Shown one piece after another: positions 1 through 58,436 of a DNA stretch of 58,436 nt. The notes below the pieces were generated by a model. It worked only from the letters and a program-made list of their open reading frames with translations, made no database searches and was not told the DNA's origin. Source of the DNA: Polychytrium aggregatum (lineage: Eukaryota > Chytridiomycota > Chytridiomycetes > Polychytriales); NCBI RefSeq assembly GCF_025602895.1, contig NW_026516399.1, forward strand, positions 1 to 58,436, written 5' to 3'. The first letter of the stretch is position 1. The number at the start of each line of letters is the position of its first letter. The translations under genes and the position numbers were made by a program.

Positions 1-1273
1 ACACAGCAGCCTCCTGGTGCAGGGTCTTGAGAGAGTGAAGGCGGGTAATAAGCTGCGGGATGATGTTGGACATGGGCTCCAGACGCTCCATGGTGCTGTG
101 CAGATAGAGAATCTTCTTGTCCGTCTCGGATGGGGTGCTCCTGAGCGGGGCAACGACGCCGTCCTCGTTTTCCTCGAGAATCTCGGCCGTGGCCGACTCC
201 TGAATCTGCTGTTGTTTGTGCAGATCCGACAGGTTGGCCATCTCCATGGTCAGGACCTTGACCCGCTTGGAAATCTGATCGAGATGTCGCGGGTTCGCGA
301 GCAGGGTCAAATGGTGGTCGAGATTGTCGAGGGCGGCAACCAAGCTGCCGTTGTTGCGCAGGAACGAGTGCGCCGAGCCCTCGCCGCTCTGCTGCAAAAA
401 GTTGGATCCAAACAGCCTCTCGAGCGAGGTCAGGCGGCCTTCAAGTTCGGTGACCTTGGTGAGCTGCGTCAGCTTGGCGGTTTCGGGGGAGTAGTACAGC
501 TCGTAGGTGACCGAGCCCGCGGCCGGTGCGGCTGTAGCGGCAGCACTGGCTGGCGAGGCCGAAGGAGCACCCTCGGCATCAGCTTGTGCCTCGGCAGCCG
601 GGGCGGCGCTGCTGTCACTCGGCTGCCCCAGTGACAGCTCCTTGAAGGCTTTGAGCTGGGCCATCAGCGACTTGCCCGTCTCGAGGTGCTTGGTGATCGA
701 GGCATTGGGCTCGCCCGCAGCGCTGTGGGCGTGCGATGAGATCTTGCCGAGCTCGGCTTGGAGGGCCGCGAGCTGCTGGACGAGCTCACTGTGCGAGAGC
801 GGGCTCGAGTTGGCCTTGTCCTCATTCGGGGCCTCGGCAGGCTCGCTGCTGGCCTGCGAGCCGATGGCCTCGATCTCCTCCTGGAGCTCCTCGGTCTCGG
901 CAAGCAGTCGGCGAAGCTTGTCAAAGGGAGACTCTTGTTCGTCGGCAAAGCCGCGACCGACCTTCTTACTCGACGGGATGATCGAGTAGACCTCGCGGTC
1001 CGGCAGGTTGATTGTTTTGTACATCAGCGGCCGCTTCCGGTTGCTGAGCTTTCCCGAAAAGTCCACGTTCGAGGCATCGACGACCGAGCTTTGGAACTTT
1101 TCGCGGGCAGCCGTGGTCGAGGTCGAGAGACGGACAATTTCGTCGGTGCTGGTCTCTTCGGTCGAAACCAAAGAGTCCTCAATCAGAGCGTTGGCGTCGC
1201 TGGGCGTATCGGGGGTCTCGTAGACATCCGGTGCGTTGTAGTCGATGTCGGGGAGTGCGCTGTACTTGGACAT
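1..1273 (-). CDS. DCTN2: Dynactin subunit 2 (p50, dynamitin), 3' end outside window
   Basis: Structural subunit of the dynactin shoulder, the cofactor that links cytoplasmic dynein to cargo. The ATG is at 1273-1271 and the frame stays open without introns to the window edge, about 424 codons. The N-terminus reads MSKYSALPDIDYNAPDVYET, the family's conserved leader that ends in a DVYET-type motif. Further on come RPLMYKTINL and long heptad-rich stretches (LAETEELQEEIEAI near residue 135, EGRLTSLERLFG, a C-terminal TRLHSLKTLHQEAA) typical of dynamitin coiled coils. An Ala/Ser-rich linker lies in the middle. The stop codon is beyond base 1. The start was chosen because it is the first ATG matching the family's N-terminus; an upstream stop is close by. 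Confidence 0.93.
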   Translation of the reverse strand, partial: MSKYSALPDIDYNAPDVYETPDTPSDANALIEDSLVSTEETSTDEIVRLSTSTTAAREKFQSSVVDASNVDFSGKLSNRKRPLMYKTINLPDREVYSIIPSSKKVGRGFADEQESPFDKLRRLLAETEELQEEIEAIGSQASSEPAEAPNEDKANSSPLSHSELVQQLAALQAELGKISSHAHSAAGEPNASITKHLETGKSLMAQLKAFKELSLGQPSDSSAAPAAEAQADAEGAPSASPASAAATAAPAAGSVTYELYYSPETAKLTQLTKVTELEGRLTSLERLFGSNFLQQSGEGSAHSFLRNNGSLVAALDNLDHHLTLLANPRHLDQISKRVKVLTMEMANLSDLHKQQQIQESATAEILEENEDGVVAPLRSTPSETDKKILYLHSTMERLEPMSNIIPQLITRLHSLKTLHQEAAV

Positions 1274-1558
1274 GGCGGTGGCGGTGGCAGACGCGGGCTT
1301 GAGGGCGGGCTGCAGATGTAGCTTGAGGCGAGCTGAGAGGATAAATGCTCGACGGCGCTGGGGCTCGAGGGACGATGCGGAGGAGGGGGTGTCGATCACA
1401 GGCCGGACACAGCGGGGCGATGGGACCGGGAACGCAGGACCAGAACGAAGGGGATGGGACGGGGCGGGATGGAGCGAGCCGGGCGGGCTGGCGCACATTC
1501 GGGCAGCGATTGCCTTTTCGGGCCGCTGCGCACGACAGTCCGTCCTGGTTTCATTCAA

Positions 1559-1813
1559 TCACGTGGAGGCGGTCCTGCGAAATCGATTGCCAGCCAAGAA
1601 GCCATGCCAGTGCCGGAGTCGTCGGGTGCAGTCGGAGGCTGTTCCGGGGACTCGGAGCAGAGTCTTGAGGGTATCATGGTCGAGGGCAAGCTGGAAACTC
1701 TCGTTGCAACAGACGATGGCGAAGATGTCTGGGCTGTGGTCGTCGATGGCCAGTCGAGCCATGTCGGGAGAACAGGGGCGATGGTTGGAGCAATGACTGG
1801 AGCAGCCGGCCAT
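1559..1813 (-). CDS. Short hypothetical ORF (84 aa) just downstream of the retrotransposon
   Basis: An uninterrupted ORF starting at the ATG 1813-1811 in a C-rich leader. It contains a stretch (MARLAIDDHSPDIFAIVCCN...) that resembles the start of an F-box or ankyrin-type fungal protein, but I recognise no family. It lies between the retrotransposon LTR and the dynactin p50 start. The retrotransposon inserted about 70 bp upstream of this ATG, so if the gene is real its promoter or leader was hit. The C-terminal part (CTRRLRHWHGFLAGNRF) could equally be intron or UTR read-through. Confidence 0.3.
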   Translation of the reverse strand: MAGCSSHCSNHRPCSPDMARLAIDDHSPDIFAIVCCNESFQLALDHDTLKTLLRVPGTASDCTRRLRHWHGFLAGNRFRRTAST

Positions 1814-1881
1814 GGTGATTGATGGGAGATGAGGATGTGAGATCAAGGCGATGCGGAGGTGGCGGATGGAGACAAAGCGGC

Positions 1882-1886
1882 GAGAG
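1882..1886. repeat. Target-site duplication, left copy (GAGAG)
   Basis: Five bases directly outside the left LTR, repeated at 7803-7807. Five bp is the usual TSD length for Ty3-type integrases. The right copy runs into a GA microsatellite, so part of the match could be coincidence, although both copies abut the LTR ends exactly. Confidence 0.8.
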
Positions 1887-2271
1887 TGTGAGGACCACGA
1901 CAAGCAACGACACTGGACGACCAGGTGCTTGGCGAACAACGATAAGCTATATTACGACTTATCAGATAACAACAAGTGTTGTTCGAACTGCAGATACAAA
2001 ATGGGTGCAAGAAAGGAGGGGCTTTATAGCCAAGAGGGAAACCGAAGGGCGAAAGTGGGCGAGAGGGGTGGAGCGACAAACGAGGGACGAGATGGGGGTG
2101 CGAGGGAGGCGGAGCTGCTAGAGAGAGGGGCGAAGCACAGCGCAGTCGGAGGCGAAGTAAGAGTCATCGGCGCCAGCCAATCAGGGAATACACGCCAAGA
2201 CAAACAAACATGACTCACGGTGCATCACGCGCAGCAGTCCACACGTGTTCCCAACGTGCATGATCATCACA
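1887..2271 (-). repeat. 3' LTR of the chromovirus
   Basis: 385 bp, TG...CA ends with the 5-bp inverted termini TGTGA/TCACA. Directly preceded, in element sense, by the polypurine tract and the pol stop codon. By eye identical to the copy at 7418-7802, including the TATA box and the 11-nt self-primer sequence. Confidence 0.95.
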
Positions 2272-2287
2272 TCATCCCCTCCCCAAA
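2272..2287 (-). other. Polypurine tract for plus-strand priming
   Basis: In element sense TTTGGGGAGGGGATGA, ending flush with the 3' LTR. The last three bases are the TGA stop codon of pol, so the tract also encodes the last pol residues (Leu-Gly-Arg-Gly-stop). Confidence 0.85.
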
Positions 2288-5200
2288 CTACGGCCACTCC
2301 TACGAACAATAAGTCCAGGCTTGTCGGGGTACCGGCGGTGGAAGTCGGCTATCTTGTCGGGAGCGTTAACGTAGTTGGCGGGCTCCCAGCTGCGATGATC
2401 AGTCGAGTAGCCCTTCCAATCAACGAAATAGCTCAACTTACCGCGGACCAGCTTGGAGTCGAGGATCTCCTGAACTTCATACTCCAAGTGGTCGTCGACG
2501 CGGACTGGCGGAGGAGGGTCTTGGATGCGGCCGGGGAGGGTGTTCGACTTGTGGGGCTCGAGGAGGGAGACATGGAACACCGGATGGATCTTGAGATCCT
2601 TGGGAAGGTCGAGGCGGAAGGCGAGGGAACCGATGGCTTCGACGATCTTGTAGGGTCCGATGCGCTGGTAGTCCAACTTCTTGCTTGGACGGGTGGTCTT
2701 GATGTTGCGTGTTAGGACCCAGACTTGATCGCCAGGAGCGAACTTGGGAGCGTCGGACTTGTGGGCATCCGCAAAGCGCTTGTAGTCCGCCTTGGCCTTC
2801 TCGAGGTTCTCCTTCAGCAACGCCAAGTTGTGCTGAAGGTGTTCGACTCGGTCGGTCGCGGAGGGGACATCGAGACTGGAAGGAAGGACCGGAGACTCGA
2901 ATCGAGGGTTGAAGCCGTAAGTCGCCAGGAACGGGGAGGCCTTGGTCGAGGTGTGCTCGAGGTTGTTGTATGAGAACTCGGCGAGCGGGAGCAGCATCGC
3001 CCAGTCATCCTGCTGGTACGAGGTGTAGCAGCGGAGATGCTGGTTGATGACTTGGTTGACCCGCTCAGTCTGTCCATCGGTTTGGGGATGGAACGCCGTG
3101 GACAGACTGGTCTTGATGCCGAGTTCCGAGCACAGGGCCTGCCAGAACCGCGAGGTGAACTGGCTTCCTCGGTCCGAGACGATGTTGTCCGGGAGACCGT
3201 GGAGGCGGAAGATGTTGTCGAGGAACAGCGACGCTGTTTCCTCGGCACTTGGGAGGGACCGACAGGGAAGGAAGTGGGCCATCTTGGTCAGGCTATCGAC
3301 GACGACAAAGATGCAAGTCTTGCCGTTGGACTCGGGGAGGTCGGTGATAAAGTCCATCGTCACCAGAGACCAGGGTCGCGATGCCGTCGGGAGGGGCTGC
3401 AAGTATCCAAACGGCTTATGTCGAGGGACTTTCGAGCGTGCACAAGTGTCGCACGTCGAGACATAAGCCTGGACATCCTTGCGGATCGAGGGCCACCAGA
3501 ACTGCCTCGAGATCAGTGCTCGGGTCCGCCGAATGCCAGGATGTCCAACAGCGACAGGGTCGTGGCATGACTTGAGGACGGGGACTCGACACGACTCTGG
3601 CACAACGATCTTGTCCATGAAGGTGAGGAGATCATCCTTCAGGACATACTTGGGATCGTTGCGGAGCTGGTCCAGGGACGGGTCCTTTGGTTGCTCCTCG
3701 GCAATGAGCTTGAGCAAGTCCACAGGGCGAGTGGAACTTGCATCCGAGGAGCGACGGACGGCACAGGCGAACGCCGAAGGTGGCAGCAACGGGGGAGGCT
3801 CCTTGGACACAGGTGCGGACGGAGGGACGTAGTCCGGGCGGCGGGAGAGAGCGTCGGCCTTGCCGTTCTTTGGACCGGGGAGGTATTGAATCCGGAGGTC
3901 GAACCGAGACAGGAACTGCGACCACCGGGCGTGTCGCTGGTTGAGGATGCGGGCCGACGCCAGGTATTCCAAGTTCTTGTGGTCGGTAAGGACTTGGACT
4001 GGGTGTTGGGCGCCTTCGAGGTAGTGTCGCCAGACCTCGAATGCCTCCTTGATGGCCAAGAGCTCCTTCTCATAGATGCTGTAGTTGCGTTCAGCATCCA
4101 TGAGCGTGCGGGAGTGAAAGGAGCACGGGTGCAGGTGGCCATCGGAGCCGCGCTGGGACAGGACGCATCCGATCGCAAAGTCTGAGGCATCAGACTCCAC
4201 GACAAAGGGCTTGGATGGGTCGGGGTGCGCAAGGACGGGCTCGGAGACGAAGGCTTCCTTGAGGGACTGGAAAGCCTTGTGGGCGTCGGGGGACCAGCGG
4301 AAGACCTGGGACTTCTTGAACAGGAGCGTGAGCGGACCGGCGATCTTGGCATATCCGTCAATGAAGCGACGGTAAAAGTTCGAGAACCCAATGAAGGAGC
4401 GAAGGTCGGAGACATTGCGGGGGACGGGCCAGTCGACAATGGCGGAGAGCTTTGCTCGTTCCATCTCGATACCCTTGGGCGAGATGACGTAGCCGAGGAA
4501 CGAGACCTTGTCCTTGGAGAACTCGCACTTCTCCAGCTTGCAGTACAACTTTGCAGCCTGGAGCTTGGCCAGGACCTGCTTGACGTGATTTGCATGCTGA
4601 GTGGGGTCAGCGCTGTAAATCAAGATGTCGTCAAGGTAGGCAATCGCAAAGTTGTCCAGCTCCTCACGAAGGACATCGTTGATGAAGTGCTGGAAGGTGG
4701 CCGGAGCATTGGTGAGTCCAAAGGGCATCACCAAGTACTCGAACTGGCCGTAACGAGTGCGGAAGGCCGTCTTCCACTCGTCGCCTGCGCGGATACGCAG
4801 CAGGTTGTAGGCCCCGCGGAGGTCCAGCTTCGTGAACACCTTCGCGTCCCGGACTCGGTCCAGCATCTCGTTGATCAACGGTAAGGGATAACGATTCTTG
4901 ACCGTGATCGTGTTCAATGCGCGATAGTCCACGCAGAGACGCAGAGAGCCGTCCTTCTTCTTGACGAAGAGGATCGGGGAACCGGCGGGAGAGGACGAAG
5001 GACGGATGAACCCTTTGACGAGGTTGTCGTCGAGGTATTCACGAAGGGCCTTGAGTTCGGGCTCTGACAGGGAGTAGAGTGGTCCGAACTTGGGGGTCTT
5101 GCCGGGCTCCAGGTCGATCGGGCAGTCGTACGTCCGGTGCGGGGGCAACGAGTCGGCTTCCTGCTTCGAGAAGACTGAGCCAAACGACTTGTACTCCTCG

Positions 5201-6231
5201 GGGATCGACGTCGAGAGGGGCGTCGGATCCGGATCGGTGGCAGGAAGGACGAGGACTTGGAACACAGTCAGGGGGTCGGGGCTAGACTGTGTGTCGAGGA
5301 CGGACTGCTCCAACGACTTGTACCTGATCGCTTGGACACGGACAGGAGCGGGGCTGGGAGCAACGGGACCGGGGAGACCAGGACGGACGGAGACGAGACC
5401 GGAGGGACCAGGACGAGCAGCACAGGAACAGGGCACCTCACTCGGAACACAATCAGAATAACGTTGAGCGATCACTTTATTCTGATCATCTTCGCGAGTA
5501 CAAACGGTGCGAGGCGAAGAAGCGAGCACCACAGTGGTGTCGGTAGAGGCACGAGGGAAAACATTGGGTGTGTCGCCAACAAGAGGAAGGGGAGAAGGAG
5601 AAACGGAAGAAACGGAAGGGAGGGAAGAGGCATCCACAACCTTGAGGATGTGGCTTGCAGGACGGGGAAGGCAAAGGAGTCCACGAGCCCAGTGAAGCCT
5701 GGGTTCGATGGACTGCAGCCAGGGATAGCCAAGGATAACGGGTTGGTGGGGAGACTTAATGACATCAAAGGAAAGGTGTTGAGTGTAGTCCCCAAGAACA
5801 ATCTTGAGGGGTTCCGTCTCAAAAGTGATGGGGCCGGAAGAAAGTGGCTGGCCATCGACACCTTGGACAGGGAGGGGAGTGGATTTGGAAACGAGGGGGA
5901 CCGAGAAGCGGTCAACAAAGCTCTCGTCGATGAAGTTGCCGGAGGCACCAGAATCGACGAGAAGTTGGCAAGAGAGGGAGCGACCAGAAGGGAGAACAAG
6001 AGAAGCGGAAAAAACGGGAGAAGAAGAAGAAATCGAAGAAACGCACGAAGAAGGCTCGGAGCAGAGATCAGTGTCGGCAGCATGGTTCGAGCAGATGACC
6101 AAGTTCGCAGGTGGTGTGGAGATCGGGAGCTCTGTCAAAGACATCTGGGAGCCAGATGTGCCCTTAGAAGAGGCGGGTTTGACAGAGTGCGATCCACCAC
6201 CGACTACATTGATCATTCCACACATAGCCAT
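2272..6231 (-). CDS. pol: Pol polyprotein: protease, RT, RNase H, integrase, chromodomain
   Basis: 1319 codons from the ATG at 6231, but the frame is open upstream to 6357 and overlaps gag by about 43 nt, so Pol is probably made as a Gag-Pol fusion by -1 frameshifting. Aspartic protease: LLVDSGASGNFID, catalytic Asp about residue 93. Reverse transcriptase: FVKKKDGSLRLCVDYRALN and YLDD at about 532. RNase H: VESDASDFAIG, YEKELLAI, TDHKNLEYL. Integrase: HHCC finger, then Asp about 960, Asp about 1017 (VSDRGSQFTS) and Glu about 1055 (TDGQTERVNQ); a GPY-type segment (RIGPYKIVEAIG) follows. A chromodomain closes the protein (about 1245-1300: VDWKGYSTDHRSWEP), the targeting module of chromoviruses. 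No internal stops or frameshifts. Confidence 0.95.
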   Translation of the reverse strand: MAMCGMINVVGGGSHSVKPASSKGTSGSQMSLTELPISTPPANLVICSNHAADTDLCSEPSSCVSSISSSSPVFSASLVLPSGRSLSCQLLVDSGASGNFIDESFVDRFSVPLVSKSTPLPVQGVDGQPLSSGPITFETEPLKIVLGDYTQHLSFDVIKSPHQPVILGYPWLQSIEPRLHWARGLLCLPRPASHILKVVDASSLPSVSSVSPSPLPLVGDTPNVFPRASTDTTVVLASSPRTVCTREDDQNKVIAQRYSDCVPSEVPCSCAARPGPSGLVSVRPGLPGPVAPSPAPVRVQAIRYKSLEQSVLDTQSSPDPLTVFQVLVLPATDPDPTPLSTSIPEEYKSFGSVFSKQEADSLPPHRTYDCPIDLEPGKTPKFGPLYSLSEPELKALREYLDDNLVKGFIRPSSSPAGSPILFVKKKDGSLRLCVDYRALNTITVKNRYPLPLINEMLDRVRDAKVFTKLDLRGAYNLLRIRAGDEWKTAFRTRYGQFEYLVMPFGLTNAPATFQHFINDVLREELDNFAIAYLDDILIYSADPTQHANHVKQVLAKLQAAKLYCKLEKCEFSKDKVSFLGYVISPKGIEMERAKLSAIVDWPVPRNVSDLRSFIGFSNFYRRFIDGYAKIAGPLTLLFKKSQVFRWSPDAHKAFQSLKEAFVSEPVLAHPDPSKPFVVESDASDFAIGCVLSQRGSDGHLHPCSFHSRTLMDAERNYSIYEKELLAIKEAFEVWRHYLEGAQHPVQVLTDHKNLEYLASARILNQRHARWSQFLSRFDLRIQYLPGPKNGKADALSRRPDYVPPSAPVSKEPPPLLPPSAFACAVRRSSDASSTRPVDLLKLIAEEQPKDPSLDQLRNDPKYVLKDDLLTFMDKIVVPESCRVPVLKSCHDPVAVGHPGIRRTRALISRQFWWPSIRKDVQAYVSTCDTCARSKVPRHKPFGYLQPLPTASRPWSLVTMDFITDLPESNGKTCIFVVVDSLTKMAHFLPCRSLPSAEETASLFLDNIFRLHGLPDNIVSDRGSQFTSRFWQALCSELGIKTSLSTAFHPQTDGQTERVNQVINQHLRCYTSYQQDDWAMLLPLAEFSYNNLEHTSTKASPFLATYGFNPRFESPVLPSSLDVPSATDRVEHLQHNLALLKENLEKAKADYKRFADAHKSDAPKFAPGDQVWVLTRNIKTTRPSKKLDYQRIGPYKIVEAIGSLAFRLDLPKDLKIHPVFHVSLLEPHKSNTLPGRIQDPPPPVRVDDHLEYEVQEILDSKLVRGKLSYFVDWKGYSTDHRSWEPANYVNAPDKIADFHRRYPDKPGLIVRRSGRSLGRG

Positions 6232-6296
6232 GCGCTCGACACTTACCTCATGCTCCTTACCATCGACGCTTGCTTCTGGAGGAAGGGGGGACGGCT

Positions 6297-6339
6297 CCAG
6301 ATCTAAGCCTCCACTTAGATCTGGGCCTGGTCGTTTCCC
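6297..6339 (-). promoter_or_regulatory. -1 ribosomal frameshift signal between gag and pol
   Basis: The heptamer GGGAAAC occupies 6339-6333 and is phased as G GGA AAC in the gag frame, the X XXY YYZ arrangement. Eight nt later an 11-bp perfect hairpin starts: CCAGATCTAAG (6324-6314), loop TGGAGG, CTTAGATCTGG (6307-6297). The gag stop TAA (6317-6315) lies inside the stem. A -1 slip enters the pol frame, which is open from 6357. Confidence 0.85.
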
Positions 6340-7298
6340 GACTCGAAGTGTTCCTCCTCACCATCATCGTAGACGATGGTTCGGACAACCTTCGAACGGG
6401 GACGGGAGCCGGGAGCCTGAGGACGGGAGCCAGGGAAGCGGGAACCAGAGGCGGGAGCACGGGAGCCGGACTTGAGGGGGCAGGACTTGGCGACGTGGCC
6501 GGGCTTGCCACAGCGGAAGCAGAGGCGCTCCTGGAAACGGCGGTTCTTCTCCTCGGGGGTCAGGCGGCTGACGACGGCGGCGTCGATCTGCATCGGCTCG
6601 GAGTAGAGAACCGGAGGCTCCTGGGCGGGCGGCTGGAAGGACGGAGGTCGGGAGTTGAAGGCCTGGGTGCCGAAGGAAACAGGGCCAGTGTTTCGGAGCT
6701 CGTTGTTGAGCTCGATGATGCGTGCATCGATCTTGAGGCAACGCTCGACGAACGGGACCAAGCGGAGAGGGAGAGGGTTGATGAAGGAGAGGCGCTGCTT
6801 GATCTCCCTCGACAGGCCACGGCGGAAGGCGGATATCTTGGCTTCGTCGTTCCATGGAAGGTCGGCGGCAACGCGGAGGAACTCTGAGGCATAATCCATG
6901 CACGAGCGGTTGCCCTGTGCCATGGAGGAAAGGAGCAGCTCGGCAGTATGGGTGCGGTCGGGATCGTCAAACGCTTGGCGAAAGCGTTCCATGAACGAGT
7001 CGAACGAGTGCAGGATTTGATCGTTCGATTCGATCAAGGGAGTCGCCCACTGGAGGGCCGGACCAGTGAGCAAACTCAAGACGTAACCCACCTTGACTTG
7101 CTCGGACGGGAACCTGGATGCCTGGAGCATCATGAGCAGGCGGCACTGGTTGACGAAGGGGCGGAACTTTGACCTGGTGCCGTCGAACTTGTCCGGGGTC
7201 GGCATGTGCGGGAGCTGCGGGGCGGCGGAAGAGTGTGTGGTCCGGAGGAGGACCAGTTCCTCCTGGAGGGCAACGATTTGGGCCTGGAGTTGGTCCAT
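6315..7298 (-). CDS. gag: Gag protein with one CCHC zinc knuckle
   Basis: 327 aa nucleocapsid/capsid precursor of the chromovirus. The N-terminus has a short coiled coil (LQAQIVALQEELVLL). A retrotransposon Gag domain follows (VNQCRLLMMLQ..., WATPLIESN, FRQAFDDPDR, GLSREIKQRLSF). Near the C-terminus is CFRCGKPGHVAKSCP, a canonical CX2CX4HX4C knuckle, then an Arg/Gly/Pro/Ser-rich tail. The ATG at 7298 is the first after the PBS leader of about 120 nt. The frame ends in a hairpin that belongs to the frameshift signal. Confidence 0.93.
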   Translation of the reverse strand: MDQLQAQIVALQEELVLLRTTHSSAAPQLPHMPTPDKFDGTRSKFRPFVNQCRLLMMLQASRFPSEQVKVGYVLSLLTGPALQWATPLIESNDQILHSFDSFMERFRQAFDDPDRTHTAELLLSSMAQGNRSCMDYASEFLRVAADLPWNDEAKISAFRRGLSREIKQRLSFINPLPLRLVPFVERCLKIDARIIELNNELRNTGPVSFGTQAFNSRPPSFQPPAQEPPVLYSEPMQIDAAVVSRLTPEEKNRRFQERLCFRCGKPGHVAKSCPLKSGSRAPASGSRFPGSRPQAPGSRPRSKVVRTIVYDDGEEEHFESGNDQAQI

Positions 7299-7404
7299 GT
7301 GGGATATGGGGGCGGGGGGGAGAGTGCAGAGAAGACAACAGAGAATAGAAGGATGAGGGCAGCAACGAAGCCTCAGCCAAGCAGGTGGTCAGACAGAGAG
7401 AGGG

Positions 7405-7415
7405 AGTTCGAACAA
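7405..7415 (-). other. Primer-binding site, self-primed (Tf1-type)
   Basis: Two nt inside the 5' LTR the element reads TTGTTCGAACT. This does not start with TGG, so it does not match a tRNA 3' CCA end. It is exactly complementary to AGTTCGAACAA at 7520-7510 in the LTR, 39 nt downstream of a TATAAA. The complement would be the 5' end of the transcript, as in the Tf1 self-priming mechanism. Confidence 0.7.
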
Positions 7416-7417
7416 TA

Positions 7418-7802
7418 TGTGAGGACCACGACAAGCAACGACACTGGACGACCAGGTGCTTGGCGAACAACGATAAGCTATATTACGACTTATCAGATAA
7501 CAACAAGTGTTGTTCGAACTGCAGATACAAAATGGGTGCAAGAAAGGAGGGGCTTTATAGCCAAGAGGGAAACCGAAGGGCGAAAGTGGGCGAGAGGGGT
7601 GGAGCGACAAACGAGGGACGAGATGGGGGTGCGAGGGAGGCGGAGCTGCTAGAGAGAGGGGCGAAGCACAGCGCAGTCGGAGGCGAAGTAAGAGTCATCG
7701 GCGCCAGCCAATCAGGGAATACACGCCAAGACAAACAAACATGACTCACGGTGCATCACGCGCAGCAGTCCACACGTGTTCCCAACGTGCATGATCATCA
7801 CA
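7418..7802 (-). repeat. 5' LTR of the chromovirus
   Basis: 385-bp LTR next to the PBS and gag leader; by eye identical to the 3' LTR at 1887-2271. It carries the promoter elements described separately. Confidence 0.95.
7510..7559 (-). promoter_or_regulatory. LTR promoter: TATA box and inferred transcript start
   Basis: TATAAA at 7559-7554 on the minus strand. The 11-nt AGTTCGAACAA that pairs with the PBS starts at 7520, 39 nt downstream, a normal TATA-to-start distance. Transcription start there is inferred, not shown. Confidence 0.6.
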
Positions 7803-7807
7803 GAGAG
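7803..7807. repeat. Target-site duplication, right copy (GAGAG)
   Basis: Directly outside the right LTR; first unit of a short GA microsatellite (about 7803-7818). Confidence 0.75.
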
Positions 7808-8403
7808 AGAGAGAGAGGGGCACAGCAAGGCAGCCAGCAAGGGCGGAGAATCAAGTCGGGTCTCGGAGTGCCAGCGGCGAGTGGTGCTCTTGGACACAGG
7901 CAACTTTTCTCAGGCTATGGGTGATGGTATTGCACCGCATCACAGAATGGCCATGGTCAGCGCGCGATGGTATTGGGTAGCAAAATATTTGATCAATGGT
8001 CAAAATCAAGGGTGTCCTGTTTTTATTAGATATTAACTAAGATACTGTGGGGATCGAGATCTAGCTGACTTCAGGGTTCGAGCACATATTATCGACAGAG
8101 TGTGGTTCTATCGACGTCAACGTCAAGACAACAGTTGTTCGATAGTTAGCACACGAACCGCTGGCGCAAGAACTGCTGGCACAAGAACAAAGAGCCAGCC
8201 GGTCATGGTGTACACCACCAGCAGACCGCCATGGCTTGCATCAGCACCACCGAGCCAGAGGCACTGGCAACTTACATCCGAGGTGAGCTCAGTTAGGGAG
8301 GAGGAGTGTAGAATCCAATACCAGTGGAGACGTAGCCAGCGGGAGGAGGCGGGGTCGGAATGGCTTCGGCTGTATTGGGCGACAAAATCCCACGGCCGTA
8401 GGG
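7808..8403. other. Non-coding stretch right of the retrotransposon
   Basis: Starts with a GA repeat. I see no gene. Around 8160-8190 there is a near-duplicate of the type CGCTGGCGCAAGAA/TGCTGGCACAAGAA. At 8000-8026 sits one member of a dispersed short motif (core GGTGTCCTGTTTT) also found near 33.7 and 45.9 kb. Confidence 0.5.
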
Positions 8404-8571
8404 TTAGTGCTCGTACGCTGGTGCTGAACTGCGAGTCCGCTCATTTCGAAGCACTATGTCGATGCTGCGGGTGAGAACGTTGAGCCCGCCTGGAAACCTA
8501 CTCTCAGTCGGCATCATGGCCAGTGCCAGGAGGGCCATCATGATGGGAGTATAGTATGATGAGAACTTCAT
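8404..8571 (-). CDS. Putative small secreted peptide (55 aa)
   Basis: ATG at 8571-8569, stop at 8404. The N-terminus is a good signal peptide: MKFSSYYT followed by a hydrophobic run (IMMALLALAMM). The mature part is short and basic (SRFPGGLNVL, NERTRSSAPAYEH). A clean TATA box lies about 80 bp upstream, which is why I prefer this ATG to the upstream in-frame one at 8646. I do not recognise a family. An intron further downstream could extend the protein. Confidence 0.4.
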   Translation of the reverse strand: MKFSSYYTPIMMALLALAMMPTESRFPGGLNVLTRSIDIVLRNERTRSSAPAYEH

Positions 8572-8650
8572 TGTGACTTTGCTGGATGTAGGAGCTGAAC
8601 CGAGGAAACTACTCGATGCTGACCCAACTTTGTCGACCAGAGGCACCGGT

Positions 8651-8658
8651 TTTTATAT
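8651..8658 (-). promoter_or_regulatory. TATA box upstream of the small secreted ORF
   Basis: ATATAAAA on the minus strand, about 80 bp before the ATG at 8571; spacing fits a short 5' UTR. Confidence 0.5.
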
Positions 8659-9478
8659 CCCAGCCGCGGCCCGCCCTGACGGCCGAGGACAATGCACCCC
8701 TTGTCGATGGTCACTTGGAGATGCCCCACAATGAATGGTCTGGGTAGAAATCGCAATGGCCTATCCCAGATCTTCCTTTCGAAGACCACCTGCCAGGGCA
8801 AGCTGCCTGGCCAAGAACAGGAGCACTGAATCATGCCGTTGAATGGATGGGCTGACGAGTCGATGAATGGAGTGATTCAAGCAGCCGGCCGCAGAGCAAG
8901 CGATAAAGCAGCCTCGCTACAATGGCATGGCCCCTCGTTGGTCCCTGACGGCGTGATTCAAGGCCAGCCGGCCAAGTGCTGGCGGAAGAGGCATTGAGCC
9001 TCATTGATGCGGAGCGACCGAGCAAGATACCCCAGGCATTGTGTGCTGGCCGTGTCAATGTTCCTGTCTTGATTGTGGCCGCACAATGAGATCAGAGTTC
9101 TTGGACACTGATGCTTGCTCGCCACCACACTGCTGAAATACAGCGAACATTTTGAAACGAAACACCCACGGATGACTTGGGTGTCCTGTGTGGCTTGTGT
9201 GAATCAGACGGCGCCCGAACTCCATGAAATCCGCTCGCCGAGGTCCTCCGGCGATTTTGCTCTTGCCCTGTGTCTCCCTCTCTCACACAGGGACAACCAG
9301 GGAAATGATTAGATCGGGTGTGTGATCTGTTCCGAGTGGGACTATGTCTCCCATTGTCCTTCAATACACTGTGGCCCCAGTAATATCATATCGATGCATG
9401 CAGGCATGTATGTATGTATGTATGTATGTGTGTATCTATTTCGCACTTCCCACACAGCCGCAGGAACAGTGTTCCTTA
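8659..9478. other. Intergenic, no gene recognised
   Basis: Contains a minus-orientation copy of the dispersed motif (TTTGAAACGAAACACCC at 9151-9167) and a short TATG microsatellite at about 9407-9430 just past the NRAMP stop. Confidence 0.5.
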
Positions 9479-11569
9479 TCAGAGCACGCTGTAGATCATG
9501 AACAGGTTGAGGAAGGTCAGGGTCGAGCCTACGAGCACGGCAAATACCGTGGTGACCCAGTGGTTGGCTAGTGACAGCTCCTGCGATAGGCCCAAGGCTG
9601 AGCGGCGCAGGAATGTTTCGACAGACATGCGAGTTAGTCGAGGAAACGCATCGGGGGCCATCGCTCAGGAAATCCATCCTTCGCCAAAGCAAAACCAACG
9701 GCCGCATATGCCCAGCAACCACATCCAGCGAGCGACAGGACCAGACCCGAGAGCAGTGTATCGAGCTGGTGGGCTTACCGTTGTAGCGGACAGTCATGAT
9801 GCGGGTATTGGCACAAAAGTATATCAATGGCCAGACACTGAAGGGTAGACAGATGGACAGGATCACCTGGCTCAGGACAAGCAGGTCGTTCACGCCGCTG
9901 TCGCCTCGATAGATCGCCACAGCAATCCCCGGGATGATGGCGACGGCTCGGGTAACCAGCCGACGGATCCAGAGCGGCAGCCGCATCTGCGTGAACCCTT
10001 CCATCACCACCTGGCCGGCGATCGTTCCGGTGATGGTTGAGGTTTGGCCCGAGAGCAGCAGTGCGACAGCAAAGACAACCGCCGCCCAGTGGCCAATGTC
10101 GGTCGAAATGAGCCCAAAGGCATCGCTGATTTCGGAGGCGTTCTGACCCCGGACAAAGAAGACGCCGCCAGCGACGATCAGAATGGCAGAGTTGATGTAG
10201 AGCGCAAAGGTGAGCGCCATTGCCGAGTCGAGGTACGAAAGATGCAGGGCCGTGCGGATGCGCTCCGCAAACATTGGATCGTCGACGAGCTTGCGGCTCT
10301 GGGGCGAGTCGAGCAGCTCCATCTCCTCCGAGAGCGGCGGCTGGTGCTCGAACCCGTCGATCTGCATCCCGGCGCCGTCCACAGACCGAGATTGCACCAG
10401 ATACGAGTGGATATACAGGTTGTGCGGCATCACCGTCGCGCCGACAATCGCAATGGCCAGAAACAAGTACTCCTGGTCGATAAGCAGCGCTGGCTCGAGC
10501 GGCAAGTATCCCTTGAAGACATCAATCCAGACGGGGTTGGCCCGGCCCATGAGCACGCCAAAGCAGGCTCCGACGACGAGCACCAGGAACATGATGCCCA
10601 GTTCGAGATAGCGCATGTACTTGTCGGCCAGACCGCTGAGGATAATGATGACATCGGTGCCGGTGATGAGGATGCCCCAGACAAGCGGAATGCCGAACAG
10701 CAGCTTGAGGGCGATGGCCGAGCCGATAACCTCTGCCAGGTCTGGGCTCGCGCAGACCAGGAAGTGCAAGCCAGGTGTGTCGTTGAAGTTCATCAGCAGC
10801 ATCAGGATCAGCACGGCCGTCATCGATCGCAAGAATGCCACCGCCGCAGCGAACGTGATGGCCAATGCTCGTCAAGCGAAACGGCGCACCTGTAGCCAGG
10901 ATTCCAATCTCGGCAACGACGTAAATGAGCTTGTTCAGCCATGGATGCAGCGTCTTTCTCGACAGCAGCGCCAGGTCGCAGCCCGTCACCAGCCCGACCT
11001 TGATGGCCATGTTCTGGAGGAACACCGCCATGCAGTTCGACACCAGAATGAAGAGCAGCAACTTGTACTGGAACTTTGACCCGCCAGCCAAATCGGTTGC
11101 CCAGTTGCCTGGGTCCATATACCCCACGGCGACGACGAAGCTGAGGCACGTCGAAGACCCGTATTTGCCACCGTCCGGCGCCGTTCGCAGCGAGCAGATG
11201 CTCCGCATTAATGAAATTGCCACAGCGAGCCAGAGGGTGCGCCTGAGAGAGCAAGATGCAGTGCTGGATCCTGATAGCTTACCCGGGGCCAATATGGGCG
11301 AGAAAGAGCTTCCAGAACGGCCGCTGGCCGGCCGACAGGCTGTCGCTCGAGGCATTCGCCTGGTCTTTGAGAGACCCAGCGAGCGACGGCGGGCGCTCAG
11401 CCGCCGTATTCGAGGCGGAGTCGTCCCATCCCTCGCCAAGGACATTGCCGTGGGATGAGGGATAGGCCAGCGCAGAGTCGGCAATGTCGCTGTGCTGGAG
11501 CTCGTCGCTCTCGTCGACGGGTCGATAGGGATGGCGGCTCGCCCCAAAGGCAAAGATCGGCCGCTCCAT
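9479..11569 (-). CDS. NRAMP-family divalent metal (Mn/Fe) transporter
   Basis: Proton-coupled importer of Mn2+/Fe2+ of the Nramp/Smf/DMT1 family. Four exons: 11569-11283, 11140-10890, 10741-9779, 9567-9479. All joins keep phase (1590 nt, 529 aa). Exon 1 encodes a 90-residue hydrophilic N-terminus ending PFWKLFLAHIGPG. Exon 2 brings the TM1 metal-site motif DPGNWATD (GYMDPGNWATDLAGG). Exon 3 starts DLAEVIGSAIALKLLFG and carries the TM6 motif MPHNLYIHS, plus most of the eleven or so membrane segments. The last exon gives the final segment (ANHWVTTVFAVLVG...NLFMIYSVL). Divergent from the HAD hydrolase at 11793. Intron 2 is fully open in the exon-3 frame; I excluded it because the join ILAT-DLAEVIGS matches the family exactly. 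Confidence 0.92.
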
Positions 11570-11792
11570 CGCGAGGGTGCCGTGGCCGGATCGTGGGAGA
11601 GAGAGAGAGTCGTCCGGCGGCAGAAGAAAGGACGAAGACAACAGGCCGAACAGAGCCGCTGGATGGGCTCGTGCTGACAACCAGAAGGACGCGCCAGTCC
11701 TTGGCGATGCGTGCTCTCTGCTCATCTGCAATCCCCGCTCAATCCCGTTGCGGTCTTGCCTGCCATTCGCTCTGCTGCCGCTGCTGTCGAGG

Positions 11793-14756
11793 ATGCTCTG
11801 GTGCTCTTCCCTGACCCGAGCAGCGATACGCCGCGTGCCGTCGCTTGCAAGGTGTGCCAGGAGCCGCCATGTCCTTTGCACCGAGCTTCTCTGCGCATCG
11901 ATGTCTTGTTCAGCTGTCGCCGCAATGCTGAACATATTCTCCTCCTACGACCAGGCTCGAATCTCCTCAACGACGCTGGTCCCATGTCGGCGTTGCCTTT
12001 GACATTGGTCTGTGGTTCTCCAGGCTGCAGCTCTGGCGAGCAGATCCAGTGCGATCGCGATGCTGACGGATCCATCCGTTCCTCCAACCGATCCAGATGG
12101 TGTGCTCGTTCGGGGCAAGAACGTCCTGCCCGAGGCCAAGCGGGCGATCAAGATGCTGGATGAGAGGTGGTGTGTCGGATGGTGGTGTGTCGGATGGTGG
12201 TGTGTCGGATGGTGGTGTATCGGATGGTGGTGTATCGGATGGTGGTGTATCGGATGGTGCCCCGGGATCTTGCATTTTCGACTCCTTTCCCAGCAGTGAT
12301 CCGCCATCGGCAAGCGGCGCTGACCTGACATTCATCGGTCTCCAGGAACATCCCCTACATCTTCTTGACAAATGGAGGTAAGCAGCCACCAAGGCCCACA
12401 TCCGAATCCCCAACATGCATCGGAGCGGACGACTGAACATGGCCCTTTTCGATCGATGGGATGGCAATCAGGTGGTGTCCCCGAAAGCGTCCGAAGCATC
12501 GAGCTCAGCAAGCGGCTCGAAACCAAGGTGGGCACAATCCTGGGAGATAGGCGCATGAGCCGCATGTGAGCGACCAGCAGATCCAGCCAGCTCCAGGACA
12601 CATCCTCACATCGGTTTGCTGCCCCCAGATCGATCCCCTGCAGGTGGTCCTGTCGCATAGCCCAATGCACGATCTGTCCAACAAGTACCGCGATCGTCCG
12701 GTGCTGATACTCGGCAAGGATACATGCAAGGTGACTATCGAGTGGGCGACTATTCGACCCAACCGAGGCAGAGCCCAGCTGCAACCCAGCAAGCGGCAGG
12801 CCAGTAACTGAGCAACACCGTCTCACGTCGACTACCTCCGTCGAAACCCACATTCAGGACGTAGCGCTCGGATATGGGTTCCAGAAGCCCTTCCTTGCAG
12901 CCGAGCTGATGGCATGGGCACCGACCATGTGTCCATTCACTCCTGCACCAACACAAAAGTATTCGACCACCATTGATTTTAGCAAGGAGCCGGTAGGAAG
13001 CAACCCGGACCACAGCGACTGGCCAACCTGACAGCAGAGGCCGCGACGGTTGCAGAGGAGCCGATGGCCAAGGATCGGCGACTCGCAATCTTCAGCCAAC
13101 GATGAGCTACCGCTGCGTGCTAACCTGGCGCTCGTCCTCTCTGGTCCACATAACCATCCTGTGCGATCCAGATCGCCGCAATCGTAAGTGAGAGACCATC
13201 CGTCTGCTGTTTGCGCCCGCAGCTCGAGATCTGAGGACGTGCTTACTCTGAGGACAGGGCTGCTTGGCTAATCTATCATGCTCCGTGCCTGCTGTAGATG
13301 ATGTTCCACGACTCCTGGGACTGGGGCCGTGACCTGCAGATTGCGTGCGATGTTCTCATCTCCAGAGGTACGGCTGTGTTTCGCCCAAAGTCCTGGACGG
13401 TGACGACCTGGTGGATCGAAGGCTGGTCGGCGATGATCCATTTTTTTCCGAAACCATCGTTAACACGGAGGCGTTTGCTGTGTAGGTGGATTTGCTGGCA
13501 CAATATCCGATCCTAAGGCGCCCCAAAGGTACATCGCATGCATCTCTGGCTCCGTTCTCCGTGTCCCGACATGAGTTGCTGCTGCTCTACAAAAGTAGGC
13601 GATTACAGACATTGCTTTCAGGCAAGCTCACATCTGCGCCACTACCCACAAATCCAGCGTCCCAATCTATTTCAGCAATCCCGATTTTGTCTGGAGCAAC
13701 GAGTACCCAGTCAATCGATTTGCACAGGTGCGGTCGGCGGCTGCGTCGTGTGGGACTCTTGGGGACTATCAAGAGTCGATGGTGGCCGAGACACATATGG
13801 TCGCAGCCGTGCCTTTGCTTACTGGACTGACCACTTGCCTGTCCGAAACCTGGAACGCAGGGCGCCTTCCGCCTGGCCCTCGAGCGGCTATATCAAGAGC
13901 TCAAGGGAGTGCCCCTCCAATACACACAGTTTGGAAAGCCAACCGAGAAGACATACAGGCAAGTCGTTCGATCTATGGAGGAGTCTCTCGGGCAGTCGCG
14001 CATATCACAGGAATCATCGGCATCGCTGACGCAATTGTCCTCTTTCGATTCTACAACTGTCGCGAATCAGATTCGCCGAGGCCGTGATGGAAGAGTATGC
14101 ACTGAAGGCCGGCAAGCTCGCGGGACCAGCAAAGATTCGGCGAAAGATATACGGCATCGGTGGTGAGTCAGCGATTGGCTGTTGGTTATGGACGGTCGGC
14201 GGTGAAAAGCACCCCTCGCTGGATGTCCGGCTGGCGAATCGCATGCTCACTGCAAGCTTGGTTCCGTGGCCACCCCCAGACAACCCAGCCTCAGGTAAGG
14301 CATAGAAATGCAAGCAACCCACGACAAATATACTGGCACACAAAGCAGCTACGCCCACATATGGCATTGGACTGACATGGAGATCGACGGCTCTGGACAC
14401 ACCTGCCATCACACAGATATCGAGGTGAGATCTCGTCATAGTCCGTGGAGGAGTCCTCGAGCCAAAGAGAACAGTGCTGTTGGTCGGTGAAATAAACAGG
14501 AACTGGGCTGGCTGCATCTGTGGTCTCAAGCGCATTCAGGGGTGGGAGACCTGTGCCGGAATGCAGACACACTGACTGAACGATATCATGGCGGCGAACT
14601 CAACAGGGGGCCAACAGAAACGGCTGGCACTCCATTCTCGTGCGCACGGGGGTCTGGAGGCAAGACCTGCACGGAGACGACCATGGAGCCGTCCACGTCG
14701 TGGATCATGTCGAAGATGCCGTCCAACTGCTGCTGGAGCAGGAGGGGCTTGCATAG
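11793..14756 (+). CDS. Mitochondrial HAD-like hydrolase, CECR5/HDHD5 family, 16 exons
   Basis: 354 aa in 16 small exons: 11793-11851, 11955-12007, 12097-12166, 12346-12377, 12472-12527, 12629-12730, 12858-12992, 13172-13183, 13298-13367, 13486-13528, 13658-13727, 13861-13958, 14071-14162, 14280-14294, 14417-14424, 14607-14756. The sum is 1065 nt and every join is in phase. HAD motif I is FDIDGVLVRG, motif II FLTNGGG, the late acidic motif GIGDNPASDIEGANRNGW. Family-specific blocks include VVLSHSPMHDL and FSNPDFVWSNEYPVNRFAQG. The first exon gives an Arg-rich, acid-free presequence (MLWCSSLTRAAIRRVPSLAR), predicting mitochondrial import. Exons of 12, 15 and 8 nt, and one GC-AG intron (donor 13959). 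The substrate of this family is not known to me. Confidence 0.88.
12167..12257 (+). repeat. 15-bp minisatellite inside an intron of the HAD hydrolase
   Basis: Six tandem copies of a GGATGGTGGTGTGTC-type unit, with T/C-to-A changes in the later copies, filling the 5' half of the intron 12167-12345. On the other strand it reads as His/Pro repeats, which are artefacts. Confidence 0.85.
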
Positions 14757-14959
14757 ATATTATGTGCCTCTGTTCAATTCCATGGGGCACCCGCGCCAGC
14801 CAGCCAGCTCAAACGCAGAAGTCACTGAGCAAAAGCAATTGATCAAGCTGCTGTACATCCCACATCCCGCAGTCGCAATGACCGTCACCCGTTGCTTCCA
14901 AGGTCCCAAACACGCCAGTTTACCATCGACGCTCCGAGGCACACCTTTTGTTGCTGGGA

Positions 14960-16327
14960 CTAGTGGCCGTGGTTGCTGACCCAGGCAGAAGCCAGCCCTT
15001 CAAGTGTCTGCGACAGTTTGGCAGTCCATTCGCCAAAGCTTCCCGAGTCGCGAGGGTTGGTCGAGGCGCCCGGCTCCGCTGCTGACCTTTTGAACAGAAC
15101 AGCGAGGGGGATGTCGTCGCTGTGGGGGCTCGGTACCTCGTCCAGCATGGACAGATCATAGCGGTCGGTGATCTCGGGCTGAGGGAGGCCAGGAAAGTGG
15201 GCGTGGTCAGCGACAATCAGGACGACCGGGAACGAGCGACAGCAGGGAGCGGCTATTTACCGGGCCGCACAGAGCCATCATCCGGTCCCAGCGATGATCG
15301 TCCTCGTGCCATTCAACGGAACCGACACTCGGCAGGTCGCTCAGCGACACTGCATGATGCCATTGATTCAGGGTGGGCGGCACAGCGGCGCCAGGCACAA
15401 ATGCCATGGCCTGTGCTTGAGAAGAGCGGCTCTCGGATTGATTTCCGGCGGACGCATCGATCGAGCGACGCTCTGTACACTCTCCAAGCAGCTCGTTCAA
15501 AAGGTCGGAGCTGCTGTCTGAGTGGATCGAGTGGTGGTCGGACCAGCTGACGAGCCGGGAGCGGGGCAACGGGCAGCCGCCGTCACAATCGTCAAGGTCG
15601 CTGCCGCCGTCTTGCTCCCCAGCTCGAAACTCGTTCATCTTCATCTGGGCACGGAAGTAAGCGCTGGCCATGATCTCGTCATCCTGCTGCGATATGATCA
15701 GGTCCGATCCGAGGAGATGCAGGAATCGGCCGAGGTCGTCGAGCAGGCTCGCCGAGAACAGGTTGTCGAGCAAATGGTGCTGGTGGTGCTGACGCTGATT
15801 CTCGGCCGGCGACTGAGCGTGGGAACCAAGGTCGTAGCATGACTGGAGCCAGCGCAGCGAATGCACAGGGCTGTCGCTCTGGGTGGTCCAGCAGTACGCT
15901 GCGAGCACAGCAAGGACAAGAGCCATGCGCAGATCGGGTTGGTGCTCGGTGGTAGTAGCCAGAGCTGGCGGTGCTGAGTGGGACTCGGAGTCTCTGTATC
16001 CAAGTGTGCTCATGTAGTCCAGCAACTGTGGCCACTTGCTTGGCCCTCGCAGGCGCCGGATGTAGATGAGGGAGGTGCGCATGAGATTCGCGGATGTCGG
16101 GGAGGCAAGCCGGAGGTCGGCATCATATTGGGCCAGAAGCTGTAGTATGGCGAAAAGACCGGCTGCTTCAGTCAAGAACATCCTTGGTGCTGGATCCGGC
16201 GAAGGACGGCAGGCTATACCTCGGCAAGATCCTGGAGCGCTGGGTATTCCTCCAGTTGGCGACAGTCAAACGGCTGTGCGGACCACAGGCTCAGAAAGAA
16301 ACCGCTGAAGCACACAGGGTCGAACAT
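14960..16327 (-). CDS. Hypothetical protein (401 aa), three exons
   Basis: Exons 16327-16220, 16139-15261 and 15178-14960, all joined in phase 0 through introns of about 80 bp. The N-terminal half is helical and Leu-rich (LEEYPALQDLAELLAQYDADLRL, then LIYIRRLRGPSKWPQLLDYMSTLG; a hydrophobic helix MALVLAVLAAYCW). A His/Gln-rich patch and an acidic serine-rich patch follow (HSIHSDSSSDLLNELLGE). The C-terminus is LSQTLEGLASAWVSNHGH. It looks like a cytoplasmic regulator, perhaps a fungal Zn-cluster-type middle region without the cluster, but I cannot name the family. Convergent with the HAD hydrolase, with only about 200 bp between their stops. Confidence 0.6.
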
Positions 16328-17055
16328 GGCCACGACCAGCGACAGACGGGTGCGCTTCGATCGAACAAGCGGACGGGCAGAAGTGGGATCGGATGAGAGA
16401 AGAGCAGATGCTGTCGATCGGCTGCTGGTCGGCCAGCGGCTGGTGGTGTTTGGCGATGCCGCAATCGATCTCGTTCGGGCTGCCGGTGGTGTTCTGATGC
16501 CGCCAAGAATATTCCATGATGATTGGGGGTCTCAGTCCGCCGGGCCAACCGCCGACGACGAACCGCCAAGCAGTGTGAACGTCACTCAACCAGGCGGCCG
16601 ACCAATGCCATCCGACCCACACAAGCCCGTTTCAAGATGAGTTCGGTGTATTCTCAGGCAACAGAAGCAAAGGTCAAGTCCAGATCGGCGCCTTCGGGGC
16701 GACCCTCACTCCCCATTCCTCCGTTCAGTATGCGCAGAGTGTGGATACCAAAAAGAAAAAGAAAAAGGGGGGGGACATAAGGGTGCAGGGAGGAAGGCAG
16801 TGGCGAGCGAGAAGGGAAAGCAGGCATTTGGGCTCCGCAGCAAACACTGCAGCAATCACTGCCTTGATCAGGGAGTGAGGGAATAGTGGGGGTACAACGA
16901 AAACATTCGAAAGGCAGGTCCAGCAGCGAAGGACGCCGTGGAAAGACAGTACAATGGAGCGCAGGGAGTTGCAGATGAGAGGGGCATCGGCCGGGACCCA
17001 AAGGCAGGCCCAAGACAGCGGCACCGGCACCGGCAGCGCATCTATCTGATCTGGC
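16328..17055. other. Promoter of the 401-aa gene and 3' flank of UGP1
   Basis: No coding signal beyond short shadows. Contains an A/G-rich run with G8 near 16750-16780 next to the UGP1 3' end, consistent with UTR sequence. Confidence 0.5.
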
Positions 17056-19306
17056 TTAGTGGTCCAGGATGCGCAGGTTGCCAGAGACAACCTTGTCGTC
17101 CAGAATCGAGCCCGAAGGGATATCGATGCGCTGACCAAAGTTGGCGACGATGATGACGGTGCCTCGCAGGGTCACGTCGTGGCCAAAGGTGACATCGCCA
17201 GTGACGGTCAGGTGGTCGAGCTCGAGGATGTGGGGAGGGCTAGCGAAGCGGGAGAAGAACTGCTGGACCTTCTTGAAGTGGTCGCCGAGCTTGATGATGG
17301 GGGTGGTGGGGAAGGGGCGGTTGGGGTTGACGATGAGCTCGCCGTGGTGGAGCGAGTACAGATCCGAGGTGATGAGGAACAGGTCCGAGCACGACTTGAC
17401 GGGCAGGAAGCGGCGGCGGGGGACGTTGATGCCATGGGCGCCCTCGAAGTGCTTGATGGCAGCACCAACGGCAGTCTCGAGCTGGATGATCTTCTCGCCA
17501 GAGTCCAGGGTCTTGGTGTTGACGATGATCTCCATGCCAAGGGACTGCTCCTCGATGACGCGCTTGATGGCCTTGAGCGAGATCCAGAGGTTGTTGGTGT
17601 TGAAGATCTTGAACTTCTTGACGGACTTGAAGTCGTCAATGTGCTCCGAGGGAACCTGGGCAACCTCGAGCAGGCGGATCTTGCCCTCGTAGTCGATGAG
17701 GGTTCCACCCTTGACATCGGCCTTGGTCTTGTCGGTGACCTCCATGATAAACTCGGCGCCGCTGGCAATGACGTGCTCGAGGATGGTGGTGTCGACGGTG
17801 GCGCCAAGGTTGTCGACGTTGGAGACAAAGAGGTACTCCTTGCCCTCGTTGATCAGCTTGTCGAGCAGGCCCGAGTTGGACAGCGACTCGAAGAGATCAC
17901 CGTGGCCCGGAGGGTACCACTGCGAGAGGGGAGCGTCGGGCTTGGTGGGCATGGGCAGAAGCGACTCCTTCATGACACGGGGGAAGCGGCTCTGGTTGAA
18001 GGTGAGGATGTCGACCTGGTGAGCGCGGTACTTTTGGATGATGCGACCGGTCTCGTCGTCGGTGTTGAACGAGTTCATGAGGATGAGAGGCACGTTGGTG
18101 TTGTGCTTGGTGTTGAGGTACTGGATCTGGCGGACAGAGAGGTCGAGGAAGGTCATGCCGTCGCGAACTTCGATGGCGCTCTTGGGGCCAACACAGCCCA
18201 TGGTGGTGCCGAGACCGCCGTTGAGCTTGAGGACAGCGAGCTTGCTGAGGTTCTCGGTCTTGCTCTCGAGGGGCATCTCAGGGAGCTGGCCGTAGGGGAC
18301 GATCTGTTCGGGAACGGGCGACTTGACCTTGCTCCAGTTGCTGGAAGACAGAGCCGGATCAGGACGCCGATCACTGGAAGCACACGGCCAGTGGAGCACG
18401 ATGGCGGTGGTGCGCATAGCCGCAGACACAAGAATGTTGCAAGAGGCAAATGTGCCGTCAGGGAGACAACTTACAGCTTCTCGTGGCGAGCCGACTCTTG
18501 CAGGTAGCGAGTGAAGAGATGGTAGAAACCGTCCATCTCGGCAGAGAAGAGCTGCGGACAGAGGACAGCCAAAGTGAGCATGACGGAGGACGGACAAGAC
18601 AAGTATGGCAGAATGGTCGGCAGCTAGAGCGACGGGGACTTGTGAGCCAGCGCTGCTGGGGCCGACACGGATATATGTCTCCCGCCAGCACCTCGAGCGC
18701 AAAAGCATCGATCGCCACAGGGCTGTACGTGACCGTGCAAGGTCGACTGGAGCCAGAGCTTGCGCACGGTAACTATAGCGAGCCGATTGGGCGGCGAATA
18801 CGGAGGCTCCCGATTGTTGGCACGCAGTCTTTACCTCAGAATTGGCGCTCTCAGGAACCTGGGCCTTGAGCTTCTCCAGAGCAATCCTCATGGTCTTGGC
18901 CTGCTGGTTGACGGTGGTCTCCTGGAAGCTCTGGCAGTCGCAGCAAGCCGAGCAGAACGGAACAGAACGGAGCAGAACGGAGCCAGCAGATTGCTCGTGA
19001 GTGGCTGAGCCAAGGTGGATTGCTTGGAGCAGGCGGCTTTGGATGCAGCACCACCCAGCCAAGATCGCTGTCCCCTCCCGACGCCAACGCAGATGATAGC
19101 CCTGCCCGATGGCCAGAGGCAGATGGCCGAGAGAAGGCGACAGGCACTTGCAGCGGTCGCTTGCGATGATGAGGCAGCAGAGTCCGATTCGCGGGCGGGT
19201 TACTTACGGTCTCGGAGCGGGTGCGCTCAGAGGCGAACTGGGCGCGGATGTAATCGAGGGTGCCCTTGACGGGGACGGCGGGAGCGGCAGAGGTTTCGGA
19301 GATCAT
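17056..19306 (-). CDS. UGP1: UTP--glucose-1-phosphate uridylyltransferase
   Basis: Makes UDP-glucose for cell-wall glucan, glycogen and trehalose. Four exons: 19306-19208, 18921-18835, 18551-18475, 18340-17056 (1548 nt, 515 aa, phases consistent). The nucleotide-binding loop [16 protein letters not shown] lies early in exon 4. Then come [26 protein letters not shown], the uridine/glucose-binding blocks [13 protein letters not shown] and [13 protein letters not shown], and the basic segment [15 protein letters not shown]. The C-terminus is the left-handed beta-helix used for oligomerisation ([20 protein letters not shown], ending GNLRILDH). Exon 3 supplies [21 protein letters not shown] box lies about 110 bp upstream of the ATG. 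Confidence 0.97.
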
Positions 19307-19414
19307 GGCGAGGAACGGAAGCGACGGGCACGATCCGGACTGGAGGAGGCAGCAAGATGCAGGCGAGAGGCAGATGGGGGCAGCAGGCAGGATTCCGACG
19401 GGAGAGGGCAGGGC

Positions 19415-19420
19415 TTTATA
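19415..19420 (-). promoter_or_regulatory. TATA box of UGP1
   Basis: TATAAA on the minus strand, 109 bp before the ATG at 19306, in an otherwise GC-rich promoter. Confidence 0.6.
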
Positions 19421-19859
19421 GGACCTGCATGGGGGGGGAAAGACAGCAGCCGGGCGAGCGTGTTTCACTGGCTGTCCGCCAGAGGCCGTCAACAAACCAA
19501 TCCGCGCGGCGGCCGTATCGGAGCAACACAAGGGGGGGGGATCTCGCAATCCACCTCGGCGGCCTATCTGAGAATCGCAGCTCCCCGCCCCAAGTCGTCG
19601 CGGGGGGAGGCGACAAAGCGCTCTTGTGCGCCAGCAAGCCGAGCACTCTTGTGGCCGCGGACGTGCCAGCCACAACCCACTCGCACGCTGGCGAGCAACA
19701 GACAGGCGCTTTGGGGGGGCCAGCGGGCAGTGCAGGGGGTCGATTGCCATGATGGGTGATGTTACAGGTGCGGTGGTGGTGGTGGATGATCGACGAGGCC
19801 GGACAGCAGCTGTTACTTGGCCAGCATGTTAATAAACATGTTAACAGATAGCAGGACAT

Positions 19860-19972
19860 ACTCGCCAACGATACTCACCAACGGTACTCACTAACGATAC
19901 TCGCCAACGATACTCACCAACGGTACTCACCAAGGTACTCGCCAACGGTGCTTGCCAACGGTGCTTGCCAAC
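19860..19972 (+). repeat. Degenerate 13-bp tandem repeat
   Basis: About eight imperfect copies of an AACGATACTCACC-like unit; later copies drift to AACGGTGCTTGCC. Confidence 0.7.
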
Positions 19973-20183
19973 AATGAACAACAGCAAACGACAACAGATC
20001 CCAGGCCGTATACACCCGGTGGATCCAGACGGTGGCAAACCAGTGGACAGCGAACGCCCCAGATTTTTTTTTTCTTTGCTGGTGTGCTGAGCAGTCGGAG
20101 AGCGCAGTGACCAGCGGGCGAGCGACGCCGGCCATGCCCGGCCATGTCCGTCTGGATCCGCAGAGCAGATAACACATTACCAC

Positions 20184-20240
20184 ACTAACACAACCAAGCA
20201 TTAACACAACCAAGCGTTAACACAACCAAGCATTAACATA
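20184..20240 (+). repeat. 16-bp tandem repeat (TAACACAACCAAGCAT)
   Basis: Three full copies and a partial fourth, with one A/G change. Confidence 0.8.
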
Positions 20241-20919
20241 ACACACCACCCAGGCAGCGCTAACGATAGCATTCATCCGGAGGCAGCGGCGCTGTCGGCG
20301 TCCGATGTGCCTGCGTCCCCCCGAATCGGCGGCTGTGCGCCTCCTGCAACCCTCACCCTTCAGGCCATGGCCAGCCCCCCACCAATCGGCTCGCTGTCCC
20401 CCCTTATCGAGGCACAGGACGGGCTTGTGTCGGTTGGTATGGCATCGTTGTTTCCATCGCACATCCCATCGCACATCCCCACCTACTCGCCCGTCTCCGC
20501 ATCGCTCCCGTCTCTCGTCCCCGCCGCCTCCGCCGCCGTTGAGCGTTCCGACAACCCAGCAACATGACGAGCCGTGACTCACGGCCCCGGTCCTCAACAG
20601 TCTTGCTCTCCCTGGGTCCACCGCATGCTCCGCCCGGGTGTCTTGTTCCATGTCGTGCTCCATGTCCCATTCATGTCTGCTTTGACTGCCGTCTTGGTTT
20701 GGTGCCGCAAAGATCCGCACACTGTCATCTTTCAAAGCCTGCTCAACCATCTCCATCCCCCCCCAATGACTGTCACCTCCTCCCAACACTCCCCCCTCCA
20801 GGTCCCCGGAGTCTGCTTCACTGGTCTTGAGGAGCTATCATGCGAGGACACTACACCTCTGCTCAGCCACATAGCCAGCAGTCCGATCGATGTACTTTGG
20901 TCTTTGGCAGCACCACCCA

Positions 20920-22771
20920 TCACGGCCCGGATCCTGCCTCGCTACATGGACTCGACACCTCGCTTCGAGAGAGCCCGAGAAACGCCAGCGCATTGCCGCC
21001 CAGGATCATTCTTCTTTGCTCGTCCGTGAGTCCCTTGCATTCGGCCACGAGCTTCCCAGGCTCGTGCTCGCCGACTTGCCATTGTCGAACCAGGCCAACG
21101 ACACAAATGAGCATCAAGGCAGAGTCGAGCGTGAGTCGACGGGTCGCTGTGCCAGCAGTATGCCGACCGGCCCTGCGTTTGCGCCTCGGCAGTGACTTAC
21201 GCGGAAACGGGTAGTCGCTGCCCAGAATCACTCTGTCGGCCCCGACCTTGCGGACCAGATACAGCAGGGCTTCTTCGTCGTGGACCAGCGAATCGCACCA
21301 GAATCGGCCCAGGAACGTCATCGGGTCACTTTGGCAGTTGGTGGCCACCAAATCGGGCCGCACTCGGAATCCATGGGCTATCCGGCCGATGGTATACGGC
21401 AGCGATCCGCCGCCGTGTGCAAGACAGATCCGCAGCCTGGGATGGCGCTCGAGCACCCCGCCGAGGATGAGCGAGCAGATCGCAACAGTCGTCTCGCACG
21501 GCTGTGGCAAGATCCGTGCGGGGAAAATCGTGAGCCAGACGATCAAACCATGAAGCCAAGCTGCATGCCGGCGGCATGCGTCGCTCCTCGAGCCAGATCG
21601 AGAGCACCCACCATGCCGATCAGCCAGGGAAACCAGTACTTGGCCATTCGTCTGGACGGAAAGATTGGCCCAGCATCGTCAGGGCGGCTCAGATCGATCC
21701 ACAGGGTATCTGAAGCACTACAACACTAGGACACGGCTCTTACCCCTTGCTGTCCATGTCCCACGGATGGATAAAGACAGCGGCGTCGAGCTCCTCACAG
21801 GCCTGCCGATGCAATTGTGAGTATTTGTCGTGTCTCGAAGCAAACTTGAAGGGTCCGGCAGCAGCATAGGCACACCGAGATAGCTCGGGCCACCTACCGT
21901 CCACACTGGCTCCAGCTCCGGCGCATCTAGGTTCCAGTCTGGGCCATCGCGGAATGCAAGCAGCAGTTAATCCACCGAGCCTTGCAGGCGAGCAGCGGCG
22001 CTGTCCATGGCATTTACTGCTCAGCGGGCAACATTACGCCGCAGACACCGACCGTTGATGTGGCTGCCAATCTGGATTCCTCGCATGCCCAGCTCGTTGA
22101 TGCATCGCCGGAGTTCTTGCACAGCGAGCGTGGGCGACTGCATCGGCACGGTTCCCAGACCAGCGAAGCGACCGGGGTACTTGGTGCGGACTTGGGCAAT
22201 GTGGTCATTCAGGAATCTGCAGCCGCGAGCGTCAAGGTGCTGAGAGTGAGTGTCTGGTGCTCTGGTCGGTATTCGCCTGCCTCCCGTATTCGCATCCCGC
22301 ATTCGCATCCAGCGCTATCACATTTCTCCCCCACCTCGAAACCTCGAGGCAGTCCTCGGGCTTGGCCCAGTAGCTAAACATCACCGGGATCGTCGACAGG
22401 ACTTGCAGATCCACGCCGGTCGAGTGCATTTCACGCAGTCGCTCCGCCGGGTCCCAGCAATTGCATCCAACGTCCCTGAAGGGCTTGCCGTCAATCTCCA
22501 TCCGCCATGACGGTCGCTCAGGGCCCTGCTGTTGCTGCTGCTGTTGTTGCTGTTGCTGCTGTTGGCATGTCTCGCTGAGCCCAGACCTATCGCCGGCCTC
22601 GGCATCAATCAGCTTCCCACGTGTGGCCGACGAAGAGCAGCCTCCGACCGACTGGCTCATCGATATCCACCCGCCATAGCCAAATCTTTCTTTCCAGTCT
22701 GGCAGCGAGTCGGGGATGATGTGTGTGTGCATATCGCACCGGAACGTTGCCAAGGTGGTGGGGAGCTGCAT
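20920..22771 (-). CDS. 2-amino-3-carboxymuconate-6-semialdehyde decarboxylase (ACMSD)
   Basis: Zinc-dependent amidohydrolase-fold decarboxylase of the kynurenine pathway; it diverts ACMS from quinolinate/NAD synthesis. Seven exons: 22771-22335, 22216-22053, 21938-21898, 21802-21744, 21651-21612, 21501-21201, 21074-20920 (1197 nt, 398 aa, all phases agree). Metal ligands: HTH in MHTHIIPDSLPDWKERFGYG, a later His in FIHPWDMDS, LAHGGGSLPY, and Asp in ILGSDYPFP. Other family blocks: STIPVMFSYWAKPED, GLGTVPMQSP, INELGMRGIQIG, GNALAFLGL. A 13-glutamine tract (about residues 63-75) interrupts the N-terminal region. I chose the ATG at 22771; an in-frame ATG at 22873 would add 34 residues. Confidence 0.95.
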
Positions 22772-23528
22772 GCTCAGGTATTCGCTTGGATGGTGTGGAG
22801 TGATGTGATGCTGGCTGAGGGCGAGCTGATGTGGGCTGTCTCCAGCATTGGGGGGAAGGTACCTCTGCATCACTGCTCTCGAATCAGGGACGGGCTTCTG
22901 TCAGGAATGTTCTGACGACAAGCATTCGCCGGCCCGGGTTTGGCCGGAGAGCCCGGTGCATTTCTTTGCAGGCAAAGACCACTTTACTTTCCTGGAGATG
23001 GAGAGAGCTCATGCCCTTGGCTCATCGAGCTCGCCACACCCAGCGGCACTCACACTATCAATATTTTCCGGCCCTCTCGCGGCTGCTCATCTCGGTCACC
23101 TGAAAGTCACGTTGTATGTGACGCAGCAAAAGTTGGAATCCGGCCATGGTCGGTTGACGGCATTTGGTATCACCTTGAGCCGATTGACGGTGGTGGTGGG
23201 CGATTGGTGTGGAGGAATGACCAATTGTATCATTGTTGGAAGCTCCACTCCGATTGCGGACAAGAACCACCACTGTCTGAATCTCTCTGGTTGGAAACCT
23301 AGTCAAGCGTGGCTGTGTGTCAGCGAGATGACATGATCGTTTGGCTATCAGGCAAGACTCACCTTGACAAGATGTCTTCCCACGACTGATTGAGCGAGCG
23401 ATGCGTTTCTGGATCCGAATCAAGGACGCCACTGCACAGTATCTCTGCCAGCCCAAAATGCGCTGGTTTTGAGGAGATTCTTTCTTCCCCAAGGGCAGAA
23501 CCAGCCATCGCTGCTATTTTCTCGCCAG
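22772..23528. other. Region between ACMSD and the Fanzor ORF
   Basis: Divergent promoter space. The left boundary of the Fanzor element must lie here if the element is confined to this locus, but I found no inverted repeat or obvious end. In-frame ATGs at 23469 and 23529 compete for the Fanzor start. Confidence 0.4.
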
Positions 23529-26117
23529 ATGGCTCCCAAGCGAAAGACACCCCCCGACCCCGACCCGGGGTCACCCAATGACTCTCATGTGGCCAAGAAA
23601 CCCGTCATCAAATCGTGTCGTGCCTGTGGATTGACCAACCATGCTAGACCCTTCACCAAGAAGTGCACAGCCAGAGTCGACAGCAGCCCTGCCTCTGGCT
23701 CTGCCTCGGTCGCTGAAATGGTCAGCCAAGCACCCAAGGTCCCTGTATGTGCCACGTGCAAGCAAGTGGGTCATGCCAAAAGCAGCAGTTCATTGTGTAC
23801 CAAGAAGAACCCACTCTGGAGCTCTACCTTGCCTGACTGTGGCCCAAACGAGTATGCCAAGGCCGAGTACTCGATCATCAAGTGCACCCTCGACGCCATC
23901 ATCAAGAGCGATGCCTTGCACGACAAGATCGAGGAGACTGTCCGAGCCATGACTCAAGTGCAGTACGAAGCATCTCGTCTCCTGGAGCTGCATCTCAGGC
24001 GGTGCTTGGACGAGGGCATCACTCTCCCCACTGTGTCGTCGAGTGATTCCTCGTTTGTTCGAAAGTGCTTCAATATGGTACAGACAGGAACAGTGGGTGT
24101 CAGGACAAACACCCCAGAAGATGACAGGCACATCCTCGAGACCTATGACATGTATCGAAGTACATGGAGTGGATCGTGTATCCTGCCTCCTGTGTCCCTC
24201 CCAAAGGGTACTGGGTCACAGGTCCTTGGTTTGGCTGTCAAGACCTATGCAGTCAACTGTGAGACCCACGTTCTCGATCGTTACTGGTCACTCCTCCGTC
24301 GATACTGCAATCTGGTCCTGATTGCTCCGAAGGATGTCAAACGGCACACACACGTCGATGAGTGCATGAAGCTGATGGAGAACCCCCTCTCCAAGACACT
24401 CCTCGTTGATCTGAGAAAATCCTTCGCCCACCATGCCGACCAGTTGTATGAGTTTCGGTACGAAAGCCACCAGGACCTGTACAAAGTCGTACCAATTCTG
24501 GCCAGTGAGGTCTCTCGCCTGACCCACCTGAAGGAGGCCCTCTTCATGGTGGTCTTTCAGAAGATGATCATCCCCAGGCTCGTGAGAGAAACCATTGGCC
24601 TGAAAGGAGAGCGTGGGCGACTGAACGAGGAGATGTGTCAACCCATCCACCACATCGGGGCTGACAGACTCAAAGATCTCCAGACCCAGCACGAGGAGGT
24701 GGACAAGCAGATCGCTGTCAACACGAAGCGGATCAAGCGCCTCACCGACCGGCTTGCCCAGACCAAGAAGCGACACAATGTCCCTCGAGCACAGTGCACC
24801 TTGGTCCCGCTCTGCGATGCCCGAGCCAAGTATGTCAAGCTCGACACCAAAGCACTGTGGGAGATCCTTGGATACCAGACTGGCACTGGGCTCAAGTGGG
24901 ACGACCTGAAGACCAAGGTCAACGACACCACAAAGCAAGAGACCTTCTGGCAGACCAACTTCAAGCTGGATCCGAGACTCTTTGGTGCCAGGAAGGAGGG
25001 GAAGCAGCTCTTTGGTTGCGAGATCACCACCGATGGTGTCGGGTGTTCAATCACCACACTCAGATACAGGATCCTGGAGAAGCAGGACCCTGATGCCAAG
25101 CCAGAATCCACAGACAAGGACGACAAGACACCCAAGCTCACTCTCGAGAAGAAGATCCAGAGCAGGGTCGGTCCCATTGACGACTCTCGGACCACATGGA
25201 TCGGGATCGACCCTGGTGTGGGATCGATCTTCACCGCTGTCATTCGGGCACCCGTTCAACCATCCATCCAGGAGCAAGACGGTGTCAAGGTGACCAAGGC
25301 ACAGCGTGCCAACGAGAAGATCGTGTCGTTCTCCAACAAGGAGTACCAGCATCGAACTGGCACCAGCCAGGCGACCAAGTGGATCCAGAGCACCCACAAG
25401 GCCCTTGATCTGCAGGAATGGATGAGCACCACACCGAGCCCCAAGATCCCTGGAGTGCCTTCTTTCTTACGATATATTCGCCATGTGTTCACTGGAGACA
25501 TGCTGGACAAACAGCTGTACTTCAGCCTGACCCGGCGACGGCGGTTCAAACGGCTTGATCTCCACAGCAAGCGACAGCGCACCGTCCACGAGATGTGCAA
25601 GCGAGTCATCGACCAGGCACCAAAGGAGACCGAAGTGGTGATTGCCTTTGGGAATGCCTCCTGGAAGCAAGGGAAGGGATACGCATCCAGCCCACGGAGA
25701 CTCAGGTTCGCCAAGTACTTTGAGCAGTTCACCCACCACCAGAGACGCCCACCAGACCGATCCGTCTCCAAGATCCATGTGTGCTCGGTGAACGAGTTCA
25801 ACACATCCCAGGTGTGCTCACATTGTCGGGAAGCCAAGCGACTCGAGTCACCCGAGTATCTTGATGTCGAGAAACCACACTTTGTCCGGAGCTGTACAAG
25901 CTGCCATACGCTGTGGGATCGAGACATCAATGCCTCAAGGAACATGATCTCGGTATGCCAGTCGATCATCGCCACAGGAGATCGGCCGGGTGTATTCAAG
26001 ACTGTGCTCCCGAAACCAACGAAATCAAGGAGATTGCCAACGAAGACAGGAGTGCAATGCCATGGCCTACCCGCTGGGCCTACAGTCAGTCAGCGGGCTT
26101 CAGAAGCCAGGAAGTGA
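23529..26117 (+). CDS. Fanzor: eukaryotic TnpB-like RNA-guided endonuclease (862 aa)
   Basis: Single intact exon. The RuvC-like core is complete. RuvC-I is WIGIDPGVGSIFTAV with catalytic Asp561. The Fanzor-type RuvC-II strand is VVIAFGNASW at about 703-712, where bacterial TnpB has its Glu, so the acidic residue is expected elsewhere, as in known Fanzors. A zinc finger C763/C766/C789/C792 (VCSHC, CTSC) is followed by RuvC-III LWDRDINASRN with Asp799. The middle is helical and basic (KQIAVNTKRIKRLTDRL), like the WED/REC region. The N-terminus has a PKRK nuclear signal and two identical-spacing CX2CX4HX7C knuckles (C30-C46, C74-C90). In known Fanzors the protein binds a guide RNA encoded at the element's 3' end and cuts DNA. 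I start at 23529 because MAPKRK gives an NLS; 23469 is possible. Confidence 0.92.
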   Translation: MAPKRKTPPDPDPGSPNDSHVAKKPVIKSCRACGLTNHARPFTKKCTARVDSSPASGSASVAEMVSQAPKVPVCATCKQVGHAKSSSSLCTKKNPLWSSTLPDCGPNEYAKAEYSIIKCTLDAIIKSDALHDKIEETVRAMTQVQYEASRLLELHLRRCLDEGITLPTVSSSDSSFVRKCFNMVQTGTVGVRTNTPEDDRHILETYDMYRSTWSGSCILPPVSLPKGTGSQVLGLAVKTYAVNCETHVLDRYWSLLRRYCNLVLIAPKDVKRHTHVDECMKLMENPLSKTLLVDLRKSFAHHADQLYEFRYESHQDLYKVVPILASEVSRLTHLKEALFMVVFQKMIIPRLVRETIGLKGERGRLNEEMCQPIHHIGADRLKDLQTQHEEVDKQIAVNTKRIKRLTDRLAQTKKRHNVPRAQCTLVPLCDARAKYVKLDTKALWEILGYQTGTGLKWDDLKTKVNDTTKQETFWQTNFKLDPRLFGARKEGKQLFGCEITTDGVGCSITTLRYRILEKQDPDAKPESTDKDDKTPKLTLEKKIQSRVGPIDDSRTTWIGIDPGVGSIFTAVIRAPVQPSIQEQDGVKVTKAQRANEKIVSFSNKEYQHRTGTSQATKWIQSTHKALDLQEWMSTTPSPKIPGVPSFLRYIRHVFTGDMLDKQLYFSLTRRRRFKRLDLHSKRQRTVHEMCKRVIDQAPKETEVVIAFGNASWKQGKGYASSPRRLRFAKYFEQFTHHQRRPPDRSVSKIHVCSVNEFNTSQVCSHCREAKRLESPEYLDVEKPHFVRSCTSCHTLWDRDINASRNMISVCQSIIATGDRPGVFKTVLPKPTKSRRLPTKTGVQCHGLPAGPTVSQRASEARK

Positions 26118-26225
26118 CTGTCCCGTTTCTTTCTGGATAGACTGTAAGTATCTCGCACTGTTCATTGAGTATTTCGACAGTGGATGCCGGGTCGCCCATA
26201 TTCTGGGCAGTCCACTTCGGGGTTG

Positions 26226-26405
26226 CCATCCCTCTTGGGATGGTCGATGGGAGGTGTTTGACTCCCTTGTGCAAAGTGTGTGTGTGTGTGTGTGTGTGCA
26301 AAGTGTGTGTGTGTGACGGCGAGAGGCTTCTCGCCTTCCCTCGGGGGTCTCTCGCCAGAGACTGCTCTTCTCGCCGACCGAGGTGGCTCCGAGAGCGCGT
26401 TTTTT
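26226..26405 (+). ncRNA. Candidate Fanzor guide-RNA scaffold (fRNA/omega-RNA)
   Basis: Starts 108 nt after the Fanzor stop. It holds a run of perfect hairpins: CCATCCC/GGGATGG with TCTT loop (26226-26243); GGCGAGA/TCTCGCC with GGCT loop (26318-26335); GTCTCT/AGAGAC with CGCC loop (26347-26362) nested inside CCTCGG/CCGAGG (26339-26383); GCTC/GAGC (26386-26396). A T6 run at 26400-26405 and a T7 run near 26419 follow. A GC-rich structured 3' flank is where TnpB and Fanzor guide scaffolds lie. Assignment is inferred; ends are unknown. Confidence 0.45.
26276..26316 (+). repeat. (TG)n microsatellite with internal CAAAG duplication
   Basis: Two TG tracts, each preceded by GTGCAAAG, inside the Fanzor 3' flank between hairpins. 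Confidence 0.85.
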
Positions 26406-26419
26406 CGTTCTCGCTCATT

Positions 26420-28511
26420 TTTTTAACAAGAAATTTTTTCATAGTGTCACTGCCATTCCTCGCTATCGACTCTGGCTGCAGGAGAGCCCTTTCCCCGCGG
26501 CTCGCTGATTGACCCCACAGACTGACTGGAGCGAGTGACTGGCTGCCACGACGGCAGCGCAGCCAAAGTCAAACGACGATTCCGGAATCGGAAAGGCCGC
26601 GAAATGTCGCATTCTTCTGACACACAATATCCCACGGGAATGGAGACATCATGCTCTAAAAGAATGCTTTGACTTTGTGCCAGGAGGAATAATTGACCAT
26701 CCATTGTTACCTCAAAGCCAACACTGTATCTGGCAAAGGCGAGCACGATCTCTGCTCGGAAAATAGTACGTTGGAGTACTCCCATCAATCAAGCAAACCA
26801 TCTGCGGCTGTCCCCGGAACTCACAGCCACGGCAGTCCGCGTAGTATGTCGACTCTGGCAGCGCAACAGCAAGTCAATGCAGTGTAATCCCCCCGTCGGT
26901 CTGCCTCGGCTACTGTCCGCCAAAGGTCAGCCATATGACGAGGCACTGGATTGGAACTGCGCGTTGCCTGTCGACAGAGCCGAGCGGGTGCGCGGAGCTA
27001 TGGGTGCCGGAGATGGCAGACCGACTCACCAAGCGGAACTGGCCAGCAGTCCCTTTGCGGCGGGCGGCCCTATTTGGATAATCCATGAGAAGTGCGGGGG
27101 TCAGCAAAGACTGGCTCCTGGATGCCATATGCCACTTGGCCTTGACCAGCCACACGCAGCTCAAATCAGGTTCAAGGTTATCATCGCACAAGCGTCAGGT
27201 GAAACACGGATGAACATGACATCATTTTGAGGGGCTTGGGCAGGATATGCACCAGTACGACTCGTTACCTATGCGATATGGGGCAGATGGTATTAGTTCT
27301 CGTCCCAAGCCACGTTAGACCGTGTGATGCCTCATTGCAGGCCCAAGTCAGATCATATAACGTTGTTCTCGTTCACTCTTTTTCAGAAGCAGAACTGGCA
27401 TAACGATTTCTATCATCACACAAGCGGGGAATGGCAACTGGGCAATCTATCCAAGATATCTACCTTGTGGACACACACGCATGGCCATCAGCTAGGACGA
27501 GAGCAGGATCGATCGATCGACCAACACGTCGCAGCGAACACCCTGTGGACAGTACGACAGAACATCGGACACGTTAGCGCAAGCTGGCCATCACGAGAGG
27601 CTCTGGTGCGGAGAGCACCGTCGAGGAGCTTCTGTTCAGATGGTGATGCATGTTATGTGTTTTTCGGCATCGACTTGGTGGCCTCCGAAAAGGTGGATAG
27701 GTATCATCCTCTCAACCCAACGACGGCACGCGAGGGGATGCGCGGGGGGCAGTAGAGCCGGCAAAAATGGCAGAGCAACCTACCATGGATGGGATTGCAG
27801 ACACTACGACGACCCTTGAAGATACTGCTCGGAGGAGCTGCAGATTGAAACGTGGATCAACGCAGATTAGCACATAGCCACATCCGTGCAGAGACCGTGC
27901 CTCCTCCTCTCGATGAGGATGCGCAAGGCGGCACTCTCATAAACGAGGAATTCTTATAAAAGATTGAGTCCACAGGAATCTTCAGAGAAAAATTCAAATC
28001 TTTGGTGCCTATTGCGCGCCTTCTTTTGTTCGGTGCAGTGTTCGCTCCGCAGCCACGCTGCAGAGAGCCAGGACTTACCATCGACCGAGGATGTTTGAGA
28101 CAGAGGCTGCTGCCGGCCCAGGACACCATCGAAGCCGAGGATGGCAGGCCGATGATGCCAAACGGGGCGGCAAGAGAGTGCGCTGGAGAAGAAAAAAAGT
28201 GCGAGAGGGACACGCTATATACGCGGCGCATATTAATTTCATTATTGGCGCGATCACGGCGCGACCCAATCACGGGCCTCCCAGAAACCGGGGGCGCTGC
28301 ATCGCTCCCGGCAGCAAGACTGGCCCCACACTGATCCGAGCATGCCAAACACAGCACCAAGGCAGAGCACCAAGGCAGAGCACCAAGGCAGAGCGGGGAG
28401 CACCGCGGGACATCGTTCAATGCACGTCGCCGATAGTGAGCAGCCACTCGGAGAGTCTGGCTGGGCCACATCTGTATTCAGAACCCGGAAGAAAACAGCA
28501 ATCGCTGGCCC
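26420..28511. other. 2-kb region without a recognised gene
   Basis: AT/GC balance resembles neighbours. Several ORFs of 90-145 aa exist on both strands (for example minus 26447-26788, plus 27324-27755), but none matches a family I know. The only gene-like signal is a two-exon start on the minus strand, listed separately. The right end of the Fanzor element may be in here. Confidence 0.4.
27784..28129 (-). CDS. Tentative 5' end of a minus-strand gene (two exons)
   Basis: ATG at 28129 behind a pyrimidine-rich leader and a TATATA box at about 28215-28220. Exon 28129-28079 ends at a strong donor (ATG|GTAAGTCC). The next possible exon 27837-27784 is flanked by CTGCAG and GTAGGT and joins in phase 0 (17 + 18 codons). 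A third possible exon starts near 27600. I could not follow it to a stop and recognise no family. Confidence 0.25.
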
Positions 28512-31500
28512 TCAGTTCCCTGGATGTCCTGGCTCGTTGTGCAGCGGAACGACTTCAAAGGCGCCATCGCCCTCGAGCTCGCCGAGATCGTGGTCGCTGG
28601 CGGCTTGCTGTTCATCCGTGGGAAGTGCGCGGGGCTGAGCAAGTAGTGTCGTGGAAGCAAAGGCCGAGTCGGGAGACGTCCACATTGGATCAGCAAGTCG
28701 ATGGGGTGGATGGCTTTTCAGCCCGCCGGCCAGCGACGAGCCTATTCTCGCTGCACTCATGCCTGACAGCACTTACAGTGGTTGCAATCCACTCTTTCCT
28801 CTTCTGACTATACCAGCTGCTGACGCTGTTGAACATCTGGGTCGCTTGGGCTGCAACAGAGCAGTTTCGTCAGTACTCGCCGCAGGAACTACTCTGGAGA
28901 CACATCAGCCAGTGCCAGAGCTGTGTTTCTGTGCTGAGCTGTCCCATCGTCAATGCACTGCCTTTGGCAACTCACATGTTGCCCGTGCTTGAAAGTTGCC
29001 CGAGGCACCTGCACCAGTGCCGGCGGCTGCAGTCGACGTCGAAGTGGCTGCGCCAGTACCAGACTGCGGTGTGTTTGCTGTCGCTGTGCTGCTTGCTTCC
29101 GCGACGACACTCGAGACTGCTTTGGAGATGGACATCTCGGCTGTCGACAGCGCCCGCCCGACACTCTGCTGCAGTGGAGTGACGGCTTTGCCGAGCTCGG
29201 TCCACCGCGCAGCCAAGGACTGCTGCACAGACGTGAGCGAGGTTGTGCCTTGGAATGGATGTCCGGGGCTGAGGGAAAGAAGTGCCCGACGGGCAGAGTT
29301 AGTCCGTGGTGCTCACAGCACCGAGCACCTGGGGCCCATGTCCAACTCGGCGGTGCTGTCGACGGCACGGGTCTACCTCATGGCATCAACCATATCCTTC
29401 GAGGTCTGCGACTCCCACAGCTTGTAGTTGGTCGTCGTCTGCCACATCCGGATAAAGTTGATGTTGTAGTCCGAGATATAGTCCTTGGGCGGAGCTAAGG
29501 GGGGGCCATGGCGCAAAGTTCTTCAGTTCTCTGGTCGTCTCCGATGCGGAATGGCAAGAGCGTGCACAGCAGCAGCCCCATGGCCGCAGAACACAACCCC
29601 CAACCTTTGTTGGCTCCGCCAGTCGGAGAAACAGACAGCGAGGAGTTGGGCTCGAGGCTGGCGCGCATCGAGACGCAGAGCGTCTGAAGATACAGCTCGA
29701 ATCTTGCCCGCAAATCGTCGTCGCTTCCGCCGAACTCGATGGTGTTTCCGCTTGCCGGATCTATGCCCAAGCCCCGGTCAGCGCAGAGAAGGAATGGATG
29801 AATCAACAAAACAAAATCTGCGCAACGAAGCCTTTGATGCCATCCCTAAACCTGCCTTGCTCCTCGGTCCACACGCAACTCTGGTCCGGTCACATGCAAC
29901 TCAGCCCCGGTTCCGCCATCAGCCGCTGAACACACCTTCGGTATTCCAAGTATTGGTGACGCTCTTTGCAATTTCGTCAATAAATCTCCGGTCAGGTGGC
30001 GTCAAAGCCAGCGCCGCGTTCAGCGCGGGATCGGTGATCTCGATATTTCCGGTATCCACCTGGCAGTAATCGAGACCCCATAAGTCAGCAATCAGTGGAG
30101 CGAAGAAAAGTGACCCGGAAGCTGCGGAGTCGACCCCAGTGCACCGTTCGCCTATCCTTGCACACTTTGCGGCATGACGACATACGTTGACGACAGCATG
30201 GATCGCACAAGCCTTGTGATGGGTGAAGATGGCGTTGCTGGTGCCCACGAGGAACGACTTTGTCTCGGGCGACATCAGCACGTCGATCTGCTGGAGCGGA
30301 ATGTATGGCTGTGGATCCGGGAGCGATTGATAGGAGCAACAGCGTGTGAGTCCTGGACCGCCTCCCTCACCATTTCTTTCGGCAGAGTATCGACACAGAG
30401 CCATAGGCCGCCTTGGTACTTGATCACATTTACCTGGAAGAAGCATCCTTTACCAAACACACGCAGCGGCAACCCAAAGTTCTTGAGCTTGGCTAGGTGG
30501 AGATCCTCGAGTTCAGTGAGCTTCTTGGTTAGGGCGGACGGCTTGCTGTCCACATGGTGCCCAGCATCGGGCGCATTGCCCAGCAGCGGCGAGCCGACGT
30601 CGTCCAGGTGCCTCAGAAGATCTTGGCGGGAGCGAGCATGCGCAAGTGGCATTTGTTACTAACGAGAGCGCTACAAGACGTTGATATCCATGCCACCAGC
30701 AACCGCTCTCTGGATCCGATTTGATCTGATCTGATCGCACCCTATCCCGCCTGTGACAATCAACTCACCTGGGATCAACGACACCAAGCTGTACTGATAG
30801 GACGACAGTTTCTCGACGCGCTGGCCAAAAAACAGAATCTGCGTTGTCCGAGAACGATCAGCGAACTGGCGTCAGACCAGCCTCTGGACAAGGCACGGCG
30901 AGGCATTCGGCATGTGCTAGTATGCTCACTCTTTTTTCCAACAGAAGCAACTTCAGTAATTGAAGAGCCTTGTACTTGAACGTAAACACGAGTTCCCGGA
31001 GAGATATTCCTGCCAAAAACATCTCGGTCAGCCAGCGAGACAAAACAGCGCTTCCAAAAGTAAGGAGAAGTCTCGCCTCGGAGAAGCCTGGTCGCCTGGG
31101 ATCGCGGCCATGTCGGCTTACCGGCGTAGAGGGTTGCATCGTTCACGTAGCCATGAACAGACGCACGCATATTGTCAAAGAGGTTCTGCACAGTGATCGG
31201 CAAGTGATGTCAGTCTCAAAGGATCTGGCGTTTCGCCCCGCACAGCACCATTGATTCCACTAAGCGAGGCGAGTTAGCAATGCACGTCACATACGTCCAG
31301 AATCTCCAGTTGAGAAAAATCCTTCTGGGCAAAGAATGCTTGGGTGACGAGTCCGAGCTTGGTTCGCACAAACCCAAGGACGGGCTGGAAAGGGGATGTT
31401 TGTGAGAACCGCGCACCGCCACAATATCCGATTCACCAAAAGTGTCGTCGACGCACACATACCTCCCGAGCGAGCACCACGACGGCCTTTTGCACTGTGC

Positions 31501-32957
31501 TGCGAGTCAAATCGGAGGTTTTGTGGACGAGTTCCTGGGAAACCGATGCGATGCCAAAGCAGAGCCATGTCGGAAGATAGTCCCGTCAGAACAGAGCCAC
31601 TTCTGAATATCGCATCGATGCTAGGGTGCTGGCGAGTTGCTCACACTCGTGGGGATTTGGCGGAAACACGCCAGTCCAAAGATCGTCGACTGAGGATATT
31701 CGGTCCATTGCGGAACAGGCGGAAGGTGGAAATCTGGGAAACAACCAACCGAAAGACAGCAATTCAGACGCCGCATAATGACTGCGAGCACGCATCATTG
31801 GACTGATACGGCCTGTGGCACTCAACCCTTTGGCGAGGGGCGAGCGCTTGCATGATCCGGCGTCGGGCACTTCTGCGACAGAGGTTTCGCTCGGCAGAAC
31901 ACCGTACGAGCTACATACAGATAAACTCCTCCTCGCTTGCGTGGGCGCCATCGGGCAGACAGAGGAACGGCTTGATGGCGAATTTTCAGTATACAGGCCC
32001 GTCAGAACGCGAGCAAGATGCAGCAGATCCTCTTGGTAGATTCCAGCTCGGCCAAGGCGGCTGGGATGCACTCTCGGGCATGCGAGCGGGCGGATAGGTG
32101 GGGCGCATACCAAGAACGACCACTCTTCAGGCAGATCGATGGCTGGACGCGAGTCGCTCGTGTTGGATGAGCTGCTTGGGCTTCGAACCCTCGTGCTGGT
32201 TATTGGCGGGAAGGGTGGCCAGGCATATTCGACCTTTGGGTGGAGGAAGCGGCATCGGCAAGCAAATGGATGTTAAAGCCCGGTGTGCTTTGTGGATCCA
32301 TGGGCCGGCTATTGCCAGGTGCATGAGCGATGCAGAGCGGTCGAGGTGCTTTGGGTACCTGCGGGCCATTGCTGGAGAATGGATGCAAGGCGATGCAAGG
32401 CGATGCAAGAGAGTGAGTATGCAACTTGCGCCGCTCCCTGGTGGCAGAATCCATCGCGAGTCTCATACAAACACCCAACACAGACGATCAGCGGTGTCTC
32501 ACGTACCGATGGTGGAAAGCCACACACAGAACTGGCATCCATCCGATGGACACGGATCCGAATACGCAAGGGTCGAGTATCGTCGATTCGATGCAGCCGA
32601 TGAAACCAAACGGATATCAAGCCATTAGCTGGGCAAGCGGCTGGGCAAGTGGCTGGGCAAGTTGTTGGGCATCATCGCAGACCCAGGCAAGTCGAGCCAC
32701 CGCAATCAAATCGAGCCGGAGGACGAGCGATTCCAAAGCACAGCGACAGAGGCAGTAACGGTTGAGGAATCGCCATCGCGGTCGGTAAGAGTGATGCATC
32801 CAGCCATACCATGCAGAATCAGCGCATCCTTGTCGAATGGAGGGATCGGCCGGATGGGGGTGGGGGCGGTGTGGAGATCAGAGGGCACCTGCAGCGCTGG
32901 AGCTGGGGCAGGCGGCTTGGAAGGTGAGAGGGATTCGGGCGAAGAGGGCTCGGCCAT
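28512..32957 (-). CDS. AVL9: AVL9-like protein (DENN-related, late secretory pathway)
   Basis: AVL9 proteins act in exit of cargo from the late Golgi and carry a DENN-like fold. About 17 exons. Those I could phase: 32957 (start, DALILH...), 32233-32111, 31970-31919, 31733-31645, 31534-31463, 31384-31295, 31185-31122, 31009-30930, 30838-30769, 30621-30434, 30308-30186, 30059-29936, then from 29760. Family blocks in order: VEYAWPPFPP, PFLCLPDGAHASEEEF, FGLACFRQIPT, DLTRSTVQKAVVVLARE, TQAFFAQKDFSQLEIL, YKALQLLKLLLLEKR, PYIPLQQIDVLM, FLVGTSNAIFTHH, DYNINFIRMWQTTTNYKLW, GHPFQGTTSL. The tail VSSWYSQKRKEW leads to an acidic C-terminus ending NEPGHPGN. The exon after the start and those around 29.5 kb are not fully resolved. 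Confidence 0.85.
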
Positions 32958-33873
32958 GGCGGCGCAGGCTGGGCTGGAATTGAGTGTCGAGCGAGAGACT
33001 TGGGGTCGATGCGAGCGTATGCGGGCGTATGCCGGAGATGAGCACGCGCGGTGCTGGACGGAGAAGAGCGATGCTGGCGGCGACGAGCGATGCTGGCAAT
33101 CGGGGTCTTGGATCACGCAGGGTCTGTTTGGAAAGGTCGCCACACACAATCCTCAGGAGAACACAGGGCACTGTCCCATTTCAACCGAACATGCAGTTTG
33201 AGCGCCTGCGTCCAACACGGCCATTTGCAATCCAAGATATCGCCTCCAAGCAGAGACACCGGATCGCTCTGCAATCACCACAATCGCCCTGCATCGGCAT
33301 CACGACTTGACGCTGTTCGGCAGCTGGAATTCTTGCGCCTCCGAACAAAGCGGGAATTCACAGCACCGGGCTCGAGAACAGAGTAATCCGCTTCGCTATC
33401 ATACAGTTGGCACGATGGACTGTGGCGACGACTTGCTGGTGACGATGATGGATTGTGGCGACGACCTGCTGCTTACACTACACATAGCAAACGGGACAAC
33501 ATTCCCTATCCCATATGTCAGCGTAGTATGGGATGGCATGCGTCTAACTATGCCATAAGAAATGCAAACAGATCATCTCGGCAGCCTCCGAGTGAAGACC
33601 ACCGGTCGCAGTGCAGCGATGCTGAAATCGAGGGTGCCGTGCTTGGCCATGATTGCAATGAGTGGGTATGTGTATTCAGGTTCCAGAAAAACAGTCATGA
33701 CTCAAATTGGGGGGTGTCCCGTTTCAATTTGGAAACGCTGCTTATGTCAGCGGGCGAGTCCATCTCCCAAACACCGCCGCCGTGGTCCACAACCGACTCT
33801 CCATCACATCTATCAACCAGCCAGCATTCCGCCAGCATTCCGCCAGCATTCCGCCAGCGTCTGCTACCAGCAC
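32958..33873. other. Intergenic region with small repeats
   Basis: Divergent promoter of AVL9 and the membrane protein. Contains a duplicated 27-bp unit around 33417-33470 (ATGGACTGTGGCGACGAC type), a dispersed-motif copy at 33671-33732, and three tandem 11-bp CAGCATTCCGC units at about 33824-33857 just before the next gene. Confidence 0.5.
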
Positions 33874-35238
33874 ATGAGCTTCAAGAGCACTTCCGAGTGG
33901 GTCGCCCGGCTCCGCCAGGCTAACCCCGACTGCAACCAAGGCAAGAGCGTGGTCGACATCCTCACCAACCTTTACGTTCGGTCCTTCCCGGCGTCGTCGC
34001 CCGCCAGCCCGATTCAGTGTCTGCTGCTGTCGCCCGAGAGCCAGACCTACGGGTATTTCCTCCCGAGCACCACCGGCAGCTCCAGCGCCGTGAACGTGTT
34101 CTCGTGCGGAAACGATTCGACCTGCACAACCTGTCAGCCCGATTCGTCGTGGGTTACAAGCGGAAACTCCTGCGACTACGGCGACTATGAGGTTATTGGC
34201 GACGTTCGGTCCAACAGCAGGTCAGTCAGAGGACGAGCGAGGCTGTGTATTCCGTTTGCTGCAGATCGACCCCGCACAGCTTCCCGGGAGATCGCCACAT
34301 GATTGCGAGGCATCGATGCGATTTGCTGATGCCCGTTCGTTTGATCGTTGCGGAGCGATGTATCGACTATCCGCCGGGATCGATGCTTCCCTCAACTAAC
34401 CCCCTGTCCTTACTGGCATACTAACGACACCCTCTGGTCCATTGCCATGCTCGGTTGAATCATCCGTGGATCTACCGTACCCCTCCAGCTATCAGATGGG
34501 TATCGACATCCTCAAGAGTCCGTCGCTGCTGACTCGCTACTTCTTCAAGACCAGCAACTGCTCGACACTCTTGTGGGCCGAGCACCGGCCGCTCTTCCAG
34601 CAGTGCACCTCGATAGGACCGAACCAATACGTCATTACCATCACTGACAGCAGCCAGCTGCCCCAGGATATTATCTATCTCGGATGCACCGACTCGCAGT
34701 GTTTCAACTGCCAGACGGCGTACATCGAGCACCTCGAGTCCCCAAGCAATGTCAGCTCCGGCAGCTGCACCGTCGCCTCTGTCTCCGGCGGCCCCTTGTT
34801 CGAGAGCCAGTATGCCACTCTCTGGGACCTTCACTACCAGAGCCAGCCCTATGCCCTGATGATCGGCTTTCCCAACTCCACAGCATCGCCGCCGCCCCCC
34901 GCCAACACCTGGCTGACCCCCACGCCCACCATCGTAATCATATTCTCAGGCAAGCGTCCGTGTGTTGCTGTTGGTGATTGCCCTCGCTTCTGTCCGCAAG
35001 TCTGTCTGTCCTGGCTGTATTGATGTTCATACAGCCAGCCCAGCCGCTGCTAACACCTTCCTCTCCTGTTGCTGCGGCCACAGCCTCGATCGCCCTCCTC
35101 CTTTGCATCCTGGGCTTTGTCGGCTATGTCCTCTATCGTCGGCGCCGATCCCCGGCGGCCCAGTCCGACATCCAGCTCGAGACCCAGGAGGTGGAGCCGC
35201 TGCCTCAGTACGAGCGCCCGCCACCCTCCTATGAGTAG
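33874..35238 (+). CDS. Single-pass membrane protein with PPxY tail (320 aa)
   Basis: Exons 33874-34220, 34489-34949, 35084-35238, all in phase (963 nt). Residues 1 to about 265 are Cys- and Ser-rich with N-glycosylation sequons (NCS, NDS, NVS, NST) and paired cysteines (CGNDSTCTTC, CTDSQCFNC), so probably extracellular. A membrane helix follows (SIALLLCILGFVGYVLY), then a basic stop-transfer RRRR and a cytoplasmic tail ending LPQYERPPPSYE, which holds a PPxY motif for WW-domain/Rsp5-type ligases. No signal peptide at the chosen ATG; an upstream exon may supply it. Intron 1 has a perfect TACTAAC branch point; intron 2 appears to use a GC donor (TCAG|GCAAGC). No family recognised. Confidence 0.6.
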
Positions 35239-35667
35239 TAGCCTCCACCCTTTGCGCCGGCGTGCAATCCCGTCCTGTATCCCTGTCCCCTCCATCCATC
35301 TATCCATCCATCCATCCATCCACCCACCCGAGGGCTGTTCGTTTTCTGACCCCAACACCGACACCAATAGAACGCTGTGGCCAACCAGTACGCGCTCGTG
35401 GGACATCAGCGCGGGTCTGCGGCGCGGCCATCTTTTTTGGGCCGTGGTGTGTCCCTGTCGCGCGCCGATTGGCCAGCCATCGGTGGCTGTGCGGCCGCCA
35501 GCGGCACAGCCTTCCCCAACAACCAACGGCTTTCCTGGCTTGGCTTTCCTGACTTGACTTGCCCCCCAAGTCATCCGCATCGTCTCGATTGCTGTTCACC
35601 GCCTCTGTTTGACTGCGTGTCTCCGCTGGACCGCTCGTCTCGATTCAGTCTGTCCCGAGCAATAACC
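35239..35667. other. Promoter region of the TIR gene
   Basis: Includes a short CCAT microsatellite at about 35294-35325 and a pyrimidine-rich leader before the ATG at 35668. No gene. Confidence 0.5.
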
Positions 35668-38600
35668 ATGGCTTCCGCCGACCCTTTTGCCGTCTTTGCC
35701 GACCCCTCCGTCTCATCAATCAGCCGCAGCCGTGCGCTTGCCATCCTCAGAGGCACAGACACCAACCGTGACTTGCCCCGACCAGATCCCGAAGACATCT
35801 GGAATGGCTTTCTGCAGCATGGCCCGCGGCTCATTGCCTCTGCAGACTTTGAGTGGATGGCCATCGACCTGACCTATCTGCTGCTGTCGACCCAATACAA
35901 GGAACAGTTCACCGACGACCAGGCTCAGCAAGCCAAGGCAGTTCTGCTTGCCTTCAAGGACCGCATCGAGGCTTCCGGCCAGTTCTTTTGCATGAGCTCG
36001 TCCGAGTGGTCCTGGACCAACTCGGTCATCTCCACCCTCGTTTCGCTGATGCGTGTCTACTTTTCCTCGCGCCTGGCCGAGTTCGAGTCCTTCACCCAGT
36101 CCTTTCACTCGATCCACGAGTACTGCTGCATCTTTCGCTACTTCCGCTTCCTGGGCGACAGCATCTCGGTCTCGCCCGAAGTGCGGAGCGCTCTCATGGC
36201 CCTCTCGGACAAGTTCCGGGACTCGTATGACGAGTACCCGGTGGCGGCCGCCGACGCCGCCAAGGTCTTCCTCGACCCGAGCGTCGATGGCCGCATCCGC
36301 CGGTTCGCACTCAAGAAGGCTGTCGAGCTCATAGAAGGCGCAACGTCCAAATCGGACAAGCTCGCCAGCAACAAGCTTGCCCAGGAGTTGATGCCGCACC
36401 TGGTCACCTTGACCAAGGAGAGCTTTTTTGGCTGGATCCTGGTTGAGTACTGGAGTGTCGCTGGGTATGTGCTCGACACATATGTCCCCGCAAAGGGGCA
36501 GATTACCGAGGAAGACATCTTGTGGATGCTCGAGCTGCTTCCCATTGCCTGCAACCTGCATCCGGACGCATACAACTATGCTTCGTACAAGTTCAAGGTG
36601 TCCGCCGTCATCAAGCTTGTCAAGGCCAACTTTGACACCGACTCGCCCGTGGTCCTAGAGGCATATGAAAAGGTATGCGCCCACCGAGCGACCAAGACCT
36701 CTCCCTTGGCGGATTATGAATGTGTGCGCATAACTTGCCTGCATGCGCACCTGTCCATCTCAGTCTCCATCTCTCACTCTCCTGCTCTCTGCCGCAGTGC
36801 TGGTCAGCCTGGATCTCTGGAAACATGGGAAGCATGACGATCTCGATCATCTCGGATGTTATATCCAATGCTCCGAGCTTCTGGAAAAGCAAAGTTCCCT
36901 CAGTTTTGGAGCTGATTCTAGCAGGATCGCTGGAATCCACGCTGGAACTTACGCTTGGCGGCCAGATTACGATGCTCGGCACCACCGAACCCTCGGCCCT
37001 CTATCCGCATCTCAAGCTCATTGGCGAGAATATCTCCAATCCGTCCATCTTGAACATCTTCAACCTTGTGGCAAATTCCCCCTCCGAGATGTGGGCTGCA
37101 AGCGGCATCGACGGCATGAAGCTCATCGACTCCCTCAGCGCCGTCCAAGTCATGTTTATCCCTAATATCACCAGAGTCATTGGCATGCTGGTCACAGCCC
37201 ATCCGGAACAGTATTCTGACATGGCAGTTGTTCGAAAGATTGACGATCGTATCAAATCCACTAGCACTTTCTACTTCGCCTTCAATATCTACGGCACCCT
37301 TGGCCTCCATTCGCCCAAAATCCGACCCGAAATCGTGCAGCTCCTCATGGAGTGGCTCCGCAAACCGCTCCAAGACTATGAAAAACTGGCGGTTCTCACC
37401 AATCTAAAGCCAATTGCCGAAGCTGACGTCGATATGGTCAAGCCATACCAGAAAGAGATCGAGGCGGTCCGAGACGCCAGCGCCGGCAGTACGCGCGAAT
37501 CGGCGCAGGCTCTATGCGACACCCTCGATGGCATCAGCTTGAGGTCTCTGGCTGCCAAGATCGTCAACCTCGATGGCATCTGGAAGCAGATTGGCTTGGA
37601 TGCCAACGACCCGTTTTTGAACGCCGTGGCAGAGTCGCAGACCCAGGCCGGCAACGAAGCTGCCCAGCAGTACGATGTGCTCCTGTCATACAAGTGAGTT
37701 GATGCTGTGTGAGAATTGCGATGGTGCTGCGCAGCTCGCTGGCGATGCTGTCGGATGGAACGGCGCTGCGGATGCCCGGGATGCGAGGGAAGTGGCAAGT
37801 TGGCCTGTATGTTGGATTCGTGCGTGCTCAGATACTCACTCCCGCTTGCTTTCAATATCGCAGCCGTGATAGCCACCATGCCTTTGAGGCTGCCGACAAA
37901 ATCAGGGCCGCACTGGTCGAGAAGGGCTTTGTCGTGGCTATGGATGCGCCGCGCGATAAGCTGGACTATAAACGTGTGGCCAAGCACATCATGAACAGCC
38001 AAGTCGTGTGCCCATGTCTCAGCCGGGACTACGAGGTACACCAGCGATTGACAAGTCGTGAACAGCCCTCTGCCGGTTGCGAGTGCATGTCGTTTTCCAA
38101 GGAAACTCTCCCTCCCTCATACACTGCCATCACAGATACTGGCAACTTGTAATACCAGCATTCAAACCCATCCATCCATGCTAACCCTATCGATATCTTA
38201 CTCTCCCCGCCTCGGCGGTACTGCAGGAGTCAGAGAGTTGCAAGCGCGAGCTCGGTTTTGCGGCCGACCAAGTCCGCCTGGGCAAGAAAATCGTTCCCAT
38301 CCGCCTGGAAGACGCTGCCTTCACCTGGACAGCGCTGATTACCTCTGGACTGCTCTACACCATGTTCTCCGATCGCGAGCTGGATGACCAGACCAAGCTC
38401 GAGGAAGCCGCTCTCAACCTCGTGAAGGAGGTTGCTGCCGCCCTGGGAAAGCCCTTGCCTGGCGCCCATGAGTCTACCGCCGCCGGTGACGTCTACAAGT
38501 CCCTGGGATTCAACTCAGGTGACCCATTGCTGCAAGAAATCGACAAGCTCAAGCAGAGCCAAGGCACCAAGGTGTACGACGTGATGCTCTCGTACAAGTA

Positions 38601-39608
38601 AGCCACGGTCCTGCCCAGAGAGCGATCGATAGCGACAGCGCCCTTGGACACGGCCATCCTATCGGAGGCTCCAGATCCGCTCGGTGCCGCTGCTGCACTT
38701 TTAGATTGATGCCGTGAGTGTGGCTGACTCTATCGCTTTGCAGCTGGGCACACCAGTCCACAGTCTTGCGCATCAAGGAGTGGCTCGAGGGCCGAAATGT
38801 CTCGGTGTGGATGGACACGGACCAAATGAGTGGAAACATCTACACCAAGATGGCCGAGGCCGTGATGGGCTCCAAGGTGATCTGCGCCTGTCTGACGGCG
38901 CAGTACGAGGTACGAGCACTTGGTCGTCTCGGGTCTGCAAGTGCAGCATTTTGGGCGATGCCGCGCATGTGTCAGTGGTCATGTTGGGATGCAGATACTT
39001 CCGTGCTGGGTGAGACACCCTGACCAACTGCCGCCTGCTCCTCTCTTGCAAACTCTCGAACTCTTCAGAAATCGGCAAACTGCAAACGCGAGCTCGGATT
39101 TGCGGGCGACCAGGTCCGGAATGGCAAAAAGATCATTCCCCTCCGGCTGGACGACACCGAGCTGACATGGTCGGCTCTGATCACGGCCGGCCTTCGCACC
39201 ATCAAGGTCGAAGACGAGCACCTGAAGTCGGACTCGCAGTGGGACATTGTGATGCAGAGCCTCCTGGATGAAATCCTGGTCGCATTGGGTGCTGCCGCAG
39301 CCCCTGCTTCTGTCCCTGCTGTCCCTTCCACCTCTGCTTCGTCTGCTCCCGATCAGGTAGCCCCAGCTGCCACACAAACCGGCGCTGAGACAGCAGCCCC
39401 TGCCAAGACACACCACCATGCCCCGGTTCGCACCACGACGTTTGGCCAGTTGGACCCGGTCGGGGCGGCTCAGGATGTGGGAGCATCGCCTGAGGGCTAT
39501 GTGCCGCTGAAGGACTTTGAAGCCCTCCGGGAGAGAGTGCGCACCCTGGAGATGCTGGTGACCCGCCAAACGGCTCTGCTCGAGAAGCTGATTCTCAGTC
39601 GCCGTTGA
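35668..39608 (+). CDS. Helical-repeat protein with two TIR domains (1049 aa)
   Basis: Six exons: 35668-36672, 36798-37693, 37864-38035, 38227-38597, 38744-38909, 39069-39608 (3150 nt; all phases agree). Residues 1 to about 600 are all-helical, ARM/HEAT-like, without obvious catalytic motifs. TIR-1 starts YDVLLSYN (residue 634 is the Asn) and contains ESCKRELGFA with Glu699. TIR-2 starts YDVMLSYN (Asn815) and contains ANCKRELGFA with Glu878. In NAD-cleaving TIRs a Glu at the equivalent helix is catalytic, so both domains may be active. The tail is low-complexity Ala/Pro followed by a coiled coil (LRERVRTLEMLVTRQ). The layout recalls SARM1 (ARM then TIR), but with no SAM domains and two TIRs. 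Cytosolic; the coiled coil may oligomerise it. Confidence 0.88.
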
Positions 39609-40070
39609 CGCTGCCATCGCCAGAAATGCGTCGCGGGAGGTGTTGGCTTGCTGGCTTGGTTTCGCTTGGTTGTTGCTCGTTAGTCGCTGTGCGTTGTATT
39701 GTTTTCACAACTTATCCACTGTTCTGGATCTTGAATACACCGGATCCGTCGCCCATCATGACCAAGTGGTGTGTTCTGGAGCCCATAAAGTGCCCAGCCG
39801 AAGATCTCGATCCCGTTGGCTGCTGGGTGCGCTTTCGGATCCTCGGTTGGCGCTGTCTCGATCTGTCCCGCCTCTCGCATCGCCATCCTCTCCCAATCGC
39901 CCCCCTCCCATCCTCCCGCTGGCCAGAAAGGACAGTCTCGTCGCTGCCAGCGATCAACCGCAGATCCGTCGGCCCCTCTCTCCATCACCCATCGCCCGTC
40001 CCGACACAACACCGACACAACACCGGCATCCAGCCGATCATCTACAGTCCGTCGCTCTCGGCAGCCCACA
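39609..40070. other. Intergenic, no gene recognised
   Basis: 3' flank of the TIR gene and promoter of the HMG gene. Holds TCTTGAATACAC at 39729-39740, a short string shared with the Fanzor 3' end but without convincing extension. Confidence 0.5.
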
Positions 40071-42400
40071 ATGTCCACCGCCCCCATGCTCACTAATCCC
40101 GCGGACCAACATGTCCCGTCGCCCACCCAACCCGCCAGCGGTCCGTTCAAGCATCTTTCGCATATCGATCTCCAGACCAGAACGTTGGCGGCTTTGCCGC
40201 CGTCGCATCATTCCAGGTGAGGGCCGCTCTGCTGCTCGACAATGCCTGCTCGAGGCCGCCTCATCCACACGTTGGCTTGATCTCTGAATGCATCCGGGCA
40301 CGACTGCCACAGACTCATCTCACCTTGTCCGTTTCTGTCCTCCGTCTCTGTCCTCCGTCTCTGTCCTCCGTCTCTGTCCTCCGTCTCTGTCCTCCGTCTC
40401 TGTCCTCCGTCTCTGTCCTCCGTCGATGCGGATTGTCCTCAAGCCGTGATCCACGGGCCAAGAGCATATCCCTCGCACATACCCACGATGGCCCCGCGCT
40501 TGCCGATATCGTTGTGAGCTACTCCGAGAATGTCCCCATTGATCCGAACGTGCATCCTCAACGGAAGCTCGGTGCATACCCACTCGATCGAGACGTCTGC
40601 GATCCAGGACGCTCGGACCCGCCAAAGCACTCAGGAACCCGTCCACAACTCATCACCGCCGAGCTCGCTGATCTCCACCGTCTGTCGCATGAGCTCTCTG
40701 AGATACATGGGTCCTCGATCCTGCCGGCCGCTGTCGAGATTCGGCAACTGTCTCCTGGCGAAAGCATGCCGGATATGCATTCGTCACCATTCGACCGCTC
40801 TGAGCTGGGCAAACGGCTCTATCTGAGCTCACCACACTCGCTCGCCCGCCAGCCCAAGCCGTCGGATGGAGGCGATGGCCATGGCGACCACGAGGGCCGT
40901 CGCAAGAGCAAAAAGTCGAAAAAGTCCAAGGAACACCGGCACAGCTACAACCACCACGATCCAAGCGACCATGATCACCAACGGCTGCCCGGCCACAACC
41001 CTGGCGGCAACGGGCGGGGTGATGACCACGACGACGACGACGAGGACATGAACGAAGCCATGGGCGACGAGGAGTGGGAGGCTCGGACAACCAAGAAGCG
41101 GTACAAGGAGCTCAAGCGCAAGGTGCTGGCGATCCAGACCGTAAGTTGATCTGATCCGAGCGGGCTCGGTGCGGCATCCCCAATGCCTCATCGTCGAGAC
41201 CGGAACGATCTGATCCTGCTATGACTCACCAACACATCCCCGGCGATTTATCCGTTAGGAAAACGACGAGCTCTACAAAAAACTGACAAAGATCAAGACG
41301 CAAGTGTCGCGGCTAAAGTTTGAGCGAGGGTAGGCGATGATGCAGCACTGTCCTCTGTGCAATTGAAGCCCGGTCTCGGTCGGATGCGTCCCGTCTCGAG
41401 CAGTAGAGCCACTCACCCGACGTCCTCGTTTGCATGCAGAATACTATTCAAAAAGCTCGAGAAGGTGAAGAAGGCCGGTCCGGTCAACAAGCCGGCCGAC
41501 GGCGAGACCAAGGCCGAACACAGCGACGTAAGTGCTCTGGAGCATCTCTGCTCGCACCACAAACCCGATGTACACCGCTTGGGCTAGAGCACGCACCGTT
41601 CGGGCTGGAATATGCATTGCTTGGACTGGAATATGCACCGACTCCAACACTGTAGCTTGGCATGCACAAGGCTGACCAGCAACTACCCCTTTTCCAACAA
41701 TTCGACCAGGAGGGCGAAGGTGGGCGCTGGGACTCAACCAACGAAGGAGAAGCCCGCGACGACGACGGCGCCGAGGCTAACAGAGGCGAGAAACAGCCCA
41801 AGAAGAAGCTCAAGCTCACCGATCCCAATGCTCCGCGTCGAGCGACCAACGCCTTCATGTTCTATGCCAACTTGGCCCGCGAGGAGCTGAAGAGGGAACG
41901 ACAACAAAAGATCAATGACGGAGTCGAGTTGGACGAAGCCAATCTGACCAAGGCACTGGGAGCCAAGTGGAGAAGCCTCGACAACGAGGAGCGAAAGTGT
42001 GAGTGCCGCAGGCAAAGTTCATTGGGTCGAGCAACATGGGAACTGGATCCGATGCGGCTGACTCGAGCAGGGCATCCGAGTGCATATACTCACGCCAATT
42101 CGTCTGGATGTTCTGGCGGATACAGACTATCAGGAACTCTTCCGCAAAGACGTGGAGCGATATCAGAGAGAGCTTGACGAGTATCTGCAGAACCAGCGGA
42201 ATGAGGAGGCTGAAGCCAAGAGGCTCGAGAAGGAGGCCAAGGCAGAGGGCCAGGCCGCATTAGCCACCACCCCGCTGGTCCACATTGCCGCGAGCGGATC
42301 TCTTGGAGATGCCCTTGGACCCGACAACATCAATCCCGAGGTCGGTGTGGCCATACACTTGCAACCGGCACAGGAGCAGCCGACACAGCAACCACAGTAA
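40071..42400 (+). CDS. NHP10: HMG-box protein, Nhp10-like INO80 complex subunit (521 aa)
   Basis: Six exons: 40071-40216, 40444-41140, 41259-41329, 41440-41527, 41710-41998, 42126-42400 (1566 nt, in phase). The N-terminal third is disordered, with a His/Lys/Asp-rich patch (RRKSKKSKKSKEHRHS; DDHDDDDEDMNEAMG). A conserved coiled coil spans exons 2-4 (KRYKELKRKVLAIQ, YKKLTKIKTQVSRLKFERG, LFKKLEKVKK), the signature of Nhp10-type INO80 subunits. The HMG box follows (DPNAPRRATNAFMFYANLAR to YQELFRKDVERYQREL) and binds DNA. In yeast the Nhp10 module helps INO80 sense linker DNA. The C-terminus is Gln/Pro-rich. Confidence 0.82.
40337..40424 (+). repeat. 13-bp tandem repeat (CCTCCGTCTCTGT) in intron 1 of the HMG gene
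   Basis: About seven nearly perfect copies between the exons ending at 40216 and starting at 40444. Confidence 0.85.
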
Positions 42401-42838
42401 AGCCGAAGAGATCACTACATAGGCAGACAGGTGGTCCAAATACATCGAGGTCGTCTTGCATGATGAAATCGGCGGCTCGGACGACACTTGATCCATGTGG
42501 CCGCTTGCTGTTGTTCTGGCAGCAGCTGGGTGCTCCGGATTTGTGGCTGCCCACCAACACATGCTGCATACCATGCGAGGTTAATTATGGCGGCCGCCGG
42601 GGTGATCCCGTTGATTGCAAATGGCCTGTTGGACGCAGACCATCGCAGACTATCGCAGACTACACTGTCAAAATGGAAACGGGCCTTGCTTCCGAATACA
42701 GCACATCCCGAACGACGAGCAGACCAGGGTTGGGCGGGAGCGCGGTGCTTGGGAGAAAGGCGGCGCATCGGCCCTGTCATCTCTCCCGCGGATCTGCCCT
42801 CACAGACAACCAGCCTGCGTCCGGTTCCAGCTGGTGTT
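42401..42838. other. Short intergenic region
   Basis: Between the HMG gene and the 548-aa orphan, both plus strand. ORFs run through it and the orphan's true start could lie upstream of 42839. Confidence 0.4.
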
Positions 42839-45560
42839 ATGCTCTCGGCCAAAGACCACATGTTCGCCAGGCCATCAACCACGCAGCTCGGCAAGCGAAC
42901 CCACGGCGAGTTCGAGCAAGACGCCGGCCCGGCCAAGGTGGATGGATGCACTGCAACCCCTCTTTCCTCGTTAGCCCGCCATCATGTCATCCAGCTGGAG
43001 GCTCTTCGATCTGCCAACGGGCTGACGTCTCCATATTTTCTCAAGGTTCCGGATGCGATCGACAAGTCCGCTGCACAGCGACCCAAGTGGAATGCCGAAA
43101 TGGCGAGCCTATGCAAGCAGAGAGCACGGTGAGTCTTGCCCAATGATAGATTGTATCGTCTCACCGAAGCACATTTGGCCTCGATCGGGCAGCCGGATCG
43201 CTCTGCATCGTTTGCTGATGTCGACGCTTCTTGCTGCTCGCACCTAGGCTGCTGAAGGGCTCTCCTCCCGATGAAAAATTCGTCAGCGACATTGAGCTGA
43301 CCCCGTTCACGAAGAACACCAGCGCTGCGACCGTTCAGCTGGTCCGATCTGTGTAAGCGTCGGTGGAAACGGCCTCTCCGTGAAGGAGGTGGGCTTTTGC
43401 CTCGAGCTCCTGATGAGCCCAGGGCCGGAGAGGCCCCAGCTGCCCACCAATAGACCCCGCCCCTCACCCTTCTGTTGTCCATTCCAAGCTTCTCCGAGAT
43501 GCTGCAGACCACATGGATATCGTTCACCATGACCTACATGATCTCACCGGGAGCGGTTGTTCCGCACCTGGAGGCGCACAGCGACAAGCTTCTGGATCTG
43601 CCTGTCGTCTTCCTTCGGCCGCGAGGCACAAAAGCCCAAGAGGACGCCTTCAACAAAGTTGTGGACTACATGAGATCGAAGAACCGGGTAGATAATCTTG
43701 CGGCAGTCGCTTGGCCTCGATACAGTCGCCCAGGTCCGGGTCTTGGCTAACGCATCGCCATCCCTATTTGATGCATCACTACCTCTGCTTGATCTACCGC
43801 CTCGCTCCATACGGCCCTAGTTTGGCCTCATGTTCCTCACAGCCAGCAAGTCCACGCTGCTCTTTGTGCCAACCAAAAGCCTGGAGTCGCATGATCTGTT
43901 TGCTCGAACGCTGGGAATCAAAGCCGAGCGGGACGAGTCGCTGGCCGTGCTGTTTTTGCATACGGCAATACCTCTGTCGACCTCGTACTCGATAGAGAAG
44001 CCATCGACCTTGATTGACATCAAAGGTTCCACCACGCCAAGCGTTGTCCAAGCCCATCTGATCTGTCAGATCTTTGGCATATCCGAGGAGGTACTCACTG
44101 CATCTGGGGATATCCTGCTTCAGTCCATCGGGCCCGTCGACACGATCCGGCCATCCAGTCGATTGGCTCAGGCTGCTCGACCGGTTCACTGGATTCGGTA
44201 GCTCAGCTGTCCTGGGCTCACAACCCGGCATCGCTCTCTCTCTCGGCAGATCATCGCGCTGGTCAAGGACAGCTCGTTTGCTTTCTACGGACACCGAGAC
44301 AGCCAAATCAACCAGGAGATCATTGAAGCGCTTCGATCCTTTCGAGGCCGGCTGGATGAGTCTTTCAGTGATCGTGTCATTTGTGTGCTGGTGAGTCTCT
44401 CGGATGTTGTGGTCATTCGCCACCGATGGGATTCTGAGCCTTGCTTTGCAAATGCATCGCTGCTGACCGCCGCCCGGAACTACTCGCTCCGACCCACTCC
44501 CAGATCCATCGAGAATTGTGGCCGCAGCTCTCGTTGATGCCAAACTTCAACCGCCTGAAGCTCAAGACTCGGTTCTTTGTCTTTGGAATGTGTGCCACCG
44601 TGCCCAGACAGCTGTGGTCTCCACATGAAGTGTTTGTGTCAGGCCGAATCCTGACATTCGACCTCGATCTGCTGGACGACCCTGAGGCGCCAGAGATGAT
44701 CTCCGAGATCTTTGAGATCATCAAGCTGGTGAGCAGATCGTGTGAGCATCTGTGATCAGGCTCCTCATGGCATTTTGCCCAACTTCTACTCCACGGTTTG
44801 CCCGGGCGTCCGCTGTAAGCACCGACCCGAATCTTGACTGACCGCCCTTCCTTTGCCCGCCCCACCCCCCCCCGTGAGCAGGACCAATCCCAGAGCATTG
44901 ATATCATCCTGCACCCAGACTTCTCAAAAGCAATCCAGACCACCCCTGAGACTACCACGAGCATCGAGAAGGCCAACAGGTAAGGAATCACATACAAGGT
45001 CGCCGTCCGACTTACCATGACTATCGCCGGATATCAACTCTCAAGGGGAAACCTCTGGAGCGCTCATTGCAAGGCTTTGGCTCTTGGCAGATCACAAAGC
45101 ATCGACTATTACATCCGCAAGTTTGAGCGGCTGTATCCTGACAAGCTGAAGCGTTGGGAAGAGATTGAGACCTTTCCGGTACGTTGTGTAGATGGCATAG
45201 CATTGACTTGGCCTCACCACAGCTTGACTGGAGGCGTAAATGGCCCGACAAACTGATTCAGCGCATCCTTGTCAGCCACAAGACACCACCGCTTGCTAAC
45301 ACAGCTCCCTCCCAAAACACCCACTCTAGCACCCAACAAAGCCCATTTTGTTCACGATGCTTCAACACCAAAGTCGGTGTGCATTCCGATATCGCAATTT
45401 TTGGGTTCTGAAAGGGTCGAGCTTTGTCGATGACCCTGCGACCGAGACCTATGGCGTACACCAGATCCGCTGGCCGCGATGCCAAGTAAGAGCTTACACT
45501 CAGGCGTGGCACTGGTCCGGAGCGACAGCAGTGCTCCAGAGCATGGGCGAGCTGCAATGA
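42839..45560 (+). CDS. Hypothetical protein (548 aa), nine exons
   Basis: Exons 42839-43128, 43248-43352, 43489-43687, 43821-44090, 44250-44390, 44504-44728, 44882-44979, 45091-45178, 45330-45560. The sum is 1647 nt and every join is in phase, which supports the model strongly even though I recognise no family. The N-terminus is KDHMFARPSTTQLGKRTHGEFEQD. The middle is mixed alpha/beta (FGLMFLTASKSTLLFVPTKS, AFYGHRDSQINQEIIEALRS). A conserved-looking block is FVSGRILTFDLDLLDDPEAP. The end is FRYRNFWVLKG and a Trp-rich tail. No signal peptide or membrane helix. The start is the least certain part. Confidence 0.6.
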
Positions 45561-46173
45561 CTGGCTGCGAGTGCAACCAGGTGGTGTACTGACACTCTGT
45601 GATCCGGTTCCTACTAGCGATGGCTAACTGCCGCCGAAGGCACGCTTACCTTGGACGAATGAGGGCAAGACACAGTACAGTTCCCCTTTCTGGCATCAGA
45701 TGTCTGAGACCCACTGATCTACTGTAGGCTCCAGTGGGAAAGCCATGTGATTGCTTCCCGTGCTAGTTGGCAATTTCTTAGTTTTCGTTGGTTTTGGAAA
45801 GCATGGTCTTGAATACACTCGGTCGATCTCCTGTGACGACTGGTATTGATGTGTCGATGTGTGAGTGCGGTACATTCACTCGATGCGGGCGGGTGTGTTC
45901 AGGCACGAAAATCAGCCCCTGACTCAACACAGAGTCTCCCGTTTCGTTTTGGGGGTGCAGTGCAATAGTCTCCCGCCCTGCAGAAAGTGGTCGCCTGACA
46001 GCACCCTCGCATCACCCTGACACTGGCTTCATCTGCATGATTGGCCCCATCTATCACAACTGCTCGTCGCCCCCGAGGCCGGAAAATATAACAGAGCGCG
46101 CTTGGCATCGACTCTATCTCGTCGTCCTCGGAGCCATTCAACGCCAAGGGCAACGTCGTTGTGAAAACTCGCC
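45561..46173. other. Intergenic region holding a Fanzor relic and a dispersed repeat
   Basis: The Fanzor relic is listed separately. A dispersed motif copy lies at 45894-45952. A TATA-like AAATATAAC sits at about 46084-46092, some 85 bp before the ATG of the next gene. Confidence 0.6.
45668..45850 (-). pseudogene. Degenerate copy of the Fanzor 3' end
   Basis: On the minus strand this matches the last ~45 codons of the Fanzor at 23529-26117. The best part, 45769-45840, aligns with the complement of 25969-26040: shared strings include TTGGCAAT, TTTCGTTGGTTT, GTCTTGAATACAC and CGATCTCCTGTG, with about five of six bases equal by eye. A weaker match continues through CTGTAGGC (45722-45729) to CTTTCTGGC. 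Similarity stops around 45855, so only the 3' end is present, and it is not translatable over its length. Confidence 0.75.
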
Positions 46174-48680
46174 ATGGCAGACGCTCAGGAGCGCGGCTTG
46201 ACGCTGCTGAAAGGCAAAGAGTATGAAGAGGCCATCAAGGTTCTGACGGCCGGCATCGAGCTCGCAAAGTCCGACGCCAAGACCAACAGCGACCTCGCCG
46301 CCAACATCCATGTGCTGTATTCGAATAGGTCGGCCGCATACGAGCGCGTGGGAAAGTTCCATGAGGCCCTCGAGGATGCCGAGTTGGCCATCAAGCACAA
46401 CCCAGAGTGGGGCCAGGGGTACTTCCGCAAGGGACTGGCTGCCCTGCGTCTCGGGCACGAGAAACGGAGCCGGGTCTGGGCGGCCATCGGATGTGAACTG
46501 GATCCGCAAATGAAGCAAAACCCGTCCGTCCAGCAGGTTTTCAAGAGCCTCGACACCATCGAAGTAATCCACGTCAACCCGGCCAACGCCAAGAAGATCC
46601 TGGTGGGAAACCCCATCAGCAAAGACTCGATCTCCGTTCGGATGCCTCTGGGCAGCCCCGAGGCCGAGAAGATCTTTGTGTTTGAGGAGGGCGAATACGA
46701 GTTTGAGACCGAAATCGTTATCACCCACGCCGTCGCCATGGTCCCCAAGACCGGCAAAGGTGTCAAGATCACCCGGACGGGTCTCGAGGGCAATGTCCCG
46801 CACGCCATCTTTCTCGCCAAGAACACAGCCCGGCTCTTTATCGAGAACCTGGAGATTGTCTCGACCACAGGCGCGGCGCTGTTTGCCCTGGCGCTCACGC
46901 AGATGGAGATCCGCAACTGCAGGCTTGTTTCGACTCGCCAACCCCAGGGCAAGGAGATATACGCCGTGACGTGCGACGGATCCGCGTACTTTTACAAGTG
47001 CGACATCTCGAACGAGCACGCAAGCGGCATGGTGTTCCGTGAGAACCAGTCAAGTCTGCTGGAAGACTGTGAGATTCACGGCTGCAAGAACGTGGGTCTC
47101 GAGGCCAAGGACGGAGGCAGCTTCCGCGCCGTCCGATGCAAGATTTTCCAGAACAACCAAGGCGCGGTCGTCTGGAAGCAAGCCAGCGTCGTCGAGATGC
47201 AGAACTGCGAGGTCTACGGCAACAACTCTGAAGGCATCATCTGCAATGGCGCCAAGATGCGGCTGGATCACTGCCAGATCCACCACAACTCATGGGGCAC
47301 CATCTTCTTGAGCCAGGCATACTGCGATGTGAATGGCAACCAGATATTCAAGAATCTCTTTTGGGGTGCGCTGGTGCTCGGCGGTTCGAATGCCCGCCTG
47401 GTGGAAAACGAGATTCATGGAAATGGTAAGATTCACAGAGCTCGCGAGGGAGAGTGAGTCGGAGTGGAGAGAGTAGCACCGCTTGCTTTGAGAGAGGAGC
47501 AGGGCGCACGCCGCGCTGCAGAGACCGGACTGCCCAAGCAGATAGCAAGACAGGTCGCTCGTGATATTTTAGAGCGCCGACGTGCTTCATTTGTTCATCC
47601 CGGGCAGCTGCTGACAGTGTGATTTTTTTGCTTCAATCAACCCTGGTCATTGCATATCCAAGGCTGTGGCGGTATTCGCCTCTGCCCCAACTTTCAGGGC
47701 CGGGTTGAGATCCTGTCCAACTATGTTCATCACAACCGCGGCCCCGGCTTCTGGAACGAGATCGAAGACAGTGCGCTGCTGGAGACGCCCGAGTACGCCA
47801 AGTTGGTGCAGGGCCCCATCCCCGAAGCCAAACGAGCCACGATGCATCTCCCACCCGGCGAAACTCGGCTCCACACCGCCGCTCCGATCCTGCAGGACAA
47901 TGTCTTTGAAGAGAACTCGGAAGTGAAAGCCCATCCAACCGAGAGGCGCCAGGAGCAGTGTACCTTGTGCCAGATCACCAGTTCGTCATCTCGAAAGCTG
48001 CAGCGATGTGCCAAGTGTCCCTCAAAGTACTGCAGCAAGGAGTGGTGAGTTGCTCGATCACGGTGCCACCGGTCGGTGCGGCATGGCAAAGGCGTCGGTG
48101 CTGGACTGGTGCGCTTGTGAGAGGTTTGATCCAGATACCGGAATCAGACCAAGCCACCTTCAACAGCGGCCTGAGCACGGTTGTGGGTGCTCGATTTACG
48201 ATCTGACCCTGTGGTCTCATCCATGACTTGGACTCTTTCGGCCCGCTATATGGCCTCTGCGGCCACAGCCAAGCCCTGGACTGGAAGCGTCACAAGGACT
48301 TGTGCAAAAACTTCCAAACCAACCACGTCCTCATCATCAAGCCTGAGGACTTCACCGCTGCTCGATATGAGTGCCCTCCCGAAAAGAGCACACACGCCCT
48401 GCCACCGCTGCGCAACGGCAAGCGATTCATCGTCAAGGTGCTGACCGACGAAGAAGAGACGGGCCCAACCTCGCCCCTCACGCTCTACGACGAGTCCGGA
48501 AACGTCGACCACCAGTTCCGGTCGCCCGAGCTCTATCAGTTGGCCATGGACTGCGGCAACATGTGCATCACTCAGCTTACGGCCAAGAAAATGTTTTTGT
48601 GGGCCGCCTTCGAAAACAACGCCAAGGGCGAGGTTCTCAAGGTCTTCACGAACGAGTTGGCTCCATGGCAGGTGTGGTAG
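46174..48680 (+). CDS. TPR / parallel beta-helix / MYND zinc-finger protein (681 aa)
   Basis: Exons 46174-47425, 47663-48044, 48269-48680 (2046 nt, in phase). Residues 1-115 form three TPR-like repeats (AYERVGKFHEALEDAELAI; PEWGQGYFRKGLAALRLG), as in Hsp70/90 co-chaperones. Residues about 150-530 are a right-handed parallel beta-helix with right-handed repeats (ENQSSLLEDCEIHGCKNVGL; ASVVEMQNCEVYGNNSEGI), a fold seen in pectinases and in F-box-type substrate adaptors. A MYND finger follows: CTLCQ, CAKC, CSKEC, HKDLC, with the last ligands supplied across the 48044/48269 splice. The C-terminal 120 residues are a compact unknown domain (KVLTDEEETGPTSPLTLYDE). Probably a protein-interaction scaffold. 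Confidence 0.8.
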
Positions 48681-49156
48681 TCAAGGGTTGTGGGGGGCGT
48701 GGATCGCGATGCATAGATGGGGGTTTGTCGATCGATAAAACGAGACACCTAGCACTCCAAACAACGCACGCCATGCACGCACGAGTATCTTCCTGATTTG
48801 CGTTGGGATTTCAGAGCTGAGCCTGTCGTGCCGAGTTAAATGACGAATCCGATCACAGGGCCTGCAGTTACTTGATCCCGGCTTCTGAATACACATGTCC
48901 AGTCGCCCCATTGCAGGCATATAAGCACTGCCAATGTTTGTGCGGATGTTGATGATCGCCTATCGGGGTCGGCTCGTTTGCCCACGGATGCACTCCACCA
49001 ACACGGCATTTGCTCTCGGACTGTTCGAAGCGGCGATGGTGGCGATGAATCGATATGGCGGTATATATTAGCAGCCAGGCAGTCTCGCTTCCGCTCGGAT
49101 GACCATTGCCTGCACCTGCCGAGCGCTGTTTTCAGGTGCTGATTCTTCAAGGCACC
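48681..49156. other. Convergent intergenic region
   Basis: Between the stop of the MYND gene (plus) and the stop of the GST-like gene (minus). No gene seen. Confidence 0.5.
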
Positions 49157-50717
49157 TCAGTCTACATAGACAAACTTCCGTGGTGGGGGTCGTGCCGGCA
49201 CTACATCCTTGAGGAGCGATGAGTAGTCGCGACGGAACTGGATTTGGGTCTCTGTGACCGATTTTGCCTCGTCCTCGGAGCAAATTTGCACATCCAAATG
49301 CTCCGAATCCAGTGTCAGTGAAACCGCAGTGGGCGGCTCCCGGGCATTGAGCCGCACATATCGTTCCAGCGTGATATGGCGATCAGACCAGTGCTTCAGC
49401 CGACCAACGATTTGGAGCGACAGGGAGGGAGGCAGATTCGCTGCAGGGAGATCGAGCAAGAGCCGGGCGGCGAGAGCTCGACCACAGTTGCTCCAGCCAT
49501 CGTCTCCGGGACGAGAACGAACGATAGCCCAGTCGGCGCCGTCTTTTGGGACTCGGGCGGCTGGCACGCGGGCCGAGTACTCTGTGAAGGCAGCGCCGAG
49601 ATTGCGGTGGTTCATGTCTGAGAAGCCGCTGAGGATCGGATGGCGCCTCGAAAGGGAGAGACACATCTCTGGCGGCAGGACAAAGGCGCTGCGGGACTGG
49701 TCGCCGCAAAAGCCGTTCATCTGGTCGAACCACTGCTCGGTTATCTTGAATGGGGCCTCGTTCTCTTGTCGGTCGCTGGCGTCCAGGAACAGTCGTGAGC
49801 CCTGTGTGCTCGAGGCCGTCTGGAACCACCGCGGGAAGAGTCGCTTGGATCGGTGGATGGGCCCATAGAGCACTATATCGGCCAGGGTCGGAGCAACAGT
49901 ATCCTTGACGAACCAGGGGTTCCGACTGGTCTTGAAGCAAGACTCGACCCACGACAGGACCGAGTAGAGCGGATAGCTATCTGGCGGGACTTTGCTTGTC
50001 GATGACGAGAGCTGGCTGGCCGCCGACGAATGCTTTGGCAACTCGAGAAGGGGCGAGGTCGCCGGATAAAATACATTGTCGGCCCAGTGGATGAACTCGT
50101 CCGGGGGGTGTGTCTCCATCAGGGCGTCGCCGCTGGGGTCGTAGAAGTAGGACGGCTCTGGAAACCTGGGAAAGAGATAGCAAGCGGCGAGCTGTCAGCG
50201 ATAGCGGAACCGCCCGGCAAACGCAGATGTCGGTTGGCCCAGACGATCGCTATCGCAGAGTCACCGAGACGAAGGCGATATCGACAGCACAATCGCAGCG
50301 TCCTGGCCACCGTCAGATCGAGGGATGAATCTGGACATACTTGATCTCCAGAAAGCGCAGGATCGCTGAAAAGCCGACGATAAAGTCGGATCCGTTCTGC
50401 AGGAGAGGCTCGTGCGGCTTCAGCAGCAAATATCCGCCGGTGACATCGACGAGGGGGTCGGGAAGGCCTTCGAGCCTGTTGTTCTTGAGCGTGTGGTGGC
50501 ATTCGTAGAACTCGGTGCCCTTGAAGGTTAGGGCATACCGGATGCGCTCATACTCGTCCTGCGATCGCTGGAGATACGGCGGCAGAGCGGCTGCGCGGGA
50601 GAGGGTTGGATCGGGCTGGAAGGAGTGGACGACGATCGGCGGCGAGTCTCTGGGATAGCGGCTCACGGCGAACTGAGCAGCCAGCCGGTTGATCAAGCCT
50701 GTTTTTGTGGTTGCCAT
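49157..50717 (-). CDS. Glutathione S-transferase-like protein (461 aa)
   Basis: Two exons, 50717-50341 and 50165-49157, joined in phase 2. Residues about 50-140 read like a thioredoxin-fold GST N-domain: YALTFKGTEFYECHHTLKNN, then PHEPLLQNGSDFIVGFSAIL and RFLEIKFPEPSYF, the region that in GSTs binds the gamma-glutamyl part of glutathione. Further on VAPTLADIVLYGP matches the N-capping box of the GST C-domain. The remaining C-terminal half (KITEQWFDQMNGFCGD, LSRRHPILSGFS) is an extension absent from ordinary GSTs of about 220 aa. I cannot identify a catalytic Tyr/Ser/Cys, so the activity is uncertain. Confidence 0.5.
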
Positions 50718-51426
50718 GGCTCAGCCGGGTCAGCTGCGGGTTTGGGTTGATTGCGGCTCCTGCGAGCGATTGCAGATCCGGAGAGCGAGATGAGCAACGA
50801 AGCAAGGCAGATCGACGCGTCGGCTGCACTGCGGGTCTTGGGATGGCCTGCGCCTGCGCGGGCTCTGGACCGATTCGCATCTGTTCGCATCTGTTCGCAT
50901 CTGTTCGCATCTGTTCGCATCTGTTCGCATCTGTTCGCATCTGTTCGCATCTGTTCGCATCTGTTTCCGTTGTTGGTCCATCGCGGTGCCTCGCTCAGGC
51001 GGTTTCGGTGCTCCGGAGCGTCCATGGCGCTTCCCAGCGGATAGCCCACGATCCGGCTGGGGAATATCCGGGCTCAGGATCCGCCACACAAATCAAGGCC
51101 CTCCACGTTGCCAAGGCCGCAGTCTCCACAGCACATCGGTCTTGTCTCGGACTGGGCGGGGGAGAGCGATTCGCTTGTCAGAGTGACGACTTTGGCAAAC
51201 GGGGGACCTACGGACTGTTCCAGCGCGGCTGTGGCTGCCAATCAGTCCGACAGAATGCGATACGGGATTTGTCAACTGGACCCGGGGTGTCTGGGCCGAT
51301 CAGAGGGTTCTCGGCCGCCGAGGTGCTATATCAAGCCGGCCCATCTGCGACGGCGTTACACATTCCACCGATCGCTTTCCCTTGCCCACCACCGCATCCC
51401 TCATCATCCAACACCGCACTGCACCG
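50718..51426. other. Divergent promoter region between GST-like gene and UGT
   Basis: Dominated by a 10-bp tandem repeat (listed separately). No gene. Confidence 0.5.
50881..50960 (+). repeat. 10-bp tandem repeat (CTGTTCGCAT), eight copies
   Basis: Perfect copies with degenerate flanking half-units (GATTCGCAT, CTGTTTCCGT). On the minus strand it reads as repeated ATGCGAACAG. Confidence 0.95.
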
Positions 51427-53460
51427 ATGCTCGCCAAGGCCGGCATCCTCCGTGCCTTCACGGCGCTCGTCCTCCTCTGGGTGTCTCTGGCTTCGTTTGC
51501 CTCGGCCGCTGTCAACATTCCGCTCGACGACGCTGTTCTTGGCCCAAAGAACATCCTCGTCGTCACCGCACCAGCTTCCGGACACGCCAACCCGCTGCTC
51601 GTTCTTGCCTATGAACTCGCCAGCCGTGGCCACAACGTCACCTTTGTCACAAGCACCAGCTACTCCGTTCCCGAGTACGGACGAAACTCGACCATCCACT
51701 TCCACCAGTTCGAGGAAACGGTGCCCATCATAGCAACACTCAACAAGGCCTCCAAACACATCTCGGAGCCCTCCTCATCTGTCTTTTCGATCCTATCTCG
51801 CTTCCGGGGTTTTCGCATCGCCATCGGCGCCCTGAGCTCCTTCGAGTATGATGTTGTCCAGGAAGTTATCAAGAACGTCGACACCCGCTCCACGGACCTC
51901 ATCATTGGCGGTTTTTTCCTTGGTCCCGTAAGTATGCGCGAGACTGGCAGCGGCCCACAGGCGGGCCTAAATCGGCTGTTGCTGGCGATAAAGTCCAGCC
52001 GGAATCATGTCGATATTGCCAGAGCTGCCATAAAGTTCCTTATTCACTCACCACCAACACCGCCGGTATCCATCTGCTTCTTCACCAACTGCCGGCGACA
52101 GGTTGTGGATGTCTTGAACGAGGTCCTCGGCATTCCAGTCGTTGTGCACTACCTGATGATCGTCCTCAACTACTACAGCCCTTCGAATCTGTACCTGGAC
52201 AGCCTCACCATCACCCCCTTTGACACAACCGCAACCGCCGAGATGACTGTGTTTTCCCGCTCTCAAGGCCATCCCGCTCCGCATCATACCCATGCTGGGT
52301 CGCTATATCCGGTGGTATGAACGACGCCAGATCTTCAAGTGGGTCAAGACTACCCTGTCCGAGTACCTTCCCCAGGTCCAGGGACCTCCTCAGCCCATCG
52401 TCGGCCTCGTCAGCAACGAGTGGGGCTTCCATCCGGCCCAGTTGACAAACCCTAGCATGCGCATGGGCGGCATCTGGGTGGCCTGCTGCCCAAGATTTTC
52501 GCTTCCATCCGGAGCTGAAGGAGTGGCTCGACAGCGCCGAGCGGCCTGTTGTCTATGTCTCGACCGGCACCGTCGCCCGGCCCACGAACGAGACGCTGCT
52601 CGCCTTCTTTGATGCCTTCAGCACGACGACCGAGTTCCAGACCGTTTGGTCGCTCAAGAAGGATCTCCAGAGCAACCTGAAGGAGCTCCTGGGCGACCGT
52701 GAGTGGCCCAAGCACGTCTACGTCCACCACTTTGTCCCGCAGCTTGCTGTCCTCGAGCACCCCTCCGTCAAGGTCTTCTTCACCCACGGAGGCTGGAACA
52801 GCGTCTCGGAGGGTCTCTGGAGCGGCACGCCGATGCTGGGAATGCCATTCTTTGGTGAGTAACTGCTATCGACGACAGTGCGTCCCAGCGACTGATACAC
52901 GAGTCGTGGGCTTGGGCTGGCTTGTCACAACAGACCATGAGATGGCGAACCAGGTTTTGGCCCCATGCATGTGCTGCCGATTCCGTTAAATGCGAGTGTG
53001 TATGCTCGGTCGTTGCTGACATGCCTCCCGATGCGATGTGCTGTCGCCGTTTCGACAGGTGACCAGCCCTACAACGTAGCCCAGTCCGTGCACATGGGAC
53101 TTGCCCTCGACGTCGACAAGTCCATCATGACCTCGCCCGACAAGGCCGGCACCACCCACTTGATCCAGGAGAAGCTGCACCGCCTCATCCAGCGAGCCGT
53201 CCTTTGCCGAGCAATCTCGCCAAGCCCGCCGCACCTTCCGGGCGATGGGCGGCGTCAAGAAGGGTGCCAATATCGTCGAGGAGATCCTCAAGATCGGCAA
53301 CACCCGGGCATACGCCTTACCAGACAACCTGGATGCCGTCGCGGCTGCGTTTGCGATTCTGGCGGCCAGCGGTGCCATCGCAGCCTTTGGTACCTACAAG
53401 CTCGGCTCGTGGGGATTCAAGCGCTTGTTCAAGTCGGCCCCAAAGCAGAAGATCGAGTGA
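51427..53460 (+). pseudogene. UDP-glycosyltransferase, disrupted by three frame changes
   Basis: Family GT1 UDP-sugar transferase of the ER membrane type: signal peptide (LRAFTALVLLWVSLASFASA), N-domain ILVVTAPASGHANPLLVLAYEL, the UGT signature FVPQLAVLEHPSVKVFFTHGGWNSVSEGLWS split over DQPYN, and a C-terminal membrane helix (FAILAASGAIAAFGTYKL). Introns: 51928-52101 and 52855-53058, both in phase. Reading frame moves by the same direction three times: near 52240-52270 (before LKAIPLRIIPML), near 52465-52500 (before FRFHPELKEWLDS), and at about 53193 (before EPSFAEQSRQARRTF). No plausible intron explains them. Either a recent pseudogene or three assembly indels; nearby genes show none. Confidence 0.75.
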
Positions 53461-53708
53461 GAGTGTTCTGTTGGCAATATTCGATATTCAAGGCGATCCA
53501 GGGTCTCGTTTGGTCTCAGGTCACTTCGCCCGCTATTTTTACAGCTACACGCACAAAAGCCTCTTTGATAATACTTTTCCAGTGCCCTCTAGCGCCCCGG
53601 TGATTGCCTTGTCTGTGAATAGGCCTCGCCCGTTCGAAAATACGGCCCTCATGCGATATCACACACGCAGGGGTAATATATTGCTGCTATTTTGCTGTAT
53701 CGCGCGGC

Positions 53709-56700
53709 TTAGTCGACGGTGATGCGGGCATCGAGCGAAGGGAAGTCTTCAAAGAAGGACTATGGAGCCATGTAATTCAGGTCGCGAGTGGAGCGGGCGT
53801 GTGGCCATCAGAGCCGAGAGCGATGGCAGTGAGACGGGAATGACGTTCGCAGATGCCAGTCGCACGGTGCAAGGCGCATATACGAGTCGTGAGAGAGCCG
53901 ATTGCGATCAGATGATGGTGTCGCACGAATCGAGTCGGTCCGTCGTGCCGGAGCCAAAACGGAGCGATGGTGAGTAAAGTACAAATGGGCAGCGAGGGTC
54001 ATTCTTCTCTCAGCCAACAGGGCGTCATCCCTGCCGTCCACCATCCTCGAAACGTGGCTGTATCGGTCATCGGAAGTAGCCAAGTACATCATCGCACATC
54101 GCCGATTCAGCACCAGAGACGTGGGTGCGGACGCTAACATATTACCTCAAAGAGATCGATGGCGTACTGGACATCGTGACACCGCAGGTCTCGCGGATCG
54201 AGTGCATGCTGAGCTGGGGGTTTGCCAATGTCGACGGTTCGCAGACCGAGCTTGGCGCTCAGCATGGGGCCGATGGTGGAGCCGCAGGGCGAGTCGTTGC
54301 GAACGACGAATTCCTGGATGGGGGTGTTTCGCTTCTTGGCCAGCTCGCGGATGATCAGGGTGGTGACGGCAGTGGTGGCATAGCGCTGGTTGGCGTTGAT
54401 CTGACGCCAACACCCTGGTTCATCTGGGGCCGGGTGGTTGCTTTCGTGCTTTTCTGGAGGATCATCGGATGGGGTATCAAGCAAAGACGTATCGATTGGA
54501 GCACCAGATGCATCAGCCGGTGGTCATGCGGGCACGCAGGGTCTGGGTGATCTAGCCACCGATATACATCCTCAACGTATCGCATGGCACACACGCCATC
54601 CACCACACCAAATTGCAAGCCTAGTCGAGATGGAGGCAGCAATCAGACGATGCCTGAACGAAATCTTACCGGCATAGTTGGGGTGGACAGCGTGCGCCAT
54701 ATCAGCAGAGACGAGCAGCGACTTGAGCAGCGACTCCTCAAGGCAGTCTGGCATGGACAGAGGGAGCAACCAAGCTCATGTTAGCTGTGCGGCCTTGGCT
54801 GCACAAGCACAGCCACACATCGAGCGGGGCCATTCAGGGCCCTACCTTCGAGACTGGAGCGCTGAGACCGACAATATCCACATCAGCAATGCGCTTCAGG
54901 ACCACGGTCAGCAGGTTTGAGTCGGCACCATGGGCGGTGTTGCTTCCAACTTCCTCGTTATCGAACAAGGCAACAAGACGGATGTTGGGGTCGTTGGCAA
55001 CGGAGGTGGGTTCGCGGAGGCTGTTGGTGAGGGCCTGGGAGATGATTGCACGATTTAGAAGCACATCCAAAACCAGCAGCAGATGCTCTGAGCCGCAGGG
55101 CGCCGAGAATATTGTCGCAACAAGCCGAGCACCGACGCTGAAGCAATCAATGATGCAAAAGTGATGCCCACCTTGATGGAGCAGAAGGACATCATCAAGT
55201 TGTCGAGGCGCGCGGAGAAGATGTACTCTTGCTCGATGCCGCCGATGGTGGCGGGGACGGTGTCGTACAGGCAAATCTCAAAGTCGCCGATCTGATCAGC
55301 TGCATATGCAGACGCGGGTGTCAGCAGCGGATTGCGACCCACGACAGCAGGCTCGGTCGTCCTCTCCCTTCCCACTTTGCTAGCGATCGCGCAGTCATTG
55401 CCGGCGCTCCAAGAGCGGTGTTTGGGAACCAGCCCGGCACTTTCTTGGATGGCTCACACGAACCTTGAATGTTCAGCTCCTTGGCGATGCGCTGGAGCAG
55501 GACAGGGTGGTGAACGGCGCTGTCGTCCTTCTTCTCGCCGTTGAGGCTGCGTTCGGTCAAGCAAGTTGGCAGCACCGCATTGTGTTAGCCGGTGGGCGGA
55601 AACCACAGATATGCACGCTGGAACCGAATCAATGGCCCACATCAAGCAGACGGGCCCAATGTGCGTCGGCCGGGTGGAAGATGAGAGTGTGGCACACGTA
55701 CGCTTTGCTGGCCGAGGCCAGAATGGGAGTGAGCTGGACCTCTTTGTTGAACTTGAAGCCTTCGTCGATGCCGCGATCCAGGTGAATGGCCAAGGTCGGG
55801 ATTCGGAGGATGGGCTCGTCGATCTTGACAAGTTGGTGCTCCCACTTGTCCTCCTGGGTGTGGACAAGGACACGGCCAGCGATACTGATCCGCGAATGCA
55901 CCCACCGATGCAGCAGTGTCGATCCAAAGTATTAAGGCAACGCTCTCTTTCACATATCCTCGACACAGCGCGGCACGACCATATGGTGCTGTTGGCCGCA
56001 GAGCAGGCTCACCTCAAGTCGCGATCGAACCAGGTGTTCCAGAGGCCGCCACCGTAAGTCTGGACGCCGACCTGGAGATAGCCCACAGACTCCTTCTTGG
56101 ACTTGGGCTTGAGCTGGATGAAAGACGTTGCAGCAGCGCGGCCGCGGATCAGTCGACATCGATCGTGGTTGGCGGCAAGCTGCACATGAACCAACACGGC
56201 CAAACTGAGGAGCTTGTCCTGGAGATCCGGGAACGGGGCAATCGGGCAGGCCAGTGAGGACGGACATACCTTCAAGCACGGCGAATCGGTGTGGGCGCCC
56301 AGGATCGAGAAGCCGTTGCCGGGGGCATACTTTCCGCCGACGACGAAGGCGATCAGGGCCGACTGGTTGCGGGTGAAAAAGTACTTGCCGTTGCGCTGGA
56401 TCTTGTTTGCCCAGCTGTCGCGCTCCTTCAGCTCGACAAAGCCCTGCTCGAGCAGAAGCTTCTTGGACTCGGCGACGGCGTGGAAGGGCGACGGCGAGGC
56501 GTTGACAAACTTGATGAACTGGGAAGCGGCGGAGGACTGCAGCAACCAGGACGAGATATGGGTGTGTATCAGCAAGCGGTGCTGCGTGCAGGACGAGCGC
56601 AAGAGCCACCCGACCTCGTTCAGATCATCTCCAGCGGCTGTTTGCCGGGGCCGCAGGATGCGCGTTGGACTTTGCGAGCAAGCAGCACGCCTACCATCGT

Positions 56701-56724
56701 GCCGATCAAACTCTTGGGATTCAT
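53709..56724 (-). CDS. Aspartyl aminopeptidase (M18 family)
   Basis: Cytosolic/vacuolar dizinc peptidase removing N-terminal Asp/Glu. Ten exons: 56724-56695, 56536-56270, 56113-56013, 55884-55702, 55546-55464, 55299-55172, 55034-54846, 54736-54670, 54453-54146, 53759-53709 (1407 nt, 468 aa, in phase). Zinc/active-site motifs: [12 protein letters not shown] (His ligand, Asp), [10 protein letters not shown] (base Glu and ligand Glu), [13 protein letters not shown] (Asp and His). Other blocks: [53 protein letters not shown], and the C-terminal [15 protein letters not shown]. The start exon ([10 protein letters not shown]) and the exact acceptor of exon 8 are the uncertain parts. Last intron is 386 bp, longest in the gene. 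Confidence 0.93.
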
Positions 56725-57084
56725 GCAGCAGCAGACGAGCGCAGAGCAGATGGATGCAGACCGAAGAAGGACAGGGAGGCAGCGGGCCAGCGGGGGTGGC
56801 GGATGGAACGAGGCACCCGATGCCGAATGCTGCGCACGGGCCCCATGGTCGCACGGGCACCAGCCCCACGGATTGGCCGGCGTGGGACGACGAGGCGATC
56901 ATGGCCGGGGGCAGCCATGAAGGCGAAGGGGGTGCCAGCAGCAGCGGTGTCGATGGCGGTGGTGCGGGTGGTGCGGGTGGTGCGGGTGGAAGTGGCTTGT
57001 GCAGCCAGCTCGGCTTTATTTAGAGCTGCGGGCGAGTGCACGATGGGGTCAAGGAATACGAAAGGGCGAGCGCGGTCAGAGGTT
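56725..57084. other. Promoter of aspartyl aminopeptidase and 3' flank of COPE
   Basis: Contains a 9-bp GGTGGTGCG repeat (about four units, 56958-56992). No gene. Confidence 0.5.
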
Positions 57085-58251
57085 CTAGATCTGGAACCGC
57101 TGTGCACAGCGGTCGAAAAGAGTCTCCTTCAGCGAGCGGTCCTGGAGGGCAGCATGGTCCTGGGCGACATCGTGCAGTTGGCTGGGGAAGATGCATGGGA
57201 GTGAATGTCAGCGCCGGATCCGTGCTTGGCTCGGCTCACTCTGCTCCAGGGCAGAGTCCGGGAAAGGCGGCACGCAGCGGCATTGACGAGCAACACACCT
57301 GATGTATCGGTTGATCACGTCGGACGACTTGCCGGTTGCATCGGCACACACCAGCAGGTTGGCAATGGTGTCGGGATCGTTGTTGTTCTGCAAGTGTTGC
57401 AAGCGACAAAACGGGCCCAATGGGGTGGGATGCGAGTATATCAGAGCGTGGCTCAATACAAGCCGCACAGATTGGCATATCCAGATGCTTATGAAACAGG
57501 ATCGATTGGTGGTATGCCACGAGACAGCGAGTACGCTGAACGGAGCCTGGCTCTCCACTCGCACAGATACGCACTTTGTTGAGAGCTTCGAACAAGAGAC
57601 CCTCGGCCTCCGCGAACTGTCCAGTGGTCATTTTGGAGACCGCTTGGCTGTTGAGCAGCTTGGCAGTCGGGCCCTTGGACGAGACCAGTTCCTCAAAGGT
57701 GTAGACAGACTCCTGGGTGCGTTCAGGCCCGCCCTGCTCAGGCCAGAGGAACAAGCATGGCGGAAAGGGTTTAGTGGATAGCTTGGATACAGAGCCTGAA
57801 AGTGCCCATACCGACGGCACTTGGCCCGCTGCACACACTTACGATATAGAGATTGACCCACGACTCGATCAGCTGCGCCAGGACATCATCCTCGGCCCAG
57901 GCCTTCATCTTCTGGACGGCCTGCAGAGCGAGGTTGGGCCGATCGAGTTTCAGGTAGGCTTGTACGGTCAGCGCGATGCTGGAACACAACACCGTCGATC
58001 CGGCAGATTGTAGAATCGTATCATGTCGTGTTGCGTGGGCCACATCCGATCGAGGGGCAAGAGTTGGTCCGCAATCAAAGGTTTCCGAGCCAGTGGTCGA
58101 GACGTGAGCAGTCGGTTAGATACGGATGCATGCATGACCGAGGACGGTGGGAGTACGCCTCTGGGCCAGTCAGTGGATGTCTCCAATGCTGATTGCGAAT
58201 CCGACAGGCCAGCAGGGACGTGAAGCGCACTGCGGTCTGTCCATCTGTCCA

Positions 58252-58312
<61 letters not shown>

Positions 58313-58436
58313 GTCTGCCGATGACAATCGGTTGGTGCAGTCGACGGCTTCTCGAGACCGGTTGCTGGGCACGCATCAAAGGACGAGCCACTAACCATTC
58401 CAAGTTCTGATGCTTCTCGGCGACGAGCCTGAGCGC
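57085..58436 (-). CDS. COPE: Coatomer subunit epsilon, 5' part outside window
   Basis: Epsilon-COP stabilises alpha-COP in the COPI coat of Golgi-to-ER vesicles. Exons in the window: 58436-58396 (partial), 57978-57843, 57733-57575, 57387-57299, 57181-57085; all in phase. The TPR-like solenoid reads ALRLVAEKHQNLECIALTVQ (built across the 58396/57978 splice), AYLKLDRPNLALQAVQKMK, LAQLIESWVNLYIGG, KLLNSQAVSKMTTGQFAEAE, DPDTIANLLVCADATGK, VINRYISQLHDVAQDH. The C-terminus is DRCAQRFQI. The first exons lie beyond the right edge. Confidence 0.92.
58252..58314 (+). repeat. (CTGT)n microsatellite in a COPE intron
   Basis: About 15 tetranucleotide units; reads as TDRQ repeats on the minus strand, which is not coding. 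Confidence 0.95.

Follow-up and report, generated by a model that had tools for sequence, protein, structure and literature searches.

Two questions are raised by the long reading frame at positions 23529–26117 of a contig from the chytrid Polychytrium aggregatum: whether it encodes a Fanzor nuclease, as an initial annotation had claimed, and what kind of mobile element carries it. We studied the frame within its window, which is the whole stretch of 58,436 nt analysed here, and against other copies in the same genome. The window also contains the following host genes.

9342–10823: Nramp transporter
17056–18891: UTP-glucose-1-phosphate uridylyltransferase
46174–47457: TPR/beta-helix protein
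56009–56902: M18 aminopeptidase (part)

At positions 1887–7802 lies a Ty3-type LTR retrotransposon whose 384-bp end stretches are identical, and ten copies at 99–100% identity were found among 11 scored places. Contig C402, which carries the Fanzor-bearing element at the same site as the window, is absent from these 11 places; the Ty3 element may therefore be a point of difference between the two homologous contigs.

The reading frame encodes a Fanzor1 protein

The frame and its features are given below, with SpuFz1 residues taken from an alignment to 8gkh.

23529–26117 (+): Fanzor1 ORF, 862 aa, ATG start, no internal stop
23616–23666 (+): N-terminal motif 1, C30-x2-C33-x4-H38-x7-C46, also in the homologue P0004
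23748–23798 (+): N-terminal motif 2, C74-x2-C77-x4-H82-x7-C90, retained in most rows of alignment A2
25209–25211 (+): RuvC-I D561, aligned with SpuFz1 D383
25794–25796 (+): rearranged catalytic Glu, E756, aligned with SpuFz1 E541
25815–25904 (+): four-Cys zinc finger, C763/C766/C789/C792
25923–25925 (+): RuvC-III D799, aligned with SpuFz1 D606

The frame is thus full-length and uninterrupted, as the initial annotation had stated, and D561, D799 and the four cysteines lie where it had placed them. All 25 sequences of alignment A2 share D561, E756 and the four cysteines, and nearly all share D799, row P0017 stopping short of it. The RuvC triad, with its glutamate just N-terminal of the TNB zinc finger, is arranged as in SpuFz1 (D383/E541/D606). 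We take N709, in FGNASW, to be the canonical RuvC-II position, which is D or N in most A2 relatives; the catalytic glutamate is E756, in keeping with the Fanzor-type substitution at RuvC-II that the initial annotation had named. The N-terminal motifs 1 and 2, presumably zinc-knuckle-like, distinguish the protein from SpuFz1; the region of motif 1 (C30–C46) had no Pfam match. Further on, D561 is followed by 197 residues to T759-S760, by the four-Cys finger and, after 5 residues, by R798-D799. This arrangement agrees with the motif common to Fanzor and TnpB, D-X(125,275)-[TS][TS]-xx-C4 finger-X(5,50)-RD, given in part of the text of PMC3627910.

Pfam PF07282 (Cas12f1-like TNB) matched residues 748–806 with 37.8 bits (cut-off 26.3 bits). 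A single-sequence phmmer search of the PDB (best E only 0.31) did not yield a Fanzor. Nor did one emerge when the whole protein was compared with 5.8 billion others, no candidate out of 6,068 reaching E 0.001, so region and profile searches were needed. Residues 541–830 retrieved ten proteins at E 1 or better, five of which are public P. aggregatum gene models. The same search provided P0004, a 748-aa relative on a 2.8-kb ENA contig; a search with P0004 gave 13 proteins, itself included. The profile search matched SpuFz1 with an E of 6.7e-43. According to a predicted model, the protein superposes on SpuFz1 over residues 111–826, and in the alignment to 8gkh D561 and D799 fall on the catalytic aspartates, so that the initial annotation is not contradicted on this point either; an AlphaFold2 model from 13 close sequences was set aside (pLDDT 47.6). 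Profile and fold searches group the protein with Fanzor1, nearer than Fanzor2, TnpB or Cas12, in keeping with its assignment to the TnpB/Fanzor clade. Identity to SpuFz1, from the SPu-1 element of Spizellomyces punctatus, is about 16% over the aligned fold.

The protein had been called unusually long, but 862 aa is ordinary for Fanzor1, the PpFz1 chain being numbered to at least residue 844. Purifying selection, also suggested earlier, is supported by a median Nei-Gojobori omega of 0.37 (136 pairs, 17 copies). By analogy with characterised Fanzors, the ORF very probably encodes an RNA-guided DNA nuclease.

Other Fanzor-related sequences were observed in the genome. Gene models P0001, P0002, P0003 and P0005 have Fanzor C-terminal sequence fused to unrelated domains (F-box, adenylate-forming/male sterility, RhoGEF/WW and kinase) and are either chimeric predictions or insertions into genes. 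At L003:280–1713 (contig C124), a 477-aa frame has a Fanzor2/TnpB-like RuvC and zinc finger fused to sequence that resembles a helix-turn-helix and a serine recombinase start (..CYARVSS..). Related loci are L002, L006 and L007. On two contigs, near-identical copies form inverted pairs with a spacing of about 5 kb; L003 is possibly an internally deleted IS607-type element. A 446-aa Fanzor2-like protein is encoded at L053:931–2268 (contig C279), its best PDB match being mimivirus Fanzor2 L79 (1.3e-19), so the genome seems to hold both Fanzor1 and Fanzor2 types.

The gene lies in an element with CACTA-type ends

Homology between the window and other copies ends at 23053 and 26446, except for the same-site contig C402. 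The element delimited by these edges is organized as follows.

23050–23052: left target-site duplication, TCA, identical to the triplet at the right edge
23053–26446 (+): whole element, 3,394 bp, CACTAT...ATAGTG, edges placed where inter-copy homology stops
23053–23369 (+): left end, 96–100% match in the best 40 of 177 candidates
23497–23501 (+): AGAAC, insertion site of a 366-bp block in other copies, uninserted in the window copy
26176–26255 (+): right-end block 1, near-invariant in 34 aligned copies (partial view)
26276–26314 (+): (TG)n tract, variable
26315–26446 (+): right-end block 2, near-invariant, reaching the terminus
26447–26449: right target-site duplication, TCA

The termini read CACTATCAAT... 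on the left and ...TTTTTTCATAGTG on the right. Their inverted repeat barely exceeds six bases, only CACTAT pairing unbroken between the two ends. With up to 2 mismatches allowed, the left-end 18-mer occurs at 143 places in the genome; with up to 3 allowed, the right-end 24-mer occurs at 122. The reversed controls occur at none. A perfect 3-bp duplication flanks the element at 16 of 22 distinct insertion loci, seven same-site duplicates not being counted, and at four of five further loci, giving 20 of 27. L027 was omitted from the count because its left end was not found. Across 38 distinct left flanks, the triplet that is duplicated has the consensus T-[AC]-N. The element therefore bears the marks of CACTA/EnSpm transposons, namely CACTA...TAGTG termini and a 3-bp target-site duplication.

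Within 23053–26446, the Fanzor is the sole gene seen and no transposase was found; the element copies read likewise lack a CACTA transposase. A search for Plavaka transposase gave no match, as did its control. As far as seen, the element depends on a transposase supplied in trans.

Conservation at the right end exceeds that of most of the ORF, and block 1 is possibly a guide-RNA or transposition sequence. Fold z-scores were −2.09 for block 1 and −1.37 for block 2, as compared with −1.91 and −0.49 for two coding controls, such that folding of the right end is no better than that of one of the controls. Covariation cannot show in these blocks because their sequences are near-invariant. The window had no Rfam match.

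Remnants of a mariner-like element adjoin the gene

Distant Fanzors of the same genome share 72–81% (L046–L048) or 38–41% (L049–L052) protein identity with the window's. Each lies downstream of DDE_3 transposase sequence on the same strand: a long frame in L046, L049, L051 and L052, matches on contigs C63 and C2 for L047 and L048, and DNA similarity only at L050. The L049 transposase, the sole one scanned against Pfam, matched PF13358 (DDE_3) with an E of 1.4e-23. L049 and L051, the only two of these copies with the left end read, have TA at both edges and 26-bp imperfect inverted ends with ACGGGACA in common. A TA duplication is a mark of Tc1/mariner elements, and the family, judged by these copies, bears those marks: DDE_3, TA and inverted ends.

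Such two-gene, TA-flanked elements, transposase then Fanzor1, are abundant. A TNB match lies 2,310–2,459 bp downstream on the same strand for 37 of 123 scored transposases; where TNB otherwise fell within 5 kb, it was upstream in two cases and on the opposite strand in three. These counts are lower bounds because only the best candidates were scored (123 of 559 for the transposase, 150 of 663 for TNB). At C63:45989, C63:30887, C2:38501 and C24:75293, transposase and Fanzor appear to share one frame of 1,205–1,239 aa with a single TGA between them, inside the match.

Two stretches of the window's element resemble this mariner-like family.

23370–23412 (+): relic of a DDE_3 transposase ORF (3′ end), reading ..FPRLIERAMRFW.., 43 bp, 93–95%
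26118–26146 (+): old mariner-like right end (CTGTCCCGTTTCTTTCTGG..ACTGTA), now internal, where similarity to L046 and L047 stops

The 93–95% identity of the relic is to the region upstream of the Fanzor in L046–L049 and L051. The old right end directly follows the Fanzor stop codon and is separated from the new right end by 300 bp of other sequence. The left end, 23053–23369, had no match in the mariner-like Fanzor elements read. The simplest reading of these sequences is that a mariner-borne Fanzor was captured by a CACTA-ended element and so, it appears, passed from one transposon superfamily to another. The opposite direction is unlikely because the transposase end is truncated. We also considered fixed-guide homing, in which the old right end would be the omega RNA scaffold and the next bases a guide against empty CACTA elements. 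This was rejected because the bases after the old right end vary among 34 aligned copies, by substitutions and indels, making a fixed inherited guide unlikely, and because no pre-capture, empty CACTA element occurred among the copies read.

Copies fall into three main size classes at occupied sites

TNB matches in the genome, all types included, number at least 150 (best 150 scored of 663 candidates), as compared with 42 Fz loci reported in Spizellomyces punctatus. Among the 100 left and 100 right ends listed, 61 elements have paired ends: two of 278–295 bp, one of 665 bp, 28 of 1,550–1,639 bp, one of 2,614 bp, 17 of 3,331–3,427 bp and 12 of 3,700–3,767 bp, among the matches listed. None of the 61 exceeds 3.8 kb or is long enough for a CACTA transposase besides the Fanzor. 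Since 39 of the 100 listed left ends have no listed right end within 15 kb, longer elements are conceivable. The 1.6-kb copies read lack element bases about 504–2308. On this evidence the CACTA-ended family amplified mainly as elements of three sizes, one of which, at 1.6 kb, is without most of the nuclease gene.

The 3.7-kb copies read contain a 366-bp block with TG..CA ends, TATAAA within and AGAAC direct repeats on both sides, which we take to be solo-LTR-like. An intron was ruled out for this length difference, the block lying between AGAAC repeats, and for a 63-bp difference between L009 and L031, where 21 codons are gained or lost in frame within the coding sequence; the same 21-residue indel is found in L047. 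At L055 (C51) and L056 (C142), two left ends are arranged face to face at distances of about 1.1 and 1.3 kb, and the stretch read contains no right end. This further pair, in which about 1,078 aligned bases include 9 differences, is not part of the 11 same-site pairs described below.

When joined flanks of 20 loci were searched, no unoccupied site was found among the 40 candidates scored, out of 84; the highest-scoring one reached 136 bits, about half of our estimate for a full 140-base site. At 13 of the 20 loci, a second contig also carries the element. The lack of empty sites fits a drive to occupancy, but also old insertions in a diploid.

Element copies are mosaics

Linkage between variants decays steeply among the copies. 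In 22 copies at different sites, mean r2 was 0.455 within 20 bp, 0.148 at 20–50 bp and 0.047–0.060 beyond 50 bp, the unlinked value being about 0.048 (biallelic sites). Transversions alone gave an agreeing decay. All four combinations were present in 81–84% of site pairs over 50 bp apart (29 copies). The shared 1.8-kb deletion, scored in eight derivatives at distinct sites against the 22 full copies, showed no linkage on average with variants lying over 100 bp from it (mean r2 0.006–0.058, highest single value 0.364); nuclease-deleted copies are thus mosaic too. Four mariner-like copies also have conflicting splits (24, 19 and 12), indicating that exchange extends beyond the CACTA-ended family. 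Copies of the Ty3 element are too alike to be informative as a control for mosaicism. Different-site copies diverge by 6.82% on average (231 pairs); at such divergence, the recent arrival that the initial annotation had offered beside purifying selection is only partly right.

Copies at the same site differ as well. Element divergence was 5.21, 3.26, 0.74, 2.26, 3.31, 4.49 and 0.14% in seven same-site pairs, and 2.77, 0.54, 1.75 and 3.74% in four others for which flanks of only 77–127 bases were read. In eight of the 11 pairs, element bodies are 1.75–5.2% apart between nearly identical flanks; in three they are only 0.14–0.74% apart. Flanks differ by 0–0.4%, the exceptions being one flank each in L012/L013 (1.5%) and L042/L063 (2 of 120 bases). 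In the clearest case, the central ~3 kb of L016 is identical to L013, 21 kb off on the same contig, and L016 is 3.2% from L011 despite sharing its site and a terminal mutation. These patterns fit pervasive gene conversion among copies, possibly driven by the nuclease.

The Fanzor might instead be a passenger, the mosaicism reflecting host-driven ectopic conversion among dense, similar repeats with the nuclease uninvolved. We consider this a serious contender, if one somewhat short of an even chance. Ectopic conversion between repeats requires no special nuclease, the donor in the clearest case is a near neighbour on the same contig, and the nuclease-deleted copies have been drawn into the exchange. 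What speaks against a passenger is how extreme that exchange is, with linkage close to that of unlinked sites once the distance exceeds about 50 bp, together with the behaviour of another multicopy family. Its three same-site pairs, from two contig pairs, have no excess of body over flank divergence, although few copies were read and two of the pairs are arms on one contig pair, with one end window each out of homology.

It is doubtful that the mosaics, all of which come from one assembly, are partly an artefact of assembling many similar 3.4-kb repeats. Mosaic tracts are short, and mis-resolved repeats would also be expected to yield differing bodies between agreeing flanks. However, singletons are not scarce (223 seen, 199 expected) in a roughly neutral site-frequency spectrum that leaves out 90 multi-state sites. 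Moreover, three of the 11 same-site pairs agree closely, those of the other family agree, and contigs reach 1.6 Mb, which suggests long reads.

Discussion

The reading we favour joins origin, spread, copy dynamics and mechanism, and we judge it, as a whole, to be the best explanation and a probable one. By the sequence evidence, the Fanzor derives from a two-gene Tc1/mariner-like element, DDE_3 transposase followed by Fanzor1. New CACTA-type ends now wrap the 43-bp transposase end and the old right end, with duplications of 3 bp and not TA. Gene conversion would swap element interiors between dispersed copies, while the flanks of each site and, in the clearest case, the outermost ~200 bp would stay put. 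By analogy with characterised Fanzors and TnpB, the right end may give rise to an omega RNA with flanking host DNA as guide; the complex would cut unoccupied copies of the site, and repair would restore the element. Such cutting may also fuel conversion, a weaker proposition than RNA-guided cutting itself. An extension to homing-like drive, in which flank-derived guides keep sites occupied, repair exchanges templates and the copies form one recombining pool, seems unlikely to us; nuclease-deleted copies would then share the pool while insertion sites stay fixed.

It is quite improbable that some other superfamily that makes 3-bp duplications, such as PIF/Harbinger, is the true home of the element and that its CACTA-like ends arose by chance: its ends match unbroken over six bases only, it has no visible transposase and 3-bp duplications are possible in Harbinger elements (PMC12730594, in part), but CACTA/TAGTG termini with a 3-bp duplication are named as marks of CACTA elements in part of PMC4158355, and PF02992, the family of CACTA transposases, has 29 matches in the genome, 28 of them over the cut-off. 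The CACTA-ended element shares these ends and duplications with CACTA/EnSpm (CMC) transposons and differs from them in its very short inverted repeat and in that the copies read carry no CACTA transposase.

Bao and Jurka (2013; PMC3627910) described Fanzor1 in Mariner, Helitron, IS4-like, Sola and MuDr elements; in the portion of their text available, EnSpm and CACTA do not occur. Like the cases reported there, the present one suggests capture of Fanzor1 by unrelated DNA transposons, and their Mariner form matches L046–L052. Unlike in those cases, as far as that portion goes, donor and recipient types are found in one genome and the truncated transposase end is visible. SPu-1 is given 33-bp TIRs with a putative TA in the same portion, as opposed to the CACTA ends and 3-bp duplications found here. 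Our search, which left most subscription papers and supplements outside, found no paper on Fanzor and CACTA together. Fanzor and EnSpm co-occur in only one work, as separate repeats in the part available; Fanzor with Polychytrium aggregatum gave none among the matches listed, and Fanzor with gene conversion none on topic by title among those listed. TnpB of IS200/IS605 has been demonstrated to act as a gene drive for bacterial plasmids (PMC11870625, in part). The proposed logic is alike, in that the guide records the site, unoccupied copies are cut and the element is kept or spread, whereas the present case is a sequence pattern, with no empty sites seen and exchanged bodies.

The role of Fanzors for their host elements is described as an open question in PMC10432273. 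In P. aggregatum, mariner-like donor and CACTA-ended recipient Fanzor elements coexist in many copies with the join still readable, so that a change of superfamily by a Fanzor can be observed directly. Because the copies are strongly mosaic, nuclease-driven conversion in a eukaryote becomes a testable idea.
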